Shown piece after piece: positions 1-64,000 of a stretch of 64,000 bases of DNA. A program made the position numbers and the translations under genes. The notes below the pieces were generated by a model, which saw only the letters and a list, made by a program, of their open reading frames with translations, was not told the DNA's origin and searched no databases. Source of the DNA: Myxococcales bacterium (lineage in GTDB: Bacteria > Myxococcota_A > Polyangia > Polyangiales > Polyangiaceae); contig JACPVJ010000117.1 of assembly GCA_016191785.1 (NCBI GenBank), positions 62,001 to 126,000 on the forward strand, in the 5' to 3' direction. Each line of letters starts with the position of its first letter. The stretch's first letter is position 1.

Positions 1-767
1 CGCTCGACCGCGTCCACCAGCGAGCTCGGCAGATCACTGCGTGCCGTGGCGAGCGGAACCCGCTTGCCGGCGAGCATCGCGTCCATCAGATCTTCCAGCC
101 CCTGGGCCTCGAACGGAGGCTTGTCCGTGAGCAGCCGATAGCCGATGGCGCCGAGCGCCCAGATGTCCGCCCGCGCGTCGACGTCCCGCGGCGTGCGCAG
201 CTGCTCCGGCGACATGTAGCGGGGCGACCCCAGCACGGTGAACTCGGCCGTGAGCCGCGTGCCGCCCAGGAACTTCGCGATGCCGAAGTCGAGCACCTTC
301 ACCTGGGTCGTGCCGTCGGGCTGTCGCGCGCGGAACAGGTTGGCGGGCTTCAGGTCGCGATGCACCAAGCCCGAAGCGTGCGCCGCGGCGAGGCCCGCGC
401 AGGCCTGGATCAGCGTGTCGGCGACCTCCTCGGCGGGCAGCGGCCCACGTCGCCGAAGAATCGCGGACAGATCTTCGCCCTCCAGGTACTCCATCACCAT
501 GTAGGGGGTTCCGCTGGGCAAGCGTCCGATGTCCGAGACGCGCACCACGTGATCGCCGCCGAGCCGCGCCAGCGCCCGCGCTTCGCGCATGAACCGCTGA
601 ACGGTCTCGTCACCGTCGAGCACGCCGTCCTTGAGCAGCTTGATCGCGACCCGTTGGTCGAGCTCGACGTGACGAGCCAGGACGACCACCCCCATGCCGC
701 CTTCGCCGAGCACGCGCTCCACGCGGAACTTCCCGTCGATGAGCTGTCCCGGCTCGATGCTCGTCAT
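1..767 (-). CDS. Ser/Thr protein kinase, PknB type (C-terminus cut by window edge)
   Basis: Cytoplasmic eukaryote-like protein kinase that transfers phosphate from ATP to Ser/Thr of unknown partners. Reading the minus strand from the ATG at 767 gives a protein beginning MTSIEPGQLIDGKFRVERVL. It contains the glycine loop GEGGMGVVV, the ATP lysine in VAIKLLK, the catalytic loop HRDLKPANL, the metal motif DFGIAK and the activation-segment end SPRYMSPEQ, in the right order over about 200 residues. About 255 codons are present and the reading frame is still open at base 1, so the C-terminal part, where myxobacterial kinases often carry a TM segment or TPRs, is missing. It is divergent from the kinase starting at 972, about 200 bases away. 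The family call is certain; the substrate is unknown. Confidence 0.93.
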   Translation of the reverse strand, partial: MTSIEPGQLIDGKFRVERVLGEGGMGVVVLARHVELDQRVAIKLLKDGVLDGDETVQRFMREARALARLGGDHVVRVSDIGRLPSGTPYMVMEYLEGEDLSAILRRRGPLPAEEVADTLIQACAGLAAAHASGLVHRDLKPANLFRARQPDGTTQVKVLDFGIAKFLGGTRLTAEFTVLGSPRYMSPEQLRTPRDVDARADIWALGAIGYRLLTDKPPFEAQGLEDLMDAMLAGKRVPLATARSDLPSSLVDAVE

Positions 768-883
768 GGCGAAGACCCACGCGCCGGGGCGGCCAAGCCC
801 CACGCGCCCCATACCACGAGCGGCTCGGACCCGGGCCCCCGGTGGCCCGAACCGGCGGCCGTTTTCCGGCCCGTTCGCCGACT

Positions 884-913
884 TTGGGCGCGAGGCACGA
901 ATCGAACTATCGT
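884..913 (+). promoter_or_regulatory. Possible sigma-70-type promoter for the kinase at 972
   Basis: TTGGGC at 884-889 and TATCGT at 908-913 are separated by 18 bases and lie about 60 bases before the start at 972, in the gap between two divergent kinase genes. Matches to consensus are partial, so this is a weak prediction. Confidence 0.25.
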
Positions 914-971
914 AAGCTACTCCGCCGGATCCCGCGCCCCGCCGACCGGTCGAGCCAGGCCCCCGTTCCCA

Positions 972-2204
972 ATGACCACCGCACCTCCGCCCAATCTGCA
1001 GGGGACCATCGTCGGCGGACGCTACGAGGTCGAGCGCGTGATCGGCCAGGGCGGCATGGGCTCGGTCTGGCAAGGCCGGCACGTGACGCTGGGCCAGGCG
1101 GTGGCCATCAAGTTCGTGCACCCGAAGCTCGCCGGGAGCTCCGAGGCCCGGCGCCGGTTCGAGATCGAGGCCAAGGCGGCCGCGCGCATCAACAGCCGCC
1201 ATGCGGTCAAGGTCCACGACCACGGCGTGACCGACGACGGGCACCCGTACATCGTGATGGAGTACCTGGAGGGCGAGCCCCTCGAACGCGCCATCAAGAC
1301 CCGCGGCCCGCTCCTCTTGCCCGAGGTGACCACCATCGTCACTCAGGTGGCGCGGGCGCTCGAAGCGGCCCACGAGGCCGGGATCGTCCACCGCGACCTG
1401 AAGCCGGACAACATCTTCCTGGCGCGGGACCTCGAGGCGGGGAAGCTGGGCTACACCGTCAAAGTCGTCGACTTCGGCATCGCCAAGCTCGTCCACGAGG
1501 AAGAGAAGCTGTCCGGCGGCACTCAAGCCGGCGCGCTGCTCGGCACGCCGCACTACATGAGCCCAGAGGCTCTGACGTCGGCACATCCGGTGGGGCCGCC
1601 GTCCGACGTCTGGTCCCTCGGCGCCTGCGCGTTTTCGGCGCTGTGCGGCACGCCGCCGTTCGGCGGCGAGGTGATCGGCGAGGTGGTGCTCAAGGTCTGC
1701 TCGGCGCCGATGCCCGTCCCGTCGAAGATCAACAACAACGTCTCCAAGGAGTTCGACGCCTGGTTCTTCAAGGCCTGCGCGCGAGTGCCGGCGCAGCGCT
1801 TCCAGACCGCGCGTGAGGCGGCGGTGGCGCTGCAACAGCTGGGGCAATGGGCGCAGAACAGCCGCGAGCAGATCAGCTACGCGGTGCGGCCGGTCATGCC
1901 CAGCACCCTCGAGCTCGAGCTGGAAGAGATGCAACCGCGCGGCGGTCGAGGCAAGGTGCTGGCAGGCATCTTGGTCGGCGTGGCGCTCGCCATCGGCGGG
2001 CTCGGTCTGTACACCGCGCACGTCACCCGGCAGGCGAACCTGGCCGTGACCGAGACGGTGAACAGCGCCACGGCGGTGGTCGACAGCGTGAATCAGAAGA
2101 GGCTCGACGACGCCGATCGCGCGTTCTGGGACGCTCAGGCCGCGGCGGACGCAGGGCCCACCCCGTCGGCGTCCGCGGACAAGCCGCCGCCGAAGAAGAG
2201 GTGA
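972..2204 (+). CDS. Ser/Thr protein kinase with C-terminal membrane anchor
   Basis: Eukaryote-like kinase of 410 residues. Visible motifs are the glycine loop GQGGMGSVW (about 25-33), ATP lysine K47, HRDLKPDN (140-147), DFG (167-169) and TPHYMSPEA (about 192-200), so it should be catalytically competent. After the roughly 270-residue kinase domain comes a short linker and one TM helix at about 331-351 (GILVGVALAIGGLGLYTA). About 60 residues rich in Ala, Asp and Pro follow, presumably periplasmic; no recognisable sensor domain is seen there. The ATG at 972 is chosen because the residues before it do not look like protein. An upstream in-frame extension is possible but unlikely. The stop lies one base from the stop of the convergent gene 2206-3066. 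Confidence 0.92.
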   Translation: MTTAPPPNLQGTIVGGRYEVERVIGQGGMGSVWQGRHVTLGQAVAIKFVHPKLAGSSEARRRFEIEAKAAARINSRHAVKVHDHGVTDDGHPYIVMEYLEGEPLERAIKTRGPLLLPEVTTIVTQVARALEAAHEAGIVHRDLKPDNIFLARDLEAGKLGYTVKVVDFGIAKLVHEEEKLSGGTQAGALLGTPHYMSPEALTSAHPVGPPSDVWSLGACAFSALCGTPPFGGEVIGEVVLKVCSAPMPVPSKINNNVSKEFDAWFFKACARVPAQRFQTAREAAVALQQLGQWAQNSREQISYAVRPVMPSTLELELEEMQPRGGRGKVLAGILVGVALAIGGLGLYTAHVTRQANLAVTETVNSATAVVDSVNQKRLDDADRAFWDAQAAADAGPTPSASADKPPPKKR

Positions 2205-2205
2205 T

Positions 2206-3066
2206 TCAGCGGTGGAAGTTCTGCACCAGCCACACGGTGCCGTCCGCTTCCACGAAGAACCCACACGACACCGAGCTGTAGGTCGGGTCCATGATGTTGT
2301 TGTGGTGGCCGTGGGTCGGTCCCGAGCCGGGCCCCTCGTCGAACATCGCCTTCAGGCAGGTGTCGACCACCGTGTCGGTCGAGCCCTTCCAACCGGGGCA
2401 CTCGTTCTGGGCCAGCTCGCTGCACTTGCCGAACGAGCCGTGGGGCTTCTTGCTCGTGGCGTCGGACTGGGCTTGCCCGTCCGCGCAGCTCGAGGACTCG
2501 GAGCGCAGGCTCAGCGCCGGTAGGCTCTTGGTCGCGCGGTACTCGTTGGTGCGCTTGAGACAGCGCTCGCGCGCGGCCGCGAAGCTGTCCGCGGCGGGGG
2601 GTGGTGCCGGGGGCGTCGCCGGAGGCGTCGTCGCGGGCGGGGCGGGCGGGGGCGCCGGCGGTGCGGTCGAGGGGGGCGGCGGAGCGGGGGTGGCCGACGG
2701 GACGCAGGTCATCCCCACCGGCGTGTTGGCGCAGGTCGCCCCGGGCTTGCAGTCGGTCTCGCGACGGCACCCGCCGCAGCGGCCGCCCAAGCACCGCCCG
2801 AAGGGGCAGATGAAATCGGCGTCCGAGCTGCACGGCAGGCCGGCGGCGGAAGCCGGCCCCTCGGGCGGCGTGGGGGGAGGGGTCGTCGGACCCGGGGCCG
2901 GGGGCCCCGGTGCGGTCGGCGGCGGCGCAGGGCCGTAGGTCGGCGGTGGATAGCCGGTCGCGGCTCCGGTCGCCGGCTGGCGAGGCGTTTCCGACTCGCG
3001 CATGCAGGCCTGGGCCACCACCATCAGCACGACTGCTGCCAGAGCCACAGAGAAGGTCCGCCGCAT
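2206..3066 (-). CDS. Secreted CAP-domain (SCP/PR-1-like) lipoprotein
   Basis: Exported protein of 286 residues. It starts MRRTFSVALAAVVLMVVAQAC, a signal peptide ending in a plausible lipobox Cys. Two Pro/Ala/Gly-rich linkers flank a small Cys-rich segment at about 75-125 (many CxxC-type pairs, e.g. GRCLGGRCGGC). The C-terminal 120 residues form a CAP domain: helix ERCLKRTNEYRATKSLPAL, then HGSFGKCSELAQNECPGW, and the conserved HHNNIMDPTYSSVSCGFF, which matches the bacterial H.xNI...GCG CAP pattern. CAP proteins in bacteria have varied and often unknown roles outside the cell. The start at 3066 is chosen for the signal peptide; a longer frame upstream is Arg-rich and unlikely. It is divergent from frr. 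Confidence 0.8.
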   Translation of the reverse strand: MRRTFSVALAAVVLMVVAQACMRESETPRQPATGAATGYPPPTYGPAPPPTAPGPPAPGPTTPPPTPPEGPASAAGLPCSSDADFICPFGRCLGGRCGGCRRETDCKPGATCANTPVGMTCVPSATPAPPPPSTAPPAPPPAPPATTPPATPPAPPPAADSFAAARERCLKRTNEYRATKSLPALSLRSESSSCADGQAQSDATSKKPHGSFGKCSELAQNECPGWKGSTDTVVDTCLKAMFDEGPGSGPTHGHHNNIMDPTYSSVSCGFFVEADGTVWLVQNFHR

Positions 3067-3163
3067 TGCGGCGGGGAGTCTAGCGCGCCGCGGCCGAGGG
3101 CGAAACGCCCCTCGCCGCCTCCAGAGCACGTGTTATGGTCCCGCGCCGCTCGAGGTCCGACCA

Positions 3164-3727
3164 ATGGCAATGATTGACGACACGCTGGGGGAGCTCAAAA
3201 CGGGGATCGAGAAGGCGAAAGACGCGCTCAAGCGCGAGCTCGGCAAGCTGCGGACGGGGCGGGCTCACGCCGGAATGGTCGACTCGATCCGGGTCGACTA
3301 CTACGGCCAGACCACGCCGATCCCGCAGATGGCCACGGTCAGCGTCCCGGAGCCCCGGCTCATCACCATCAAGCCCTGGGACAAGTCCCAGACCCAGGCC
3401 ATCGAGAAGGCCCTGCGGGAGTCGGACCTGGGCTTGAACCCCATGACCGACGGAGATCTGATCCGCATTCCGATCCCGCCGCTCTCCGAAGAGCGCCGGA
3501 AGGACCTGGTCAAGGTGGCCAAGAAGCACGGCGAAGAGTGCAAAGTGGCCATCCGCAAGACGCGCCACGACGCGCTCGACATGCTGAACGAGCTGAAAGA
3601 TGCGGGCGAGGCGAGCGAGGACGAGGTCGAGCGAGGCAAGAAGAAGGCCGAGGAAATCGTCCAAGAGGCGTCCGCCTCGGTCGATCAGACCATCGTGGCC
3701 AAAGAGAAGGAAATCCTCGCGGTCTAG
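3164..3727 (+). CDS. frr: Ribosome recycling factor
   Basis: Cytoplasmic factor that, with EF-G, splits the post-termination ribosome. The product is 187 residues, close to the usual 185. Hallmark segments are visible: LGKLRTGRAHAGMVDSIRVD, YYGQTTPIPQMATVSVPEPR, TIKPWDKSQTQAIEKALRES, DLGLNPMTDGDLIRIPIPPL, and SEERRKDLVKVAKKHGEECK. The start may be ATG 3164 or the in-frame ATG at 3170. The usual partners pyrH and tsf are not next to it here. The PP2C gene follows after 48 bases. Confidence 0.97.
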   Translation: MAMIDDTLGELKTGIEKAKDALKRELGKLRTGRAHAGMVDSIRVDYYGQTTPIPQMATVSVPEPRLITIKPWDKSQTQAIEKALRESDLGLNPMTDGDLIRIPIPPLSEERRKDLVKVAKKHGEECKVAIRKTRHDALDMLNELKDAGEASEDEVERGKKKAEEIVQEASASVDQTIVAKEKEILAV

Positions 3728-3732
3728 CCGGC

Positions 3733-3762
3733 TTGACATCAGAAACCCGTAACAGGAAGAAT
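3733..3762 (+). promoter_or_regulatory. Possible promoter before the PP2C gene
   Basis: A perfect -35 hexamer TTGACA at 3733-3738 is followed after 18 bases by AAGAAT at 3757-3762, a weak -10. The ATG of the phosphatase is only 14 bases further on, so a transcript would be nearly leaderless. Confidence 0.3.
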
Positions 3763-3775
3763 TCCGGTAGGTCGA

Positions 3776-4690
3776 ATGACGAGGCTCCGCGCAGTGGCGG
3801 CTGGGATCAGCGACGTGGGGCTCCAGCGCGATCACAATGAGGACTGCTTTGCGATCCTCAATGATCAAGAGCTGTACGTCGTTGCAGATGGGATGGGTGG
3901 CCATCGTGCCGGGGACGTCGCGAGTCGCCTCGCCACCGACTCGATGGTCGAGTTCTTCCGGGCGACCGCCGCCGAGGACGTGACCTGGCCGTTCCACTTC
4001 GACGCTCGGCTGTCCGAGGAAGAGAACCGGCTGCTCACGGGGATCCGGATCGCCAACCGGCAGATCATCGAGCGCAGCCTCAGGTCGCGCGAGTGTCACG
4101 GCATGGGCACGACCATCGTCGGTGCGCTCTTCAGCCCCGACAAGGGCAAGATGTTCATCGGGCACGTGGGCGACAGCCGCGCGTACCGGGTGCGCGACGG
4201 CAAGATCGCCCAGCTCACTCGCGATCACTCGTTGGTCAACGACTACCTGCTCGCCATGCCCGAGCTGACCGAAGAGCAGAAGAGCGAGCTGCCCAAGAAC
4301 GTGATCACGCGCGCCCTCGGCATGCAGGACCACGTGACCGTCGACTTGCAGAGCGACGACGCGCAGATCGGTGACACCTACGTGCTCTGCTCCGACGGCC
4401 TGTCCGGCATGATGGACGACGGCGAAATCCTCGAGGTGGTCGGCGAGAGCGCCGACATCACCGAGGCCTGTCGCCGCCTGGTCGCCACCGCCAACGAGCA
4501 CGGCGGCGAAGACAACATCACCGCGGTCATCGTGCGGATCGAAGAGACGAACAGCGCCCGCATCGAGATGGCTCAGCCCACGCCGGCCGCAGCGTCACCG
4601 GCCAGCCCACAGCCCGACCCCGAGCCGAAGGCGCCCTCGGAGGCGCCGCCCGCGTCCGACGCGTCGGGCGGCGACGAGCCCAAGGGCTGA
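3776..4690 (+). CDS. PP2C-family protein phosphatase
   Basis: Metal-dependent Ser/Thr phosphatase, 304 residues, expected to reverse the action of the neighbouring eukaryote-like kinases. PP2C motifs are all visible: RDHNED (18-23), VVADGMGGHRAGDVAS (35-50), GMGTTIVGALF, FIGHVGDSRAYRVRDGKI, LTRDHSLV, the segment around ITRALG, YVLCSDGLSGMM and GGEDNITAVIV. The metal-binding Asp residues are therefore in place. The catalytic domain ends near 255; the last 50 residues are Pro/Ala/Ser/Glu-rich and probably disordered. No TM helix is seen, so it is cytosolic. Its stop is 7 bases from the stop of the convergent lipoprotein gene. Confidence 0.95.
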   Translation: MTRLRAVAAGISDVGLQRDHNEDCFAILNDQELYVVADGMGGHRAGDVASRLATDSMVEFFRATAAEDVTWPFHFDARLSEEENRLLTGIRIANRQIIERSLRSRECHGMGTTIVGALFSPDKGKMFIGHVGDSRAYRVRDGKIAQLTRDHSLVNDYLLAMPELTEEQKSELPKNVITRALGMQDHVTVDLQSDDAQIGDTYVLCSDGLSGMMDDGEILEVVGESADITEACRRLVATANEHGGEDNITAVIVRIEETNSARIEMAQPTPAAASPASPQPDPEPKAPSEAPPASDASGGDEPKG

Positions 4691-4697
4691 GCCGGGC

Positions 4698-5285
4698 TCA
4701 CTTGCACTGGTCGAAGTAGAACCAGCTGATGTCGACGTCGCACAGGACGTTGGGGTTGCTCGCGCCTGGCTCGTTCGAGACCAGCTTCGGGCAAGAGTAG
4801 GACGCCCAGATGCTGTCCTCGCCGACGCTCAACGGGTCGGCATCGACGTGCACGTCGCACATCGTGTCTTCGGGGCTGTTCAAGCGGTCGGTCGACGACG
4901 GGTCGAAGACGCTGATCAGGGCTTTGCCGCTGCCACCTTTGGTCACGGTGCCGGCGACCTGGAAGAAGCCGCCTGCCTTCTTGAGCTGGCCGCTGAACTT
5001 CACCTCGTCGCCGCCGCTGACCGAGCACGAGACGCTGGCCCCGCCCTCGTCGTCGGTCAGCACCCGGCCCTTGGCGGACCCGGAGGGCCCCACGCCGCTC
5101 TCGCCCAGGAAGATGGGATCGCCCTGGCTTGGGCAACTCTTGCCGGTGACCGGGGGAGACACCGAAGAAAGCTGGACCGTCGCGCTGCCACGCGGCGGCG
5201 GCGCTGCCGGATCGCTGCACCCCAGCACCACCAACACAGAGAGCACCGCGGCGCCCGCACTCGAGCCTCGAAGCATCGTATTCAT
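4698..5285 (-). CDS. Hypothetical lipoprotein, Cys-containing
   Basis: Exported protein of 195 residues with an N-terminal signal peptide (MNTMLRGSSAGAAVLSVLVV) and lipobox LGC, followed by a Pro/Ser-rich stretch. The mature part is acidic with pairs of Cys, and ends DVDISWFYFDQCK. I do not recognise a family. The segment GDEVKFSGQLKKAGGFFQVAGTV looks like beta strands. ATG 5285 is preferred to the codon at 5306 because it opens directly into the signal peptide. It is probably a surface or periplasmic lipoprotein of the type common in this phylum. Confidence 0.65.
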   Translation of the reverse strand: MNTMLRGSSAGAAVLSVLVVLGCSDPAAPPPRGSATVQLSSVSPPVTGKSCPSQGDPIFLGESGVGPSGSAKGRVLTDDEGGASVSCSVSGGDEVKFSGQLKKAGGFFQVAGTVTKGGSGKALISVFDPSSTDRLNSPEDTMCDVHVDADPLSVGEDSIWASYSCPKLVSNEPGASNPNVLCDVDISWFYFDQCK

Positions 5286-5351
5286 CCTTCCGGGTCCTAG
5301 CCCCACCCCTTGTTTAGCGCACAGCGGGTGGTGCGATCAAACCCGCGCAGG

Positions 5352-6527
5352 TCAGCGAACGCTGGCCAGCGCTCGTTCCAGGTCGTTCCAGAGGTCCTCG
5401 ACGTCCTCGAGCCCCACCGAAAGCCGGACCAGGCTGTCCGAGATGCCGACCCTTCGCCGTACCTCGGGGGGGATCGACGCGTGCGTCATGATGGCCGGGT
5501 GCTCGGCCAGGGACTCCACGCCGCCCAGGCTCTCGGCCAGGGTGAAGATGCGGAGGGCGCTCAGGAACCGCCGGGACGGCTCGATGCCCCCGTCGAGCTC
5601 GAGGCTGATCATTCCACCTGCGCCGGCCATCTGGGCCTGGCACAGGGCGTGGTCGGGGTGGCTCGGGAGCCCGGGGTAGTGCACCACCCGCACCCCCTTG
5701 GCGCCCGCGAGCCGCGCCGCCAGGTCCGATGCGCTCTTCACGTGCTGCCGCATGCGCACCGGCAGGGTCTTGAGCCCGCGCAGCACCAGGTAGCAGTCCA
5801 TCGGGCTCGGGACTGCGCCGATGGCGTTCTGCAAGAAGCGGATGCGCTCGGCCAAGGTCTCGTCGCTGGTGACCAGCGCCCCGCCCACCACGTCGGAGTG
5901 CCCGTTGATGTACTTGGTCGTCGAGTGCATCACCACGGTCGCACCCAGCTCGAGCGGGCGCTGCAGCATGGGCGACGCGAAGGTGTTGTCCACGACCAGC
6001 GGCAGCCCCTTGCCCTTGGCGATGGCCGCGATCTTCCGGATGTCGAACAGCTTCAGCAGGGGGTTGGTGGGCGTCTCCATCCACACCAGCCGGGTCTTGG
6101 CGGTGATGGCCTGCTCGACGCGGGTGACCTCGCGCATGTCCACGAAGGTCGTCTCGACCCCCATCGGTTTCAGGACCTTGTCGAACAGGCGGAACGTTCC
6201 ACCGTACACGTCGTCCCCCGAGATCACGTGGTCGCCGGGCCGAAGCGTGTGCAAGAGCGTCAGGGTGGCGGCGCTGCCGCTGCCGAACGCGAAGCCGTGG
6301 CGACCCCCTTCGAGCGCGGCGAGGCACGCCTCGAGGGCTTCTCGCGTGGGGTTGCCGCTCCGCGAGTACTCGAAGCGCTTCGGCACGCCGGGCTCGGCCT
6401 GAGCGAACGTGCTCGACAGGACGATGGGCTGCATCACCGCGGCGTGGGAGGGGTCGGGCTCCTGGCCAGCGTGGATGGCGAGGGTATCGAGGGAGCGCGA
6501 GTCGACGGCCATGAGCGCAGATATCAC
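5352..6527 (-). CDS. PLP-dependent trans-sulfuration enzyme (cystathionine gamma-lyase/synthase family)
   Basis: Cytosolic enzyme of the Cys/Met metabolism PLP family, 391 residues (family about 380-400). It shows the substrate/PLP region YSRSGNPTREALE (54-66), the GSGSAATLTLLHTLRPGDH turn, ETPTNP (151-156), the Asp in VVDNTFASP (178-186) and the PLP lysine K205 in HSTTKYINGHSDVVGG, with the C-terminal SVGLEDVEDL. It may make cysteine from cystathionine (MetC/CTH type) or act as a synthase or methionine gamma-lyase; sequence reading alone does not separate these. The GTG at 6527 has GGAGAGGG just upstream. The ATG at 6512 lacks a clear ribosome-binding site, so GTG is preferred. Confidence 0.9.
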   Translation of the reverse strand: MISALMAVDSRSLDTLAIHAGQEPDPSHAAVMQPIVLSSTFAQAEPGVPKRFEYSRSGNPTREALEACLAALEGGRHGFAFGSGSAATLTLLHTLRPGDHVISGDDVYGGTFRLFDKVLKPMGVETTFVDMREVTRVEQAITAKTRLVWMETPTNPLLKLFDIRKIAAIAKGKGLPLVVDNTFASPMLQRPLELGATVVMHSTTKYINGHSDVVGGALVTSDETLAERIRFLQNAIGAVPSPMDCYLVLRGLKTLPVRMRQHVKSASDLAARLAGAKGVRVVHYPGLPSHPDHALCQAQMAGAGGMISLELDGGIEPSRRFLSALRIFTLAESLGGVESLAEHPAIMTHASIPPEVRRRVGISDSLVRLSVGLEDVEDLWNDLERALASVR

Positions 6528-6604
6528 GGTCCCTCTCCGCAGTCCCAGGCGGGATCACCCGGGACCGGGGCTCGCGGGACGACCGCCGACGAGCGAGAAG
6601 AAAC

Positions 6605-6680
6605 TGGGGTGAGTGACGGGAATTGAACCCGCGACACCTGGAGCCACAATCCAGTGCTCTACCACTGAGCTACACCCACC
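6605..6680 (-). tRNA. tRNA-His (anticodon GTG), CCA encoded
   Basis: Minus-strand cloverleaf. The acceptor GTGGGTG (6679-6673) pairs with CACTCAC. The extra 5' G at 6680 (G-1) faces the C discriminator, a hallmark of tRNA-His. The anticodon stem CTGGA/TCCAG holds the loop TTGTGGC with anticodon GTG, and the T-loop is TTCAATT. The 3' CCA is encoded in the DNA at 6607-6605. Confidence 0.97.
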
Positions 6681-6693
6681 ATGGGCGGCCGCT

Positions 6694-6722
6694 CTCTTAG
6701 ACCACGGCCCTCGGTCCTGCAA
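6694..6722 (-). promoter_or_regulatory. Probable promoter of tRNA-His
   Basis: On the minus strand TTGCAG (6722-6717), a 17-base spacer, then TAAGAG (6699-6694), placing transcription start a few bases before the tRNA 5' end. It sits just beyond the stop codon of the histone-deacetylase-family gene. Confidence 0.4.
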
Positions 6723-6723
6723 G

Positions 6724-7746
6724 TCACAGGCGCCAGAACGCCTTCTGCTGCGCCGAAACCCGAGCCAGCTCTTCCTGGTGTCGGGGTCGGAGCTCGCCCG
6801 CGTCCAGGCCGGGCGGCTCGTCCAGCGCGATCAGGGCGGAGGCCAGGGAGTCGGAGAGCGCGCGTAGGTCGTAGCCGCCCTCGAGCACCAGCGCCAGCCG
6901 CCCACCGGCACCGCCGGGCAGGCTCTGCGCCAGGCGGGACACCATGTACCCGTAGCCCGCCCCGCTGAGCGCCATCGACGCGAGCGGGTCGCGCTGGTGG
7001 GCGTCGAACCCAGCGCTGATCAGCACCAGGTCGGGGTCGTACTGCTCGACGATGGGTCCCACCAGCTGGTCGAACGCCGCCCCGTAAACGGCGTCGCCGG
7101 CGCCGGCAGACAGCGGGACGTTGACCGTGTACCCCGTCCCCTCGCCGCGCCCGACCTCGCCGGCCGCGCCGGTGCCCGGATAGAACGGGAACTGGTGCAA
7201 CGACACGAACAGGACGGCGGGGTCGTCGAAGAACGCCTCCTGGGTGCCGTTGCCGTGGTGGACGTCGAAGTCGACCACGGCGACTCGCTCGACGCCCCGG
7301 GTCCGCGCGTGCGCCGCGGCGACCGCGACGTTGTTCAGCAAGCAGAACCCCATGGCCGAGCTCGGGCGAGCGTGGTGTCCCGGCGGGCGGACCAGCGCCA
7401 ACCCGAATCGGGCGCTGCCGTCGATCAGCGCGTCGACCATGCCGACGACCCCGCCGGCGGCCCGCCGAGCGGCGGCGACCGACGCGGGGCAGTAATACGT
7501 ATCTGCGTCGAGGTACCCGGAGCCACCGGCCGCTCGGCCGAGGGCGTCGAGGTACCCGGCCTGGTGGACTCGGCCGAGCTCCTCGTCGGTGGCGTCCCGG
7601 GGCGGCAGGGTGAGGGCGCCGCCGCCCAGGTGTGCCTTGGCCAGTCCGGCGCGTGCCGCGTCGAGCCGTTCCGGGCGCTCGGGGTGGCCTGCGGGAGCGC
7701 GGTGTTCGGCAAATAAAGGGTCGTCGACGAGGGCGAGCACGTTCAT
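6724..7746 (-). CDS. Histone-deacetylase-family (class II/AcuC-like) deacetylase
   Basis: Zinc amidohydrolase of 340 residues, related to bacterial AcuC, acetylpolyamine amidohydrolases and class II HDACs; it removes acetyl groups from lysine or polyamine substrates. Active-site elements are visible: HPERPERL near the start, RPPGHHA (120-126, the His pair), VVDFDVHHGNGTQEAF (158-172, zinc ligands D161 and H163), LISAGFDAHQRDPLA (second zinc Asp) and LEGGYD. No signal peptide, so it is cytosolic. ATG 7746 is immediately followed by MNVLALVDDPLFAEH, typical of the family start. Substrate cannot be told from the sequence. Confidence 0.92.
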   Translation of the reverse strand: MNVLALVDDPLFAEHRAPAGHPERPERLDAARAGLAKAHLGGGALTLPPRDATDEELGRVHQAGYLDALGRAAGGSGYLDADTYYCPASVAAARRAAGGVVGMVDALIDGSARFGLALVRPPGHHARPSSAMGFCLLNNVAVAAAHARTRGVERVAVVDFDVHHGNGTQEAFFDDPAVLFVSLHQFPFYPGTGAAGEVGRGEGTGYTVNVPLSAGAGDAVYGAAFDQLVGPIVEQYDPDLVLISAGFDAHQRDPLASMALSGAGYGYMVSRLAQSLPGGAGGRLALVLEGGYDLRALSDSLASALIALDEPPGLDAGELRPRHQEELARVSAQQKAFWRL

Positions 7747-7855
7747 GGGCTTTCAACCCTGACGACGAGGATGATAGCCTCGCGCGGCGCTGTGCGTGAG
7801 GGGCTGGGGCCCGGGCTCGTGGGAGCACCGGCCCGAGTCATCGAAGGGATACACC

Positions 7856-9061
7856 ATGCGGTGGAAGATCATCGTCGTCAACGCGGGAATCGTGGCCATC
7901 GTCGGCATCCTGAGCTACGTCCTTCTGGCGGCTTCGCTGGGTGACGTCGTCGCCAACCCTGCCAAACGGAAGACCGAGGTCTCCCAAGCGCTGCGGGCGG
8001 CCTCGGCGCAGCTCGCCCTCGATGGCGCGCGGACCGAGCGCTGGCTCGACGCGAAGATCGCCACGGACAGCGTCAAGGGCGTGTTCGCGGGCGGCACCAC
8101 CGAGGCGCGGCAGCAGGCTGCCACCGCCGCGGCCAACAAGATCCGGGACGAGGCGGTGGGTGACGTGACCTTCACCAAGATGGCGCCGTCGATCGTCGTC
8201 TTCGTGGACAAGTCGGGAGTCGTGCTCGGTCGCAACGGCTCGAACCTGATGCGCGGGGACAAGCTGGGCGAGGCCTACCCGTCGCTGATGGCGGCCCTCA
8301 AGAGCGGCAACACCTCCAGCGACGTCTGGCTCAACCGTGAGCGGCAGGAGCAGGTGCTCGCCTCCTACGCCCCGGTCCGCGGCGACGACGGCGCGGTGAT
8401 CGGCGCGATGGTGCTGGCGACCCCGCTCAACGACGACCGACTGTCCCGGACCAGCGAGCTGACCAGCGGTCAGTTCCTGGCGCTGAGCGTGCCCGGTGGC
8501 CAGCTCGAGCTCGTGGCCAGCAGCGGTGGCGGCTCGAACCTGATCGACGCCGTACGCGGCGGTCCGGCCAAAGAATCGGCCCAGAAGGCCATCGACTCGG
8601 CGGGCCTCAGCGTCACCGACACCGCGGTCGGCGGCTACCTCTACGGCTCGACGCCGCTGGTCGGCTACGGCGACGACAAGCGTGCGGTGCTCACCGCGGC
8701 CGTCCCTGCGTCACTGGTCGGCAGCCTGTCGGGGCTGCTCTGGCCGGTGTTCGGCGTGACCGCGCTCGGGCTGCTCTTGGTCGGCGTCGGCGGCGCGCTC
8801 CTCGGGAACTACTACGAGCGTCCGGTCTCGGAGCTCGAAGAGGGGATCTTGGCCATCATCAACGGCAAGACCGATCTCCGGTTCCAGATCGAGCACCCCG
8901 ACCTCGGGGGTCTGGTGTTCCGCATCAACTCGCTCCTCAATGCGCTGATGGGTGTCCCAGAGGACACCACCGACGACGAAGGGCGCCCGAGCGTGCCGGC
9001 CGCGAACCCCGCGGCGTTCGAGGGCGGCGGCGGAGCTCCCCCCGCGGCCCCCGGCGGCTGA
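7856..9061 (+). CDS. Two-TM membrane sensor-like protein (Cache-like periplasmic domain, HAMP-like tail)
   Basis: Inner-membrane protein of 401 residues. TM1 is at about 5-28, a periplasmic domain of about 260 residues follows (region with VFVDKSGVVLGRNGSNLM and VLASYAPVRGDDGAVIGAM, which resembles a double-Cache fold), and TM2 is at about 288-315. A cytoplasmic segment then follows (PVSELEEGILAIINGKTDLR) that looks like a HAMP or short linker. It ends in a Pro/Gly/Ala-rich tail, with no kinase, methyl-accepting or cyclase domain. So it has a receptor architecture without an output module. The ATG at 7856 has GAAGGGA about 10 bases upstream. The HEAT-repeat gene follows after 112 bases and could be co-transcribed. 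Confidence 0.7.
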   Translation: MRWKIIVVNAGIVAIVGILSYVLLAASLGDVVANPAKRKTEVSQALRAASAQLALDGARTERWLDAKIATDSVKGVFAGGTTEARQQAATAAANKIRDEAVGDVTFTKMAPSIVVFVDKSGVVLGRNGSNLMRGDKLGEAYPSLMAALKSGNTSSDVWLNRERQEQVLASYAPVRGDDGAVIGAMVLATPLNDDRLSRTSELTSGQFLALSVPGGQLELVASSGGGSNLIDAVRGGPAKESAQKAIDSAGLSVTDTAVGGYLYGSTPLVGYGDDKRAVLTAAVPASLVGSLSGLLWPVFGVTALGLLLVGVGGALLGNYYERPVSELEEGILAIINGKTDLRFQIEHPDLGGLVFRINSLLNALMGVPEDTTDDEGRPSVPAANPAAFEGGGGAPPAAPGG

Positions 9062-9173
9062 GGCGTCGCGCCGAGGCGCGTCACGCCATCGGGAGCGCCC
9101 TCGCGCAGGGCCGATTTTTGGGCTATGAGCGAGCCCGCTGTGGTGCCAACGCACCAGAGCGCGAGGTGAAGCG

Positions 9174-9923
9174 ATGGGCTTGTTCGATTTCTTGAGCAAA
9201 GGCAAAGGCGAGAAGAGCGACGGCGCGGCTCCGTCCAAGGCTAACAAAGAGGTCGCGCGTCTCGCCAAGCTCGTCGGCGCGAAGCTCGCGCAGAACTACG
9301 ACCGCCAAGAGGCGATCGAGGAGCTGTCGAAGATCGCCACCGCCGAGAGCGCCCGCGCGCTGCTCAAGCGCTTCGACTTCACGATGGAGCCCTCGATCAC
9401 CGACCAAGAAGAGAAAGAGTCCGCCGCCCGCGGGGTCGTCGCTTCTGGCGAGGCGGCCCTCGAGCCCATCCGCGAGTACTGCAAGAAGGCCGAGAGCCTG
9501 ACCTGGCCGCTCAAGACCTTGCGGGACATCGTCCCCGCCGAGAGCTTCTGCGACGAGCTGCTCGCCGTGCTCGACCTCTTCGACACCGACTACGTGCGGA
9601 ACGCCGAGCCCAAGATCCAGCTCATCCGCATGCTCGAAGAGTTCCACACCGACGACGTGCGCGTCGCGGTCGAGCCCTTCATGACCGACGCCAGTGAGCC
9701 GGTGCGGTTCGCCGCGGTCACCACGGTGTTCGCCGTGGGGATGGCCGACAGCGTTCCGGCGCTGGTCGCGGCCCTCGAAGAAGAGGAATCGCTGCGGGTC
9801 AAGAACCGCATCTCCCAGGGGCTCGCCGAGCGTTCCTGGTCCGTCCCCGAAGAGCTACGCGACGCCTGCGGCAAAGCCTTGCCGCCCGGGTTTTCCCTCG
9901 ACGGCGACAGGGTGAGCGCCTAG
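9174..9923 (+). CDS. HEAT/armadillo-repeat protein
   Basis: Soluble, mostly helical protein of 249 residues with no signal peptide. It begins MGLFDFLSKGKG and then has paired helices of HEAT type, e.g. DRQEAIEELSKIATAESARA, ALEPIREYCKKAESLTWPLK, and DASEPVRFAAVTTVFAVGMA followed by DSVPALVAALEEEESLRVKN. The repeats probably form a protein-binding scaffold. It follows the sensor-like protein on the same strand, so it may act as its cytoplasmic partner (inference). No enzyme motif is seen. Confidence 0.75.
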   Translation: MGLFDFLSKGKGEKSDGAAPSKANKEVARLAKLVGAKLAQNYDRQEAIEELSKIATAESARALLKRFDFTMEPSITDQEEKESAARGVVASGEAALEPIREYCKKAESLTWPLKTLRDIVPAESFCDELLAVLDLFDTDYVRNAEPKIQLIRMLEEFHTDDVRVAVEPFMTDASEPVRFAAVTTVFAVGMADSVPALVAALEEEESLRVKNRISQGLAERSWSVPEELRDACGKALPPGFSLDGDRVSA

Positions 9924-10074
9924 GGCCGGCGCAGGGCGCCCCTCCGGGCGCTAGCCGTCGGCCGCGCCCGACCCCGCGCGCACCCGATCGCGCGTCGGCT
10001 GGCTCGACGAAACGGGCGCCCGCTGCGCGCGGCTTTCCGCGCGCGCCGTGCGCTGCTGGCTCGCGCGCCGCGGG
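9924..10074. other. Convergent intergenic gap with two GC hairpins
   Basis: No gene seen. GCGCCC/GGGCGC (9937-9942 and 9947-9952) and GCGCGCGG/CCGCGCGC (10025-10032 and 10037-10044, four-base loop) are perfect inverted repeats between two convergent genes. Neither is followed by a T tract, so they may weakly terminate transcription in both directions or merely reflect GC content. Confidence 0.35.
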
Positions 10075-10953
10075 TTACTCGCTGACGCGGTATTCCTGCG
10101 GCAGGTAGAAGTTCCACGACACGGTCAGCATCTGGTTGAACCGGAACTGACGGTCTTGGTCGTCGATCTTGTTGTCGGGGAACTCTTTGTCCTTGCCGCC
10201 GCCCTTGGTGTCGAAGCCCCCGGTGTTCCAGGAGAAGGGCAGGGCGCGCCACTCGAACCCGAGCGCGTTCCACTTGTTGGCGTAGAACGTGAAGCCCAGG
10301 CCGAAGGTCGGCGCGATGGCCACCCGGCTCTGCTTGTCGAAGGTGACCGCGCAGTCCGGCTCGGCGGTGCCCGCGTTGGTATCGCAGTTCTTGCGCTCGC
10401 TCACGCCGATGAACGCCGGGCCCGCGAAGAAGTAGAGGTCCGTGTCCAGGTAGATGTTCTGGAACAGCGCCAGCTTGCCGCGGAACGGAACACCGGTGAG
10501 CTGCGGTGCAACCACCCAGTCCATGGTGCCCAGCTGCTTCGTGAAGTCCGGACCCAGGTTCACTGCCGTCAGCCGTCGATCGGTCGTGTCCGGCGCCTGC
10601 GTCTTGCGACGCTTGTCGTTCACGTCCTGGATCTTCTCGCTCAAGCCGGTGGGCAGCTTGACCGCGCCGAAACCACCGAACGCGCCGATCGCGAGCCAGT
10701 CGGTCAGGTTGTAGTTGAGCCGGGCGCCGAAGAAGATCTCGCGCTGGTACTCGTCGAGCAGGGTGAACGAGGCGGCGGGAGCGATCTCGATGCGCTTCTC
10801 GCGATAGAGCCGCAGCTTGCGCACGGCTGGTGCACCGGCGAGGGGCCCGGTGAGGAGGACTTCCTGAGCTTCTGCTCGCTCTGCCGCCACACCCACCGCG
10901 AGCAGCGCTGCGAGGCCGGTGAAGAGCTTGCGTAGGGTTGCCGTCGTCTTCAT
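10075..10953 (-). CDS. Outer-membrane beta-barrel protein, GltA/GltB-like
   Basis: Exported protein of 292 residues: signal peptide MKTTATLRKLFTGLAALLAV ending near AERAEAQE, then about 250 residues of alternating aromatic/polar strands (RIEIAPAASFTLLDEYQREI, FFGARLNYNLTDWLAIGAFG, LDTDLYFFAGPAFIGVSERK, APTFGLGFTFYANKWNALGF) ending RFNQMLTVSWNFYLPQEYRV. This fits a small outer-membrane barrel. It is the second gene of a pair: the upstream barrel gene ends 29 bases before this start. In M. xanthus the outer-membrane barrels GltA and GltB of the gliding machine are also neighbours, and this pair lies near GltC/D/E/G/I-like genes here, hence the suggestion. Two GGGAAGCAC-ATG blocks give alternative starts at 10962 and 10953; the latter directly opens the signal peptide. 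Confidence 0.72.
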   Translation of the reverse strand: MKTTATLRKLFTGLAALLAVGVAAERAEAQEVLLTGPLAGAPAVRKLRLYREKRIEIAPAASFTLLDEYQREIFFGARLNYNLTDWLAIGAFGGFGAVKLPTGLSEKIQDVNDKRRKTQAPDTTDRRLTAVNLGPDFTKQLGTMDWVVAPQLTGVPFRGKLALFQNIYLDTDLYFFAGPAFIGVSERKNCDTNAGTAEPDCAVTFDKQSRVAIAPTFGLGFTFYANKWNALGFEWRALPFSWNTGGFDTKGGGKDKEFPDNKIDDQDRQFRFNQMLTVSWNFYLPQEYRVSE

Positions 10954-10982
10954 GGTGCTTCCCATCGTGCTTCCCGCGCGCA

Positions 10983-12002
10983 TCACTTCGGCAACCTGTA
11001 GTCGAAGGAGAACGGAATGAAGATCGACACGCCCACCTGAGCTTGAACGGCGTTGGTCAGCTTCGACTCGCCGTACCAGTTCTCTTCCTTCTGCTGGTCA
11101 GCTTGGGTGGCCGGAATCTCGGTGTTCTCGAGCTTGTCGTTGAACACGTAGTCGCGGACCTCCATCGTCGCGGCGAACCAGCGATTGAAGAAGATGCGCA
11201 GGCCCAGACCCGCGTTGAAGGCGATGCGGTTCTCCCACTCGAAGTTCCGGTTGTCGGGGTCGATCACCGGGATCGGACGAGTGCTGATGGCGCCCACGCC
11301 GCCCACCACGTACGCGTCGTAGTGGAAGATGAAGTCGCCGAAGCCGGCAAACTTGCCGTACGCGGGGACGTACGTGAAGTTGAGCGCCGCACCCCAGTTG
11401 TACTCGGTCAGCGGGACGCCGACGCGCGCGGCGCGCCGCACCTGCGCGTTGAAGTCGCTGTCGACGTTGAACGGCTGGTAGTAGTTGAAGTTCGCACCGA
11501 CCGCGAGGACGTTGGTGATGTAGTAGTTCAGCGCCAGGCCAGGCCCCGGGTGGCTCACGAACTGGTCGTTCAAGCTGAACGACCAGTAGGGATTCACCTC
11601 GAAGCGGCGCACGCGCAGAGCGAAGATCTGCTGCACGGCGTAGATCTGCTCTTTCAGAGGCTTGGCGGCCTCCTTGTTCATGTCGAGCTTGGGGCACGCC
11701 GCCGGGTCGATCTTGCAGATGTCGCCCAGGTCGCTGGTCGGCTCTTCGCCGCCCGGCTCTTCGCCGCCCGGCTCTTCGCCGCCCTCGCCGGCCACCTCAC
11801 CGCCCTCGCCTGCGCCCTCTTTGCCGGCCTCTTTGCCGGCCTCTTTGCCGGCCTCTTTGCCAGCCTCCTTACCGGCTGCTTTGCCGGCTTCGGCGGGCGC
11901 CGGCTTATCGCCGGCGGCGGGCTTCTTGCCCTGAGCCCAGGCACCCGCGGGCATTGCGCAGAGCGCAGCTGCTACGAGGAGCCCGACGCGCGTTTTCTTC
12001 AT
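10983..12002 (-). CDS. Outer-membrane beta-barrel protein with low-complexity N-terminus, GltA/GltB-like
   Basis: Exported protein of 339 residues. A signal peptide MKKTRVGLLVAAALCAMPAG ends near AWAQ. A charged low-complexity stretch follows, with five AGKE-type repeats and then three GGEEP repeats, then a short Cys pair (DICKIDPAACPKLD). The rest is a barrel of about 220 residues (VNPYWSFSLNDQFVSHPGPG, LALNYYITNVLAVGANFNYY, IAFNAGLGLRIFFNRWFAAT) ending VGVSIFIPFSFDYRLPK. GAAGAGG lies at a good distance before ATG 12002. It is first in a two-gene unit behind the promoter at 12116-12145. Position near glt-type genes suggests a part of the same envelope machine; the exact Glt counterpart is not certain. 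Confidence 0.72.
   Translation of the reverse strand: MKKTRVGLLVAAALCAMPAGAWAQGKKPAAGDKPAPAEAGKAAGKEAGKEAGKEAGKEAGKEGAGEGGEVAGEGGEEPGGEEPGGEEPTSDLGDICKIDPAACPKLDMNKEAAKPLKEQIYAVQQIFALRVRRFEVNPYWSFSLNDQFVSHPGPGLALNYYITNVLAVGANFNYYQPFNVDSDFNAQVRRAARVGVPLTEYNWGAALNFTYVPAYGKFAGFGDFIFHYDAYVVGGVGAISTRPIPVIDPDNRNFEWENRIAFNAGLGLRIFFNRWFAATMEVRDYVFNDKLENTEIPATQADQQKEENWYGESKLTNAVQAQVGVSIFIPFSFDYRLPK
11740..11876 (-). repeat. Short in-frame tandem repeats in barrel gene N-terminus
   Basis: Two tandem arrays within the gene 10983-12002. A 15-base unit (encoding GGEEP) appears three times at 11740-11784. A 12-base unit (encoding AGKE) appears five times at 11817-11876, with the last two copies diverged. 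Both keep the reading frame, so changes in copy number would only lengthen or shorten the charged linker. Confidence 0.85.
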
Positions 12003-12083
12003 CGATGCCTCTTCCGCTTTCCGTGAACGACAACCGCTGCGAAGACTACCGCTACAACCAGCCCTGCAACTATCCAAAATAAC

Positions 12084-12098
12084 TAGCGAAATTCGCTA
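12084..12098. promoter_or_regulatory. Perfect palindrome, operator candidate
   Basis: TAGCGAAATTCGCTA is a 7-base inverted repeat around one central base. It lies in the leader of the barrel operon, about 10-25 bases after the predicted transcription start (TSS near 12109). It could bind a dimeric regulator or form a small hairpin in the mRNA. Confidence 0.45.
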
Positions 12099-12115
12099 CG
12101 CCCGAGTGCCGCGCG

Positions 12116-12145
12116 ACTATATCACGCGCTCTTTTTTGCGATCAA
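12116..12145 (-). promoter_or_regulatory. Promoter of the two-barrel operon
   Basis: On the minus strand TTGATC (12145-12140), 18-base spacer, TATAGT (12121-12116). It lies between the ftsY stop and the barrel gene start at 12002 and gives a leader of about 105 bases. It is one of the best sigma-70-like matches in the window. Confidence 0.6.
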
Positions 12146-12177
12146 CCCCGAAATCTCAAGAGAAACTCGGGCGACGC

Positions 12178-13431
12178 TCATGCGGCGCTCGACTCGCTGT
12201 CTGGGCCCAAAAGCGCCTCGACGAATTCGTCCGGGGAGAAATCGCGCAGGTCGTCCGGCCGCTCGCCGAGACCCACGAACCGGACGGGCACGCCGAAGGT
12301 GTCGCAGATGCCCAGGATCACGCCGCCTTTGGCGGTGCCGTCGAGCTTGGTCAGCACGATTCCGGTGAGCTCGAGCTGCTCTTTGAACTCTTTGGCCTGG
12401 GCGAGGGCGTTCTGACCGTTGGTCGCGTCGACGACCAAGAGCACCTCGTGAGGCGCCCCCGCCAGCGCCTTGTCGGCGGTCTTGGCGATCTTCTTCATCT
12501 CGGCCATCAGGTTGGTCTTGGTGTGCAGGCGCCCGGCCGTGTCCGCGAGCACGACCTCGGCGCCCGTCTCCTGCGCCTTCTTGATCGCGTCGAACACCAC
12601 ACTGCCCGGGTCGGCGCCGTCTTTGCCGCGGACGACCTCGCAGCCGACGCGATCGCCCCACACCACCAGCTGCTGTACGGCGGCAGCCCGGAAGGTGTCG
12701 CCGGCGGCGAGCACGACCTTCTTGCCGTCGGCCTGGAGCTTGGTGGCAAGCTTTCCGATCGTGGTGGTCTTACCGGCGCCGTTGACGCCGACCATCAGCA
12801 CGACCGTCGGGCTTCCGCGCAACGCGAACGCGCCGGCCTTGCCGTCGACTTCGAGGATGCGCTTGGCCTCGTCACGGACGGCGTCCCACACGCGAGACGA
12901 GTCGAGTAGATCCGACTTGCTCAGGGTCTCTTTGATCCGCGCGAGCATCGCTTGGGTCGTGGCGACGCCGACGTCCGACGCGAGCAAGATCTCTTCGATG
13001 TCCTCGGCGATGGCGGGGCTGATTTCTTTCTTGCCACTGATCAGCGCCTTCAGCTTGCCGAAGAAGCCCTCGTCGCTGCGGCTCTTGGCCAGGCCTTTCC
13101 GCAATCCCACGACGTCGCGCGCGCGGGTCAGCGAGGGGCGCGACGGCTCGGCGGGGGCCTCGGTCTCGATGGGGACTTCGGCCTCTTCGACCGCGCGACG
13201 CTCCGCCGGAGCGGCGGCGGCGGGGGCAGCGGACGCGGGCTTCGCTTCCGTCTTCTTCTCGACGGGGGCTTTGGGCTTGGGCTCTTCGCGCTTCTTCGGC
13301 GTCTCTTCCCGCTTCTCGGCAAGCTCGCGCCCCGGGGGCGCTTCGAGCTTTTCCGGCTCCTGCTTGCGCAAGAAGAGGAAGTAGACGGCGACGAGCGCCA
13401 CGATCCCGACGAGGACGTAGACGATTTCCAT
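12178..13431 (-). CDS. ftsY: Signal recognition particle receptor FtsY
   Basis: GTPase that docks the SRP-ribosome complex at the inner membrane. 417 residues: an N-terminal TM helix (MEIVYVLVGIVALVAVYFLF), a Lys/Glu/Ala/Pro-rich A domain to about 100, then the NG domain. GTPase motifs are G1 GVNGAGKTTT (215-224), DTFRAAAVQQL (245-255), DTAGR (297-301) and TKLDGTAKGG (361-370). A direct TM anchor instead of only an amphipathic A domain is common in this phylum. It starts 61 bases after the stop of the upstream gene on the same strand, so the two may be co-transcribed. Confidence 0.97.
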   Translation of the reverse strand: MEIVYVLVGIVALVAVYFLFLRKQEPEKLEAPPGRELAEKREETPKKREEPKPKAPVEKKTEAKPASAAPAAAAPAERRAVEEAEVPIETEAPAEPSRPSLTRARDVVGLRKGLAKSRSDEGFFGKLKALISGKKEISPAIAEDIEEILLASDVGVATTQAMLARIKETLSKSDLLDSSRVWDAVRDEAKRILEVDGKAGAFALRGSPTVVLMVGVNGAGKTTTIGKLATKLQADGKKVVLAAGDTFRAAAVQQLVVWGDRVGCEVVRGKDGADPGSVVFDAIKKAQETGAEVVLADTAGRLHTKTNLMAEMKKIAKTADKALAGAPHEVLLVVDATNGQNALAQAKEFKEQLELTGIVLTKLDGTAKGGVILGICDTFGVPVRFVGLGERPDDLRDFSPDEFVEALLGPDSESSAA

Positions 13432-13492
13432 CGATGGCGCGTGCCTCCAGGCGGCGTTGGCGGCGGACTATAGGGAGCGGGGGTTTGGCCCG

Positions 13493-15220
13493 TCAACGTC
13501 TGGCGTCGTCGCCGCTGCGCCAGGCCGGTTCTTGCTCCCGGATCCGGTCCTCGGCCTCGGCGTCCGGCGCGTCGGGGCCGAAGGCGGCCCGCTCGACCTC
13601 CCCGGCCCACAGCGCCACGTCCTCCGCGTGGCGGTCCCGGGCGACCTTCGCCACGTGGTGGGGGGTGGGGTCGCCCGGGACCGCCCACGGCCGGCCCATC
13701 CGCGAGGCCCATTCGACCAGCCGACCCAGGAGCGCGCGTCGGCGGGAGACCAGACTCACCTGCAGGTGACCTGCCGGGGGTAGGTCCCGGAGCAGGGTCG
13801 AGTGCCACCGCGACGAGACCTGGAGCCGGGCGCCCTCCATCCGCTGCACGGGCGGCAGCTCGAACCGGCCCGCGTCGTCCGAGGTCGTTCGGGCGGCCAC
13901 GCCGTCGGAGCCGAACGCGGGCAGCACGATCACCACCACGGCTTCGGGGATGGCGCTGCCTTCGTGGGCGTCGATCACCCGACCGCGCCACCCCGATTGC
14001 TCGGGGCCGAGCTCAATCACGTCCAGCGAGGGCCGGCCGGGCGGCAAGCTGTCCCGTTCTTTCTCTGCCCGTTCGGTTCGAGCGGGTCTCCACCAGGTCC
14101 GCACCACCCATGCGCCGATCCCCAGCGCGGCCAGCACCCACGGCAGGCGGCGCCACGGGCTGGGGGGAGCCACGGGAACGGAGATCACGATCGGGTCGCC
14201 CGCCAGCCACCAGGGCGCCTCGGGAAGATACCGAAGGGTCACGCCGATCGTGCCCGATGCGGGAAGTGGGAAGACCGAAGCGACGTGCGCTGCGCCGCCT
14301 CGCACCGGCGCGGTGCCGACGCTCTCGCCGCCGACCAGCATCTCGACCGCGCCCGCGTCGACCGCGCCGGCGCTCGAGCCAGCTGCGACATCGAGCTCGA
14401 GGCCCCCGCTGGGATCGGCCGTCGGAACCTTGCCGGCGATCGACAAGGCGACCCGGACCGTGCGCTGCACCGCGGCCGTGCGCCGCGCCGGCTGGGTGGT
14501 GTCCGAACCCGCGAATTCCGCGATCAACGTCGCGGGGCCGGCGGAACCGAGGTCCTTGCTCTTGACGACCCACTCCGCGCGCTCGCCCGCTCGAATCGAG
14601 ACACGGCCGAGCTCGCGGCGACCGCCCTCTCGCTCCTCGATCAGCAACCGGAGTTGCAGCGCTTCGCTCGCCGTCTCTTCGACGGGGTCGACCCGCGCGT
14701 CGATCCAGATCGGATGCGAGTCTCGCTCCAGCGCGAGCTGCGCCGGCGCGGGCGAGAAGGTCAAGAGCAGGCTGCGGCGCGAAGAGTCGACGTCGAGCTC
14801 CGTCGCGCTCTTCTCGTGGAACCGATCGCCGTCGAACGACACGCCCAGCGCGGCCCTCCGATCGAGGTCCGGCAACGCCACGCAAAACGCGCCGCTGCCG
14901 TCCGTGTCGACCAGGAGCTCGTCGCCCCCCGCGTGCAGTTGTCGCTGGCTGGTGGCGCCGCACGCGACCGGACGGCCGAGCCGCAGCGCCGGGCCGCCGC
15001 GCTCGCGTGTCGCGCGCACGCGCACCCGGGCCAGCCCGATGGGTCGCCCCGTGTCGTCCGAGAGCGCCCCCTTGAGCTCGAGCCGGCCGTCCCGGATGGC
15101 AGCGCGCGCTTCCAGCTCGGTCGAACCGCGGATCTGTAGCTTCACCGCCGAGGCGACCGGCGCCCGGGCCAAGAGCGCGATGCACGTGGCCAGGAAGGCG
15201 AAGAAAACGGGTGCGCGCAT
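13493..15220 (-). CDS. Large membrane protein: periplasmic Ig-like region, one TM, carboxypeptidase-regulatory-like domain
   Basis: 575 residues, no family recognised with certainty. It has a signal peptide (MRAPVFFAFLATCIALLARA), then about 320 residues of beta-rich periplasmic sequence with segments like GRLELKGALSDDTGRPIGLA that resemble Ig-like or regulatory-like domains. A TM helix at about 350-372 (PWVLAALGIGAWVVRTWW) follows. The cytoplasmic part contains a second such domain (GWRGRVIDAHEGSAIPEAVV) and a C-terminal helical end (DVALWAGEVERAAFGP) that recalls DUF4129 tails found next to transglutaminase-like genes. No such partner is seen here. It lies upstream of ftsY on the same strand. 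Confidence 0.6.
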   Translation of the reverse strand: MRAPVFFAFLATCIALLARAPVASAVKLQIRGSTELEARAAIRDGRLELKGALSDDTGRPIGLARVRVRATRERGGPALRLGRPVACGATSQRQLHAGGDELLVDTDGSGAFCVALPDLDRRAALGVSFDGDRFHEKSATELDVDSSRRSLLLTFSPAPAQLALERDSHPIWIDARVDPVEETASEALQLRLLIEEREGGRRELGRVSIRAGERAEWVVKSKDLGSAGPATLIAEFAGSDTTQPARRTAAVQRTVRVALSIAGKVPTADPSGGLELDVAAGSSAGAVDAGAVEMLVGGESVGTAPVRGGAAHVASVFPLPASGTIGVTLRYLPEAPWWLAGDPIVISVPVAPPSPWRRLPWVLAALGIGAWVVRTWWRPARTERAEKERDSLPPGRPSLDVIELGPEQSGWRGRVIDAHEGSAIPEAVVVIVLPAFGSDGVAARTTSDDAGRFELPPVQRMEGARLQVSSRWHSTLLRDLPPAGHLQVSLVSRRRALLGRLVEWASRMGRPWAVPGDPTPHHVAKVARDRHAEDVALWAGEVERAAFGPDAPDAEAEDRIREQEPAWRSGDDARR

Positions 15221-15361
15221 GAGGTCCGATGTGGGACGCTTGCGGGCAGCATAGCTCGATTGAAGCCCGCCGCGTCGACGACCGTCCTACTCGGAAGAGA
15301 GCCCGTGCGAACAATCACGCAGACCGTGGGAGCAACGTGGGTCGTGATAGGCTGCTCGCGG

Positions 15362-16171
15362 ATGTCCCGGGCGGCTGGCCGCGTTCTCGTCTCGCTCTTG
15401 ACGGCCGCCGTCTTGCTCTTCGCGTTGCCCGCTCGAGCCGAAGACGCCATCGACCGCGCCGCCGACAAGCTCAAGAACGGCGACGACTTCCGCGTTCGCA
15501 CCCAAGCCGCGCTCTCGCTCGGCGCTTCGAAGAGCAAGCGGGCGGTCGACCCCCTGTGCGGCGGGCTCGAGGACAGCAACAACACGGTCCGCGCTGCGTC
15601 CGCCGCCGCCCTGGGCAAGTTGGCCAAGGGCGGGGAAGACTGCCTCGAGAAGCGGCTGAGCGACGAGAGCAACGCCTCGGTGAAGTCGGCCATCAAGAAG
15701 GCGTTGGCGACCCTCAAGGGTGGCGCGGAGCCCCCGATCAGCGAGAGCACCAAGGTCTACCTGGCCATCGCCAAGGCCAGCGACAAGACCGGCCGCGACG
15801 GGGAAGAGGTCGCGAAGATCGTCCGCAGCGCCATGCTCAAGGCCGCGGGCGAGCAAGACGGCTTCGTGATCGCGCCCGCCAGCGAGACCACCGCCGAGGC
15901 GACCAAGCGGCTCGCCAAGTGGAAGAAGCTGAAGGCCTTCTATCTGTCGCCCAAGGTGCTCGAGCCGAAGTACTCGGGGGGCTCGCTGCAGGTCAAAATC
16001 GACGTGGCGATCTTCACCTATCCGGGCAAGGCGCTGAAGGGGAACATCCCGGTCAAGCTCACCCAGGAAGGCGTCTCGGACAAGGACACCTCCAGCGAGG
16101 ACGACCTGATAAAAACCGCCTCGAAGCGAGCCATCGAGAAGTTCTCGCAGAACATGGAGCGCATCCAGTGA
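15362..16171 (+). CDS. Exported HEAT-repeat protein
   Basis: 269 residues. Signal peptide MSRAAGRVLVSLLTAAVLLF ending near ARAED, so periplasmic. Residues about 25-115 contain HEAT-like helices (FRVRTQAALSLGASKSKRAV, NTVRAASAAALGKLAKGGED). The rest is a mixed region with the segment DGFVIAPASETTAEATKRLA and a beta-strand stretch ending in KASKR-type helix, which I do not recognise. The start at 15362 is preferred because it opens the signal peptide. The HAMP protein follows about 100 bases later, behind its own possible promoter. Confidence 0.65.
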   Translation: MSRAAGRVLVSLLTAAVLLFALPARAEDAIDRAADKLKNGDDFRVRTQAALSLGASKSKRAVDPLCGGLEDSNNTVRAASAAALGKLAKGGEDCLEKRLSDESNASVKSAIKKALATLKGGAEPPISESTKVYLAIAKASDKTGRDGEEVAKIVRSAMLKAAGEQDGFVIAPASETTAEATKRLAKWKKLKAFYLSPKVLEPKYSGGSLQVKIDVAIFTYPGKALKGNIPVKLTQEGVSDKDTSSEDDLIKTASKRAIEKFSQNMERIQ

Positions 16172-16193
16172 GCGGGCCCGGACCGTCCGCTTC

Positions 16194-16223
16194 TTGCTCG
16201 CCCAAACCCGGGAGCCGTACGAT
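16194..16223 (+). promoter_or_regulatory. Possible promoter for the HAMP protein gene
   Basis: TTGCTC (16194-16199), 18-base spacer, TACGAT (16218-16223), about 50 bases before ATG 16274. Moderate consensus match. Confidence 0.35.
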
Positions 16224-16273
16224 GGCCCCCGAAGGGCATCCGTGCGGTCTCCGAACCGATTGAGGAAATGAAC

Positions 16274-17062
16274 ATGGCAGAAGCGGCAGCCGCACCGGCA
16301 CAAGCGGGAGGGCGACACCAGCGCCGGCTCCGGAACTACCTGCTCGATACCCGTTTCCAGCTCAAGTACACGGGCTACCTGGTGGCCATCGCGGTCATCC
16401 TGAGCGGGTCACTGGGCTACGTCTTGTGGAGGACCAGCGATGCCGTGTTGGCCCAGAGCCATTCCACGGTCCACAAGAGCGAGCAGGTCGTCTCGTTCGG
16501 TAAGCAGGTGGTGGACGAGAGCCGCAAAGTCAGCGCCGTCGTCCAGATGAACATCGTCAAGGACGAAGCCTACAAGGACAACCCCGAGCTGCTCGAGGCC
16601 TTCAAGACCGACGCCCAGGCCCAGGACGACCGGCTCAAGAAGCAGCAGCAAGAGCTCGAGACCCAAGCCACTGCCCTCAAGCAGCAGTCGACCGATATCG
16701 CGCGTCAGCAGCGGACGATGATGACGTCGCTCGGCGCGGTGCTGTTCCTGCTGGTCTTCGGCATCGGCGTCGCGGGCATTCTGGTGACCCACAAGGTCGC
16801 CGGCCCGATCTTCAAGATGAAGCGCCAGATCCGCGAGGTGGGCGAGGGCAAGCTCAAGGTCCCCGGCAAGCTCCGCAAGGGCGACGAGCTGGTCGACTTC
16901 TTCGAGGCCTTCAACGACATGGTCGTGAGCTGGCGGCAGCGTCAAGAGAACGAAATCGCGCTGCTCGACCGCGCCATGAGCGCGCTCGAAGGCAAGGCCG
17001 ACGCGAAGGATCTCGAGACGCTGAAGAAGCTGCGGGCCGAGATGCAGCAGACGCTGGACTGA
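16274..17062 (+). CDS. HAMP-domain membrane protein without output domain
   Basis: 262 residues. TM1 at about 34-54 (YLVAIAVILSGSLGYVLW), then a periplasmic helical region of about 100 residues rich in Gln/Lys/Asp with strong coiled-coil character (DDRLKKQQQELETQATALKQ). TM2 is near 150-175 (LGAVLFLLVFGIGVAGILV), directly followed by a HAMP domain (HKVAGPIFKMKRQIREVGEG ... DELVDFFEAFNDMV) and a short helix. It has the layout of a chemoreceptor or histidine kinase input half that stops after HAMP. The second ATG (16274) is favoured over 16268 because GAGGA is 7 bases upstream of it. Partner unknown. Confidence 0.78.
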   Translation: MAEAAAAPAQAGGRHQRRLRNYLLDTRFQLKYTGYLVAIAVILSGSLGYVLWRTSDAVLAQSHSTVHKSEQVVSFGKQVVDESRKVSAVVQMNIVKDEAYKDNPELLEAFKTDAQAQDDRLKKQQQELETQATALKQQSTDIARQQRTMMTSLGAVLFLLVFGIGVAGILVTHKVAGPIFKMKRQIREVGEGKLKVPGKLRKGDELVDFFEAFNDMVVSWRQRQENEIALLDRAMSALEGKADAKDLETLKKLRAEMQQTLD

Positions 17063-17078
17063 GGCGTTTCGCCACGAG

Positions 17079-17447
17079 TCAGAACGCGGCGACCACGTAC
17101 TCGATCACCGGCTGCCCGTTCTCCCAGGTCACGCTCGCCGCGTCGAAGCGCATGCGCTCGGCGCTCGCGTCGCTCCGATACCGGTCGCGCCACAGCCGCT
17201 CGCCGGCGCGGCGCACGCGACCGCGTTTCTTCTGGTCGATGCTGGAGAGGCCCGTCGTCCACGCTCCGGCCCCTCGCGTGCGCACCTCGACCACGACGAC
17301 CAAGCCCTGCTGACGTGCGACCACGTCGAGCTCGAGTCGACCGAGTCTCAAGTTGACCGCGACGATCTCGAACCCGCGGTCCGAGAGGTACACTGCGACC
17401 GCGCGCTCGGCTGCTCCACCGAGTCGCTGGCGGTCGGTCTGCGTCAG
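17079..17447 (-). CDS. YraN/UPF0102-family endonuclease-like protein, likely CTG start
   Basis: Small protein of the UPF0102 (YraN) family with an archaeal Holliday-junction-resolvase-like nuclease fold. The core is LELDVVARQQGLVVVVEVRT, matching the family pattern ELD..(10)..EVR. Conventional starts give only GTG 17393 (104 residues). However, translation upstream in the same frame reads TDRQRLGGAAERAVAVYLSD, exactly the family's conserved N-terminus (G..AE..A..YL). No ATG, GTG or TTG exists in frame before the neighbouring gene, so the likely start is CTG 17447. It overlaps the TGA stop of the preceding lipoprotein gene (bases CTGA), giving 122 residues, the normal length. Translational coupling is probable. 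Confidence 0.8.
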   Translation of the reverse strand: MTQTDRQRLGGAAERAVAVYLSDRGFEIVAVNLRLGRLELDVVARQQGLVVVVEVRTRGAGAWTTGLSSIDQKKRGRVRRAGERLWRDRYRSDASAERMRFDAASVTWENGQPVIEYVVAAF

Positions 17448-18103
17448 GGATTCTTCCCGTCGTTGCCGCAGTTGCTGAGCGTCGCGTTGCAGGTCACGCC
17501 ACCCTCGGCCGGGTTGTACTTCGACCCGTCCTTGATGCAGTAGCTACCGGCGAGCTGGGCGGAGCCGAGGCCCAGGTTGTCGATCAGCTTCTCGCACTTG
17601 AACCCGCTCGGGCACTCGCAGTACCGCGCGTTGGGGTCGGGACCGTCGCAGCGGCACGAGCAGTACACCGAGTCTTTGCCATCGCCGCCGTGCTCAGGCG
17701 ACGCTGCCGCCGTCCGCCCTTCGAGCTGTGGCGGCACCGGGACCTGGACCGCGTCTGCCTCGGTGGCACCGCTGGTGCCGGGGATGCGGCATCGCTTCGG
17801 ATCGGTTCCGGCCAGATTTCCGGTGCAGTCCGGGCAGTAGGGGTTCTTGGGGATCGCGCTCTCGTTCTGCCCGTACGGGCAGCTGACACGACCGCGGAAG
17901 TGATTCACCAGGCAGACGCGAGTCTCGCACTGGAACGAGCGGCTCTCGACGTTGACCTCGCTCTCGTTGTACCCGCCGAAGTCGACTCGATATTCGTCCT
18001 CGGGCACGCAAGGGTCGCCGACGCCGCCGGGCTCGCACGCGAGTGCAGTCAGGCCCAGAGCGGACGCCAGGATCAGCCAACTAGCCGGAATCGAACGTTT
18101 CAT
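17444..18103 (-). CDS. Cysteine-rich lipoprotein
   Basis: 219 residues. It has a signal peptide MKRSIPASWLILASALGLTA with lipobox LAC, then an acidic, Cys-rich mature part (about 16 Cys), including SFQCETRVCLVNHFRGRVSC, NPYCPDCTGNLAG and a run YCSCRCDGPDPNARYCECPS that suggests several disulfides. It resembles the short Cys-rich surface lipoproteins common in myxobacteria. Some of these (the Cgl set) serve adventurous gliding, but I cannot assign it to one. The stop codon overlaps the probable CTG start of the YraN-family gene, so the two are co-transcribed. Confidence 0.7.
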   Translation of the reverse strand: MKRSIPASWLILASALGLTALACEPGGVGDPCVPEDEYRVDFGGYNESEVNVESRSFQCETRVCLVNHFRGRVSCPYGQNESAIPKNPYCPDCTGNLAGTDPKRCRIPGTSGATEADAVQVPVPPQLEGRTAAASPEHGGDGKDSVYCSCRCDGPDPNARYCECPSGFKCEKLIDNLGLGSAQLAGSYCIKDGSKYNPAEGGVTCNATLSNCGNDGKNP

Positions 18104-18233
18104 TGTGTTCTCGCCACCTAGTCGCGCGGGGAAGGCCCGGGCGCTTTTGCTACTTAGTCGAGCCAGCGCACCACGGCGTGCGCTGTCGAAAAGCTAGTCG
18201 AGCGTGTCGAGAGCCGTCAACGCGAAAGGGACC

Positions 18234-18369
18234 CAAGGGATTTCCGGAGCTCGGGTGTCGGAGTCGGCACTGGCCCGAGCCGCCCGGAGCGCAAGGGTCG
18301 GCGACCGGCCGAGGTGCCGCCGGTCGGGGTGCCCGCGGTGCGCCGGCGGGTGGGTACGAAAATCCCTTG
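18234..18369. other. Possible structured RNA or cruciform element
   Basis: CAAGGGATTT (18234-18243) is the exact reverse complement of AAATCCCTTG (18360-18369). Enclosed are three hairpins: GCTCGG...CCGAGC with an inner GTGTCG/CGGCAC helix and GAGT loop (18249-18280), GACCGGC/GCCGGTC (18303-18325), and CCCGC/GCGGG (18332-18350). Together they draw a closed multi-branch structure. No known riboswitch motif recognised. It could be a leader RNA of the minus-strand lipoprotein gene, a separate small RNA, or chance in GC-rich DNA. Confidence 0.3.
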
Positions 18370-18378
18370 TGGTGACGC

Positions 18379-18408
18379 TTGACAACGCCGCGTGGGGCCA
18401 CCTAACAT
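18379..18408 (+). promoter_or_regulatory. Promoter of the GltC/D/E-like operon
   Basis: Perfect -35 TTGACA (18379-18384), 18-base spacer, TAACAT (18403-18408). Leader of about 120 bases before ATG 18538. It probably drives the tightly packed genes 18538-25657. Confidence 0.55.
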
Positions 18409-18537
18409 CAGCCCGGCCGCGCGTGGTATCTATCGGTTCTCATTGAACTTTTCGATGCCGAGTCCCGGGGGCTCCGAGGAGAGCCGCCGGCGCGCGCGCC
18501 GCCCGAGCGCCCGAAGTCCCCAACAAAACGAGGATCC

Positions 18538-20433
18538 ATGTTTCGAAAGCGCCTTGTCGCGACCTGCATCGTGGCCACCGCCGCACTGGGAATCGTCAGC
18601 ACCAGCAGTGATGCCGTTGCGCAGGAAGTGATCGATCTCGACGAGGAGGCCGCGAAGGCTCCCAAGAAGCCGGCGGCGAAGCCCGCGGCGAAACCCGTAG
18701 CCAAGGGCGACGCGAAGGCCGATCCGAAGAAGGGCGACGCGAAGGCCGACCCGAAGAAGGGCGACGCGAAGGGCGACCCGAAGAAGGGCGACGCGAAGGC
18801 CGACCCGAAGAAGGGCGACGCGAAGAAGGGCGACGGCAAGGGCGGCGTCGACATCGACCTCGACGAAGGGCAAGAGGGCAAAGAGCAGGGCCCGGTCGTC
18901 GCGGGGCAGATGACCGAAGAGGCCGCGGCCGCGAAGAAGCTCTTCGACCGCGAGCGCTGGAACGAGGCGGCGCAGGCACTGTTCCGGGTGGTCAACGGCG
19001 AGACCAGCGACGACCCCGGCAACAAGCAGCTCGCGCAGTACTACCTCGCCATCGCGCTCTATCGCTTGAAGTTCTACCAGGCGAGCTACGCGCTCTTCAG
19101 CCAGATCGCCGACAACAAGAACCACCTGAAGTTCAAAGAGACCCTGCTCTGGCTCGCCAAGCTGGCGACCCAGTTGCCCGAGCCGGCGGACATCATCGAG
19201 CGCGTCGGCAAGTACAGCGACGATCAGGTCGCGCGCTTCGACAACGAGCAACAGCGCGACTTGTTCTGGCAGCTCAACTACATGCTCGGCCGCTACAAGT
19301 ACCGAAATCGCCAGTACGAAGAGGCGATTCGCTTGTTCCAGAAGGTGGACAAGAAGAGCGAGTACTACGTGAAGAGCCAGTTCTTCACCGGCATCAGCTA
19401 CGTGCAGCTCCGCAAGTCCGTGCCCGCGGTGCAGTCGTTCCAGCGCATCGAGAAGGTCATCGACGAGGGCGCCACGGGCGTCGAAGACGAAGACCGTCTG
19501 CGCGACCTGGCCTACCTGTCGATGGCCCGCACCTACTACTCGGCGTCGATCAAGCTCGACCCCGAGAGCAACACCCCGCAGGTGGACGAGAAGAAGCTCA
19601 GCGCCGCGGTGAAGTACTGGAACCAGATCGAGCCGGCGAGCGAGTACTGGCTCGACGCGCTGTTCGAGCAGTCGTGGGCGTACTTCATGGCCGGCGACTA
19701 CCCCCACGCGCTCGGAAACATCCACACCATCCAGTCGCCGTACTTCCCCAACTCGTTTTACCCCGAGGCGGAGGTGCTCAAGGCCGTCATCTACTTCGCG
19801 AACTGCAACTACGAGGGCGCGACCATCGTGGTCGCGCGCTTCAACAAGAAGTACGTGCCGATTCGCGACGAGCTCGAGAAGGTGCTCAAGCGCTTCAAGG
19901 GCGAGAACCAGGAAGAGCCGTTCTTCAAGTTCCTGAAGGAAGTGCGCGAGGGCAAGGCCAACCTCGACTCGAAGATCAAGCCGATCGTCGAGAACGCCCT
20001 CTCCGATCGTCAGCTGATCCGCAACCTGGAGTACGTGCGCGTCCTGGACGACGAGATGGACCGCTTCCGGAAGTCGCCGCCAGCTTTCCGCGGCTCGGCC
20101 GTCGGAAAGCAGGTCGAAGACTCACTGAAGATCGCCCGCGACCTGGCGATTCGCCAGGCGGGCGAGCTCGCGATGCTCCGCTACCAGCGGAACGTCGACG
20201 AGCTGAACGAGCATCTGCGCAACGGTGAGAAGATCTTGATCGACATCACCGCGGCCCAGCGCAACCTGCTCGACGAGAAGATCAGCAAGGGCCAGGTCAG
20301 CAAGGCCGAAGCAAAAATCTATGGCGTCGTCAAACCGGACGAGGAGCACGTTCTGTGGCCCTTCGACGGTGAGTATTGGCGCGACGAGCTCGGCTTCTAC
20401 CGTCAGGTGGTCGAGTCGGCATGTGGGAGGTAA
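18538..20433 (+). CDS. gltC: Periplasmic TPR-type protein, GltC-like
   Basis: 631 residues. Signal peptide MFRKRLVATCIVATAALGIV with a signal peptidase I-like site at AVAQ. Residues about 35-105 are a Lys/Ala/Pro/Asp low-complexity linker with tandem KGDAKADPK repeats. The remainder is helical with TPR-like pairs, e.g. EAAAAKKLFDRERWNEAAQA, KQLAQYYLAIALYRLKFYQA, QLNYMLGRYKYRNRQYEEAI and KSQFFTGISYVQLRKSVPAV. Length, export and position directly before GltD- and GltE-like genes match GltC of the M. xanthus gliding complex, a periplasmic TPR protein of similar size. The next gene starts 5 bases after the stop, so they are co-transcribed. Homology is judged by eye and context, not by alignment. 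Confidence 0.65.
   Translation: MFRKRLVATCIVATAALGIVSTSSDAVAQEVIDLDEEAAKAPKKPAAKPAAKPVAKGDAKADPKKGDAKADPKKGDAKGDPKKGDAKADPKKGDAKKGDGKGGVDIDLDEGQEGKEQGPVVAGQMTEEAAAAKKLFDRERWNEAAQALFRVVNGETSDDPGNKQLAQYYLAIALYRLKFYQASYALFSQIADNKNHLKFKETLLWLAKLATQLPEPADIIERVGKYSDDQVARFDNEQQRDLFWQLNYMLGRYKYRNRQYEEAIRLFQKVDKKSEYYVKSQFFTGISYVQLRKSVPAVQSFQRIEKVIDEGATGVEDEDRLRDLAYLSMARTYYSASIKLDPESNTPQVDEKKLSAAVKYWNQIEPASEYWLDALFEQSWAYFMAGDYPHALGNIHTIQSPYFPNSFYPEAEVLKAVIYFANCNYEGATIVVARFNKKYVPIRDELEKVLKRFKGENQEEPFFKFLKEVREGKANLDSKIKPIVENALSDRQLIRNLEYVRVLDDEMDRFRKSPPAFRGSAVGKQVEDSLKIARDLAIRQAGELAMLRYQRNVDELNEHLRNGEKILIDITAAQRNLLDEKISKGQVSKAEAKIYGVVKPDEEHVLWPFDGEYWRDELGFYRQVVESACGR
18703..18825 (+). repeat. 27-base tandem repeat inside gltC-like gene
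   Basis: Four in-frame copies of a 27-base unit encoding KGDAKADPK (third copy KGDAKGDPK) at 18703-18729, 18730-18756, 18757-18783 and 18784-18810, plus a partial fifth copy to 18825. High nucleotide identity between copies suggests recent expansion. Confidence 0.9.
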
Positions 20434-20438
20434 CGAAG

Positions 20439-23400
20439 ATGAAGTCCCTCAAAGCGTTGTCCGTACTGTCGGCACTGCTGGGTGCGCTGATCGCGTGTCC
20501 GGCGACGTCGGCGGCCGCCGACGATCTGTCCAGCTCCTGCGTGGGCGCCGAAGCCAAGAAGCACCTGAGCGAGTGCCCCGGCGGGCCGAGCAAGTTCCAG
20601 GTCGGCGGCAAGCGCCCCGCCGCGTTCAAGAGCGCGCCACCTCCCCGCGAGCGCAAGGACGCGAGCAACAAGAAGCCCACCAACCCCACCGAGGCGATGG
20701 CGGCCGGCCAGCGCGACACCCGCAAGAACCGGCTCGAGGCGCGATCGCGTGCGCTGCTCATCACCGAGATCCAGGGCCTCGAGCGGCTCTACAAGACCAC
20801 CCCGAAGAAGTCGGCGGACCGTCCGCAGCTGATCCGGCGCATGGCGGAAGGCTACGTCGAGCTCGAGAGCGCCGCGCTCCGCGACAAGACCAAGGGCGAC
20901 ATTGCCGCGCAGGATCTGAAGAAGAAGAACCCGAGCGGCGCGGCCAAGGCGCGCAGCGACGCGGCGGCCGCGAAGAAGATCGTCGAGGCCGCCCGCAAGA
21001 GCGCCATCAAGTACTACACCTTGATGAAGACGGCGTACCCGAACTACTCGAAGCTCGACGAGGTGCTCTACTACCTCGCGTACGAGCACGAGCAGGCGGG
21101 GGACCTGGCCAACGCGCGCAAGGTCTACTTCGAGCTGATCGAGAAGGCCCCCAAGTCGCCCTACATCCCCAACGCCTACCTGGCGTTCGGCGAGCTGTTC
21201 TTCCAGGACGCACAGGGCGACCCCAGCAAGTGGGACCTGGCGGCCGCGGCGTACAAAGAGGTGATCAAGTACCCCGCGCCCGAGAACAAGGTCTACGGCT
21301 TTGCCCGGTACAAGCTCGGGTACGTCCACTGGAACAAGGGCGAGTACACCGACGCGATGAACGAGTTCAAGAAGGTCATCGAGTACGGCGACCAGTACGC
21401 GGCGCTTCCGAACGCCACGCAGCTCGCCAAGAGCGCCCGTCGTGACCTGATCCCGGTCTACGCCGCCAGCGGCCAGCCGGATCGCGCGTTCAACTTCTTC
21501 AAGCCGCTGTCGGGGGACAAGGGCGGCGAGCAGGCCAAGACCCTCGACATGCTGAACGAGCTGGGTCTCGCCTACCTCGACACCGGCAAGTACAAGGAGG
21601 GCATCGCCCTCTATCGCGACCTGATGAGCCGCGACAAGGGTCCGAAGAGCTGCCACTACCAGACCCAGATCACGGTGGCCACGCAGGCGATGAAGGCGTC
21701 CGACAAGGACGGCATCAAGAAAGAGCTCGAGACGCAGCTCGCGATGCGCAACTCGTTCGCCAAGGAAGGTCACCCCGCCGACAAGAAGCTGGAGTGCGCG
21801 AACCGCACCGCCGAGCTCTTGGCGGAAAGCGCCATGGCTTGGCACCTCGAGGCCGTGGGCTCCGGCGGCGTGCGCGGCACGGGTGACAAGAAGACGATGG
21901 ACCTCGCGGCGTACCTCTACAAGAAGGTCGCCGAGAACTTCAATCGCGACGAGTTCAACAAGTTCGAGTTCCCGCGCATCGTGAAGAGCGACTGGCCCTC
22001 GCTCTACAAGATCAAGTACGCCATGGCCGACCTCCTCTACTTCCAGCAGCGCTGGGAGGAGTGCGGGCCGGCGTTCGACTCGGTGGTGGCCGAGGACCCG
22101 AAGGGCGAGAGCGCGGCCGAGGCCGCCTACGCCTCGGTGCTCTGCTACCAGAAGATGTACGACGCCATGTACAAGGGCCAGGCCGACCGCAAGGGCAAGG
22201 GCCTCGGCCCGTCCGGCGCCGATGCCAAGGACCGCGAGGCCAAGAAGGGCGAGTGGGAGAAGTTCAAGCCGAAGGAGTTCACCAGCCTCCAGAAGGGCAT
22301 GATCCAGGCCTTCAACCGTTACGTCTGCTACATCACGCCGGCCAAGGGCGACAAGACTGCTGAGGACCAGTACGTCGAGGTCAAGTTCGCCCGCGCCCGT
22401 ACCTATTACGAGGCCCAGCATTGGGAGGAAGCGGCGCTGGCGTTCCGGGACGTCGCGCTCAACCACTCGAGCCACGACTCGGGCATCTACGCGGCCAACC
22501 TCTACCTCGAGACCTTGAACGTCCTGGGCGGGCGCGCCGAGCCGCCTCGGCCCACGTGCTTCGACGACATGGGCAAGGACGTCCCGTCGTTCCTCAAGCT
22601 CTACTGCGAGGGCAAGAAGTACGACGACAACAAGGACAACTGCGAGCTCCTGACCCGCATCCAGTTCGACATCCAGCGCCTTCGTGCGCAGAAGACGGTC
22701 GAGCTCGCGGACAGCCAGCTCGAGAAGAACAACACGAAGGAAGCCGTCGACAACTACAAGAAGGGTGCAGACATGTACCTGGAGATGTGGCGCGGCTACT
22801 GCGAAGGCCCGATGAGCAAGGGCGAGAAGCCCAAGCAGTGCGAGAAGGCGAGCGAAATCGTCTACAACATGGCCCGCGCGTACCAGGCCGGTCGCCTGCT
22901 CGCGAAGTCGATTCAGTCACGCTTGATCTTGCTCGACCCCAAGTACGGGATGGAAAAGAGCGATCTGGCGCAGAAGGCCACCTACGAGATCGGCGGCAAC
23001 TACCAGGCCATCGCCGTCTACGACCGCGCCGCCGACTTCTTCGAGCGCTACGTCGAGCAGACCTGCGGCAAGCTGAAGAAGTGCGGCGAAGACGCCGACA
23101 AGGCGCTCAGCGACGCGGCGGTTCTTCGCCTCGGTCTCGGGCAGGACGACAAGGCCATCGACGACGCCGACAAGTTCAACCGCTACTTCGGCACCAAGAA
23201 GCCGGAGCAGGTCGCCCAGCTCGGCTTCGCCATCGCCGCGCACTACGGCGAGAAGAAGGACTGGGGCAACGTGGCCAAGCGGCTCGGCGGCGCCATGCGC
23301 CAGATCGACGCCAAGGCGACGCTCGACGTACGGGTCCAAGCCCATGCGCTGATGGGTCGTGCCTTGAAAGAGTCCAAGAAGAACGCCGCCAACGAGTACG

Positions 23401-24170
23401 GCGCGGTGGTCAAGCTCTGGGCGGAGCCGTCCAAGGCCGTGGCCGAGATCGAGAAGGGCGAAGGCGACAAGCAGCGCCGCCTCGGCCGTGCGCTCGAAGC
23501 CGTGGGCGAGTCGCTCTTCTACTTCGCCGAGCAGAAGAAGGCGAAGGTCGACGCAGTGAAGTTCCCCGCCTTCCAGGGCCCCGCGACCAAGGACGAGGTG
23601 CTCAAGCACATCAACGTCAAGGTCAAGGACTGGATCGGCAAGAAGAAGCCGCTGATCGACGAGGCGACCAAGGAATACAAGAAGATCGTCGATCTGCAGC
23701 CGGTGCCGCCGCCGCGCTGGGTGATCGCGGCCGGCTCGCAGGTCGGCAACATGTGGGGCACCTTCGTGGACGAGTTCCGCGCGGCCCCCATCCCCGACTC
23801 GATCAAGAAGGACTACGAGCTCCGCACCGCGTACTACGGCGCTCTCGACGACGCCTCCGAGCCGCAGAAGAAGGTGGCCCGCGGCGCCTTCGAGACCTGC
23901 CTCGGTTACTCGGTCAAGCACCAGTACTTCGACGAGTTCAGCCGTGAGTGCGAGAAGTGGCTCGCGAAGACCTACAAGACCGAATACCACCTGATCGACG
24001 AGTTCCGCGGGGCACCGACCCGCGTGAACAGCGTGTTGAACGAGCAGGCGTTCCCGCTGCGCATCGGCGGCGAGCCGTTGGTCACGGTGGCTCCGCCGCC
24101 CGAGCCGCCGGCCCCGAAGAAGGCCGCGGAAGAGCCCAAGAAGGATGAGAAGAAGGGCGGGAAGAAGTGA
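20439..24170 (+). CDS. gltD: Large periplasmic TPR protein, GltD/AgmU-like
   Basis: 1,243 residues, close to AgmU/GltD of M. xanthus (about 1,200), a periplasmic TPR protein of the gliding machinery. It starts with a signal peptide MKSLKALSVLSALLGALIAC. The Cys could be a lipobox (LIAC) or the cleavage may be at ATSAAADD. Repeated TPR-like helices run through the protein: LDEVLYYLAYEHEQAGDLAN, NKVYGFARYKLGYVHWNKGE, YTDAMNEFKKVIEYGDQYAA, TLDMLNELGLAYLDTGKYKE, ADLLYFQQRWEECGPAFDSV, KATYEIGGNYQAIAVYDRAA. The C-terminus is a Pro/Glu/Lys tail. GGGAGG precedes ATG 20439; the stop overlaps the next gene's upstream codons. Together with the flanking GltC- and GltE-like genes this strongly supports a glt locus. 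Confidence 0.75.
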   Translation: MKSLKALSVLSALLGALIACPATSAAADDLSSSCVGAEAKKHLSECPGGPSKFQVGGKRPAAFKSAPPPRERKDASNKKPTNPTEAMAAGQRDTRKNRLEARSRALLITEIQGLERLYKTTPKKSADRPQLIRRMAEGYVELESAALRDKTKGDIAAQDLKKKNPSGAAKARSDAAAAKKIVEAARKSAIKYYTLMKTAYPNYSKLDEVLYYLAYEHEQAGDLANARKVYFELIEKAPKSPYIPNAYLAFGELFFQDAQGDPSKWDLAAAAYKEVIKYPAPENKVYGFARYKLGYVHWNKGEYTDAMNEFKKVIEYGDQYAALPNATQLAKSARRDLIPVYAASGQPDRAFNFFKPLSGDKGGEQAKTLDMLNELGLAYLDTGKYKEGIALYRDLMSRDKGPKSCHYQTQITVATQAMKASDKDGIKKELETQLAMRNSFAKEGHPADKKLECANRTAELLAESAMAWHLEAVGSGGVRGTGDKKTMDLAAYLYKKVAENFNRDEFNKFEFPRIVKSDWPSLYKIKYAMADLLYFQQRWEECGPAFDSVVAEDPKGESAAEAAYASVLCYQKMYDAMYKGQADRKGKGLGPSGADAKDREAKKGEWEKFKPKEFTSLQKGMIQAFNRYVCYITPAKGDKTAEDQYVEVKFARARTYYEAQHWEEAALAFRDVALNHSSHDSGIYAANLYLETLNVLGGRAEPPRPTCFDDMGKDVPSFLKLYCEGKKYDDNKDNCELLTRIQFDIQRLRAQKTVELADSQLEKNNTKEAVDNYKKGADMYLEMWRGYCEGPMSKGEKPKQCEKASEIVYNMARAYQAGRLLAKSIQSRLILLDPKYGMEKSDLAQKATYEIGGNYQAIAVYDRAADFFERYVEQTCGKLKKCGEDADKALSDAAVLRLGLGQDDKAIDDADKFNRYFGTKKPEQVAQLGFAIAAHYGEKKDWGNVAKRLGGAMRQIDAKATLDVRVQAHALMGRALKESKKNAANEYGAVVKLWAEPSKAVAEIEKGEGDKQRRLGRALEAVGESLFYFAEQKKAKVDAVKFPAFQGPATKDEVLKHINVKVKDWIGKKKPLIDEATKEYKKIVDLQPVPPPRWVIAAGSQVGNMWGTFVDEFRAAPIPDSIKKDYELRTAYYGALDDASEPQKKVARGAFETCLGYSVKHQYFDEFSRECEKWLAKTYKTEYHLIDEFRGAPTRVNSVLNEQAFPLRIGGEPLVTVAPPPEPPAPKKAAEEPKKDEKKGGKK

Positions 24171-24187
24171 TGAGCGCCAGGGAGAAC

Positions 24188-25657
24188 ATGAAGATGCGCA
24201 TCACCATGGTGGCCGCGGCGGCTCTGATGCTGGGCGCGGTGGGTTGTGGCGGCGGCGCCGGCAGCGGCAAGGGCGCGCTCTCGCCGGGCGACGACAGCGG
24301 CAAGAAGAGCCTGGGGAAGACGGCGGTGTCCAAAGAGGCTGCCGCCGGCTTCGACCGGGCGCTCGACGCCTTCGCCGAGCGCGACAAGAAGGGCGACTGG
24401 GCGGAGTCGAGCTGTTCGGCGGTCGCCGATCAGTTCATCGCCGCCAGCAAGGCGCAGCAGTCGGCGGCCTGGAAGCCGCTGCCCCAGGCGCTGTACAACG
24501 CCGGCCTCGCGTACCAGCGCTGTGACAAGGACTCCGAGGCGCGCGCCCAGTTCCAGGCGGCGGCCAGCGCCGACGCGGGCTTCCACCGCGCGAAGGCCCA
24601 GCTGGCCTTGTACGACTTCGAGAAGAGCAAGAACCTCGAAGGCACCATCAGCACGCTCGATCAGATCATCCGCGACGCGAAGTTCCAGAACGTCGAGGCG
24701 CTGGTCAGCCTCGCGGCGCTCCAGCTCGAGCGCAACGGCGAGTCGTCGGATCAAGACGGCAAGAACGACATGGAGCGCGCGAAGAAGAACCTGCAGCGCG
24801 CGCTGGCCATCGACGACTCGTACATGGCGGCCTTCAACCAGCTCGCGATCTTCTACCTCGAGCAGGCCAAGGCCAAGGCCGACGCCGAGGCCGCCAAGGC
24901 AGGGCGCAAGCGCCGCGGCCTGGTGGCCGCCAGCAGCAAGGCGAAGGACGTCAACTCGCAGCAGCTGGACCTCGCGGCGCTCGTCGCCTCGCAGGGCGTG
25001 CGCAAGAACCCGAACTACGCGCCGCTCCACAACACCGCCGGCTTGATCCAGGTCGAGCTCAGGAACTTCAACGGCGCCGTGAAGAGCTTCGCGGCGGCCC
25101 GGCGGCTCGACCCGAAGTTCTTCGAGGCGCACATGAACTACGCGGCGGTGAACCTGGGCTTCCGCGGCTTCGAAGAGGCCGAGAAGGCGTACCGCGACGC
25201 GATCAAGATCAAGCCCAAGGAGTACGAGGCGCACCTCGGGCTCGCGCTGGCGATCCGCGGCCAGATCAAGCTGGGCGACAACTCGGCCGTGCAGAAGGCG
25301 CAAGCAGCGCTCGACGAGGCCAAGAAGATCGACGGCAGCCGGGCCGAAACCTACTACAACGAGGCCATCTTGACTCAGGAGTACCGCACCAAGGGCTCCG
25401 AGAAAGAGGCGGTCCCGATGTTCGAGAAGGCCGCTGCCACCTACAAGCAGTTCATCCAGAAGGCCGGCAGCGCGCCGGAGTTCGCCGACGCCGTGAAGCG
25501 CGCAAAAGAGCGCGCGCAGGACGCCGAGGACACGGTCAAGTTCATCAAGGAGGGCGAGGCGGCCAAGAACGCTCCGCCCCCGCCCCCGCCCCCGGCCACG
25601 CCGGACGCCAGCGGCGGCGGGGCCCCGCCGCCTCCGCCAGCTGGTGGCAAGAAGTGA
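24188..25657 (+). CDS. gltE: TPR lipoprotein, GltE/AglT-like
   Basis: 489 residues, near the length of AglT/GltE. Signal peptide MKMRITMVAAAALMLGAVGC with lipobox GC, Gly/Ser/Lys linker, then TPRs: PLPQALYNAGLAYQRCDKDS, EARAQFQAAASADAGFHRAK, YAPLHNTAGLIQVELRNFNG, AVKSFAAARRLDPKFFEAHM, NYAAVNLGFRGFEEAEKAYR, DAIKIKPKEYEAHLGLALAI. It ends in a Pro-rich tail (APPPPPPPATPDASGGGAPP). It directly follows the GltD-like gene, with stop TGA at 24168-24170. Starts at 24170 (ATG overlapping that stop), 24188 and 24194 are possible; AGGGAG at 24179-24184 and the signal peptide favour 24188 or 24194. Probably an outer-membrane-associated periplasmic subunit. Confidence 0.75.
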   Translation: MKMRITMVAAAALMLGAVGCGGGAGSGKGALSPGDDSGKKSLGKTAVSKEAAAGFDRALDAFAERDKKGDWAESSCSAVADQFIAASKAQQSAAWKPLPQALYNAGLAYQRCDKDSEARAQFQAAASADAGFHRAKAQLALYDFEKSKNLEGTISTLDQIIRDAKFQNVEALVSLAALQLERNGESSDQDGKNDMERAKKNLQRALAIDDSYMAAFNQLAIFYLEQAKAKADAEAAKAGRKRRGLVAASSKAKDVNSQQLDLAALVASQGVRKNPNYAPLHNTAGLIQVELRNFNGAVKSFAAARRLDPKFFEAHMNYAAVNLGFRGFEEAEKAYRDAIKIKPKEYEAHLGLALAIRGQIKLGDNSAVQKAQAALDEAKKIDGSRAETYYNEAILTQEYRTKGSEKEAVPMFEKAAATYKQFIQKAGSAPEFADAVKRAKERAQDAEDTVKFIKEGEAAKNAPPPPPPPATPDASGGGAPPPPPAGGKK

Positions 25658-25838
25658 TCGACCCCCCGCGGGGACTGCGGCTCGCCGTGCAGGGGACCCT
25701 GCGCGGGCGGGCCGCCGCCCTGTTGGGACCTGATTCGCGCAACGTTGGAACTTCGGCCGGGGAGGGGTGTCTGTCTCCTCCGTGGTGCTCAGCAGAGCCC
25801 AAACCCACACCGAAGCGCGGTCGGCCCCCGCGAAGCCA

Positions 25839-25868
25839 TTGACGTCGACTCACGGGCCGAAGTACAAT
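25839..25868 (+). promoter_or_regulatory. Promoter before the small exported protein and gltG-like gene
   Basis: TTGACG (25839-25844), 18-base spacer, TACAAT (25863-25868), one of the strongest matches in the window. Predicted start about 25875, 36 bases before ATG 25911. It gives the downstream half of the locus its own transcription start. Confidence 0.6.
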
Positions 25869-25910
25869 CACACTGTAATATCGTCGGAATTTTCTGAGGA
25901 GGCTGGAAAA

Positions 25911-26186
25911 ATGGCTCGCTCAATTCGGGTTGGTTTTGCGGCGGCTCTCGCGATCGCGGCGTTCGTGGCGACCCCTTCGGTCTTTGCCCAGGGCAAGGCG
26001 AAGGCGAAAGAGGCCAAGAGCGACGATGGGTATGGCTATACGTTCGACGACGATCCGCTGAATGCTGGCGGGTTCGGGCCGAGCGATGCGACCATTCGCG
26101 TTCGTCCCCGCGCGGCGCGCACCACGCTGATCCGTCCGCGCACCTCGTTCGTGCCGGAAATGTTGAAGTCCGTCGAGAACATTTGA
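25911..26186 (+). CDS. Small exported protein, possible GltF counterpart by position
   Basis: 91 residues: MARSIRVGFAAALAIAAFVA signal peptide with a cleavage site near VFAQ. A short acidic region follows (DDGYGYTFDDDPLNAGGFGP), then a basic C-terminal half (TIRVRPRAARTTLIRPRTSF) ending PEMLKSVENI. TGAGGAGG lies about 10 bases before the ATG, so it is clearly expressed. I recognise no family. In M. xanthus the small gene gltF lies between gltE and gltG; the same position here makes it a candidate, without sequence proof. The strong Arg/Thr pattern suggests it binds something acidic. Confidence 0.7.
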   Translation: MARSIRVGFAAALAIAAFVATPSVFAQGKAKAKEAKSDDGYGYTFDDDPLNAGGFGPSDATIRVRPRAARTTLIRPRTSFVPEMLKSVENI

Positions 26187-26249
26187 ACCTGATCAGGTGT
26201 CGAGTCGAAACAGGCTCGGGCTGACCGGGACAACCAGGGAACCAGAACC

Positions 26250-28304
26250 ATGGCAAAGGCTGTACTCACGTTCGCGCTCTACCAAGGGGATGTACTGCAG
26301 CGTCGCGAGACCATCGCGCAGGACATCGTCAAGGTCGGGAAGGATCCGAAGAGCCATCTGCGGGTCGACGACGAGCTCGCTTCGCGGATGCACGCGGTGA
26401 TCGAGGTGGGAAGTCCGGAGGACGTCACCCTCATCGATCTGGGCAACGAGCCGGGGACCATGGTCAACGGGGCTCGCGTGAACAAGTGCAAGCTCCATGT
26501 CGGTGACCAGGTTCAGGTCGGCGGCACGAAGATCGTGCTCGAGCGCGCAGAGCCTGCGGGCGCCGAGATGGAGGCCGCGGCAGCCGTTCCGGCGCCGGCC
26601 ATGGCCGCTCCGCCCCCCGCCGGTCCGTTCGGCGGTGCGAATCCGTTCGGTGGTTCGAACCCCTTCGCTGCCGCAGCGGCGTCGAGCCCCTTCGCGGTCG
26701 GTGCTGCGAACCCGTTCGAGGTCGGCGCGGCGGCGCTCAACCCGTTTGCGGCGGGCGCGCAGCAGCAGGCGCGGGTCGAGGCGATGCGCGTTCCCGACGA
26801 TGCGCCGCCCGGGACGTACACCTACACCTTGATCAAGAGCGGCCCCGACGTGCCGGCGGAAGAGGTCGAGGTTCCGCACCTCCAGTCGGTCGAGGTGATG
26901 GTGATGTGGGGCACGAACGTGCTGCACGTTTCGCACCTGACGCCTCCGCGCACGTTCTACGTGGGTGAAGAGCAGAGCAAGAACTTCGGCTGCGACTTCT
27001 TCATCCCGGCCGAGAAGCTCGGGACGACGCGCATGCCGGTCGTCGTCGGTGATCGCGCGTCTCTCGCGGTCGTGATCCCGCCTGGCGCCAAGGGGCACAT
27101 CGAGATCCCGGGCCAGCCCCGCATGACGCTGGACGAGGCTCGCGCCAAGGCGCAGCCCAGTGCCGAGGTGAGCGGCGGACACCAGTTCCCGCTGCCGGGC
27201 GGTGCGCGCGCGCGGATCGAGCTCGATCAGTTCGTGTTCCAGGTCGCCGCGGTCAACGCCGGCAAGCCGATCAAGCACGGCGTGGGTGCGGGCGTGGACT
27301 GGACGGTGGCCGTGTACTTCGCGCTCTCGTTCCTGGCGCACGCGGGTCTGATCGCCGCGATGGCCTTCTTCGTGCCGCCGCTCGGGCTGACGGACGACGA
27401 AGGCATCGACAAGGACCAGCTCTATCTCATCCAGCAGTACCTGAAGAGCGCTGCCGAGCGCGAGATGGAGGAGAAGGAGACCGAGCAGGTCACCGAGGAC
27501 AAGGCCGACAACAAGGAAGGCGGCACTGGTACACGAGCCAAGGGTGAAGAAGGCTCGATGGGTAACCCGACCTCCAAGGCCACCAACAAGCGCTACGCGG
27601 TGCAGGGGCCGAAGGACAACCCCGATCCTCACATTGCGCGCCAGGCCGCGCTCCGTGAGGCTCAAGAGTTCGGCATGATCGGGCTTCTGAACACCGGCGC
27701 TGCCGGTGATCCGAACGCGCCGACCGCACCCTGGGGGCGTGACACGTCCCTCGGCCAGGACGACATGTCGGCCCGCGGCAACATGTGGGGCGACGAGATC
27801 GGCGACGCCTTCGGCGCGGGCGGCCTCGGCCTGTCGGGCATCGGCGAGGGCGGTGGCGGTCGCGGCGAGGGCATCGGCCTCGGCTCGATCGGCACGCTGG
27901 GTCACGGCGCCGGCACTGGAACCGGGCAGGGCTTCGGCTCCGGTCACGGCCGCCTGGGCGGGTCCCACGCAACTCGTGCGCCGAAGGTGCGCATGGGTGC
28001 CACGACCGTCAGCGGCCGCCTGCCGCCCGAGGTCATCCAGCGCATCGTCCGCCAGAACTACGGCCGGTTCCGCATGTGCTACGAGCAGGGCCTTTCCCGT
28101 AACCCGAACCTCGAAGGGCGCGTGCAGGTCCGGTTCGTGATCGGGCGCGACGGGTCGGTGTCGAACGTGTCCAACGGTGGCTCGGACATCCCGGACAGCG
28201 GCGTGGTCGGGTGCGTGATCAGCGCTTACTACGGCCTCTCCTTCCCGCAGCCGGAGGGTGGCATCGTCACGGTGGTCTACCCCATCATGTTCAGCCCGGG
28301 CTGA
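26250..28304 (+). CDS. gltG: Inner-membrane FHA / AgmX-PglI tail protein, GltG-like
   Basis: 684 residues. The N-terminal cytoplasmic FHA domain (about 25-95) shows KSHLRVDDELASRMHAVIEV, NGARVNKCKLHVGDQVQVGG and the usual S/H pair. An Ala/Gly linker with repeated NPF motifs (about 125-170) follows. A second beta-rich domain then follows (about 190-340, EVEVPHLQSVEVMVMWGTNV). One TM helix is at about 351-373 (YFALSFLAHAGLIAAMAFF). The periplasmic part is acidic coiled, then Gly-rich (GGLGLSGIGEGGGGRGEGIG). The last 100 residues are the AgmX/PglI-type C-terminal domain (LPPEVIQRIVRQNYGRFRMC, YGLSFPQPEGGIVTVVYPIM), related to TonB tails. The same architecture is known for GltG/PglI, which links the cytoplasmic and periplasmic parts of the M. 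xanthus gliding complex. Confidence 0.8.
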   Translation: MAKAVLTFALYQGDVLQRRETIAQDIVKVGKDPKSHLRVDDELASRMHAVIEVGSPEDVTLIDLGNEPGTMVNGARVNKCKLHVGDQVQVGGTKIVLERAEPAGAEMEAAAAVPAPAMAAPPPAGPFGGANPFGGSNPFAAAAASSPFAVGAANPFEVGAAALNPFAAGAQQQARVEAMRVPDDAPPGTYTYTLIKSGPDVPAEEVEVPHLQSVEVMVMWGTNVLHVSHLTPPRTFYVGEEQSKNFGCDFFIPAEKLGTTRMPVVVGDRASLAVVIPPGAKGHIEIPGQPRMTLDEARAKAQPSAEVSGGHQFPLPGGARARIELDQFVFQVAAVNAGKPIKHGVGAGVDWTVAVYFALSFLAHAGLIAAMAFFVPPLGLTDDEGIDKDQLYLIQQYLKSAAEREMEEKETEQVTEDKADNKEGGTGTRAKGEEGSMGNPTSKATNKRYAVQGPKDNPDPHIARQAALREAQEFGMIGLLNTGAAGDPNAPTAPWGRDTSLGQDDMSARGNMWGDEIGDAFGAGGLGLSGIGEGGGGRGEGIGLGSIGTLGHGAGTGTGQGFGSGHGRLGGSHATRAPKVRMGATTVSGRLPPEVIQRIVRQNYGRFRMCYEQGLSRNPNLEGRVQVRFVIGRDGSVSNVSNGGSDIPDSGVVGCVISAYYGLSFPQPEGGIVTVVYPIMFSPG

Positions 28305-28656
28305 GGCTCGAGCCCGAACGGGCGAACCCGAGGCGCGCTTCCGAAAGGGGGCGCGCCTTTCGCTTTTGGGGGTGCCTCGATCTCCGACGCCAGTCGACGC
28401 GCGGGCGGGGCTCCAGGCCGCCCGGGACGGGTTGGCGGTGCCCGTCGGCGCGCGCCTGCCCGGGGAGGTCGGGCACCGAAAACTTGAAGGAATCTCGCTT
28501 AGATCCTGGCACGAACCGCCTTTACTTCGTTCCCCCCGTCTGCCTATGCTCGGTTCCGCCGCTTTTGCTGGCGGACATGCCTCAGGCGTCTTGGGGCAGG
28601 GGCTCGTCCCACTCGGGCGGGACCTGGGCTCGGGCTATCGACAGGGTGAGCTCACG
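28305..28656. other. 352-base gap after gltG-like gene
   Basis: Begins with an intrinsic terminator (28331-28367). The remaining 290 bases before the TPR lipoprotein hold no convincing gene. A longer in-frame N-terminal extension of the downstream gene exists but does not look like protein. A TGGCACG sequence occurs at 28509-28515, resembling half of a sigma-54 site, but its -12 part is absent. Confidence 0.6.
28331..28367 (+). terminator. Intrinsic terminator after gltG-like gene
   Basis: Stem AGGCGCGC (28331-28338) pairs with GCGCGCCT (28351-28358) across a 12-base loop, followed by TTCGCTTTT. It lies 27 bases after the gltG-like stop codon. Confidence 0.75.
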
Positions 28657-29577
28657 ATGAATATCGCAAGTGTTTCGAAGGCTACGTTCCTCGGCGCCGT
28701 GATTTTGGCTGCATCCGCGTGCAGCCGCGATCACATCGAGGCGATCAATCTGGCGAACGAAGGGGACCAGGCGATCAAGGTCAACACCGAGGGCGCGATC
28801 GCCAAGTACGAGCAGGCCATCCAGCTCGATCCGACCAACCACAAGATCATGTGGAAGTTGTCGAAGGCCTACGAGAAGAAAGAGGACTGGGACAAGATGG
28901 CCTCGACGCTGTCGCGCGCAGCGCAGGTCGCGCCCACGTTCGCCAACTACTATTACAAGCGCGGGTACGCGCTGGTGAAGATGGCCGAGGCGGGAAACCC
29001 GGACAAGTACGAGGAGGCGAAAGAGCCCCTCAAGAAGTGTGTCGAGAAGGACCCGGGCATGGCCGAGTGCTACCACTTCCTCGGGGAGGCGAGCCTGTGG
29101 ACCAACGACGAGCAAGGGGCGCTCGACAACTACACCAAGGCGATCGAGCACGACTCGATCACTCCCTACTTCTACCCGCCGCTCGCGGAGTTGCTGATCA
29201 CCATGCGCTTCTACAAGGAAGCGGAGGGCGTGCTGAAAGAGGGCACGCGGGTCATCCCGCCGGGTGAGAAGAACAACAACCACCTGTACGGCATGTACGT
29301 GCTCCGCTTCCAGGTCGCTCAGGCCTCGAACGACAAGGCGGGGATGGTCGCCGCCATGGAGAAGGCGGAGGAAGTGGCGGGGGACTCCCACCCCGAGATC
29401 TCGTTCAACCTCGGCAGCACCTACGCGGTGATGGAGCCGCCGCAGAAGGAAAAAGCCGTCCGCTTGCTGAGCTCGTTCGTCAAGCGCGCGTGCCGCAGCG
29501 CCCAGGCGACGAAGTACAAAGAGCAGTGTGAGACCAGCAACACGCTCATCCAGAAGCTCGGCGGGAAGGTCAACTGA
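28657..29577 (+). CDS. TPR lipoprotein of the glt-like locus
   Basis: 306 residues. Signal peptide MNIASVSKATFLGAVILAAS then AC as lipobox, followed by TPR helices: LANEGDQAIKVNTEGAIAKY, EQAIQLDPTNHKIMWKLSKA, YEKKEDWDKMASTLSRAAQV, APTFANYYYKRGYALVKMAE, CYHFLGEASLWTNDEQGALD. The repeats occupy nearly the whole mature protein, so it is likely an outer-membrane-anchored scaffold in the periplasm. It lies between the GltG-like and GltI-like genes. M. xanthus has further TPR or lipoprotein members (for example GltK), but I cannot tell which, if any, this matches. ATG 28657 is chosen for the signal peptide. Confidence 0.72.
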   Translation: MNIASVSKATFLGAVILAASACSRDHIEAINLANEGDQAIKVNTEGAIAKYEQAIQLDPTNHKIMWKLSKAYEKKEDWDKMASTLSRAAQVAPTFANYYYKRGYALVKMAEAGNPDKYEEAKEPLKKCVEKDPGMAECYHFLGEASLWTNDEQGALDNYTKAIEHDSITPYFYPPLAELLITMRFYKEAEGVLKEGTRVIPPGEKNNNHLYGMYVLRFQVAQASNDKAGMVAAMEKAEEVAGDSHPEISFNLGSTYAVMEPPQKEKAVRLLSSFVKRACRSAQATKYKEQCETSNTLIQKLGGKVN

Positions 29578-29743
29578 CCTTGCGCATTCCACGCCGGACC
29601 GAACGCCGAGAGGCTTGTTCCGTCGGGCTCACCAGGGCCGGGGCGACAGTGTTTGATTTCGATGTGTCGAAGAAGTGCAGCCGCGAGCGCGGGGCAACGC
29701 CCGTGACCTCGGCTGTACCAGCGCGTCATTTGTCCGAGGAAGC

Positions 29744-32700
29744 ATGGATCTAGAGCAGCGTCTGAACCACCTCGAGCGTCACCACGACTGGGCGGGCCTC
29801 GCCGAAGCGCTCGAGCAAGCCATCGCGGGCGCGCAGGACCCCGCCGTGAAAGCGGAGCTCCATCTCCGCCTCGGGCGCCTGCAGCAGTCGCAGTTCTTGC
29901 AGAGCGTGAAGGCGCTGAAGCACTTCCAGGACGCCTTCAAGCTGAACCCGGCGCTGGGTGAGGCGCTGGCGGATGCGCGGCGCATCTACTGGGAGCTGGG
30001 CAAGCTGAACATGGTTCAGAAGCTGCTCGAGCTGCAGATCAAGAACACGAACGAGGCGCAGGCCGCTTCGCTCTACCGCGAGCTCGGGGACGTCTTGTGT
30101 GACCTGGGCGACTACGAGCGCGCGGCCGACGCCTACGCGCGCGCCATGAGCGACGGCCAGAGCGGCGAGGTGGGGCAACTGCTCGACGACGTGATGGTCG
30201 GCACCGAAGACTGGCAAGAGCGCATCGGCGTCGTGCTGCGAGCCGCGCACGAGAGCGAGTCGGCTGAGGGCAAGGCAGAGGCCTTGCTGCGGGCGGCACG
30301 CATCGCGCGCCGCTACGCGCCCGACGAGGTCGAGGGCATTCTGGGTCGCGCGTATTCGTCCGACCCTGCCAGCGTGGTGGTGTCGGCGTTGTACGAAGGC
30401 CTATTGGTCGACGCCAGCCGCGGGGACTCGGTGACTGCGATGCAGCGCCAGGTGCTCGAGAGCGTCGCCGATCCGAAGGTCCGAGCCGATCTGGCGTTCC
30501 GCTTCGGGGCTCGCTGGGCGCTGCGTCACCAGAATTTCGAAGCCGCGGCGCCCTTGCTGGACGAGGCCTTGAGCCTCGACCCGGGGCACGAAGCCGCGTT
30601 CGCTTTCTATCGCGACGTCTACGGCACTCGCGACGGGCAGTGGGCGCAGGTGGCGGCCAAGGCCGAAGAGCTCGCCGGCCGGGCGGATGGCGCGCAAGAC
30701 CGCGCGTTTCTTCTGGCGCAGGCCGGGCTCGTGATCTGGCGCGAGGTCGGCGACCTGATCAAGGCGCGTAGCTGCTTCGAGCGGCTGGCCGCGGTCGATC
30801 CCGAGCATCCCGCGGTTTCGGCGTTCGAAGCGCAGATCGGCGAGAAGCTCGGCGGCGGCGCTCCTCTGCCCGCGGCGGCTGAGGTCAGCCCGGCGCCTCC
30901 GGAGGCCGAAGCGCCGGCCGCGAGCCCGGCGCCACCCCCGGCGGCACCGGCGGCGGCGCCCGCCCCCGCAGCGTCCGCGCCCGCGGGCGGCGACGAGGCG
31001 AAGATCGCCCAGCTTCGCGCGCAGCTCGAGGAGCAAGAGGCCGGCAAGAAGTTCCACGAGTACGTCAAGACGCTGGTCGCGCTCGGCGACGAGGTCACCG
31101 ACCCCGCCGAGCGCGTCGAGCTCTTCCTGAGGGCCGCGGACCTGTACGTGAACAAGTTCGCCAATCAGGCCGAGGCCGTGCGCACCTACGAGCGCGTGCT
31201 CGAGGTCGAGCCGGCGAACCCTGCTGCGATCGACTACCTGCGGCAGATGTACGAGAAGCGTCGCGACTGGGAGAAGCTGATCCAGCTCAAGACGAACGAA
31301 GCCAACCAGTACGAGGCCGGCCCCGTCCGCAGCGCCGCGTTCAAAGAGATCGCGCAGCTCGCCACCGAGCGCGTGAAGAAGCCCGAGGTGTGCATCGACC
31401 TCTGGGCCGTGGTCCTCGAGAACGACGCCGAGGACGCCGACGCCATCGAAGCCTTGGCCCAGCTCTACGAGCGGGCGCGCGACTACGACAAGCTCGCCGA
31501 CGTGCTCGAGAAGCAGGCGCAGATCACCTACGAGACCAGCGCGAAGATCAACGTCCTGAACAAGCTGGGTCAGGTCGTGGGCGATCGGCTCAAGGACGAC
31601 GTCCGGGCCGTCGAGGCGTATCGCCAGCTCCTCACCCTGCAGCCCGACGATCGCCGCGCTCAAGAGCAGCTCAAGAAGCGCTACGTCACCCTCGGGCGCT
31701 GGGACGACCTCGAGGTGTTCTACGCCGAGAGCGGCAAGTGGGACGAGTTCATCCGGGTTCTCGAGACCAACGAGACCAAGGCCGAGACCAACGAGCAGCG
31801 CATCGGCATGCTCCTCAAGATCGCCGAGCTCTGGATGACCCAGAAGGGGAAGCCCGATCGGTCGGCCAAGGCCTACGAGAAGGTGCTCAGCATCGAGCCG
31901 ACTCACCTGGCGGCGGCCGAGCGGCTGATCCCGGTCTACACCCAAGCGAACAACCCGAAGGGCCTGTCCGCTGCCATCGAGGTCAAGCTCGGTCACGTCG
32001 AGGACACCGACGAGCGCCTGGCTCTGTTGCGCGAGGTGGCGGCGCTCTACGAGACGCGAATCAACGACAAGGCCAAGGCCTTCGAGCGGTTCCTGTCTGC
32101 CTTCGAGCTCTCGCCGCACGACGAGCAGAGCCAGAGCGACGTCGAGCGCGCGGCCCACCAGACCGGGCGCTGGGACGAGGTGGTCGCGGCCTACCGCGCC
32201 GCCGAAGACCGCGCCGACGAGAGCGGGGACGGCGCCGCCGCGAACGTGCTCCGGCTCCGGCTCGGCCGGATCTTGGTCGACGAGGTCGGTCGCGTCGACG
32301 ACGCACTGACCGAATACCGCGCGGTGTACGAGAGCGAGCCCGAGAACGCCGTGGCGCTCGAGGCGCTCGAGAAGCTCTATCGCCAGACCGAGCGCTGGAA
32401 GGACCTCCTCGAGGTCTACGCCAAGAAGCGCGAGCTCGCCTACGACACCGAGTCGCGCAAGCCCATCCTCTACGAGATTGCCCGGCTCCACGAGACACAG
32501 CTCGGCGACGCGTCTTCGGCCATCTCGACCTACCAGGCCGTGCTCGAGGACGACCCGGCCGACGCCGTGGCGCTCGAGGCCCTCGACCGCCTCTATCGCG
32601 AGACCTCGGCGTGGGAGTCGTACGCCGACGTGCTTCGGCGGCGCATCGAGCTCGAAGCCACCGAGCAGCAGCTGGTCGACCTCAAGTTCCGACTGGCGCA

Positions 32701-35700
32701 GACGCTCCATCGGCACCTCGGTGACTCCGGCAGCGCGCTGACCAACTATCGCGAGATCCTGTTCATCAACCAGGATCACGAGGGCGCGCGCCTGGCCTTG
32801 GAAGAGATGATGGGCGAAGAGGAGCAGCGCGCGGAAGCGGCGGCGATCCTCGAGACCATCTACGAGGCGCGCGAAGACTGGGAGAAGCTGGTCGGCGCCC
32901 TTGAAATCCTGGCGGCGGCCGACGCCGACCCCGAGCGGCGCGTCGCGCTGCTGCGAAAGATCGCGTCGGTCGCGGCGAACCAGCTGCGGGCGCTCGACCG
33001 CGCAATTGACGCTCAGGCCCGGGCGCTGAAGCAAGACCCGGCGCTCTCCGACACCCGCTTCGAGCTCGAGCAGCTCGCCGAGCAGTCGGGCGCGTGGAAC
33101 GACGTGATCCGCATCTACCAGGACGTCGCCGCCGGCCTCGACGACGCCGCGCTCGCCCGCGACTACTGGATGCGTCTGGCGTCGATCCAAGAGCAGCTGC
33201 AGCTCGTGGCCGACGCGGCACAGAGCTACGACAAGGTGCTCGCCCTGGATCCGGGGGACGCCGAGGCGCTGGCCGCGATGGACGCGCTCTACCGCGGTAC
33301 CGGACACTGGGACGACCTGGTCACGGTGTTCCGTCGTCGCATCGAGCTCGCCCAGGACGGCGCCGAGCGCGAGGGGCTCTACGCGCAGATGGCGCAGGTC
33401 TACGAAGAGAAGCTCGGCCGGCCCTCGGAGGCCATCGCGGCCTACCGCGAGGTGCTCGCGCTCGACCCCGCGAGCGGCGTGGCGCTGGCGGCGCTCGACG
33501 GCCTCTTCACCCGTCAGAGCATGTGGCCCGAGCTGGCCGAGAACCTCGAGACGCAGCTCAGCTTGGCGGACGACGACGCGACCCAGCTGTCGCTCATGCT
33601 GCGCCTGGCGTCGCTGCGCGAGACGCGAATGAACGACGTCGAGGCCGCGATCGAGGGCTACCGCCAGGTGCTCGAGCGCGAGCCGACCAGTGAAGCCGCG
33701 ATCGCGGCGCTCGAGCGGTTGGGCCAGGCGGCGGAGCACGAGCTCTCGATCGCCGAGATCCTCGAACCGCTCTATCGCCAGCAGGGCGATTTCCAGAAGC
33801 TGATCGGCGTGCACGAGGTGCAGGTTCGTCGCGCCGAAGACGCGTCGCGCAAGGTCGAGCTGCTCCACCAGATCGCTTCTCTGCATGAAGACGCCGCCGG
33901 CGACCTGAACGCGGCCTTCGACACCATGGCCCGCGCCCTGGCGGCCGACCCCTCCCACGAAGAGACGCAGGGCGGCATCGATCGCGTGGCCCGCGCCACC
34001 GGGCGTTTCCAGGATCTGGCGCAGGTCTACGAGCGCCTCGCGCAAGAGCAGAGCGACCCCGAGCTCTCGAGCCAGCTCTACACCTTCGCCGCGCGGGTCT
34101 TCGAGAACGACGTCGGCAACGTGGATCGGGCCATCGAGCTCTACCGACAGGTCCTGAAGATCGACGCGATGAACCTGGCGGCAGCCGAGTCGTTGCAGAC
34201 GCTCTTCCAGTCCACCGAGCGCTATGCCGACATGGCGCTGATCCTCCAGCGCAAGGCCACCATCCTCGAGGACGCCGAGGACCAAAAGGCCGCCCTCTAT
34301 CAGGCAGCCGGCATCGAAGAAGAGGTGCTCGAGCGCAAAGAGGCCGCAATCAACGTCTACCTGAAGGTCCTGGAGATCGATCCCGAGGACCTGAAGAGCA
34401 TCGACGCACTGATCAACCTCTACCTGGGGCTCTCGCGCTGGGAAGAGCTGCTTGGCGTGTACGCCAAGAAGGTCGATCTGGTGATCGACACCGACGAAAA
34501 GAAGATGATCTTCTACCAGGTCGGTGCGGTCTACGAGCGCGAGCTCGCGGACGTGAGCCGCGCCATCGACACCTACCAGAAGGTGCTCGAGCTCGATCCC
34601 GACGACCTCACGGCGCTCGGCCGACTGGACGTGCTCTACCAGACGGCTCAGAACTGGCCCGAGCTGCTCAGCGTGCTGCAGCACGAGGCGGAGCTCACGC
34701 AGGACCCGGCGGAGGCCGTCAGCTTCCAGTATCGCATCGCGGAGCTGTTCGAGAGGCACCTGTCCGACGTCGAGCGCGCGGTCGAGCTCTACCGCGACAT
34801 CCTGGGGATCCAGTCGGATCACCAACCCACGCTGGCGGCACTCGAAGGCATCAAGGACGGCGACCGAGCGGCGCTGGCCGCGGCCGGCGTGCTCGAGCCG
34901 GTGTACGACGCCTTGAGCGAGTGGCAGCGCCTGGTCAGCGTGCTCGAAGTCCAGGTGCGCCACGCCGAGGACGCCTTCGGCAAGGTCGAGCTGCTCCATC
35001 GCATCGCTCGCCTCTACGAAGAGAGCCTGGCCGATCCGCACAGCGCGTTTTCGACCTATGCCCGTGCCGTGCAGGCGGACTCGCAGAACGAAGAGTCGCT
35101 CGCCTCGCTCGAACGCCTGGCCAACCTGATCGAGAAGTGGCCGGCCGTGGCCGAGCTGTACGACGCCGAGCTGGAAAAGCTGGGCGAGCAGCCGGAGCGC
35201 GTGGTCGAGCTGGGGCTGCGCGTGGCGCAGGTCTACGAAGTGCAGCTCGAGAGCCTGGACAACGCCGTCGCCCGCTATCGCCGGGTGCTCGAGGCCGACC
35301 CCGAGAACCAGAGCGCGGTGCGCGCCCTCGACCGCCTGTTCACCCAGGCCGAGCGTTGGGTCGAGCTGACCGAGGTGCTCAAGCGTGAGGCCGACATCGG
35401 GCAGAGCCCCGACGAGATCCTCGAGTTCAAGTACCGCCTGGGGCAGGTCTACCAGCTTCGTCTCGGCGATCTGGACCGAGCCATCGAGGCCTATCGCGAA
35501 GTGATCAACGCCGCGCCCGAGAACGGCGACACGCTGGCCGCGCTCGAGGGGCTGTTCGAGTCCGGCGTGAAGCAGCTCGAGGTCGCGGAGATCCTCGAGC
35601 CGCTCTACCAGCAGGCGGGCGAGTGGGAGAAGCTGATCCGCGTGCGCGAGGCCGAGCTCGCCCACATCACCGACGCCGACCAGCGGATCGCCATGCACCA

Positions 35701-38700
35701 CCGCATCGCGGAGGACGCGGAAGAGCGCCTGATGGATCCTGTCCGTGCCTTCGAGGTGCACGTGCGCGCCCTGAAGGAGCGGCCGCTCGAAGAGCGAACC
35801 GGTGAAGAGGTCGAGCGCCTGGCCGCGATGATCGACGGCGGCTGGGAGCAGCTGGCGAACGCGTACGCGGACGTGCTCGGTATCGAGGGCAACGACGCAG
35901 GGACGCAGGCCGCCGTCGGCAAGCGATTGGCGCGAGTGTTCGAGGAAGAGCTCGCGGACGTCGCCAAGGCCGAAGAGACCTACCGCTACGTGCTGACGGT
36001 GGTCCCGTCGGAGGTCGATGCGCTCGCCAACCTCGATCGCATCTACACCTTGCTTGAGCAGTGGCCCGAGCTGGCAGGCGTGCTCGAGCAGCGGGCCGAG
36101 GCCGCCGAAGAGCCGGCCGACAAGATCGAGCTCAACACCCGCCTGGGACAGGTCTACGAAGAGCAGCTGGGCCAGGTCGACGACGCCGTCCGGGCGTTCC
36201 GCCGCATCTTCGATCAGCTCGAGCCTGCCAATGAAGACGCGATTGCGGCCCTGGGGCGCATCTACGAACAGACCGAGCGTTGGGTCGAGCTCGACGGTGT
36301 CTACCGTCGCGAGCTCGAGAACGCCTCGGGCGACGTGCAAGAGGCGGAGATCCGCGCCAAGCTCGCGCGCCTCGCCTCGGACCGCCTGGGCAAGGTCGAA
36401 GAGGCCATCGAGGGCTGGAAGCGAGTGCTCGATCTTCGGGGTGAGGACCCAGAGGCCCTGTGGGCCCTCGCGGGCCTCTACGAGCAGCAGGGGAAGTGGG
36501 CCGAGCTCACCGACATGCTGGAGCGGCACTTCGACATCGCCGAGAGCGACGAAGATCGCGTGAACATCCTGACGCGCCGCGCGCGTCTTTTCTCCGAGCA
36601 GCTGGGGCGAGACGACGAGGCGCTCGAGACCTGGCAGCGCGTGCTCGACATCGACTTCTCGAACGTGGCCGCGCTCCGCGCGATCGCCCAGATCTGGCGC
36701 GTCCGTCAGGATCCGCGCGAGCTGGTCGCCGCGCTCCACGCGAGCATCGACCGCGCGGCGGCGCTGCTCGACCCGGCCGAGCTGGTCGCCACCTATCGCG
36801 AGCTGGGCAAGACCTACGGCCAGGTGCTGGAGCAGCCGTTCGAGTCGGCCGAGGCCTGGCGCAACTTGCTCGAGGTCGATCCCCACGACTTCGAGGCGAT
36901 GGCCGAGCTCGAGCGGGTGTACCGCGCCGAAGAGCGCTGGCCCGAGGTGGTGGACGTGAAGCTGCGTCGCGCCGAGGCGCTCGAGGAGCCGGCCGAGAAG
37001 ATCCGTGAGCTCCTGGAGGTCACGCAGATCTGGAAGAAGGAAGTCAACGACTACGACAAGGCGACGCCGGCGTTCGAGCGAGTGCTCGGGATCGACGCCA
37101 CGCACGACGAGGCCTTCGAGTCACTCGAGCGTCTGCACGGCGCGGCAGAGCGCTGGGAGCAGCTGGTCGAGCTCTACCTCAACCGCCTCGAGACGCGGGA
37201 GGAAGTGTCGGAGAAGAACGACCTCTTGCGACGCATCGCCCATGTCTTCGAAGAGAAGCTGGACGACAAGAACCAGGCCTTCGACGCGATGGTCAACGCC
37301 TTCGCCGAGGACTACGGCGACGACGAGAGCGTTCGCTACCTCGAGAAGATGGCAGCCGGCACGGGTCGCTGGGGTGAGCTGATCAACACCGCCAACGCCT
37401 GGCTCAAAGAAGAGGAAGACGCGCGCAAGAAGATCGACCTCTGCCTGCGCCTGGGCAAGTGGTACGGCGAGGACCTCGGTCACCCCGAGTACGCGCAGCC
37501 CTACTACGCGCAGGTCATGCAGCTCGACCCGAACAACGTTCAGGTCTTGCGGCAGATGGCGGCGATCTATCGCCTGGGTGCCCAGTGGCAGAAGATGGGT
37601 GAGACCCTCACTCGAGCGCTCGACGTAGCGGTCGCGAACGAGGACAAGAAGGTGATCTTGTGCGACCTCGGCGACCTGCTCGAGAAGCACATGAACCAGG
37701 CCGACCAGGGCATCACGTTCTACCGGCGTGCCCTCGACGTCGACCCGCTATTCTTGCCGGCTCTCGAGGCGCTCGAGCGCATCTACGACGAGCGGGGCAA
37801 TCACGCGGACCTGGTGCAGATCCTCACCAGCAAGGTGAAGGCGCTCACCGACCCCGATCAGATCGCGCAACACAAGATGCGCCTCGGCGGCCTGTACGAA
37901 ACGGCGCTCGGTGACTTCGAACGTGCCGGCAAGGTGTACCGCGAGGTGCTCGAGCTGGACGGCAGCAGCATCTTTGCGCTGCGGGGGCTCGAGCGCATCT
38001 ACCAGGCGCTGCAAGACTGGCCCGACATGGTCGACGTGCTCGAGCGCCAGCTCGACGTGGTCGAGACCGAGCGCGAGCGAGTGGACGTGCTGCTCAAGCT
38101 GGCGCAGATCCAGGAAGAGCAGTTCCTCAAGGCCGACATCGCGGCCCAGCGGCTGGAGCAAGCGGTCGAGATCGACGCCAGCTGCGAGCCCGCCTACGTC
38201 AGCCTCGAGCGCTGCTACCGGCGACTGAAGCAGTGGCTGGACCTGATCAACAGCTACGAGCGCCACATCAGCGAGGCCGCGGATCAGAGCACGAAGATCG
38301 AGCTCTATGCGGCGATGGCCGAGGTGTACGCGCAAGAGGTCGGGGACGTCGACCGCGCGATCGACGCCTATCAGAACATCGTCGACCTCGACGACACCAA
38401 CATCGCGGCGCTCGACGCGCTGTCCAAGCTCTACGAGAAGCAGGGTGACGCGGCACGGGCCATCGAGTCGATGACGCGCGTGGCAGATCTGACCTCGGAC
38501 GGCACTCAGCGCGTGGAGATGTACTTCCGCATCGGGAAGGCGCTCGACGAGAAGCTGGGCGACCGCGTGCAGGCCCAAGAGCGCTTCGAGATGGCGCTCG
38601 ACCTCGACCCGACCCACCTGCCCACCTTGGCGGCGCTCCGCATCATCGCCGTCGACGAGCAGGACTGGGATCGCGCGGCACGGTACCTCGAGCAGGAGCA

Positions 38701-41011
38701 GCTCAACACGCAAGCTCCCCGGGCGCGAGCGAAGCTCTTGGTCGAGCTCGGCAAGCTGCGCGACGAGATGCTGAGCGAGCACGAGCAGGCGGTCTTGGCC
38801 TACGAGCTCGCCATGCAGTGCGACCAGGACTGCGAGGAAGCCGCGCTACCGCTGGTGCAGGAGTACAGCAACGTCGGACGGTGGCAGGAAGCCGAGCCGC
38901 TGGCGGAGATGCTGGTCAAGAAGAGCAAGAACCGCGAGCGCCACGAGCAGCACATGCTCCAGAAGCTGCTCGGTCGTGTGCACGCTGCGCTCGGCAACCA
39001 CGACCGCGCGCTGCGCGCCTATCAGACCGCCAACCAGCTCGATCTCACCGACCAAGAGGCGATTCGGGGGATCGCCGACGCCGGCTACGAGCTCAAGGAC
39101 TGGCCGACGGCCCTCACCAACTATCAGAAGGTGCTGACGGCGCTCGGCGAGGACGACATCGAGGCGCGCACCGACGTCTACTATCGGTTGGGCTGCATCA
39201 AGCGGGAGCAGAACCAGGCGAAGCAGGCGATCAACAACTTCGAGAAGGCGCTGGCGCTGAACGGGGAGCACCGGCCGACCCTCGAGGCGTTGATCGAGGT
39301 CTACGGGCAGGCCAACGACTGGAAGCAGGTCGCGGCCTACAAGCGGCAGATCCTCGACGGCGTGTACGACGGCGAAGAGCGGTACAACCTTCTCAACGAG
39401 ATCGGCGACCTCTGGGCCGAGAAGGAGAAGAACGCGGTCAAGGCCATCGAGGCCCTGGAAGAGGCGCAAGAGCTCAAGCCGCAGGATCACGTCCTCTTGC
39501 ACAAGTTGCTGCAGCTCTACGGCGAGGCCTCCGAGTGGCAGAAGATGATCGACACGCTGCACGCCATCGCCTCGATCGAGGAGAAGCCCGAGCTGAAGAG
39601 CCGGTACTTCTACACGATGGCTCAGATCTACCGCGACAAGCTCAACGACCTCGACCGGTCGGTCGAGCTGTTCAACGAGTGCCTCGACCTGAACCCCGGG
39701 TACCTGCAGGCGTTCGAGCGCATCAACAAGGTCCTGACGCAGGAGAAGAACTGGAAGCAGCTCGAGCGGTCGTACCGCAAGATGCTCCATCGCATCGCCG
39801 GCAAGGGAAACGCGGACCTGGAGCACACCCTCTGGCACCAGCTCGGTCTGATCTATCGCGACCGGCTGCAGCGCTCGGAAGAGTCGATCGAGGCCTTCAA
39901 GATGGCCGTGACGATCAAGCCCGAAGACGTGATGCAGCACCAGATCCTGGCTGAGCTCTACGAGGTCAGCGAGCGCTTCGACGAGGCCATCACCTCGCAG
40001 CGGAAGATCCTCGAGGCGGATCCGCTGAAGGTGGACCCCTATCGCGCGCTCTACCGCCTGTACCTGCAGAAGCACTCGTACGACGAGGCTTGGTGCATCG
40101 CCGCCGCGATGGCCTTCATGAAGAAGATCGACGGCGAAGAGAAGCAGTTCTTCGAGGACTACAAGCCCCAGGGCATGCTCGCGGTGAAGGGCCGCCTGAG
40201 CAACGAGCACTGGGTGAAGTTCCTGTTCCACCCGGACGAGAACATCTACGTCTCCAAGGTGATGGAGATGATCGCCCCGGCGGCCCTCCAGGCGAAGATC
40301 GCCCAGCTTCAGTCCCAGGGAAAGCTGCCGACCCTCGACAAGCGCTTCAAGCAAGATCCGGCATCCTCGACCGTGACGTTCGCCAAGACCTTCGGCTGGG
40401 CGGCTCAGGTGCTGGGGATCCCGTCGCCGGATCTCTACGTCCGGAACGACGTGCCCGGGTCGATCGTGGCGGTGCCCGCGGTGCCGCCGGCGTCGCTGGC
40501 GGGTCAGACCGTGCTCACCGGTTTCCAGCCGCAAGAGCTGACCTTCATCTGCGGCAAGCACCTCGCCTACTATCGCGGCGAACATTACATCCGCACGCTC
40601 TTCCCGACGCAGGCCGAGCTCACCATCATGCTCTTTGCGGGCGTGATGATCGCGGCGCCCAACACGCCGATGCCGCCGGACCTGCAGCCGCAGATCCGGT
40701 CCACGGCGCAAGAGCTGGCGAAGTACATGCAGCCGGTGCAACTCGAGGGCTTGCGCATCGTGGTGAAGAAGTTCATCGACGAGGGCGCGAAGGCCAACAT
40801 CAAGCGCTGGAACCAGGCGGTGGAGCAGACGGCATGTCGCGCGGGCCTGCTGGTGTGCGCGGATCTCGAGATCGCCAAGAAGATCATCGGCGCCGAGCCG
40901 AGCTTGCCGGGTGACCTCACCCCGCAAGAGAAGATCAAGGACCTGCTCCTCTTCAGCGTGAGCGAGAGCTACGCGCAGCTCCGCAAGGCGCTGGGCATCG
41001 CGGTCGGCTGA
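29744..41011 (+). CDS. gltI: Giant TPR protein, GltI/AgmK-like, with degenerate M48-like end
   Basis: About 3,755 residues, near the roughly 3,800 of AgmK/GltI, the giant TPR protein of the M. xanthus gliding complex. No signal peptide: it begins MDLEQRLNHLERHHDWAGLA and is probably cytoplasmic. Residues about 374-416 are a Pro/Ala-rich linker. Dozens of diverged TPR-like units, many with W.EL and Y..VL..DP features, run through most of the rest (AVRTYERVLEVEPANPAAID, AIDTYQKVLELDPDDLTALG, AIDAYQNIVDLDDTNIAALD). The last 250 residues contain LGIPSPDLYV and ELTFICGKHLAYYRGEHY, which align with M48-type metalloproteases but lack HExxH. CGAGGAAGC precedes ATG 29744. It is probably a scaffold binding many partners. 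Confidence 0.82.
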   Translation: MDLEQRLNHLERHHDWAGLAEALEQAIAGAQDPAVKAELHLRLGRLQQSQFLQSVKALKHFQDAFKLNPALGEALADARRIYWELGKLNMVQKLLELQIKNTNEAQAASLYRELGDVLCDLGDYERAADAYARAMSDGQSGEVGQLLDDVMVGTEDWQERIGVVLRAAHESESAEGKAEALLRAARIARRYAPDEVEGILGRAYSSDPASVVVSALYEGLLVDASRGDSVTAMQRQVLESVADPKVRADLAFRFGARWALRHQNFEAAAPLLDEALSLDPGHEAAFAFYRDVYGTRDGQWAQVAAKAEELAGRADGAQDRAFLLAQAGLVIWREVGDLIKARSCFERLAAVDPEHPAVSAFEAQIGEKLGGGAPLPAAAEVSPAPPEAEAPAASPAPPPAAPAAAPAPAASAPAGGDEAKIAQLRAQLEEQEAGKKFHEYVKTLVALGDEVTDPAERVELFLRAADLYVNKFANQAEAVRTYERVLEVEPANPAAIDYLRQMYEKRRDWEKLIQLKTNEANQYEAGPVRSAAFKEIAQLATERVKKPEVCIDLWAVVLENDAEDADAIEALAQLYERARDYDKLADVLEKQAQITYETSAKINVLNKLGQVVGDRLKDDVRAVEAYRQLLTLQPDDRRAQEQLKKRYVTLGRWDDLEVFYAESGKWDEFIRVLETNETKAETNEQRIGMLLKIAELWMTQKGKPDRSAKAYEKVLSIEPTHLAAAERLIPVYTQANNPKGLSAAIEVKLGHVEDTDERLALLREVAALYETRINDKAKAFERFLSAFELSPHDEQSQSDVERAAHQTGRWDEVVAAYRAAEDRADESGDGAAANVLRLRLGRILVDEVGRVDDALTEYRAVYESEPENAVALEALEKLYRQTERWKDLLEVYAKKRELAYDTESRKPILYEIARLHETQLGDASSAISTYQAVLEDDPADAVALEALDRLYRETSAWESYADVLRRRIELEATEQQLVDLKFRLAQTLHRHLGDSGSALTNYREILFINQDHEGARLALEEMMGEEEQRAEAAAILETIYEAREDWEKLVGALEILAAADADPERRVALLRKIASVAANQLRALDRAIDAQARALKQDPALSDTRFELEQLAEQSGAWNDVIRIYQDVAAGLDDAALARDYWMRLASIQEQLQLVADAAQSYDKVLALDPGDAEALAAMDALYRGTGHWDDLVTVFRRRIELAQDGAEREGLYAQMAQVYEEKLGRPSEAIAAYREVLALDPASGVALAALDGLFTRQSMWPELAENLETQLSLADDDATQLSLMLRLASLRETRMNDVEAAIEGYRQVLEREPTSEAAIAALERLGQAAEHELSIAEILEPLYRQQGDFQKLIGVHEVQVRRAEDASRKVELLHQIASLHEDAAGDLNAAFDTMARALAADPSHEETQGGIDRVARATGRFQDLAQVYERLAQEQSDPELSSQLYTFAARVFENDVGNVDRAIELYRQVLKIDAMNLAAAESLQTLFQSTERYADMALILQRKATILEDAEDQKAALYQAAGIEEEVLERKEAAINVYLKVLEIDPEDLKSIDALINLYLGLSRWEELLGVYAKKVDLVIDTDEKKMIFYQVGAVYERELADVSRAIDTYQKVLELDPDDLTALGRLDVLYQTAQNWPELLSVLQHEAELTQDPAEAVSFQYRIAELFERHLSDVERAVELYRDILGIQSDHQPTLAALEGIKDGDRAALAAAGVLEPVYDALSEWQRLVSVLEVQVRHAEDAFGKVELLHRIARLYEESLADPHSAFSTYARAVQADSQNEESLASLERLANLIEKWPAVAELYDAELEKLGEQPERVVELGLRVAQVYEVQLESLDNAVARYRRVLEADPENQSAVRALDRLFTQAERWVELTEVLKREADIGQSPDEILEFKYRLGQVYQLRLGDLDRAIEAYREVINAAPENGDTLAALEGLFESGVKQLEVAEILEPLYQQAGEWEKLIRVREAELAHITDADQRIAMHHRIAEDAEERLMDPVRAFEVHVRALKERPLEERTGEEVERLAAMIDGGWEQLANAYADVLGIEGNDAGTQAAVGKRLARVFEEELADVAKAEETYRYVLTVVPSEVDALANLDRIYTLLEQWPELAGVLEQRAEAAEEPADKIELNTRLGQVYEEQLGQVDDAVRAFRRIFDQLEPANEDAIAALGRIYEQTERWVELDGVYRRELENASGDVQEAEIRAKLARLASDRLGKVEEAIEGWKRVLDLRGEDPEALWALAGLYEQQGKWAELTDMLERHFDIAESDEDRVNILTRRARLFSEQLGRDDEALETWQRVLDIDFSNVAALRAIAQIWRVRQDPRELVAALHASIDRAAALLDPAELVATYRELGKTYGQVLEQPFESAEAWRNLLEVDPHDFEAMAELERVYRAEERWPEVVDVKLRRAEALEEPAEKIRELLEVTQIWKKEVNDYDKATPAFERVLGIDATHDEAFESLERLHGAAERWEQLVELYLNRLETREEVSEKNDLLRRIAHVFEEKLDDKNQAFDAMVNAFAEDYGDDESVRYLEKMAAGTGRWGELINTANAWLKEEEDARKKIDLCLRLGKWYGEDLGHPEYAQPYYAQVMQLDPNNVQVLRQMAAIYRLGAQWQKMGETLTRALDVAVANEDKKVILCDLGDLLEKHMNQADQGITFYRRALDVDPLFLPALEALERIYDERGNHADLVQILTSKVKALTDPDQIAQHKMRLGGLYETALGDFERAGKVYREVLELDGSSIFALRGLERIYQALQDWPDMVDVLERQLDVVETERERVDVLLKLAQIQEEQFLKADIAAQRLEQAVEIDASCEPAYVSLERCYRRLKQWLDLINSYERHISEAADQSTKIELYAAMAEVYAQEVGDVDRAIDAYQNIVDLDDTNIAALDALSKLYEKQGDAARAIESMTRVADLTSDGTQRVEMYFRIGKALDEKLGDRVQAQERFEMALDLDPTHLPTLAALRIIAVDEQDWDRAARYLEQEQLNTQAPRARAKLLVELGKLRDEMLSEHEQAVLAYELAMQCDQDCEEAALPLVQEYSNVGRWQEAEPLAEMLVKKSKNRERHEQHMLQKLLGRVHAALGNHDRALRAYQTANQLDLTDQEAIRGIADAGYELKDWPTALTNYQKVLTALGEDDIEARTDVYYRLGCIKREQNQAKQAINNFEKALALNGEHRPTLEALIEVYGQANDWKQVAAYKRQILDGVYDGEERYNLLNEIGDLWAEKEKNAVKAIEALEEAQELKPQDHVLLHKLLQLYGEASEWQKMIDTLHAIASIEEKPELKSRYFYTMAQIYRDKLNDLDRSVELFNECLDLNPGYLQAFERINKVLTQEKNWKQLERSYRKMLHRIAGKGNADLEHTLWHQLGLIYRDRLQRSEESIEAFKMAVTIKPEDVMQHQILAELYEVSERFDEAITSQRKILEADPLKVDPYRALYRLYLQKHSYDEAWCIAAAMAFMKKIDGEEKQFFEDYKPQGMLAVKGRLSNEHWVKFLFHPDENIYVSKVMEMIAPAALQAKIAQLQSQGKLPTLDKRFKQDPASSTVTFAKTFGWAAQVLGIPSPDLYVRNDVPGSIVAVPAVPPASLAGQTVLTGFQPQELTFICGKHLAYYRGEHYIRTLFPTQAELTIMLFAGVMIAAPNTPMPPDLQPQIRSTAQELAKYMQPVQLEGLRIVVKKFIDEGAKANIKRWNQAVEQTACRAGLLVCADLEIAKKIIGAEPSLPGDLTPQEKIKDLLLFSVSESYAQLRKALGIAVG

Positions 41012-41133
41012 GCATCACGCCGCGCCCCCGGGTCCGCCGACGAGCGAGGGTCCGGGGGCGGGCAAAGCGACGCCGGGGAGCGAGGGTCCGCGGGCAGGGA
41101 ACGCGGCGATGCGGCAAGGGCCGAGCACCGCGG
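41012..41133. repeat. Convergent gap with direct and inverted repeats
   Basis: Between the convergent gltI-like and barrel genes. A 13-base direct repeat GAGCGAGGGTCCG occurs at 41042-41054 and 41078-41090 (36 bases apart) inside a wider degenerate duplication. CGCCCCCGG (41023-41031) is the exact inverse of CCGGGGGCG (41052-41060). No T tract; it may act as a bidirectional terminator. Confidence 0.45.
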
Positions 41134-41883
41134 CTACTTCCCCGGGAGATCGAGGGTGACGCGGGCGCCGGTCGAGAAGGTCCAGTGGGCGCGGGCGTCA
41201 CCCAGATCACCGGACGAGCGGCTCGAGTAGTAGCCCATGTCGAGCTCGAGATAGGGGCCGAAGCCGACCTTGTCGAAGGCGTACCAGTCGCCGCCCACGG
41301 CGAGCCGGAGCCACTCGATGCCCGAGTAGGTCACGTCGGCCCCCACGCCAGAGAGCGTGGTCCTGCGATAGCCGACGCCCGCGAGCATCCAGGGATCGAA
41401 GCGCACGCCCTGGACCAGGTGGTACCGGACGAACGCGCCGCCCGCCATGCTGGTGGCTTTGCAGTCGCTGCACGACGAGCCGGGATTGCCCAGGGTGAGG
41501 TACTGGCCGAACGCGCCCACCGCCACGGTGCGGCTCAGGCCGTACGAAGCGTCGAGGCCGAATGCCCAACCAGACCCCATCGCGTCGGACTGGGGCGCGT
41601 TCGCTTCCAGCGAGCCGAAGGGCACCGCCACGCCGGCCGAAGGGGAGAGCTGAAAGTGACCGCTGAGCGTGTCCGGTGCAGGGACCACCAAGGGCGGCTC
41701 GGGGCCGTCGTCCTCGGGGGCTTCGGTGGGCGCACGCTTGGGCTTGGGCTTCTGCCCCTCACCCGGGCTGGGCGCTTCCGCGCCCTCTTCTTCGAGCGTC
41801 TCGTCGGGCGGCTCTTGCGCGGCCGCGGCGAGGGGGAACACCCCGAGGGCGGCAGCCGCGAACAGTGGCCAGAACCTCGACAT
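41134..41883 (-). CDS. Outer-membrane beta-barrel protein, possible GltH-type
   Basis: 249 residues. Signal peptide MSRFWPLFAAAALGVFPLAA ending at AAAQE. An acidic Pro/Glu/Lys linker follows to about 70, then about 170 residues of alternating strands (GHFQLSPSAGVAVPFGSLEA, GSGWAFGLDASYGLSRTVAV, PWMLAGVGYRRTTLSGVGAD, GFGPYLELDMGYYSSRSSGD), ending THWTF-like and ARVTLDLPGK. A Cys pair CSDC at about 137-140 may form a disulfide in a loop. It converges on the giant TPR gene. In M. xanthus the barrel gene gltH is adjacent to gltI, so it could be that member, on the opposite strand. Divergent from the sigma-54 activator. Confidence 0.65.
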   Translation of the reverse strand: MSRFWPLFAAAALGVFPLAAAAQEPPDETLEEEGAEAPSPGEGQKPKPKRAPTEAPEDDGPEPPLVVPAPDTLSGHFQLSPSAGVAVPFGSLEANAPQSDAMGSGWAFGLDASYGLSRTVAVGAFGQYLTLGNPGSSCSDCKATSMAGGAFVRYHLVQGVRFDPWMLAGVGYRRTTLSGVGADVTYSGIEWLRLAVGGDWYAFDKVGFGPYLELDMGYYSSRSSGDLGDARAHWTFSTGARVTLDLPGK

Positions 41884-42032
41884 GGGCGCCTTGTTAGCAC
41901 GGTGGGCGCGGTCCGGGACAGCCCCTTGAGGGAGCGCCGTTTTGCGGCGCATCAGCGCCCAAGCAGATCTTTCACGAGACGCGCAACTGCCGCGTACAAC
42001 CCGCCGATGACGTCTTGCAGGTGGAGACGAGC

Positions 42033-43301
42033 ATGACGAACGCGCTGGACGAGACGCAAGAGGTCACTGGACAGAGCACCCGAGGGCCGTGGTTCCTCGA
42101 GCTGGGATCGGCCGAGGGGACGATCCGAGCGCGGCTCGAGCTGGGGCGACCGTTGGTGCTAGGGGCCGGCGTGACCGCGGACGTCCGGGTTTCGGATCCG
42201 ACGGTCAGCGGCCAGCACTGCCGTGTCACTGGCACCCCGCACGGGCTGGTGGTGGACGACCTCGGCTCGAAGAACGGAGTGTTCGTCGGGTCGGCGCGCG
42301 TCCCACGCGCCGTGCTCGGTGGTCGCACCGGCGTGTTCGTGATCGGGCGCACCACGGTCGTGGCGAAGGCCGTGGAGCCCGACGGTGCAAGAGAGGGGGC
42401 CGGCCTTCCCGGGATGGTCGGCTCGTCGGCGGCCATGCTGCACGTCGCCGAGCTCGTGCGACGACACGCGCCGTTGCGCGCGCCCGTGCTGGTGCAGGGG
42501 GAATCCGGAACGGGGAAGGACGTCGTCGCCCAGGCCTTGCACCGACTCAGTGGGCGGCCCGGGGCGTACGTTCCGCTCAACGCCGGTGCGTTCACCGAGT
42601 CGCTGGCGGACGGCGAGCTGTTCGGTCACCGCCGCGGTGCGTTCACCGGCGCCATTGCCACGCGAGCCGGCGCGTTCGAGCAGGCCCAGCGCGGCACGCT
42701 GTTCTTGGACGAGGTTGCGGAGCTGTCGCCCAGCGTTCAGGTCAAGCTTCTGCGCGTCGTCGAGGACGGCGTGGTGCGGCCCGTGGGGGCGACGCAGCCG
42801 ACGGTGGTCGACGTTCGGGTGGTCTCGGCGACCTGGGCCCCGCTCGACGAATGGGTCAGGGAAGGCCGGTTTCGCGCGGATTTGCTCCATCGCCTGAGCA
42901 CGGTGGTGATCCAGATCCCGCCGCTCCGACAGCGCAAGAGCGACATCCCCATGCTCTCGCACGCGCTCTTGGCTCGGTACCTCCCGGAGGTCGGTCCCAA
43001 GCGTCTGACCAGCAGTGCGGTGGCCAAGCTGGTTGCGCACCCCTGGCCGGGAAACGTACGAGAGCTCGGTGCCGTGCTGTACCGCGCCGCGGTCGACGCC
43101 CCGGGCGGTGTCATCGACGCGTGCCACGTCCAACCGCCCAGCGCGCCACCCGGACGGCGGCCGAACGCGCTGTCCGCTGGCGAGGCGCTCGAGCTCTTGC
43201 AACGTCATCGAGGGGTCACGGCTGCCGCGGCGCGGGCCGTGGGCGTGCCGCGCTCGACCTTCCGATCGTGGCTTCGGAAGGACCCAGGCCCGACCGGCTG
43301 A
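42033..43301 (+). CDS. Sigma-54-dependent activator with N-terminal FHA domain
   Basis: Cytosolic transcription activator of 422 residues. The FHA domain at about 20-100 (GRPLVLGAGVTADVRVSDPT, VSGQHCRVTG, DDLGSKNGVFV) binds phosphothreonine. The AAA+ core has Walker A GESGTGKDV, the sigma-54 loop GAFTGA, Walker B TLFLDE, and the arginine-region WPGNVREL. A C-terminal Fis-like HTH ends TAAAARAVGVPRSTFRSWLR. Such FHA-activators in myxobacteria sense kinase signalling instead of response-regulator phosphorylation. ATG 42033 has GGAGACGAG 8 bases upstream. Its stop is one base from the stop of the convergent PEGA-type gene. Targets unknown; it is a natural candidate to regulate the neighbouring genes. 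Confidence 0.93.
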   Translation: MTNALDETQEVTGQSTRGPWFLELGSAEGTIRARLELGRPLVLGAGVTADVRVSDPTVSGQHCRVTGTPHGLVVDDLGSKNGVFVGSARVPRAVLGGRTGVFVIGRTTVVAKAVEPDGAREGAGLPGMVGSSAAMLHVAELVRRHAPLRAPVLVQGESGTGKDVVAQALHRLSGRPGAYVPLNAGAFTESLADGELFGHRRGAFTGAIATRAGAFEQAQRGTLFLDEVAELSPSVQVKLLRVVEDGVVRPVGATQPTVVDVRVVSATWAPLDEWVREGRFRADLLHRLSTVVIQIPPLRQRKSDIPMLSHALLARYLPEVGPKRLTSSAVAKLVAHPWPGNVRELGAVLYRAAVDAPGGVIDACHVQPPSAPPGRRPNALSAGEALELLQRHRGVTAAAARAVGVPRSTFRSWLRKDPGPTG

Positions 43302-43302
43302 G

Positions 43303-44472
43303 CTAGAACTGACCGACCAGCCCGAGGCCGCGCGAGCTTTGATCGACCAGCGGAACGACCGCTGCGCGCAGACCCCCGGAAGGCGCGCGCGGGTCGCGCT
43401 TACCGATGCTGGCTTTGTTCGAGCCGGTGTCGATGAAGTAGTAGGCCACCGTGCCTGCCGCTGCCACCCCGGCGACGACGAAGCTCACGGTCGACCAGGT
43501 CTTCTGGGAGTCGCCGTCTTCGACGCGCGTGTTGTACTTGCTGCACGCGTCCGCGAAGTTCACCGGCGCCGTCTTCGGCGGCGGGCCGCAGGGCCCGGTG
43601 ACGCCTTGCTTCTTGGCCTCGGTCAGGATCTGCTGCCGGATGGAATCGGCGTCGTCGTAGCTCTTGCTCGACGCCAGCGCGAAGCCCGCCCCGCCGGCCA
43701 GGCCCAGGACCGCGACGCCACCGCCCACCCAGGCGAGGGGCGTCTTCTTCGCCCAGGTCAGAAACCCGGGTTTTCCGCTGCCCTGATCGCCCTCGGGGCC
43801 AGCGGGTCCGCCCGGTGGCATTGGCGCTGGCCCGGACGAGGGCGGCGGCGCGCCGGCACCCGGGGCACCGGCGCCCGGAGGCGGAAGCGGAGCGGCCGGC
43901 ATCGTGCCGTCGCCGAAGCCCAAGTCCACCGAGCCGGTCTGCCCAGCGATGGCGGTGACGGTCGAGGCGGCGGTCTTGCCGTCTTTGCGTGCCTCGAGGT
44001 TGTGCGAGCCGGGCTTCAAGTAGACGGGGCCGCCCAGCGGCGAGCGGCCTTCGAGGTTGCCGTCGACGTAGACCTCTGCTCCTTCGACGACGTTCACGCG
44101 GAGCTCGCCCACGCTCGCCTTCGCCGTCGCCAGTCCGCGCTCGGCCTCTTGGCGTTCGGCTGCGCTCGCCTCTTTGTTCTCGCGCATGTACTGGGCGAAG
44201 TGCTTGGCCGCGTCGGCCTCGCGCGCCGAACGCAGCTCGCTCTGCGCGAGATTGAGCAGCACCGCGGGGTGTTTCTTCAGCGCGTAGGCTTGAAGGAACG
44301 CGGCGCGAGCCTTGTCGTACTGCTTGTTGTCGTAGAACTTCACGCCCTCTTGGAAGCGCTCGCGGGCCATCTGGATCGTCGCGTCGTCTTGTGCGCGGGC
44401 GACGTTGGGGCTGGCGAGGGGAACCGAGAGAGCGAGGAGCGCAGCGAAAACGGTGGGGAATCGACGCGTCAT
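43303..44472 (-). CDS. TPR/PEGA-domain membrane protein
   Basis: 389 residues. Signal peptide MTRRFPTVFAALLALSVPLA ending VARAQ. TPR-like region about 30-110 (FQEGVKFYDNKQYDKARAAF, LQAYALKKHPAVLLNLAQSE). PEGA-type segment about 120-190 (LRVNVVEGAEVYVDGNLEGR ... YLKPGSHNLEARKDGK). A Pro/Gly-rich linker follows, then a TM helix (VGGGVAVLGLAGGAGFALAS), a short Cys-containing segment, and another hydrophobic helix near 340 (SFVVAGVAAAGTVAYYF). A family very common in Polyangiales, often beside kinases and sigma-54 activators as here. Function unknown; the PEGA part is probably extracytoplasmic. Confidence 0.78.
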   Translation of the reverse strand: MTRRFPTVFAALLALSVPLASPNVARAQDDATIQMARERFQEGVKFYDNKQYDKARAAFLQAYALKKHPAVLLNLAQSELRSAREADAAKHFAQYMRENKEASAAERQEAERGLATAKASVGELRVNVVEGAEVYVDGNLEGRSPLGGPVYLKPGSHNLEARKDGKTAASTVTAIAGQTGSVDLGFGDGTMPAAPLPPPGAGAPGAGAPPPSSGPAPMPPGGPAGPEGDQGSGKPGFLTWAKKTPLAWVGGGVAVLGLAGGAGFALASSKSYDDADSIRQQILTEAKKQGVTGPCGPPPKTAPVNFADACSKYNTRVEDGDSQKTWSTVSFVVAGVAAAGTVAYYFIDTGSNKASIGKRDPRAPSGGLRAAVVPLVDQSSRGLGLVGQF

Positions 44473-44503
44473 GGAGTCTCGTCAGAGAAGAAAGGCGGCC
44501 GCC

Positions 44504-45619
44504 TCAGAACGGGGTCTCGCGGACTATAGACCCTCCGCCCGGTTTCGGGGCAGCAGGCTTGCCCGCCGTGGGTTTGACGATGGGCTTGGGCGCCGCTGGT
44601 TTCCCGCCCACCGCGGGCTTGGCCTCGGCCACCGGCTTGGCCTCAGGCACCGGCTTGGCCTCGGCGACCGGCTTCGGTGACGGCGGCTCGGTGGCAGCCG
44701 TCGGCTTCGGGGTCTCGGCGGTGGTGGCGGGCTCTGCCGTCTTCGGCGAGGGCGGGGAAGCCGCCTGGGTTGGCGCAGCGGCGGGGACCGAGCTGGTGCG
44801 TTCGGCTGGCTTGGCTTCGTCGGACGAGCCACCGCCCATCACGAGCTTGACGCCGACGAGCACGAGAATGAGCGCCGCGACCCCGAGCACCACGAATACC
44901 ACGCCGCTCCGCTTGACCGGAGTGACGGGCGCGTCGTCGTCGTAGCGCGGCGGGGCGATGGCGGCGCTGCGCTGCGAGCGAGGCTGTTCCGCAACCACCG
45001 CGGGGGCGATGACGGGCGCCGCTGCGACCGGCGCCGCTGCGACCGGCGCTGCCGCGACCGGTGCTGCGGCGACGGCGGGGGATCGCTCGGGTTCGACGGC
45101 TGGGGTCGGCGCGGCGGCCACCGCGGGAGCCGGGGCAGGGGCGGCGATCGCTGCGGCGGGCACAGGGAACGCCGCGGCGGCCTCTTCGTCGACACTGCCG
45201 AGCACCAACGTCTTGCTCGCGCCCGTCGGGCCGCGCGGTGCCGGTTCGGCGGGCGGTGAGCCCGAGATCATCGTTTGCTTGAGATCGCTCTCCGTCGCCG
45301 CGGGAGCGACCGCGTCGGGGGGCGGCGGAGGCTTGGAGGTGCCCGCTGCTTTCACCGGGATGCCGACGATCTTCTGCGTCCGCGCACCGACCGGCGCCGG
45401 CGCCGGCTCCGGAGCGGCCGGCGCGGGCGGTGCCGGGGCTGCGACCGCTGGCTCTGGGGTCGACGCCGCCGTCGCTGCCGCTGCTGCCGGCGGTGGCTCG
45501 GGAGCCGCTGCTGCTGCCCCGGGTTCCGGCTCGTCCGCCTCGGTCTCCCACATCGGCTTGAACTGATTCGCGAGCTCGTCGGCCTCGTCGGCCTCGACGC
45601 CCTGTCCTTGATTCGCCAT
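44504..45619 (-). CDS. Low-complexity single-TM protein with short KT-type motifs
   Basis: 371 residues, no family recognised. The N-terminal 238 residues are presumably cytoplasmic, rich in Ala/Pro/Glu, with tandem APVAA repeats at about 184-202 and three similar short motifs: TQKIVG (81-86), KQTMISG (114-120) and SKTLVLG (135-141). A TM helix lies at about 239-261 (VVFVVLGVAALILVLVGVKL). The periplasmic tail is Pro/Ala/Lys/Glu-rich (KPVAEAKPVPEAKPVAEAKP), like a TonB-type spacer. ATG 45619 is preferred; 45628 is possible. It is divergent from the amidase and 31 bases after the PEGA gene start on the same strand, so the latter is likely co-transcribed. Confidence 0.62.
   Translation of the reverse strand: MANQGQGVEADEADELANQFKPMWETEADEPEPGAAAAAPEPPPAAAAATAASTPEPAVAAPAPPAPAAPEPAPAPVGARTQKIVGIPVKAAGTSKPPPPPDAVAPAATESDLKQTMISGSPPAEPAPRGPTGASKTLVLGSVDEEAAAAFPVPAAAIAAPAPAPAVAAAPTPAVEPERSPAVAAAPVAAAPVAAAPVAAAPVIAPAVVAEQPRSQRSAAIAPPRYDDDAPVTPVKRSGVVFVVLGVAALILVLVGVKLVMGGGSSDEAKPAERTSSVPAAAPTQAASPPSPKTAEPATTAETPKPTAATEPPSPKPVAEAKPVPEAKPVAEAKPAVGGKPAAPKPIVKPTAGKPAAPKPGGGSIVRETPF
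45011..45070 (-). repeat. 15-base tandem repeat in low-complexity gene
   Basis: Four copies of a 15-base unit encoding APVAA on the minus strand, at 45011-45025, 45026-45040, 45041-45055 and 45056-45070, with a few substitutions. In frame. Confidence 0.85.
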
Positions 45620-45659
45620 GGCCGTCATCCTCGAGACGTCAGCAAGGCTAGCACTCGGT

Positions 45660-45668
45660 CCCCCCCCC
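45660..45668. repeat. Nine-C homopolymer between divergent genes
   Basis: A run of nine C lies between the low-complexity protein gene (start 45619) and the amidase gene (start 45765). It may change length by slippage and so alter promoter spacing. Confidence 0.6.
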
Positions 45669-45764
45669 TCGCAATGCGGCGACTCGGCGAATTCCCTGGG
45701 AAATGGCGCGGCCCAAGGCCGCGGGCTTGGCCCACCCCACCTCGTTCGTGGCACCTCTTGGGTC

Positions 45765-47441
45765 ATGGAGACTCGTCGCCCGCCTTGGCTGGGCTCGCTG
45801 CTGCTCACGGCCGTGGCGTGCAGCGGGGGCGCGGCCGCGCCTTCCGCGGTGGTCACAGCGTCTCCGAAGCTCGATGCCCCCCACGGGATCTTGCCGCCTC
45901 GGGCCGACGCGGTCGCCGAGGCGGACGCGCTCGCCGTGCGTGCGAGCAAAGCCAGCGGCGACGAGGCGATGCTGCTCACCCGGCGCGCGGCCGAGCTGCG
46001 TGCACGCCTGTGGCGCATGGAGCACCGTGAGCCCGACGTGCTCGAGGCGCTCGAGCTGTACCGCGGCGTGGAAGGTCAGCCGGGGGGGCTGGCTTGTCTC
46101 GCACAGATCGACCGCGCCGTGCTCGAAGGCGAGCTGCGCGCGTCGCCCGCCGAGACCTACGCGCGGACGTACAAGATCAAATCTCGCGCCGAGACCCCCG
46201 AGTGTCGCGCGAGAGCCGACGCGGTGCTGGCGACGCTGGCCGCGTTTCGCCCGCTGCCCAACGTGCTCGCCGAGATCGATCGGCAGTCCGGGGCGCCGGA
46301 CGGCGGCGCGCCGGACGGCGGACGCTCGGGCCCGGGCGCGGCCCACGTGCGGGTGGACGCGCACGGCCCGGTGGTCGTGCCGGTTGTGGGCGCGAGTCGG
46401 CCCACGGGGCCGGTGCGCATCACCAACATCGAGCGCTATGGCGGCAAAGACGCGGCGCGGGTGGTGGTGTTCGTGACGCACCCGACGGTCTTCGACGTGG
46501 GATTCATCCCTGCCGAGAACGCGGCTCGCGGTCCGCGGCTCTTCGTCGACATCGACGGCGCCGGATACAAGGGCGCGCTCGAGCACAAGGTCGGCGGCCT
46601 GGTCGAGCGCGTACGGATCGGCAAGCGCGACAAGGGGACCCGCGTCGTGCTCGACCTCTCGGCGCCGGTGGTGCGCAAGGTCTTCTACCTGCCCGAGCCC
46701 TTTCGGCTGGTGGTCGACGTCGCCACCGGGTCACTGCCCAGCGCGGCGGAGCCCGCCGCCGGCGGACCTCGCAGCGTGCGCCGAGTGGTCCTCGATCCGG
46801 GGCACGGCGGCCACGACCCGGGAGCGGTGGGCCCGGCCGGCCTGCGCGAGAAAGACGTCACGCTCGACGTCGCGCACCGGGCCGCGCCCATCCTCGCGCG
46901 CGAGCTGGGTGTCTCGACGCTGCTCACTCGCGACTCCGACGACTTCGTCGCGCTCGACGAGCGTGCCGCGCGGGCCAATGCGTTCCAGGCGGATCTGTTC
47001 GTGTCGATCCACTGCAACGCCAGCGAGGACCCGAGCGCGCGCGGGTTCATGACGTTCGTTCTGGACGATGCCAGAGACACGCTGGCCTCGTCGATCGCGG
47101 CGCGCGAGAACGCCGCGTCGGCGGCCGCCGCGGCCGAGCTCGCCAACGCCATGAGCCGAGTCCTCGAGCCCAGCGCCGTGTCGCGATCGGTGCGGCTCGC
47201 CGAGGTCCTGCAGAAGTCCACCTTCGCGTCGCTCTCGACCTCGTACGCCGACGAGCCCGACGGCGGGGTCAAACGCGCGGGGTTCTACGTGCTGGCGGGG
47301 GCTCGGATGCCCGCGGTGCTGTTCGAGACCAGCTTCATCTCGAACCCGGTGGGCGAGTCGCGGCTCAACACCGGCGACTATCGCCAGAAGCTGGCCGACG
47401 CCATCGTGAACGCGGTGCGCGCCTACCGCGAAGGGCGTTGA
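45765..47441 (+). CDS. N-acetylmuramoyl-L-alanine amidase (AMIN + amidase_3), lipoprotein
   Basis: Peptidoglycan amidase that cuts stem peptides from MurNAc, 558 residues. Signal peptide METRRPPWLGSLLLTAVACS has a lipobox, unusual for AmiA/B/C-type enzymes. A helical N-terminal region and an AMIN domain (VRITNIERYGGKDAARVVVF) come next, and the C-terminal amidase_3 domain shows zinc ligands: H in VVLDPGHGGHDPGAVG, E in LREKDVTLDVA, H in VSIHCNASEDPS, and catalytic E in LFETSFISNP. All catalytic residues are present. An insertion between the third and fourth motifs resembles the regulatory helix of AmiB-like enzymes. The 3' end overlaps the convergent NUDIX gene by 19 bases. Confidence 0.93.
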   Translation: METRRPPWLGSLLLTAVACSGGAAAPSAVVTASPKLDAPHGILPPRADAVAEADALAVRASKASGDEAMLLTRRAAELRARLWRMEHREPDVLEALELYRGVEGQPGGLACLAQIDRAVLEGELRASPAETYARTYKIKSRAETPECRARADAVLATLAAFRPLPNVLAEIDRQSGAPDGGAPDGGRSGPGAAHVRVDAHGPVVVPVVGASRPTGPVRITNIERYGGKDAARVVVFVTHPTVFDVGFIPAENAARGPRLFVDIDGAGYKGALEHKVGGLVERVRIGKRDKGTRVVLDLSAPVVRKVFYLPEPFRLVVDVATGSLPSAAEPAAGGPRSVRRVVLDPGHGGHDPGAVGPAGLREKDVTLDVAHRAAPILARELGVSTLLTRDSDDFVALDERAARANAFQADLFVSIHCNASEDPSARGFMTFVLDDARDTLASSIAARENAASAAAAAELANAMSRVLEPSAVSRSVRLAEVLQKSTFASLSTSYADEPDGGVKRAGFYVLAGARMPAVLFETSFISNPVGESRLNTGDYRQKLADAIVNAVRAYREGR

Positions 47442-48313
47442 ACCCGCCGCGGGACGAAGCGACCCTGATCGAACACGAAGCGCGTGGGCGCCAGATCATC
47501 GAGGGGTGCCGTGTCTTCGGGGTAGAGCGGGTCGCCGGGCAGTGCGAGCAGAGCGGACTCGCCGTCCATGGCGAAGAACGGACACACCGGATCGAGGGCC
47601 TGCCGGTGCGCGATGGCTCGGGCCTCGCTCACGTCCGTCGCGACGGTGAGCAGCTCGAGCGTGCGCACCGTCGGGGGAGCGAGGAAGATCTCTCCGGATT
47701 GCCACGCCGCCAGGACCTCGGCGGGCGTCGCCCAGAAGCTATGGGTGGTCTCGTGGTCGTCGTGACGGCCGCTCTGCCCCGGCGGAGCCACCAGCAAATA
47801 GAAGCGGGTGTCGTAGCGACGCTCTTCAGCCGCCGGAGTGATCCAACGCGCCATCGCCTCGAGGGCGCCCGTATCCAGGCAGAGCCCGCGCTCGAGCATC
47901 AAGTCGAGGAACTCGCGGGCGCCGTCGCTGCGCTCGGCGGTGCGGCGCCCCAGATCGGTGCGGAGCGATTCGATCGCGGCGTCGTCGAGGGGCGTGCCCG
48001 TCACGGGCAAGAGGCCGGCCTCTTCGAACAGCTCGCGAAGCGCTGCCACCGCGAACCCTCGAGCAGCGACCGCGTCGTCCGACACCTGCGCCGCGCGCGC
48101 GCCGAGCGGGGTCACGGCGCGCTCCCAGTCGGGGGCGCGGTCAGCGGGCGAGAGCTTGCCGCCGGGAAACACCACCGCGCCGCCCAGGAACCCCGAGGCG
48201 GCGTGGCGCTTCACGCAGAAGACCTCGATGCCCCCCTCGCGCGGCCGGATCACCGCGACCGTGGCGGCGTCCTTGGGAGTCGCGGGTTCCCGGGTCGGGT
48301 CGAGCCGGAGCAT
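47423..48313 (-). CDS. NUDIX hydrolase
   Basis: 296 residues. The Nudix box is split by an insertion: FPGGKLSPADRAP... then AALRELFEEAGLL, a form found in NUDT19-like enzymes that act on CoA or similar diphosphates. The C-terminal part (ARWITPAAEERRYDTRFYLL) also fits that branch, which often has the sequence MARWITP...RFDT.F. Cytosolic. ATG 48313 opens MLRLDPTREP; the frame continues upstream but is Arg-rich and unlikely. Its 3' end overlaps the amidase gene by 19 bases. Divergent from the DksA/TraR-type gene. Confidence 0.85.
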   Translation of the reverse strand: MLRLDPTREPATPKDAATVAVIRPREGGIEVFCVKRHAASGFLGGAVVFPGGKLSPADRAPDWERAVTPLGARAAQVSDDAVAARGFAVAALRELFEEAGLLPVTGTPLDDAAIESLRTDLGRRTAERSDGAREFLDLMLERGLCLDTGALEAMARWITPAAEERRYDTRFYLLVAPPGQSGRHDDHETTHSFWATPAEVLAAWQSGEIFLAPPTVRTLELLTVATDVSEARAIAHRQALDPVCPFFAMDGESALLALPGDPLYPEDTAPLDDLAPTRFVFDQGRFVPRRVQRPSR

Positions 48314-48411
48314 GCGGCAAGCATAGCGAAATGCGCTCAAACCGCCGCTTGCTTCCGGCGATTGACGACGCGGGGTCGGCGCTTTAAGTTCGGTGGCTCT
48401 CGGAGCGCGGA

Positions 48412-48825
48412 ATGGCAAGCAAGGCGAGCGAGAAAGTCACACCCACCAGTAGCGAACCGAAGCTGACGAAGGCTCAGCTCAAGAAGTTCAAGGAGCTGCT
48501 CGACGAAAAGCGGATGGAGATCATCCGCAAAGCGCAGCAGACCTTGGACGAAGAGATGACCCTCGACGCCAACGATTTGCCCGACGAGATGGACCTCGCG
48601 TCCAGCGAGTACCTGCAGTCGTTCACGTTCCGCTTGCGCGGCCGCGAGAAGGTCTTCCTCGACAAGATCCAGAAGGCGCTCGAGAAGCTCGAGTCCGGCA
48701 ACTTCGGGACGTGCGACGACTGCGGCGAGCGCATCTCTGCCAAGCGGCTCGAAGCTCGACCCGAGACCACGCTCTGCATCCGCTGCAAAGAGGATCAAGA
48801 GCGGGTCGAAAAAGACTTCGGCTGA
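48412..48825 (+). CDS. DksA/TraR-family zinc-finger protein
   Basis: 137 residues. An N-terminal coiled coil (about 20-95) with DELPD-like DANDLPDEMDLAS near its tip is followed by a four-Cys zinc finger (C101, C104, C122, C125: CDDCGERI...LCIRC). DksA binds in the secondary channel of RNA polymerase and, with ppGpp, changes promoter activity. Length and layout match the family; the tip carries the acidic pair needed in DksA. Myxobacteria have several copies, so its individual role is uncertain. Confidence 0.93.
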   Translation: MASKASEKVTPTSSEPKLTKAQLKKFKELLDEKRMEIIRKAQQTLDEEMTLDANDLPDEMDLASSEYLQSFTFRLRGREKVFLDKIQKALEKLESGNFGTCDDCGERISAKRLEARPETTLCIRCKEDQERVEKDFG

Positions 48826-48875
48826 GGCGCGGGGGCGCTTCCCGAACCCGGTCGCGGCCTACCGCGCGGCGCGGC

Positions 48876-51803
48876 CTACCGTCGGCGCGGCGCTCCGGCG
48901 GCGGGCGGAGCCGACGCGCGGACCTTCTCGCGAGTGCCCGATGGGGTGGCGCGCAACGTCGACGGCCGTGCCGCGCGCTTCAAGAGCTCGGCCAGGTAGC
49001 GCCCGGTGTGGCTCCCGGGCGTCGCGGCCACTTGCTCCGGCGTGCCCACGGCCACGATGCGACCGCCGCCCTCGCCACCCTCGGGCCCGAGATCCACGAC
49101 CCAGTCGGCGCACGCCACCAGATCGATGTTGTGCTCGATGACCACGATCGAGTTGCCGGCGTCTCGGAGGCCGGTCAGGGCCCGCGTGAGCAGCTCGATG
49201 TCCTGGAAGTGCAGGCCCGTGGTCGGCTCGTCGAGCACGTAGAGCGTGGCGCCGGTGGCCTTCCGCGCCAGCTCGGTGGCAAGCTTCACACGCTGCGCCT
49301 CGCCCCCCGAGAGCGTGGTGGCCGGTTGGCCCAGCTGCACGTAGCCCAGGCCCACCTGCCTCAGGGCAGCCAGGCGCTGGGCGATGCGCGGGAGCGACTC
49401 GAAGAGGTCGAACGCTTCGTCCACCGTCAGGTCGAGCGCGTCGGCGATCGACATGCCGCGGTACTTGATCTCGAGTGTCTCTCGGTTGTACCGGCGGCCG
49501 CTGCACGCATCGCAGGTCACGTACACGTCGGGCAGGAAGTGCATCTCGACTCGCAGCACACCGTCGCCCTGACACGCCTCGCAACGCCCGCCCTTCACGT
49601 TGAACGAGAAGCGCCCCGGCTTGTAGCCGCGCGCGCGGGCGTCGGGCAGCCCCGCGTAGACCTCTCTGAGATGGGTGAAGATCCCGGTGTACGTCGCCGG
49701 GTTCGAGCGTGGCGTCCGACCGATGGGGGCCTGGTCGATGCTGATCACCTTGTCGATCTGATCGAGCCCCTCGATGCGATCGCACGGGCCGACCCAGCTG
49801 GTGGCGCCGTACAGCTCGGCGCGAGCCGCCGAGAGCAAGGTGTCCACGATCAGGCTGCTCTTGCCCGAGCCGCTCACCCCGGTGACGGCGGTGATGCACC
49901 CGAGCGGGATCTCGAGGGTCACGTCGCTCAGGTTGTGGGCTCGTGCCCCGACCACCGACAGCTGCTTCTTGCCGGGTTTCACCCGGGTCTTGGGGATCGG
50001 GAGTCGTTTGTCGCCCGACAGGTACGGCCCGGTGACGCTCGCCGGGTCGCGCATCAAGTCGTCGGGCGTGCCGGTGGCGACGATCGTTCCACCGTGGGCG
50101 CCGGCGCCGGGACCCATGTCGACCACCCAGTCTGCCGCCAAGATCGCGTCGCGATCGTGCTCGACCACGATCACGCTGTTGCCCTTGTCGACCAGGCGGC
50201 GCACCGCCATCAGCAAGCGCTCGTTGTCGCGCGCGTGCAGCCCCACGCTGGGCTCGTCGAGCACGTAGAGCACGCCCACCAATGAAGCGCCGATCTGCGT
50301 GGCCAAGCGGATTCGCTGGCCCTCGCCGCCCGAGAGCGTGTGCGCGGGGCGATCGAGGGTCAGGTAGTCGAGCCCGACGTCGATCAAGAAGCCGGTCCGC
50401 TCGACCACGGCCTTGAGCAACGGCTTGGCGATGGCGGCGTCGCGGCCCCCCATCGCGTCGCTCTCGAACAGCTCGGCCAGGAAGGTCTTGAGCTTGCGGA
50501 GCGGGAGGGTGTTCACCTCGGCGATGGTGCAGCCGCCGAGCTTCACCGCCAGCGCCTCGGGGCGTAGTCGCTTGCCTCCGCACTCGGCGCAGATCTGGCT
50601 CACGGTGAAGCGGCCCAGGTCTTCCGGGCCGATGGCGCCCTCGTAGTCGTCGTGATCTTCTTGGTCCTCGAGCTCGCCGGTCTCCAGCATGCGCTCGAGG
50701 CGCGCGACGATTCCTTCGTAAGCGCCGGCCTTCTTCTTGCCCTTTCCTCCGCCGCCGAAGAGGATGGCCTGCCGCTCCGTCTCGGCCAGGGCCTGCCAGG
50801 GCGTGTCCGGGTTGACGCCCAAGATCTCCACCAGCGCTGCCACCTCGGTCGCGGTGGCCACCGACCCGCGCCGGCCGAATGCCGCGACGGCGCCCTCTCG
50901 CAGCGTGCGCGTCGGGTCGGGCACCACTCGAGCCGGATCGATGCCCGAGCGCATGCCGAGCCCGTCGCAGACCGGGCACGCGCCGTGGGGGCTGTTGAAC
51001 GAGAACAGGCGGGGCTCGAGCGGGGGCAGCGTGATGCCGTGCTCCCAGCTGACCAGGCGCTCGCTCATCACCACCGGCTCCGAGCCGTCCACCGCGTCGA
51101 TCAGCACGGTGCCGTCCCCCAGCTTGAGTGCCAGCTCGACCGAGTCGGTCACGCGGCCCTTCACGCCGGCCTTGACCACGATGCGATCGACCACCACGTC
51201 CAGGTCGTGGGGCTTGGTCCGGTCGAGCTCGGCGGCATCGCCCAGGTCGATCTGCGTTCCGTCCACCCGTGCGCGCACGAAGCCGTCGCGTCGCAGCTGC
51301 TCCAGCTCGGCCCGAAGATCGCTCTTTCGCTGGCGGACCATGGGCGCCAAGATCGCGGCCCGGGCGCCGTCGCCCCGGGCCACCACGGCGTCCACGATCT
51401 CTTGCACGGTGTACGCCCGGAGGACCTTCCCCGAGATCGGGCAGTGGGGCACCCCCACGCGCGCGAACAGCAGCCGCAGATAGTCCGCGATCTCGGTCAC
51501 GGTCCCCACGGTGGACCGCGGGCTCTTGCCCAGCGCTCGCTGCTCGATGGCGATCGCCGGGCTCAGCCCTTCGATGCTCTCGACCCGGGGCTTGGGCAGC
51601 TGATCGAGGAACTGTCGAGCATAGGCCGAGAGCGACTCGACGTAGCGCCGCTGACCTTCGGCATAGATGGTGTCGAAGGCCAGCGACGACTTGCCCGACC
51701 CGCTCGGCCCGGTGATGACCACCAGACGGTTGCGGGGCAGCTCGCAGGTCACGTCCTTGAGGTTGTGCTGCGTGGCAGAGCGCACGACGAGCTTGTCGAG
51801 CAT
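48876..51803 (-). CDS. uvrA: Excinuclease ABC subunit A
   Basis: DNA damage recognition ATPase of nucleotide excision repair, 975 residues (family about 940-970). Two ABC ATPase units: Walker A GPSGSGKSS near the start and GVSGSGKSS at about 640; signature LSGGEGQRI and LSGGEAQRVKLATEL; Walker B VLDEPSVGLH and VLDEPTTGLH. The zinc-binding pair CPVC/CAEC and the second finger CEAC...CDACSGRRYN are present. A Lys/Arg/Ala tail of about 30 residues extends beyond the usual end. The ATG at 51803 gives MLDKLVVRSATQHNLKDVTC. Confidence 0.98.
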   Translation of the reverse strand: MLDKLVVRSATQHNLKDVTCELPRNRLVVITGPSGSGKSSLAFDTIYAEGQRRYVESLSAYARQFLDQLPKPRVESIEGLSPAIAIEQRALGKSPRSTVGTVTEIADYLRLLFARVGVPHCPISGKVLRAYTVQEIVDAVVARGDGARAAILAPMVRQRKSDLRAELEQLRRDGFVRARVDGTQIDLGDAAELDRTKPHDLDVVVDRIVVKAGVKGRVTDSVELALKLGDGTVLIDAVDGSEPVVMSERLVSWEHGITLPPLEPRLFSFNSPHGACPVCDGLGMRSGIDPARVVPDPTRTLREGAVAAFGRRGSVATATEVAALVEILGVNPDTPWQALAETERQAILFGGGGKGKKKAGAYEGIVARLERMLETGELEDQEDHDDYEGAIGPEDLGRFTVSQICAECGGKRLRPEALAVKLGGCTIAEVNTLPLRKLKTFLAELFESDAMGGRDAAIAKPLLKAVVERTGFLIDVGLDYLTLDRPAHTLSGGEGQRIRLATQIGASLVGVLYVLDEPSVGLHARDNERLLMAVRRLVDKGNSVIVVEHDRDAILAADWVVDMGPGAGAHGGTIVATGTPDDLMRDPASVTGPYLSGDKRLPIPKTRVKPGKKQLSVVGARAHNLSDVTLEIPLGCITAVTGVSGSGKSSLIVDTLLSAARAELYGATSWVGPCDRIEGLDQIDKVISIDQAPIGRTPRSNPATYTGIFTHLREVYAGLPDARARGYKPGRFSFNVKGGRCEACQGDGVLRVEMHFLPDVYVTCDACSGRRYNRETLEIKYRGMSIADALDLTVDEAFDLFESLPRIAQRLAALRQVGLGYVQLGQPATTLSGGEAQRVKLATELARKATGATLYVLDEPTTGLHFQDIELLTRALTGLRDAGNSIVVIEHNIDLVACADWVVDLGPEGGEGGGRIVAVGTPEQVAATPGSHTGRYLAELLKRAARPSTLRATPSGTREKVRASAPPAAGAPRRR

Positions 51804-51918
51804 GGCGGGCCCAACAGAATACGCCGATCTGGCCCCGGCGGGGGCGCCCGAGGTCGGGGGGCGGCGGGCCGCCCGGAACTTGGCCGTGGGTCCGGGCCTC
51901 TCCCATAAGGAGGTGGCT

Positions 51919-52845
51919 GTGATTCCGCCGGACTACGGGCCGCTGATTCCGCTCCTTCTTGCGGCGCTGCCGCTGCCCAGCGCGGTGCCGCCGGGCGCGC
52001 AGCTGGCGGCCGCGTCGGCTGTCAGCGTGCGCGTGGTGGCCGACCTCCCGGCGGCCTGTCCGGACGACATGGCGCTGGTCGACGGCAACTCGTGCCCGAT
52101 CGTCGAGTACCAGTGCGACCGCTTCGTCGACGAGACCAACCCCAGCTGCGCCGAGTACGCGCGCAAGCCCGAGTGCCGCTATAGCCAGGAGTCCCGTCGC
52201 TTCTGCGTGGATCGTCACGAGTGGCCGAACCGGGTGGGTGAGCGCCCCGCGGTCTTCGTGACCTGGTACGACGCCAAGAAGTCCTGCGAGAGCGTGGGTA
52301 AGCGCCTGTGCAAGCGCGCCGAGTGGACCTTGGCCTGCGAGGGCCCCAAGCGCGCGCCGTACCCCTACGGGTGGGAGCGACTGCCCAGCCCGTGCAACGT
52401 GGGGCGGCCGGTCGAAGAGGCCGATGCCAAGAAGCTGATCTCGCCCGCGACGCGGGCCGCCGAGCTCGCGCGCCTCTGGCAAGCGGATCCGATTGGCAGC
52501 CATCCCGAGTGCGTCAGCGCGTTCGGAGCCTTCGACATGGTCGGGAACGTCGACGAGTGGACCGACAACTCCGACGAAGGTGGCGCGCAGGTGTCGACGC
52601 TCAACGGCGGGTACTGGGGACCGGTGCGGAACACCTGCCGCCTGACGACCAAGACCCACGGGCCCGAGTTCCAGTTCTACCAGATCGGTTTTCGCTGTTG
52701 CTCGGAGACAGAGGACGGGATCGCGGCGAGCCTGCCCCCACCCGAGCAGCCGAAACACGAGCTCGATCAGCGCAAAGGGCCCGACGGTTGGCCCGTCGTG
52801 GTGAGTGAAGAGCGTGGACCCGACGGGGCCGAACCGAGCGGCTAG
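51919..52845 (+). CDS. FGE/SUMF1-like exported protein (first of tandem pair)
   Basis: 308 residues in the formylglycine-generating-enzyme fold family, here probably not an enzyme. GTG 51919 is preceded at 5 bases by a perfect AAGGAGG. A hydrophobic N-terminus (PLIPLLLAALPLPSAVPPGA) acts as signal peptide. A Cys-rich part (CPIVEYQCDRFVDETNPSC) precedes the domain with FCVDRHEWPNRVG, VGKRLCKRAEWTLACEGP, the GNVDEW motif in FDMVGNVDEWTDNS, LNGGYWGPVRNTC and IGFRCC. The tail is acidic and Pro-rich. Whether the FGE active-site Cys pair is present is unclear by eye. The paralogue follows after 13 bases. Confidence 0.85.
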   Translation: MIPPDYGPLIPLLLAALPLPSAVPPGAQLAAASAVSVRVVADLPAACPDDMALVDGNSCPIVEYQCDRFVDETNPSCAEYARKPECRYSQESRRFCVDRHEWPNRVGERPAVFVTWYDAKKSCESVGKRLCKRAEWTLACEGPKRAPYPYGWERLPSPCNVGRPVEEADAKKLISPATRAAELARLWQADPIGSHPECVSAFGAFDMVGNVDEWTDNSDEGGAQVSTLNGGYWGPVRNTCRLTTKTHGPEFQFYQIGFRCCSETEDGIAASLPPPEQPKHELDQRKGPDGWPVVVSEERGPDGAEPSG

Positions 52846-52858
52846 ACTCCGCGCCCCC

Positions 52859-53743
52859 ATGTCGGTGTCGGCAGCCTCCCGCACGTCTCTGGTCGTCGCC
52901 GGCCTTTGCGCAGCGCTGCTCGCCGCAGCCGCGGTCGTGGCGCCGCGCTTCTGGGCCGCCGAGCGCCCGCTGCGGATGGGTCACGCTCCGGATTGGCTGG
53001 GCGGTGCCGAGAAGCGCGCGGGCTCCCGGGCGCCGACCGCGCCCGCCGCGGCCCCGACGCCCGACGGCGCGTGCGGGCCCGAGATGCTCTTGGTCGACGG
53101 CATCTACTGCCCCTACGTCGGGCATCGCTGCGTGGAGTGGATCGAAGAGCACCGCGATCGCTGCCGGCGCTACGACGAGAAGGTCTTGTGCGAGGGCACC
53201 AAGGTCCCGAAGCGCTTCTGCATCGACCGCTACGAGTATCCGAACCAGCCGGGCGCCTACCCGGTGGTGATGGCCAGCTGGGTCGAGGCCGAAGCGGCGT
53301 GCCACGCCGAAGGAAAACGACTGTGCACCGAGGACGAGTGGACGTTCGCCTGCGAAGGCGAGACCCGGGTGCCCTACCCGTACGGGTTCGAGCGAAAGGC
53401 CGACGCCTGCAACATCGATCGCACCTACCGCAACCCCGACTTCTCCGCGTTCTCGCATGACCGCGCGATCGCCGACGAGGTCTCGCGGCTCGACCAACGG
53501 GTGCCCAGCGGGTCGATGGCCGGTTGCGTGAGCCCGTTCGGCGTCCACGACATGACCGGTAACGTCGACGAGTGGGTGCTGAACGAGGCACCGAAGACCG
53601 ACGCCGGGGAGGACGTCTCCAGCCTGAAGGGCGGCTATTGGGGGCCGATTCGCGCGCGCTGCCGGCCCGTGACCAGCTCGCACAACCGCTGGTTTCGGTT
53701 CTATCAAGTCGGGTTTCGGTGCTGTAAGGCGGCCGGAGGCTGA
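52859..53743 (+). CDS. FGE/SUMF1-like exported protein (second of tandem pair)
   Basis: 294 residues. N-terminal TM or signal anchor (TSLVVAGLCAALLAAAAVV), linker rich in Ala/Pro, Cys-rich segment (YVGHRCVEWIEEHRDRCRRY), then the SUMF1 domain with FCIDRYEYPNQPG, EGKRLCTEDEWTFACEGETR, VPYPYGF, FGVHDMTGNVDEWVLNE, SLKGGYWGPIRARC and VGFRCC. Clear paralogue of the gene before it, with the same motif order. No good ribosome-binding site before ATG 52859; coupling to the first gene is possible. Such pairs are frequent in myxobacteria; role unknown. Confidence 0.82.
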   Translation: MSVSAASRTSLVVAGLCAALLAAAAVVAPRFWAAERPLRMGHAPDWLGGAEKRAGSRAPTAPAAAPTPDGACGPEMLLVDGIYCPYVGHRCVEWIEEHRDRCRRYDEKVLCEGTKVPKRFCIDRYEYPNQPGAYPVVMASWVEAEAACHAEGKRLCTEDEWTFACEGETRVPYPYGFERKADACNIDRTYRNPDFSAFSHDRAIADEVSRLDQRVPSGSMAGCVSPFGVHDMTGNVDEWVLNEAPKTDAGEDVSSLKGGYWGPIRARCRPVTSSHNRWFRFYQVGFRCCKAAGG

Positions 53744-53892
53744 GCTTTGCCCGCGAATCCGTCGCGCGTGTCCGCTGTTGCTCCACCCGCCGCGTTCGAC
53801 TAGCTTTCCGGGCGTGGAGCTTGCATGGGCCCGCGTACCTTTCCTGTGGACGACTTCGGGTCGAAGGTGCGCTCCGTGCTTTTCCAGTCGCC

Positions 53893-53966
53893 GGGCCCAT
53901 AGCTCAATCGGTCAGAGCCCCCGGCTCATAACCGGGCAGTTCCTGGTTCGAACCCAGGTGGGCCCA
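53893..53966 (+). tRNA. tRNA with CAT anticodon (Met elongator or Ile2), CCA not encoded
   Basis: Acceptor GGGCCCA pairs with TGGGCCC; D arm GCTC/GAGC; anticodon stem CCCGG/CCGGG with loop CTCATAA (anticodon CAT); T arm CCTGG/CCAGG with loop TTCGAAC; discriminator A. It is not an initiator tRNA because the first base pair is normal G-C. Met elongator and lysidine-modified Ile2 cannot be separated safely by eye. The following bases are CAA, so CCA must be added by the nucleotidyltransferase. Confidence 0.93.
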
Positions 53967-54013
53967 CAACCATTTTCGGGGGATTGCTGAGTGACAAGGA
54001 GCCCTGTCCGGCC

Positions 54014-54775
54014 GTGAAACTGCAAGCTCAAATTGACGCGCTCGAGCGTCTGTCCACCCTCGATTCGGAGCTCAAAGAGCTTCAAGACCAGCTCGGAAGC
54101 GAGCGCGAAGCCCTGACCAAGAAGCGCCAGGCGCTCGGAGAGCTCGACGGCAAGCTCGGGCGCGACCGGCAGAGCATCGAAGAAATGGAGCGGATGCGAA
54201 ACGAGCTCTTGCTCGAGCTCCGCCAGATGAGCAACCAGATCGAGAAGTCGCGCGAGAAGCTGCCGCGCTGCCGGACCGAGCGCGAAGCAAACGCGGCCCA
54301 GCGCGAGATGGAAGAGCTGCGCAAGCTCTACCGCGATCGCGAAATCGAGATCGAGCGGCTGAACGGCCTGGCCGAGCAGGCGCGCCAAGGGATGGAGGGC
54401 ACCACCACCGAGCGCGACAAGATCGCCGCCGAGCTGGGCGAGACCGAGGGCGCGACCACCACCCGGTTGGGTGAGCTCGAGGGCGGCGCGTCCGGCAAGC
54501 TCACCCAGCGCAAGGACCTGGTGGCCCAGGTTCAGCCGGCGCTCTACCGGCGCTACGAGCTGGTTCGCAAGCGGCGCGGCACCGCGGTCGCGTGCACCAC
54601 CGACGGAACGTGCAGCGAGTGCCACATGCGCTTGCCCCCCATGCTCTATCAGCAGATCCGCCGGAACGAGGAGTTCGGCCAGTGCCCGAGCTGCAACCGC
54701 ATCCTCTACTTCAAGCTCGAAGCGCAGCCTGCCGACGCGCCACAGTCGGAGGAAGGCCCCTCCACGGGAGCGTGA
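54014..54775 (+). CDS. Coiled-coil protein with C4 zinc ribbon (zf-RING_7)
   Basis: 253 residues. About 170 residues of long coiled coil (IDALERLSTLDSELKELQDQ, LGSEREALTKKRQALGELDG, TEREANAAQREMEELRKLYR), then a short linker and a C4-type zinc ribbon: CTTDGTCSECHMRLPPMLYQ ... EFGQCPSCNRILYF. This family is a conserved, poorly understood bacterial DUF; no enzyme motif. Start uncertain: GTG 54014 with AAGGAG 12 bases upstream is chosen; TTG 53984 is possible. A kinase gene follows after 40 bases. Confidence 0.8.
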   Translation: MKLQAQIDALERLSTLDSELKELQDQLGSEREALTKKRQALGELDGKLGRDRQSIEEMERMRNELLLELRQMSNQIEKSREKLPRCRTEREANAAQREMEELRKLYRDREIEIERLNGLAEQARQGMEGTTTERDKIAAELGETEGATTTRLGELEGGASGKLTQRKDLVAQVQPALYRRYELVRKRRGTAVACTTDGTCSECHMRLPPMLYQQIRRNEEFGQCPSCNRILYFKLEAQPADAPQSEEGPSTGA

Positions 54776-54815
54776 CGCACGTGTCGGCGCGAAAAGGAGA
54801 GGGGGCGGCCTAGGC

Positions 54816-56117
54816 ATGAAGGCGTGTCCCGACTGCGCCCGGCTCTACCCGGACGATGCGGGCTTCTGCCCGGTCGACGGCAAAGAGCTGATCAACGCCA
54901 CGCAGGCGCCGGTGGCGGCGGCGGACGGTGACGCGCGCGTCGGGCAGATCATGTGCGGCCGGTACCAAGTTCGGCGCATCGTCGCCGACGGTGGCATGGG
55001 CCGCGTGTACGAGGCGCTCGACATGGCCGAGCGCCGCAACGCCGCGCTCAAGGTCTTGCACCCCGACGTGGCCACCGACGCCGTGTCCCTCGAGCGCTTC
55101 AAGCGCGAGTTCGAGATCTCCAAGCTCTTGCCCCACGACTACATCGTGGACGTCTGGGACTTCCAGCCGACCCAAGACGGTAGCTACGCCCTGGTGATGG
55201 AGTTCCTCTACGGCGAGGAGCTCAGGGCCACGCTCAAGCGCGAGAACGTGCTGCCTCCGGAGCGGGTGGTGCGCATGGTCAGCCAGGTCGCCATCGGGCT
55301 GGACGAAGCGCACGCGCGGAAGCTGGTCCACCGCGACCTGAAGCCGGACAACGTCTTCTTGTGTCAGACCCGAGAGGGCGACATCGCCAAGATCCTCGAC
55401 TTTGGCTCGGTGAAGGACAAGAGCGACCCGGCGAAGAAGCTCACGGTGATGGGCACCACCATCGGCTCGCCCTACTACATGGCCCCCGAGCAAGCGCAGG
55501 GTCTCGAGACGCTCGACCACCGAGCAGACGTCTGGGCGCTCGCGGCCATCACCTACGAGTGCCTGGTCGGCACCGTCCCGTTCAAAGGCAACAACGGCCC
55601 GAGCATCTTGCTCGAGATCTTGACCAAAGAGCCTCCGGCCCCGAGCGTCGCGGCCCAGGGCAAGCCGCACCCGGTGCCCCCGACCCTCGACCGCGTGATG
55701 CTCCACGCCTTCAAGAAGAACCCGACCATGCGCATCGGGTCGGTGGGCGCTTTCGCCGACGCGCTGGGCCAAGCCTACGGGCTCACCGGCACCCATCGCG
55801 AGTGGGCGACCGTCCCACAAGAGCAACTCCGCGCCGCCATCGCCGCGCGCCTCCCCGAGATGATGGCGCAGACCGCGGCCCCGGCGCCGCGGGACGTGGC
55901 CGACAACTTCTTCGGCGAGAGCGACTCGCTGGTCGGCGTCCCCGGCGTGGGCCAGCCGGTGCCCCCCGCCCCGATGAGCCACCCCGCACCGTACGCCGAC
56001 GACCTGGTGCCGATGGGTGTGCCGAAGTCGGGCAACCTGGCGCTGCTCGTGGCCTGCGCCGTGGGGGGTGTCGCGCTCTTGCTCGGTGTCGTGCTGGTCG
56101 TCGTGTTGATGCGCTGA
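54816..56117 (+). CDS. Ser/Thr protein kinase with N-terminal zinc-ribbon-like segment and C-terminal TM
   Basis: 433 residues. The start CPDCARLYPDDAGFCPVDGK (3 Cys visible) resembles a degenerate zinc ribbon. Kinase domain about 50-310: ADGGMGRVY (57-65), ATP lysine in NAALKVL (K79), HRDLKPDN (172-179), DFGSVKD (195-201) and PYYMAPEQA, so active. A Pro/Ala/Met-rich linker follows and a C-terminal TM helix (LALLVACAVGGVALLLGVVL) ends the protein, so the periplasmic part is minimal. ATG 54816 has AAGGAGAGG upstream. It could be co-transcribed with the zinc-ribbon coiled-coil gene before it. Confidence 0.92.
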   Translation: MKACPDCARLYPDDAGFCPVDGKELINATQAPVAAADGDARVGQIMCGRYQVRRIVADGGMGRVYEALDMAERRNAALKVLHPDVATDAVSLERFKREFEISKLLPHDYIVDVWDFQPTQDGSYALVMEFLYGEELRATLKRENVLPPERVVRMVSQVAIGLDEAHARKLVHRDLKPDNVFLCQTREGDIAKILDFGSVKDKSDPAKKLTVMGTTIGSPYYMAPEQAQGLETLDHRADVWALAAITYECLVGTVPFKGNNGPSILLEILTKEPPAPSVAAQGKPHPVPPTLDRVMLHAFKKNPTMRIGSVGAFADALGQAYGLTGTHREWATVPQEQLRAAIAARLPEMMAQTAAPAPRDVADNFFGESDSLVGVPGVGQPVPPAPMSHPAPYADDLVPMGVPKSGNLALLVACAVGGVALLLGVVLVVVLMR

Positions 56118-56211
56118 AGGAACTTCGCGGCGGCGCGGTGCGTATCACTCTGCCATGCGGACCTCGTCCAGCCATGGCTCCGAGTTGGGCGGTGTGGTAT
56201 CCACCGTTCCC

Positions 56212-56829
56212 ATGACCCCTCTCTGTTCTCCCATCTCCACCTACACTGGGACCGTCGGAGCGCTGCTCTTGGGTGCGGCGGTCATCGCGTTCGGATGCAG
56301 CAAAGAGGCGACGCCGAGCGCGGAGCAGCCGAAGGCCGCGACCCAGGCGCCCGCGACAGAGGTCACGCCGGCGGCGGTCGGGGCGGGGGACAAGGCGGGC
56401 GCGGCGCCGGCCAAGGCCGAGGGTGCGGACGAAGCGGCCGGCGAGGGCGAGCCGGTCGATCTGAAGGCGGCGAAGGCTTCCTATTCCGAGCCCAACTTCA
56501 CGCTGAACATCGCCGGCAGCGGGGGTTACAAGGCCGGCCAAGAGGGCAAGGTCGAGATCGTGCTCGAGGCCAAGGCGCCGTTTCACGCGAACGACAAGTA
56601 CCCTTACAAGTTCAAGACCCAAGAGAGCGCCGGGGTCACCTTCCCGGTGGCGATCGTCAAGAAGGACCAGGCCAAGATCGAGACCATGAAGGTGACCATG
56701 CCTGTCGCGTTCACCGCCGCAGAAGCGGGGAAGAAGCGCGTTTCCGGCGTGTTCCACTTCTCGGTGTGCACCGACGACAAGTGCCTGATCGAGAAGCGGG
56801 CGCTGGCGGTCGACGTGGACGTGAAGTAA
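56212..56829 (+). CDS. Hypothetical lipoprotein
   Basis: 205 residues. Signal peptide with GALLLGAAVIAFGCSKE lipobox, then a long Ala/Glu/Lys/Gly low-complexity linker (about 45-100), then a small globular domain of about 100 residues (ASYSEPNFTLNIAGSGGYKA, GKVEIVLEAKAPFHANDKYP, VSGVFHFSVCTDDKCLIEKR) with a Cys pair. The domain looks like an Ig-like or thioredoxin-interaction-type beta sandwich; the ending with two Cys recalls disulfide-interchange N-terminal domains. No family named with confidence. It lies 26 bases before the PrkA start, so it may share a transcript. Confidence 0.6.
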   Translation: MTPLCSPISTYTGTVGALLLGAAVIAFGCSKEATPSAEQPKAATQAPATEVTPAAVGAGDKAGAAPAKAEGADEAAGEGEPVDLKAAKASYSEPNFTLNIAGSGGYKAGQEGKVEIVLEAKAPFHANDKYPYKFKTQESAGVTFPVAIVKKDQAKIETMKVTMPVAFTAAEAGKKRVSGVFHFSVCTDDKCLIEKRALAVDVDVK

Positions 56830-56854
56830 CCGCTCATCTGGTAGGCTCGCCCCC

Positions 56855-59110
56855 ATGGGCGACAAGCGCATCCTCGACGAGCTCCGGCAGATCGCCGAGC
56901 AGGTTCAGAGAGGCTTCGAGCTGGAGCGACGGGTGCTGTCGTTCCAGGAGTATCTCGAGCTGTTCGCATCGGATCCGCTGCGACACTCGAGGGACGCCGC
57001 CCGCTATTTGCGCGACATGTTCGAGCACTACGGGCGCCGGTCGGTCGAGCGCCCGTGGGGCAGCGAGACGCGCTTCACGCTCTTCGACCAGCCCTTCGAC
57101 GACGACGGCGGCGAGGTGCGGGACTCGCTGGTGGGTCAAGAGGCCCTTCAAGGCGAGCTCTTCCGTTCGCTGAACAACTTCGTGCGCGAGGGTCGCCCGA
57201 ACCGCATCGTGCTGATGCACGGGCCGAACGGGTCGGCGAAGAGCACCGCCGCGTCGTGCATCATGCGCGCGCTCGAGCACTACTCGTCGCTCGACGTCGG
57301 CGCGCTCTACCGCTTCCACTGGGTGTTTCCCAGCCAGCGCGAGCTCAAAGGGTCGATCGGCTTCGGCGGCAAGCGCTCGACCCTCGGTGCGGGCGACGGC
57401 AGCTACGCGCACCTGCCCGAAGATCAGATCGACGCGCGCTTGTTCGTCGAGGTGCGGGACCACCCGCTGTTCTTGCTCCCCGACGAGGCTCGCGCCGAGC
57501 TCCTGGCGCGGCTCTACCGCGAGGCCGGCACCAAGGACCCGCCCCCGACCTGGATCGCCCGCGGCAGCCTGTCGCACAAGAGCAAGCAGGTCTACGAGGC
57601 GCTGCTCTCGAGCTACGACGGCTCGCTGGAAGAGGTGCTGCGGCACGTGCAGGTCGAGCGCTACTTCATCTCGCAGCGCTACCGCGTGGGCGCGGTGACG
57701 CTGGGCCCGCAGCTCTCGGTGGACGCCGGCGAGCGGCAGGTCACCGCCGACCGCTCGCTCTCGGCGCTGCCCTCGGCGCTGCAGGCCGTGACTTTGTTCG
57801 AGGCGTTCGGCGAGCTGATCGAGGCCGCCGGCGGCCTGCTCGAGTTCTCGGACATCCTCAAGCGGCCGCTCGATGCCTTCAAGTACCTGCAGATCACCGC
57901 CGAGACCGGCGAGGTGGCGCTGCGCTCGCAGAACGTGCAGGTGAACTGCGTGATGCTCGCCAGCGGCAACGAGGTGCACCTGGCGGCGTTCCGCGAGCAC
58001 CCCGAGTTCGAGAGCTTCCGCGGCCGGCTCGAGCTGATCAAGGTGCCCTACCTGCGGAGCTGGGTCGACGAGCAGCGCATCTACGACACGCAGATCGCGC
58101 CGCAAGTGAAGAAGCACGTCGCGCCACACGCCACCCAGGTGGCGGCGATGTTCGCCGTGCTCACCCGCATGCGTCGTCCGATGGCCGACCGCTACGAGAA
58201 GCCCCTGCGCAACCTGGTGGGCGACCTGTCGGCGATGGAGAAGCTCGACCTCTACGCCACCGGCGCCACGCCGCCGCGCCTGGACGACGAGAGCGCGAAC
58301 GTGCTCCGCTCCGCGATCGCCGAACTCTATCACGAGAGCGACGCCTACCCGATCTACGAAGGGTCGACCGGAGCGAGCCCCCGCGAGATGCGCACGCTGT
58401 TGCTCGATGCGGCGCAGAGCCCGCACCACGACTGCCTCTCGCCCTTTGCCGTGCTCGACGAGCTCGATCGCCTCTGCGAGCGCGGCAGCGAGTACTCGTG
58501 GCTCCAGGAGGACAAGGTGGCGGGCGGGTATCACGATCACCAGCTCTTCCGGAAAGAGCTGCGCGAGCGCTTGCTCGACACACTGGAAGACGAGCTCAGG
58601 GTCGCCAGCGGCCTGGTCGACGAGACGCGCTATCGCGAGCTGTTCGATCGCTACATCACCCACGTCAGCTACTGGGTGAAGGGCGAGAAGCTCAGAAACC
58701 CGTTGACCGGCCAGTACGAAGAGCCGGACCCGCGCCTTCTGTCCGAGGTCGAAGCGCTGCTCGGCACCGTGGACAAGCCAGAAGACCTGCGTCACTCGCT
58801 GATCAGCCGCGTCGCGGCCTGGGCCATCGATCACCCCGGTGACGTCATCGACAACAGCCGCGTCTTCTCTGCGCAGCTCAAGCGCATGCAAGACGCGGTC
58901 TTCGCCGAGCGCCGGGTCGCCGTGGCGAAGCTGGCCCGCGACATGGTCGCGCTCTTCCGTGAAGACGTCTCGGGGCTCGACGACGCTCGCCGCGCAGAGG
59001 CACGCGCGACCATCGACCGCCTGAAGGCGCGCTTCGGCTACGAAGAGGCTTCGGCCTCCGACGCGGTGACGGCGTTGGTCCGCGAGCGGCTGGCCGATCT
59101 GTTGCACTGA
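56855..59110 (+). CDS. PrkA-family AAA protein kinase
   Basis: 751 residues (YeaG/PrkA of E. coli and Bacillus about 630-650), so about 100 longer. The AAA core has Walker A GPNGSAKST (123-131); segments such as DSLVGQEALQGELFRSLNNF, FPSQRELKGSIGFGG, SFRGRLELIKVPYLRSWVDE and SCIMRALEHYSSLDVGALYR are typical of PrkA_N. The C-terminal half (QLFRKELRERLLDTLEDELR, ISRVAAWAIDHPGDVIDNSR, PAL-LARDMVALFR) fits PrkA_C. These kinases work in stress or starvation responses and are normally followed by yeaH and spoVR; here an APC transporter follows after 7 bases and neither partner is present. Confidence 0.9.
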   Translation: MGDKRILDELRQIAEQVQRGFELERRVLSFQEYLELFASDPLRHSRDAARYLRDMFEHYGRRSVERPWGSETRFTLFDQPFDDDGGEVRDSLVGQEALQGELFRSLNNFVREGRPNRIVLMHGPNGSAKSTAASCIMRALEHYSSLDVGALYRFHWVFPSQRELKGSIGFGGKRSTLGAGDGSYAHLPEDQIDARLFVEVRDHPLFLLPDEARAELLARLYREAGTKDPPPTWIARGSLSHKSKQVYEALLSSYDGSLEEVLRHVQVERYFISQRYRVGAVTLGPQLSVDAGERQVTADRSLSALPSALQAVTLFEAFGELIEAAGGLLEFSDILKRPLDAFKYLQITAETGEVALRSQNVQVNCVMLASGNEVHLAAFREHPEFESFRGRLELIKVPYLRSWVDEQRIYDTQIAPQVKKHVAPHATQVAAMFAVLTRMRRPMADRYEKPLRNLVGDLSAMEKLDLYATGATPPRLDDESANVLRSAIAELYHESDAYPIYEGSTGASPREMRTLLLDAAQSPHHDCLSPFAVLDELDRLCERGSEYSWLQEDKVAGGYHDHQLFRKELRERLLDTLEDELRVASGLVDETRYRELFDRYITHVSYWVKGEKLRNPLTGQYEEPDPRLLSEVEALLGTVDKPEDLRHSLISRVAAWAIDHPGDVIDNSRVFSAQLKRMQDAVFAERRVAVAKLARDMVALFREDVSGLDDARRAEARATIDRLKARFGYEEASASDAVTALVRERLADLLH

Positions 59111-59117
59111 GGGCGCG

Positions 59118-60377
59118 ATGACCGAGAGCACGGCTGCGCGGCGCCGCTCGCTCGGCTTCGGCAGCCTCCTCGCGCTGGGCGTGAACGGTATCGTGGGGGT
59201 CGGGATCTTCTTCGCGCCCAGCGAGGTGGCGGGGCTCGTCCCGGGAGCAGCCGGGGTCGCCGTATACGCCGTCACGGCGCTGTGCCTCTTGCCGATCGCC
59301 CTCGGCTACGCCGCGCTCGGCAGCCGCTTCGCCGAGGACGGCGGTCCTTACGTCTGGGCCCGCGCGGCCTTCGGTCCCGGGGCGGGGTTCGCCGTCGGCT
59401 GGGTGGCGTACGTCTCGGCGCTGTTCAGCACCTCGGCGGTGATCGCGGGGCTGGCGCTGCACGCCGGCCCACTCCTTGGCTTCGAGGGCAGCTTGCCCCA
59501 GCGCGGGTTCGCCGCGCTGATCATCCTGATCTTGACCGGCACGGCCGCCACGGGGCTCTCGCCCAGCGCGCTGGTGTGGAGCGGGATCACGGTCCTGAAG
59601 CTGATCCCGCTCTTGCTCTTGGCCGCGCTCTTCCTCACCGCCTCGCCCCGGGTGCCGGCTCCGAGCGCGACCCTCGGCGCGGACTTCGCCCGCGCGGCGC
59701 TGGTGGTGGTGTTCGCCACGCAGGGGTTCGAGATCGTCCCCGTCCCGGCGGGTAACGCCCGGCGCTCGGCGCGGGCGGTCCCCGCGGCCACCGTGCTCTC
59801 GCTGGTCTTTGCCGCGTTGCTCTACGTCGTGCTCCACGCCGCGTGCGTGGCGGCGGTGCCCGAGCTCGGGAAGAGCCAGGCCCCGCTGGTCGCGCTGGGC
59901 TCTGCCCTCGGAGGCCCGCGCCTCGCGTCGGTGGTCGCGCTGGGGACGAACCTGTCGGCGCTGGGCATCGCGTTCGGCATGTTCGCGATGACGCCACGAT
60001 ACCTCGCGACGCTGGGCCGCGAGGACGGGCTAGGCACGTGGATCGCCCACGAGGACCCGCGCCACGTCCCCCAGCGGGCGCTCTGGATCAGCGCCCTGGT
60101 GGTGCTGACCTTCGTGCTGTCGGGCCGGCTGATGGAGCTCTTCGCGCTCTCGAGCGTCGCGGTGTTGGCTCAGTACGGGATGAGCATGGCCTCGCTGGTC
60201 AAGCTGGCCCTGGGGCGACAGCGCGGGCTTTCGCCCTGGCACGCCTGGCCGGCCCCCCTGGCCCTGGGAGCCGTCTGGCTGATCGCCCGGGCGGCCCGTC
60301 GGGGCGAGCTCGTGGTGGGGGGGGCGGTGTTGGCCGCTGGGGTGCTGCTGGTCTGGCTGCGCCGGCGGTTTGCCTAG
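59118..60377 (+). CDS. APC-family amino acid/polyamine permease
   Basis: 419 residues, hydrophobic with about 11-12 TM helices. N-terminal SLGFGSLLALGVNGIVGVGI has the conserved GxxIGVGIF-like helix-1 break of the APC superfamily. Further features include FAEDGGPYVWARAAFGPGAG (TM3 region) and TQGFEIVPVPAGNARRSARA, like the GFE-type binding site. Likely a secondary transporter or exchanger for an amino acid; the substrate cannot be read. It starts 7 bases after the prkA stop, so they form an operon. A run of eight G near the 3' end (60317-60324) is slip-prone. Confidence 0.9.
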   Translation: MTESTAARRRSLGFGSLLALGVNGIVGVGIFFAPSEVAGLVPGAAGVAVYAVTALCLLPIALGYAALGSRFAEDGGPYVWARAAFGPGAGFAVGWVAYVSALFSTSAVIAGLALHAGPLLGFEGSLPQRGFAALIILILTGTAATGLSPSALVWSGITVLKLIPLLLLAALFLTASPRVPAPSATLGADFARAALVVVFATQGFEIVPVPAGNARRSARAVPAATVLSLVFAALLYVVLHAACVAAVPELGKSQAPLVALGSALGGPRLASVVALGTNLSALGIAFGMFAMTPRYLATLGREDGLGTWIAHEDPRHVPQRALWISALVVLTFVLSGRLMELFALSSVAVLAQYGMSMASLVKLALGRQRGLSPWHAWPAPLALGAVWLIARAARRGELVVGGAVLAAGVLLVWLRRRFA

Positions 60378-60543
60378 GTCAGGCCCCGGGCGGCGGCTTT
60401 TCGTGGAAATTGGGTCAACCGGCCGCCGGGCCACTTAGTGCTGGCCAGATGCTTGGGCGGGTGTAGGCTACGCGCCGCTCGGGGCCGGCTCGCTCGGGCG
60501 TCTGGCGAGCCGATCCGTCCACGGGCCGTCTGGGAGGAATGCG

Positions 60544-63500
60544 ATGTCGATCGCCAGAAACTGGATCAAAGTAGGTGTGCTCGGAACGCTGGTGGCGGTG
60601 GCCGGCGCGTGTGCCGAAGAGCGTGAGCCGATCAACAAGGTGCAGGCGAACGCGCTCGAGAAGAGCTTCTTCGTCGGCGCCGACTTGAAGGCGACGACGG
60701 ACGACCCGGAGTTCTACACGGCGGCGAGCATCGTCGACGTGCCCTTCGGTGCGGATCAAGCCGGTGTGTTCCCGGGCCTGGTCGGCGGCCTTCGCCGCAT
60801 CAAGTGGGAAATCCTCGAAGACGTGCTCAACGCGCGTCTCACCTACGAAGAGATCGACGGCTCGGACGGGCACGGAAGCCGCACGACCAACAACGGTCGC
60901 GTGATCGGCTCGTGGCGCATCGAGAGCCACTTCGACGTCAAGCGTGCGTACAACGCGGCGACGGGCGAAGAGCTCAACGTGATCGAAGAGAACTCGAGCG
61001 ACAGCCCCTGGTACAGCCGGAAGTTCTTCCGCGTCGACTGGTCGCAGAACATGGTCGCCAGCTCGATGATGTGGGACCCGATCGCGCAAACCGGCGCGTT
61101 CGGCGACAGCATCGACACCGAGAGCCTGCAGTACTACGTCGACGATCCGAACAACCCCGACGCGCCGTTGTTCGACGGCAAGCAGGGCTACTTCGACATC
61201 ACCAACAAGCTCTACCTGAAGCCGAAGCAGGTCACGATCTTCGGCCAGACGCTCAATGCCTGCCTCTATCGCGGCAGCATCGTGATCGGTGCGACGGCGC
61301 CCTGGGGCAACTGCGAGAACAGCGAAGTCACGGTGCGCTACTCGTTCAAGCGAGTCGCCCAGCCCGGCGAAGCGGGGCACACCGACTACGAGCCAATCCA
61401 CTGGGACGGCTCGCGCATGAACGGGTTCGGCATCTTCTCCCAAGACCGCATGGGTTGGGACAACCGCTACGGCATCATCGACAACGAGTGGCGGCGCTTC
61501 GCGCAGCGCTACAACATCTGGCAGAAGAGCCACAACGACGTCGAGTGCAACACGCCCGAGCAGCGGCTCGCCAAGCTCGACCCGCACGCCGACGCCGACA
61601 AGAACGGCACCGAGGACCAGTGCGACGGCGCCGGCGCGGGCTCGCGCTGCGACGATCTGACCGGCCTGTGCACCATTCCGTACGCGGCTCGCGAGCTGCG
61701 CCCGGTGGCCTGGCACTACACGGTGGGCCCCGAGGGCGACACGGTGCTGTTCGACCAGACCAAGCGCGCGACCGACGAGTGGGACATCGCGATCCGGGGC
61801 GCGGTCAACGCCGCGCGGCTGGTCGAGTGCAAGCGGACCAAGGGCGCCAGCGCGGGCATCGCCGAGGGCGAGTGCGCCGCCAAGTTCCCGGTCAAGGGCG
61901 GGGACGACCTCGACGAGCTCGCCGCGCTCTACAAAGACGTGCGACCGATGGTCGTGCTCTGCCACAACCCGGTCGCCGAGGGCGACGACTCGGCGTGCGG
62001 TGAGCTCGGCACCAAGGTGCGGCCGGGCGACATCCGCTACCACCACGTCAACGTCTGGCCGACCCGCCAGAATCAGTCCCCCTGGGGCTACGGTCCGACG
62101 CTGGCCGACCCGCTGACCGGCGAAGCCGTCAGCGCCGGCATCAACGTCTACAACGCCGTGACCGACACCGCCGCCCAGGGCTTCGTCGACCAGCTGCGCT
62201 GGATGAACGGCGAGCTCAAGAGCTCGGACATCTCCACCGGGTCGTACATCCGCGACTGGGTCGAGTCGGACCTGGGGCAGAACGGCAAAGCGTCTCGTGA
62301 CCTGGCCGGCGGCATGACCATGACCCGCGCCGAGATCAACAAGCGCATGGCGGGCATCACCGGCGTGAGCCCCAATGCTGCCAACCCCGCCGAGGTCAAG
62401 AAGGTCAAGGCCGCGCTCAACCCCAAGGTCATGCGCGAGAACATGAAGAACGACCTGTGGTGGAACCGCCTGCCGCCCAGCGTCTCGGGGACCAACCGCG
62501 CCGAGCAAGATCAGCGCATCGCCGCGGCGCGTGGCACCAAGGTCGAGGCCCAGCTGATGAACGGCATGTGGTCGCAGATGGCCGGCGTCGACCCCTCGCA
62601 GCCGGTGGACGAGGCCGTGCTCGAGCAGGCCTCCCCGATCCGCGGCATGCGCTCGCACGTCTTGCGCGAGGCCGAGCAGCAGATCCACATGCACCTGGCC
62701 AAGAAGGGCCAGTGCATCCTCGGCGCCCCCGAGCCCACGGGCCTGCCGGCGCTGGCAAAGATCATCAAGAAGAAGTTCCCCACCGCGGACAAAGAGTCGC
62801 CCAAGGACACCAAGGTTCGGGTCGACCGCATGTGGGACTACCTGCGCGGCCGCATGCACTACGCGGTGATTGCCCACGAGATGGGTCACACCGTGGGCCT
62901 GCGCCACAACTTCGTCAGCTCGTACGACAAGTTCAACTGGCGCCCGCAGTACTGGCAGCTCCGCACCGACAACGACAAGATGAACGAGCCCTGCACCGAC
63001 GCCGTCGACGACGGCAAGAAGTGTGTGGGCCCGCGCTACTGGGACCCGATCACCAAAGAGGAGCACGACGAGTCGATCTGGACCTGGCAGCACACCACGA
63101 CCATGGACTACGCGGGCGACCTGACCCAGGACATGCTGGGTCTCGGCGTGTACGACTTCGCGGCAGCGCGCATGTTCTACGCCGACGTGGTCGACGTGCT
63201 CGACGACCCGAAGATGACGGCGACGGTCCGCAACGCGAAGGGTGAAGTCGTTCCAGAGTTCGAGGGCACCCCGGCGGGCAACGAGATCGCCGGCCTGGTC
63301 GACTTCGCCGGCGGTCTGCTCGGCCAGGTCGTGGCTCGGCCGGACGACGCCTGGGGCACCAGCGGTGAAGAGCTGATGCACTATTCCGAGTGGAACAAGT
63401 GGTTCAAGTTCATCCGCGACTGCAAGCCGGCCGACACCTCGCCCCCCGCCAACTGGAACAGCGACAAAGACGGCGTGTACGACCCGCTGTTCGACGGCCG

Positions 63501-64000
63501 CATCGTCAAGGGCACCAAGTGCCAGCGCCTGCCGGTCGATCAGATGGCCTACACGGATCTCTTGCCCGACCAGCTCTCGGACCAGACCGGGACCAATCCG
63601 CGCTTCTTCACTTCGCGTCGCGCTCGGGACCCGAAGGGGCGACCGCGCATGCCCTACGGCTTCGAGTCCGACGAGTACGCCGACGGCTGGTCGCCCTCGA
63701 GCTACCGCCACGACAACGGCGGTGACCTGTTCGAGGAGCTCACCTTCCACTCGAACCTGTACGAGAACCGCCACATCTTCGACAACTTCCGGAACGGCCG
63801 GGTGAACTTCACGGTCTACGGCGCCTATCAGCGAGCCCTCAGCCGCTACCACGCGAAGATCAGCGCGCTCACCCAGGGCATCGCCTACCTCTCGGGCTTC
63901 TACTTCCAGGAGTACGCGAAGAACTTGGGTTACTCGGTGTCCAGCATCATGGACGCGTACTTCGGCGACACCGGCTGGTTCTACGACACCGGCGTGGGCG
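60544..64000 (+). CDS. Large zinc metalloprotease lipoprotein (metzincin-type), 3' end missing
   Basis: At least 1,152 residues; open at the window end. Signal peptide MSIARNWIKVGVLGTLVAVA and lipobox GAC, so an exported lipoprotein. Catalytic zinc site HEMGHTVGLRH (H778 first) fits the metzincin consensus HExxHxxGxxH, with a Met-turn-like TMDYAGD about 70 residues later, consistent with a metzincin-clan protease. N-terminal 700 residues include a domain with a large Asp/Asn/Trp-rich segment and few recognisable motifs. Family reminiscent of myxobacterial DUF-type zinc-dependent metalloproteases. GGGAGGA lies before ATG 60544. Confidence 0.85.
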   Translation, partial: MSIARNWIKVGVLGTLVAVAGACAEEREPINKVQANALEKSFFVGADLKATTDDPEFYTAASIVDVPFGADQAGVFPGLVGGLRRIKWEILEDVLNARLTYEEIDGSDGHGSRTTNNGRVIGSWRIESHFDVKRAYNAATGEELNVIEENSSDSPWYSRKFFRVDWSQNMVASSMMWDPIAQTGAFGDSIDTESLQYYVDDPNNPDAPLFDGKQGYFDITNKLYLKPKQVTIFGQTLNACLYRGSIVIGATAPWGNCENSEVTVRYSFKRVAQPGEAGHTDYEPIHWDGSRMNGFGIFSQDRMGWDNRYGIIDNEWRRFAQRYNIWQKSHNDVECNTPEQRLAKLDPHADADKNGTEDQCDGAGAGSRCDDLTGLCTIPYAARELRPVAWHYTVGPEGDTVLFDQTKRATDEWDIAIRGAVNAARLVECKRTKGASAGIAEGECAAKFPVKGGDDLDELAALYKDVRPMVVLCHNPVAEGDDSACGELGTKVRPGDIRYHHVNVWPTRQNQSPWGYGPTLADPLTGEAVSAGINVYNAVTDTAAQGFVDQLRWMNGELKSSDISTGSYIRDWVESDLGQNGKASRDLAGGMTMTRAEINKRMAGITGVSPNAANPAEVKKVKAALNPKVMRENMKNDLWWNRLPPSVSGTNRAEQDQRIAAARGTKVEAQLMNGMWSQMAGVDPSQPVDEAVLEQASPIRGMRSHVLREAEQQIHMHLAKKGQCILGAPEPTGLPALAKIIKKKFPTADKESPKDTKVRVDRMWDYLRGRMHYAVIAHEMGHTVGLRHNFVSSYDKFNWRPQYWQLRTDNDKMNEPCTDAVDDGKKCVGPRYWDPITKEEHDESIWTWQHTTTMDYAGDLTQDMLGLGVYDFAAARMFYADVVDVLDDPKMTATVRNAKGEVVPEFEGTPAGNEIAGLVDFAGGLLGQVVARPDDAWGTSGEELMHYSEWNKWFKFIRDCKPADTSPPANWNSDKDGVYDPLFDGRIVKGTKCQRLPVDQMAYTDLLPDQLSDQTGTNPRFFTSRRARDPKGRPRMPYGFESDEYADGWSPSSYRHDNGGDLFEELTFHSNLYENRHIFDNFRNGRVNFTVYGAYQRALSRYHAKISALTQGIAYLSGFYFQEYAKNLGYSVSSIMDAYFGDTGWFYDTGVG

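Follow-up and report, generated by a model that had tools for sequence, protein, structure and literature searches.

A degenerate M48-derived domain at the C-terminal end of the giant TPR protein GltI/AgmK in Myxococcota

The window analyzed here, a stretch of 64,000 nucleotides from a Myxococcales genome (contig JACPVJ010000117.1), carries on its + strand a GltC-like gene (18538..20433), a GltE-like TPR gene (24167..25657), and a GltG-like gene with an FHA domain and an AgmX/PglI C-terminal domain (26250..28304), each scoring under the NCBIfam equivalog cut-off and all located upstream of a giant TPR gene. The latter occupies an open reading frame spanning 29675-41011 (+), open from a GTG at 29675 and with a likely start at the ATG at 29744, and encodes a protein of 3755 aa (29744..41011, +). 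Two additional TPR proteins are encoded nearby: one of 1264 aa (20376-24170, +) between the GltC-like and GltE-like genes, which is by position and size a candidate for GltD/AgmU, and one of about 439 aa (28258-29577, +) between the GltG-like gene and the giant gene, to which the table of the M. xanthus G1 cluster assigns no counterpart. A 2234-codon open frame runs antisense to the giant gene (30401-37105, -) and most likely results from high GC content and repeats.

Synteny identifies the giant protein as the giant TPR protein of the glt cluster, GltI/AgmK, on the basis of the GltC-, GltE-, and GltG-like genes upstream and of GltJ-like matches downstream in other genomes. Indeed, a GltJ-like match begins 145 bp past the C-terminal domain described below in one genome (G040) and lies near a copy of this domain in another (G047), the GltJ models giving no match over the NCBI cut-off in the 189 genomes sampled. 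In M. xanthus, the genes stand in the order gltI-gltJ, and GltI/AgmK (MXAN_4863) is a TPR protein of 4132 aa without signal peptide or transmembrane segment (PMC3169522); AgmK is termed transmembrane in one review (PMC9120999). As judged by hydropathy rather than by a dedicated predictor, neither a signal peptide nor a transmembrane segment is evident in the window's protein, whose top 19-residue hydropathy is 1.53 and whose N-terminus is devoid of a hydrophobic stretch, in agreement with the published table for GltI (PMC3169522). TPR-type repeats were the sole matches of note in a Pfam scan of the giant ORF, and we found no features of GltI/AgmK beyond TPRs in the literature.

The protein ends with a domain of 265 aa (40211..41005, +). 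A preliminary description of this DNA had placed a degenerate M48-like domain at the end of the protein from 40240 onward; its position at the protein end stands, and its onset moves slightly upstream, to about 40196-40211. The motifs then cited are present in the order claimed, namely LGIPSPDLYV (40412..40441, +), assigned to a helix end and the first strand of the core sheet, QTVLTGF (40505..40525, +), assigned to the third strand and the short helix preceding the former active-site helix, and ELTFICGKHLAYYRGEHY (40535..40588, +), which corresponds to this former active-site helix. Within the latter, KHLAY (40556..40570, +) stands where HExxH would be expected, and the replacement of the zinc motif described earlier is thus borne out. 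The second half of the signature, absent from that description, is EQTACRAGLL (40823..40852, +), located where the M48 third-ligand motif ExxADRxGL would stand. Further downstream, SVSESYAQLRKALGI (40955..40999, +) counts among the stretches with the highest conservation in the family, with a Ser and an Arg that are almost invariant.

An AlphaFold2 model of the domain, built with 66 sequences, is compact (pLDDT 94, pTM 0.91) and places, in model numbering, a helix at 61-73, strands at 79-82, 90-93, and 99-102, the KHxxY helix at 112-124, and the EQTACRAGL helix at 202-221. The predicted order, alpha-beta-beta-beta-alpha(KHxxY)...alpha(E), is the one expected of gluzincins and agrees with the M48-type fold proposed at the outset. 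Furthermore, a longer construct comprising the last TPRs and the domain was modeled with a pTM of 0.87 and no low-confidence linker, which suggests that the domain is probably packed against the final TPRs of GltI. Across 39 orthologues, mean identity to the window is 65% for the domain versus 64% for the neighboring TPRs.

While a Pfam scan of the last 270 residues gave no match (PF01435 being listed neither for the window domain nor among the families listed for members of the broad family alignment) and a PDB sequence search with the domain gave none either, an HMM of the family picks up HELGH-bearing M48 peptidases, with whole-genome E values down to 1.5e-7 per piece. These HELGH proteins are members of Pfam PF01435 over the cut-off and occur in genomes without a close copy of the domain. 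In the HMM alignment, 'ELEFIIGHELGHILHQH...EWMRKAELSCDRAGLLCCQD' of one of them (L247) is colinear with 'ELTFICGKHLAYYRGEH...KRWNQAVEQTACRAGLLVCAD', with KHLAY opposite HExxH and EQTACRAGL opposite the ExxADR third-ligand motif. The comparison of the family with 24 M48 domains by hhalign yielded a probability of 95%, or 92% at default settings, with reversed and 20 column-shuffled controls at no more than 0.3%; against classic M48 members alone it yielded 6%, which indicates that the link passes through one M48 subgroup. Given the agreement of the HMM matches and hhalign, the domain is almost certainly M48-derived, as the preliminary description had supposed from its core motifs.

The PF01435 subgroup in question (L247, L252, L256, L262, L078, L081, and L082) has a core colinear with that of the domain, and both have in common a [LI]-P-x-L-Y-V strand, an ELxF-xxG-x helix, and a W-x(4)-E-x(4)-R-A-G-L-L-x-C-x-D-x-x-A helix. 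Unlike this subgroup, the domain family has lost HExxH, shows in its aligned columns no counterpart of the M48 THP plug His, and has a longer stretch between the two halves (profile positions ~150-183 being unmatched), and none of its members reaches Pfam detection. A protein of this subgroup, the nearest to the dead domain, is encoded on the same contig about 48 kb past the window end: L078 (G000:C112:174347-174901) is an M48 peptidase in which GHECGH and EVTCDRAGALC are present.

The former zinc site was examined in 201 family domains of Myxococcota, 179 of which are distinct. HExxH, the retention of which in homologues had been named beforehand as refuting, was found in none of the 201. The first ligand, the first His of HExxH, is a Lys or an Arg in 184 domains (Lys 128, Arg 56), position 2 is commonly a His (136/201), and the second ligand at position 5 is free to vary. 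The Tyr of the KHxxY replacement put forward earlier, present in 57/201 only, is not conserved and was dropped as a conserved functional replacement. The third-ligand acid is kept in 187/201 (Glu 127, Asp 60) and the Arg that follows it in 196/201, and the Asp of the M48 ExxxD-type motif is mostly Ala, Cys, or Asn. Lys/Arg at ligand 1 and Glu/Asp at ligand 3 occur together in 158 of the 179 distinct domains, a strong association in raw counts that comprise few independent pairs. As read from the alignment, the conserved substitution is thus this Lys/Arg and Glu/Asp combination, and not KHxxY, and the pair may replace the metal as a putative buried salt bridge. Catalysis has very probably been lost and, because of the loss of the ligands, the domain would bind no zinc and have no proteolytic activity. 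The family alignment reveals no further group of residues that are strictly conserved and could serve as metal ligands.

This domain family is phylum-wide in Myxococcota. The domain is present in all 38 other near relatives, and 109 of the 189 sampled Myxococcota genomes have a profile match, an upper figure since some of the weakest matches are ordinary M48 peptidases. Most of the genomes with better scores have one copy at the end of a 3300-4700-codon ORF, and giant ORFs with this ending occur in many families of the phylum; the named scan located the domain in Polyangiaceae and unclassified Myxococcota, including Sorangium, Polyangium, Labilithrix, Minicystis, and Byssovorax. Other copies are C-terminal in proteins of about 500-2400 codons, most of which have recognizable TPRs. 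The window's own genome gives ten profile matches, with four further strong copies of the domain and several weaker ones, and Pfam TPRs are absent from two of the six own-genome paralogues scanned. One paralogue (L005, G000:C98:10105-10860) has an in-frame TAG within the domain, due perhaps to pseudogenization or to faulty assembly.

A single branch (SH-aLRT 99) separates the sampled pseudo copies from the M48s beside them in a rapidly built tree, some branches of which are long, and the row nearest to these copies is L248, in which AELAH takes the place of HExxH. This protein, together with L251 and L261, all from genomes of family f37, corresponds to open frames of 825-894 codons with AELAH at the site; the three adjoin the GltI-type family in the tree and are possible intermediates. 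Short M48-type proteins without HExxH were also observed in genomes of family f28, with QVMGA (L246), RLCGH (L249 and L250), or QQLGH (L253) at the site, and the three that were scanned (L246, L249, and L253) have Pfam M48 scores despite the lost motif. They apparently form a separate dead M48 set in the same phylum.

Taken as a whole, these data lead us to favor, as the probable reading, an M48 pseudopeptidase kept as a cap and docking module of GltI. Early in Myxococcota, a TPR protein would have acquired an ancestral M48 zinc peptidase domain at its end; the zinc ligands and the catalytic glutamate of this domain would then have disappeared, selection having presumably kept the domain since as a folded module. 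The domain would cap the last TPRs of GltI, and its surface would offer protein docking in the gliding complex, where it may bind a Glt/Agl partner; such a docking role is plausible. AgmK has been reported within a complex binding FrzCD (PMC3447774), and FrzCD is a possible partner. A more specific version, in which zinc was swapped for the Lys/Arg-Glu/Asp pair, the old substrate groove binds a gliding-machinery peptide (e.g. of GltG, GltJ, or a cytoplasmic regulator), and the end of GltI serves as a scaffold-to-motor or scaffold-to-regulator attachment, is advanced as a tentative suggestion. As for the binding instead of cleavage and the gliding scaffold proposed in the preliminary description, both are well-grounded inferences.

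The M48-derived domain might instead be an inert solenoid cap, without any ligand or partner and with the stabilization of the TPR array end as its only function. The TPR-domain junction predicted at high confidence, the presence of the same domain at the end of many other, mostly TPR-containing proteins of differing length, as for a generic cap, and a conservation that does not exceed the TPR level would all suit this explanation, which we nevertheless hold to be rather unlikely, as the family shows almost no variation in the C-terminal stretch and at several charged or polar positions, beyond what a plain cap needs. Some of this near-invariance may, however, come from M48 inheritance. Less probable still is that a remodeled active site confers an activity, or that the old groove accommodates another ligand (e.g. 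metal, nucleotide, or peptide): the conserved basic residue at the old ligand 1 and the conserved acid at the old ligand 3 could belong to such a site, but every HExxH residue has been substituted, position 5 is variable, and the alignment offers no other strictly conserved metal-ligand set.

Finally, the likeness to M48 could be convergent or due to chance, the domain being an unrelated helical fold. The lack of any Pfam or PDB sequence match and the weak hhalign link to classic M48 alone would be in line with this; yet the profile matches to intact M48s are colinear in both signature halves, the reversed and shuffled controls remain at 0.3% or below, and the predicted secondary-structure order also speaks against it, so that we regard a chance likeness as very improbable indeed.

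A pseudopeptidase cap and docking module at this place would be of interest for several reasons. GltI/AgmK is among the largest and least understood components of the myxobacterial gliding machine, and a C-terminal module of recognizable ancestry is small enough to be expressed as a target, can be removed by a short deletion, and has named conserved residues to mutate. The occurrence of the same module in many, mostly TPR-containing proteins implies that one binding assay could inform the whole family. Furthermore, M48 would join the peptidase families having dead relatives, with a natural series whose ends are HELGH and KHxxY and whose intermediate members have partly decayed sites.

Compared with M. 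xanthus GltI/AgmK, the window's protein is likewise a giant TPR protein of a glt cluster with a GltG-type gene upstream and, in genomes related to the window's, a GltJ-type gene downstream; the published annotation of the M. xanthus protein, compared here by description, gives TPRs only, and a C-terminal M48-like domain is unmentioned (PMC3169522). The association of an M48 domain and a TPR domain in one chain is also found in E. coli BepA, in which the M48 domain is tightly associated with, and cupped by, the TPR domain (PMC7950410). While BepA is an active periplasmic zinc peptidase whose M48 domain is N-terminal to the TPR domain (PMC7950410), in GltI the TPRs precede the M48-derived domain, which no longer has the zinc site. 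In this respect, the domain resembles the pseudo-metallopeptidases, in which the zinc ligands are lost and the fold is retained for binding or scaffolding (PMC11266112). M48 is unmentioned in that review, and, unlike the pseudo-metallopeptidases it covers, the GltI domain would represent a bacterial, phylum-wide M48 case.
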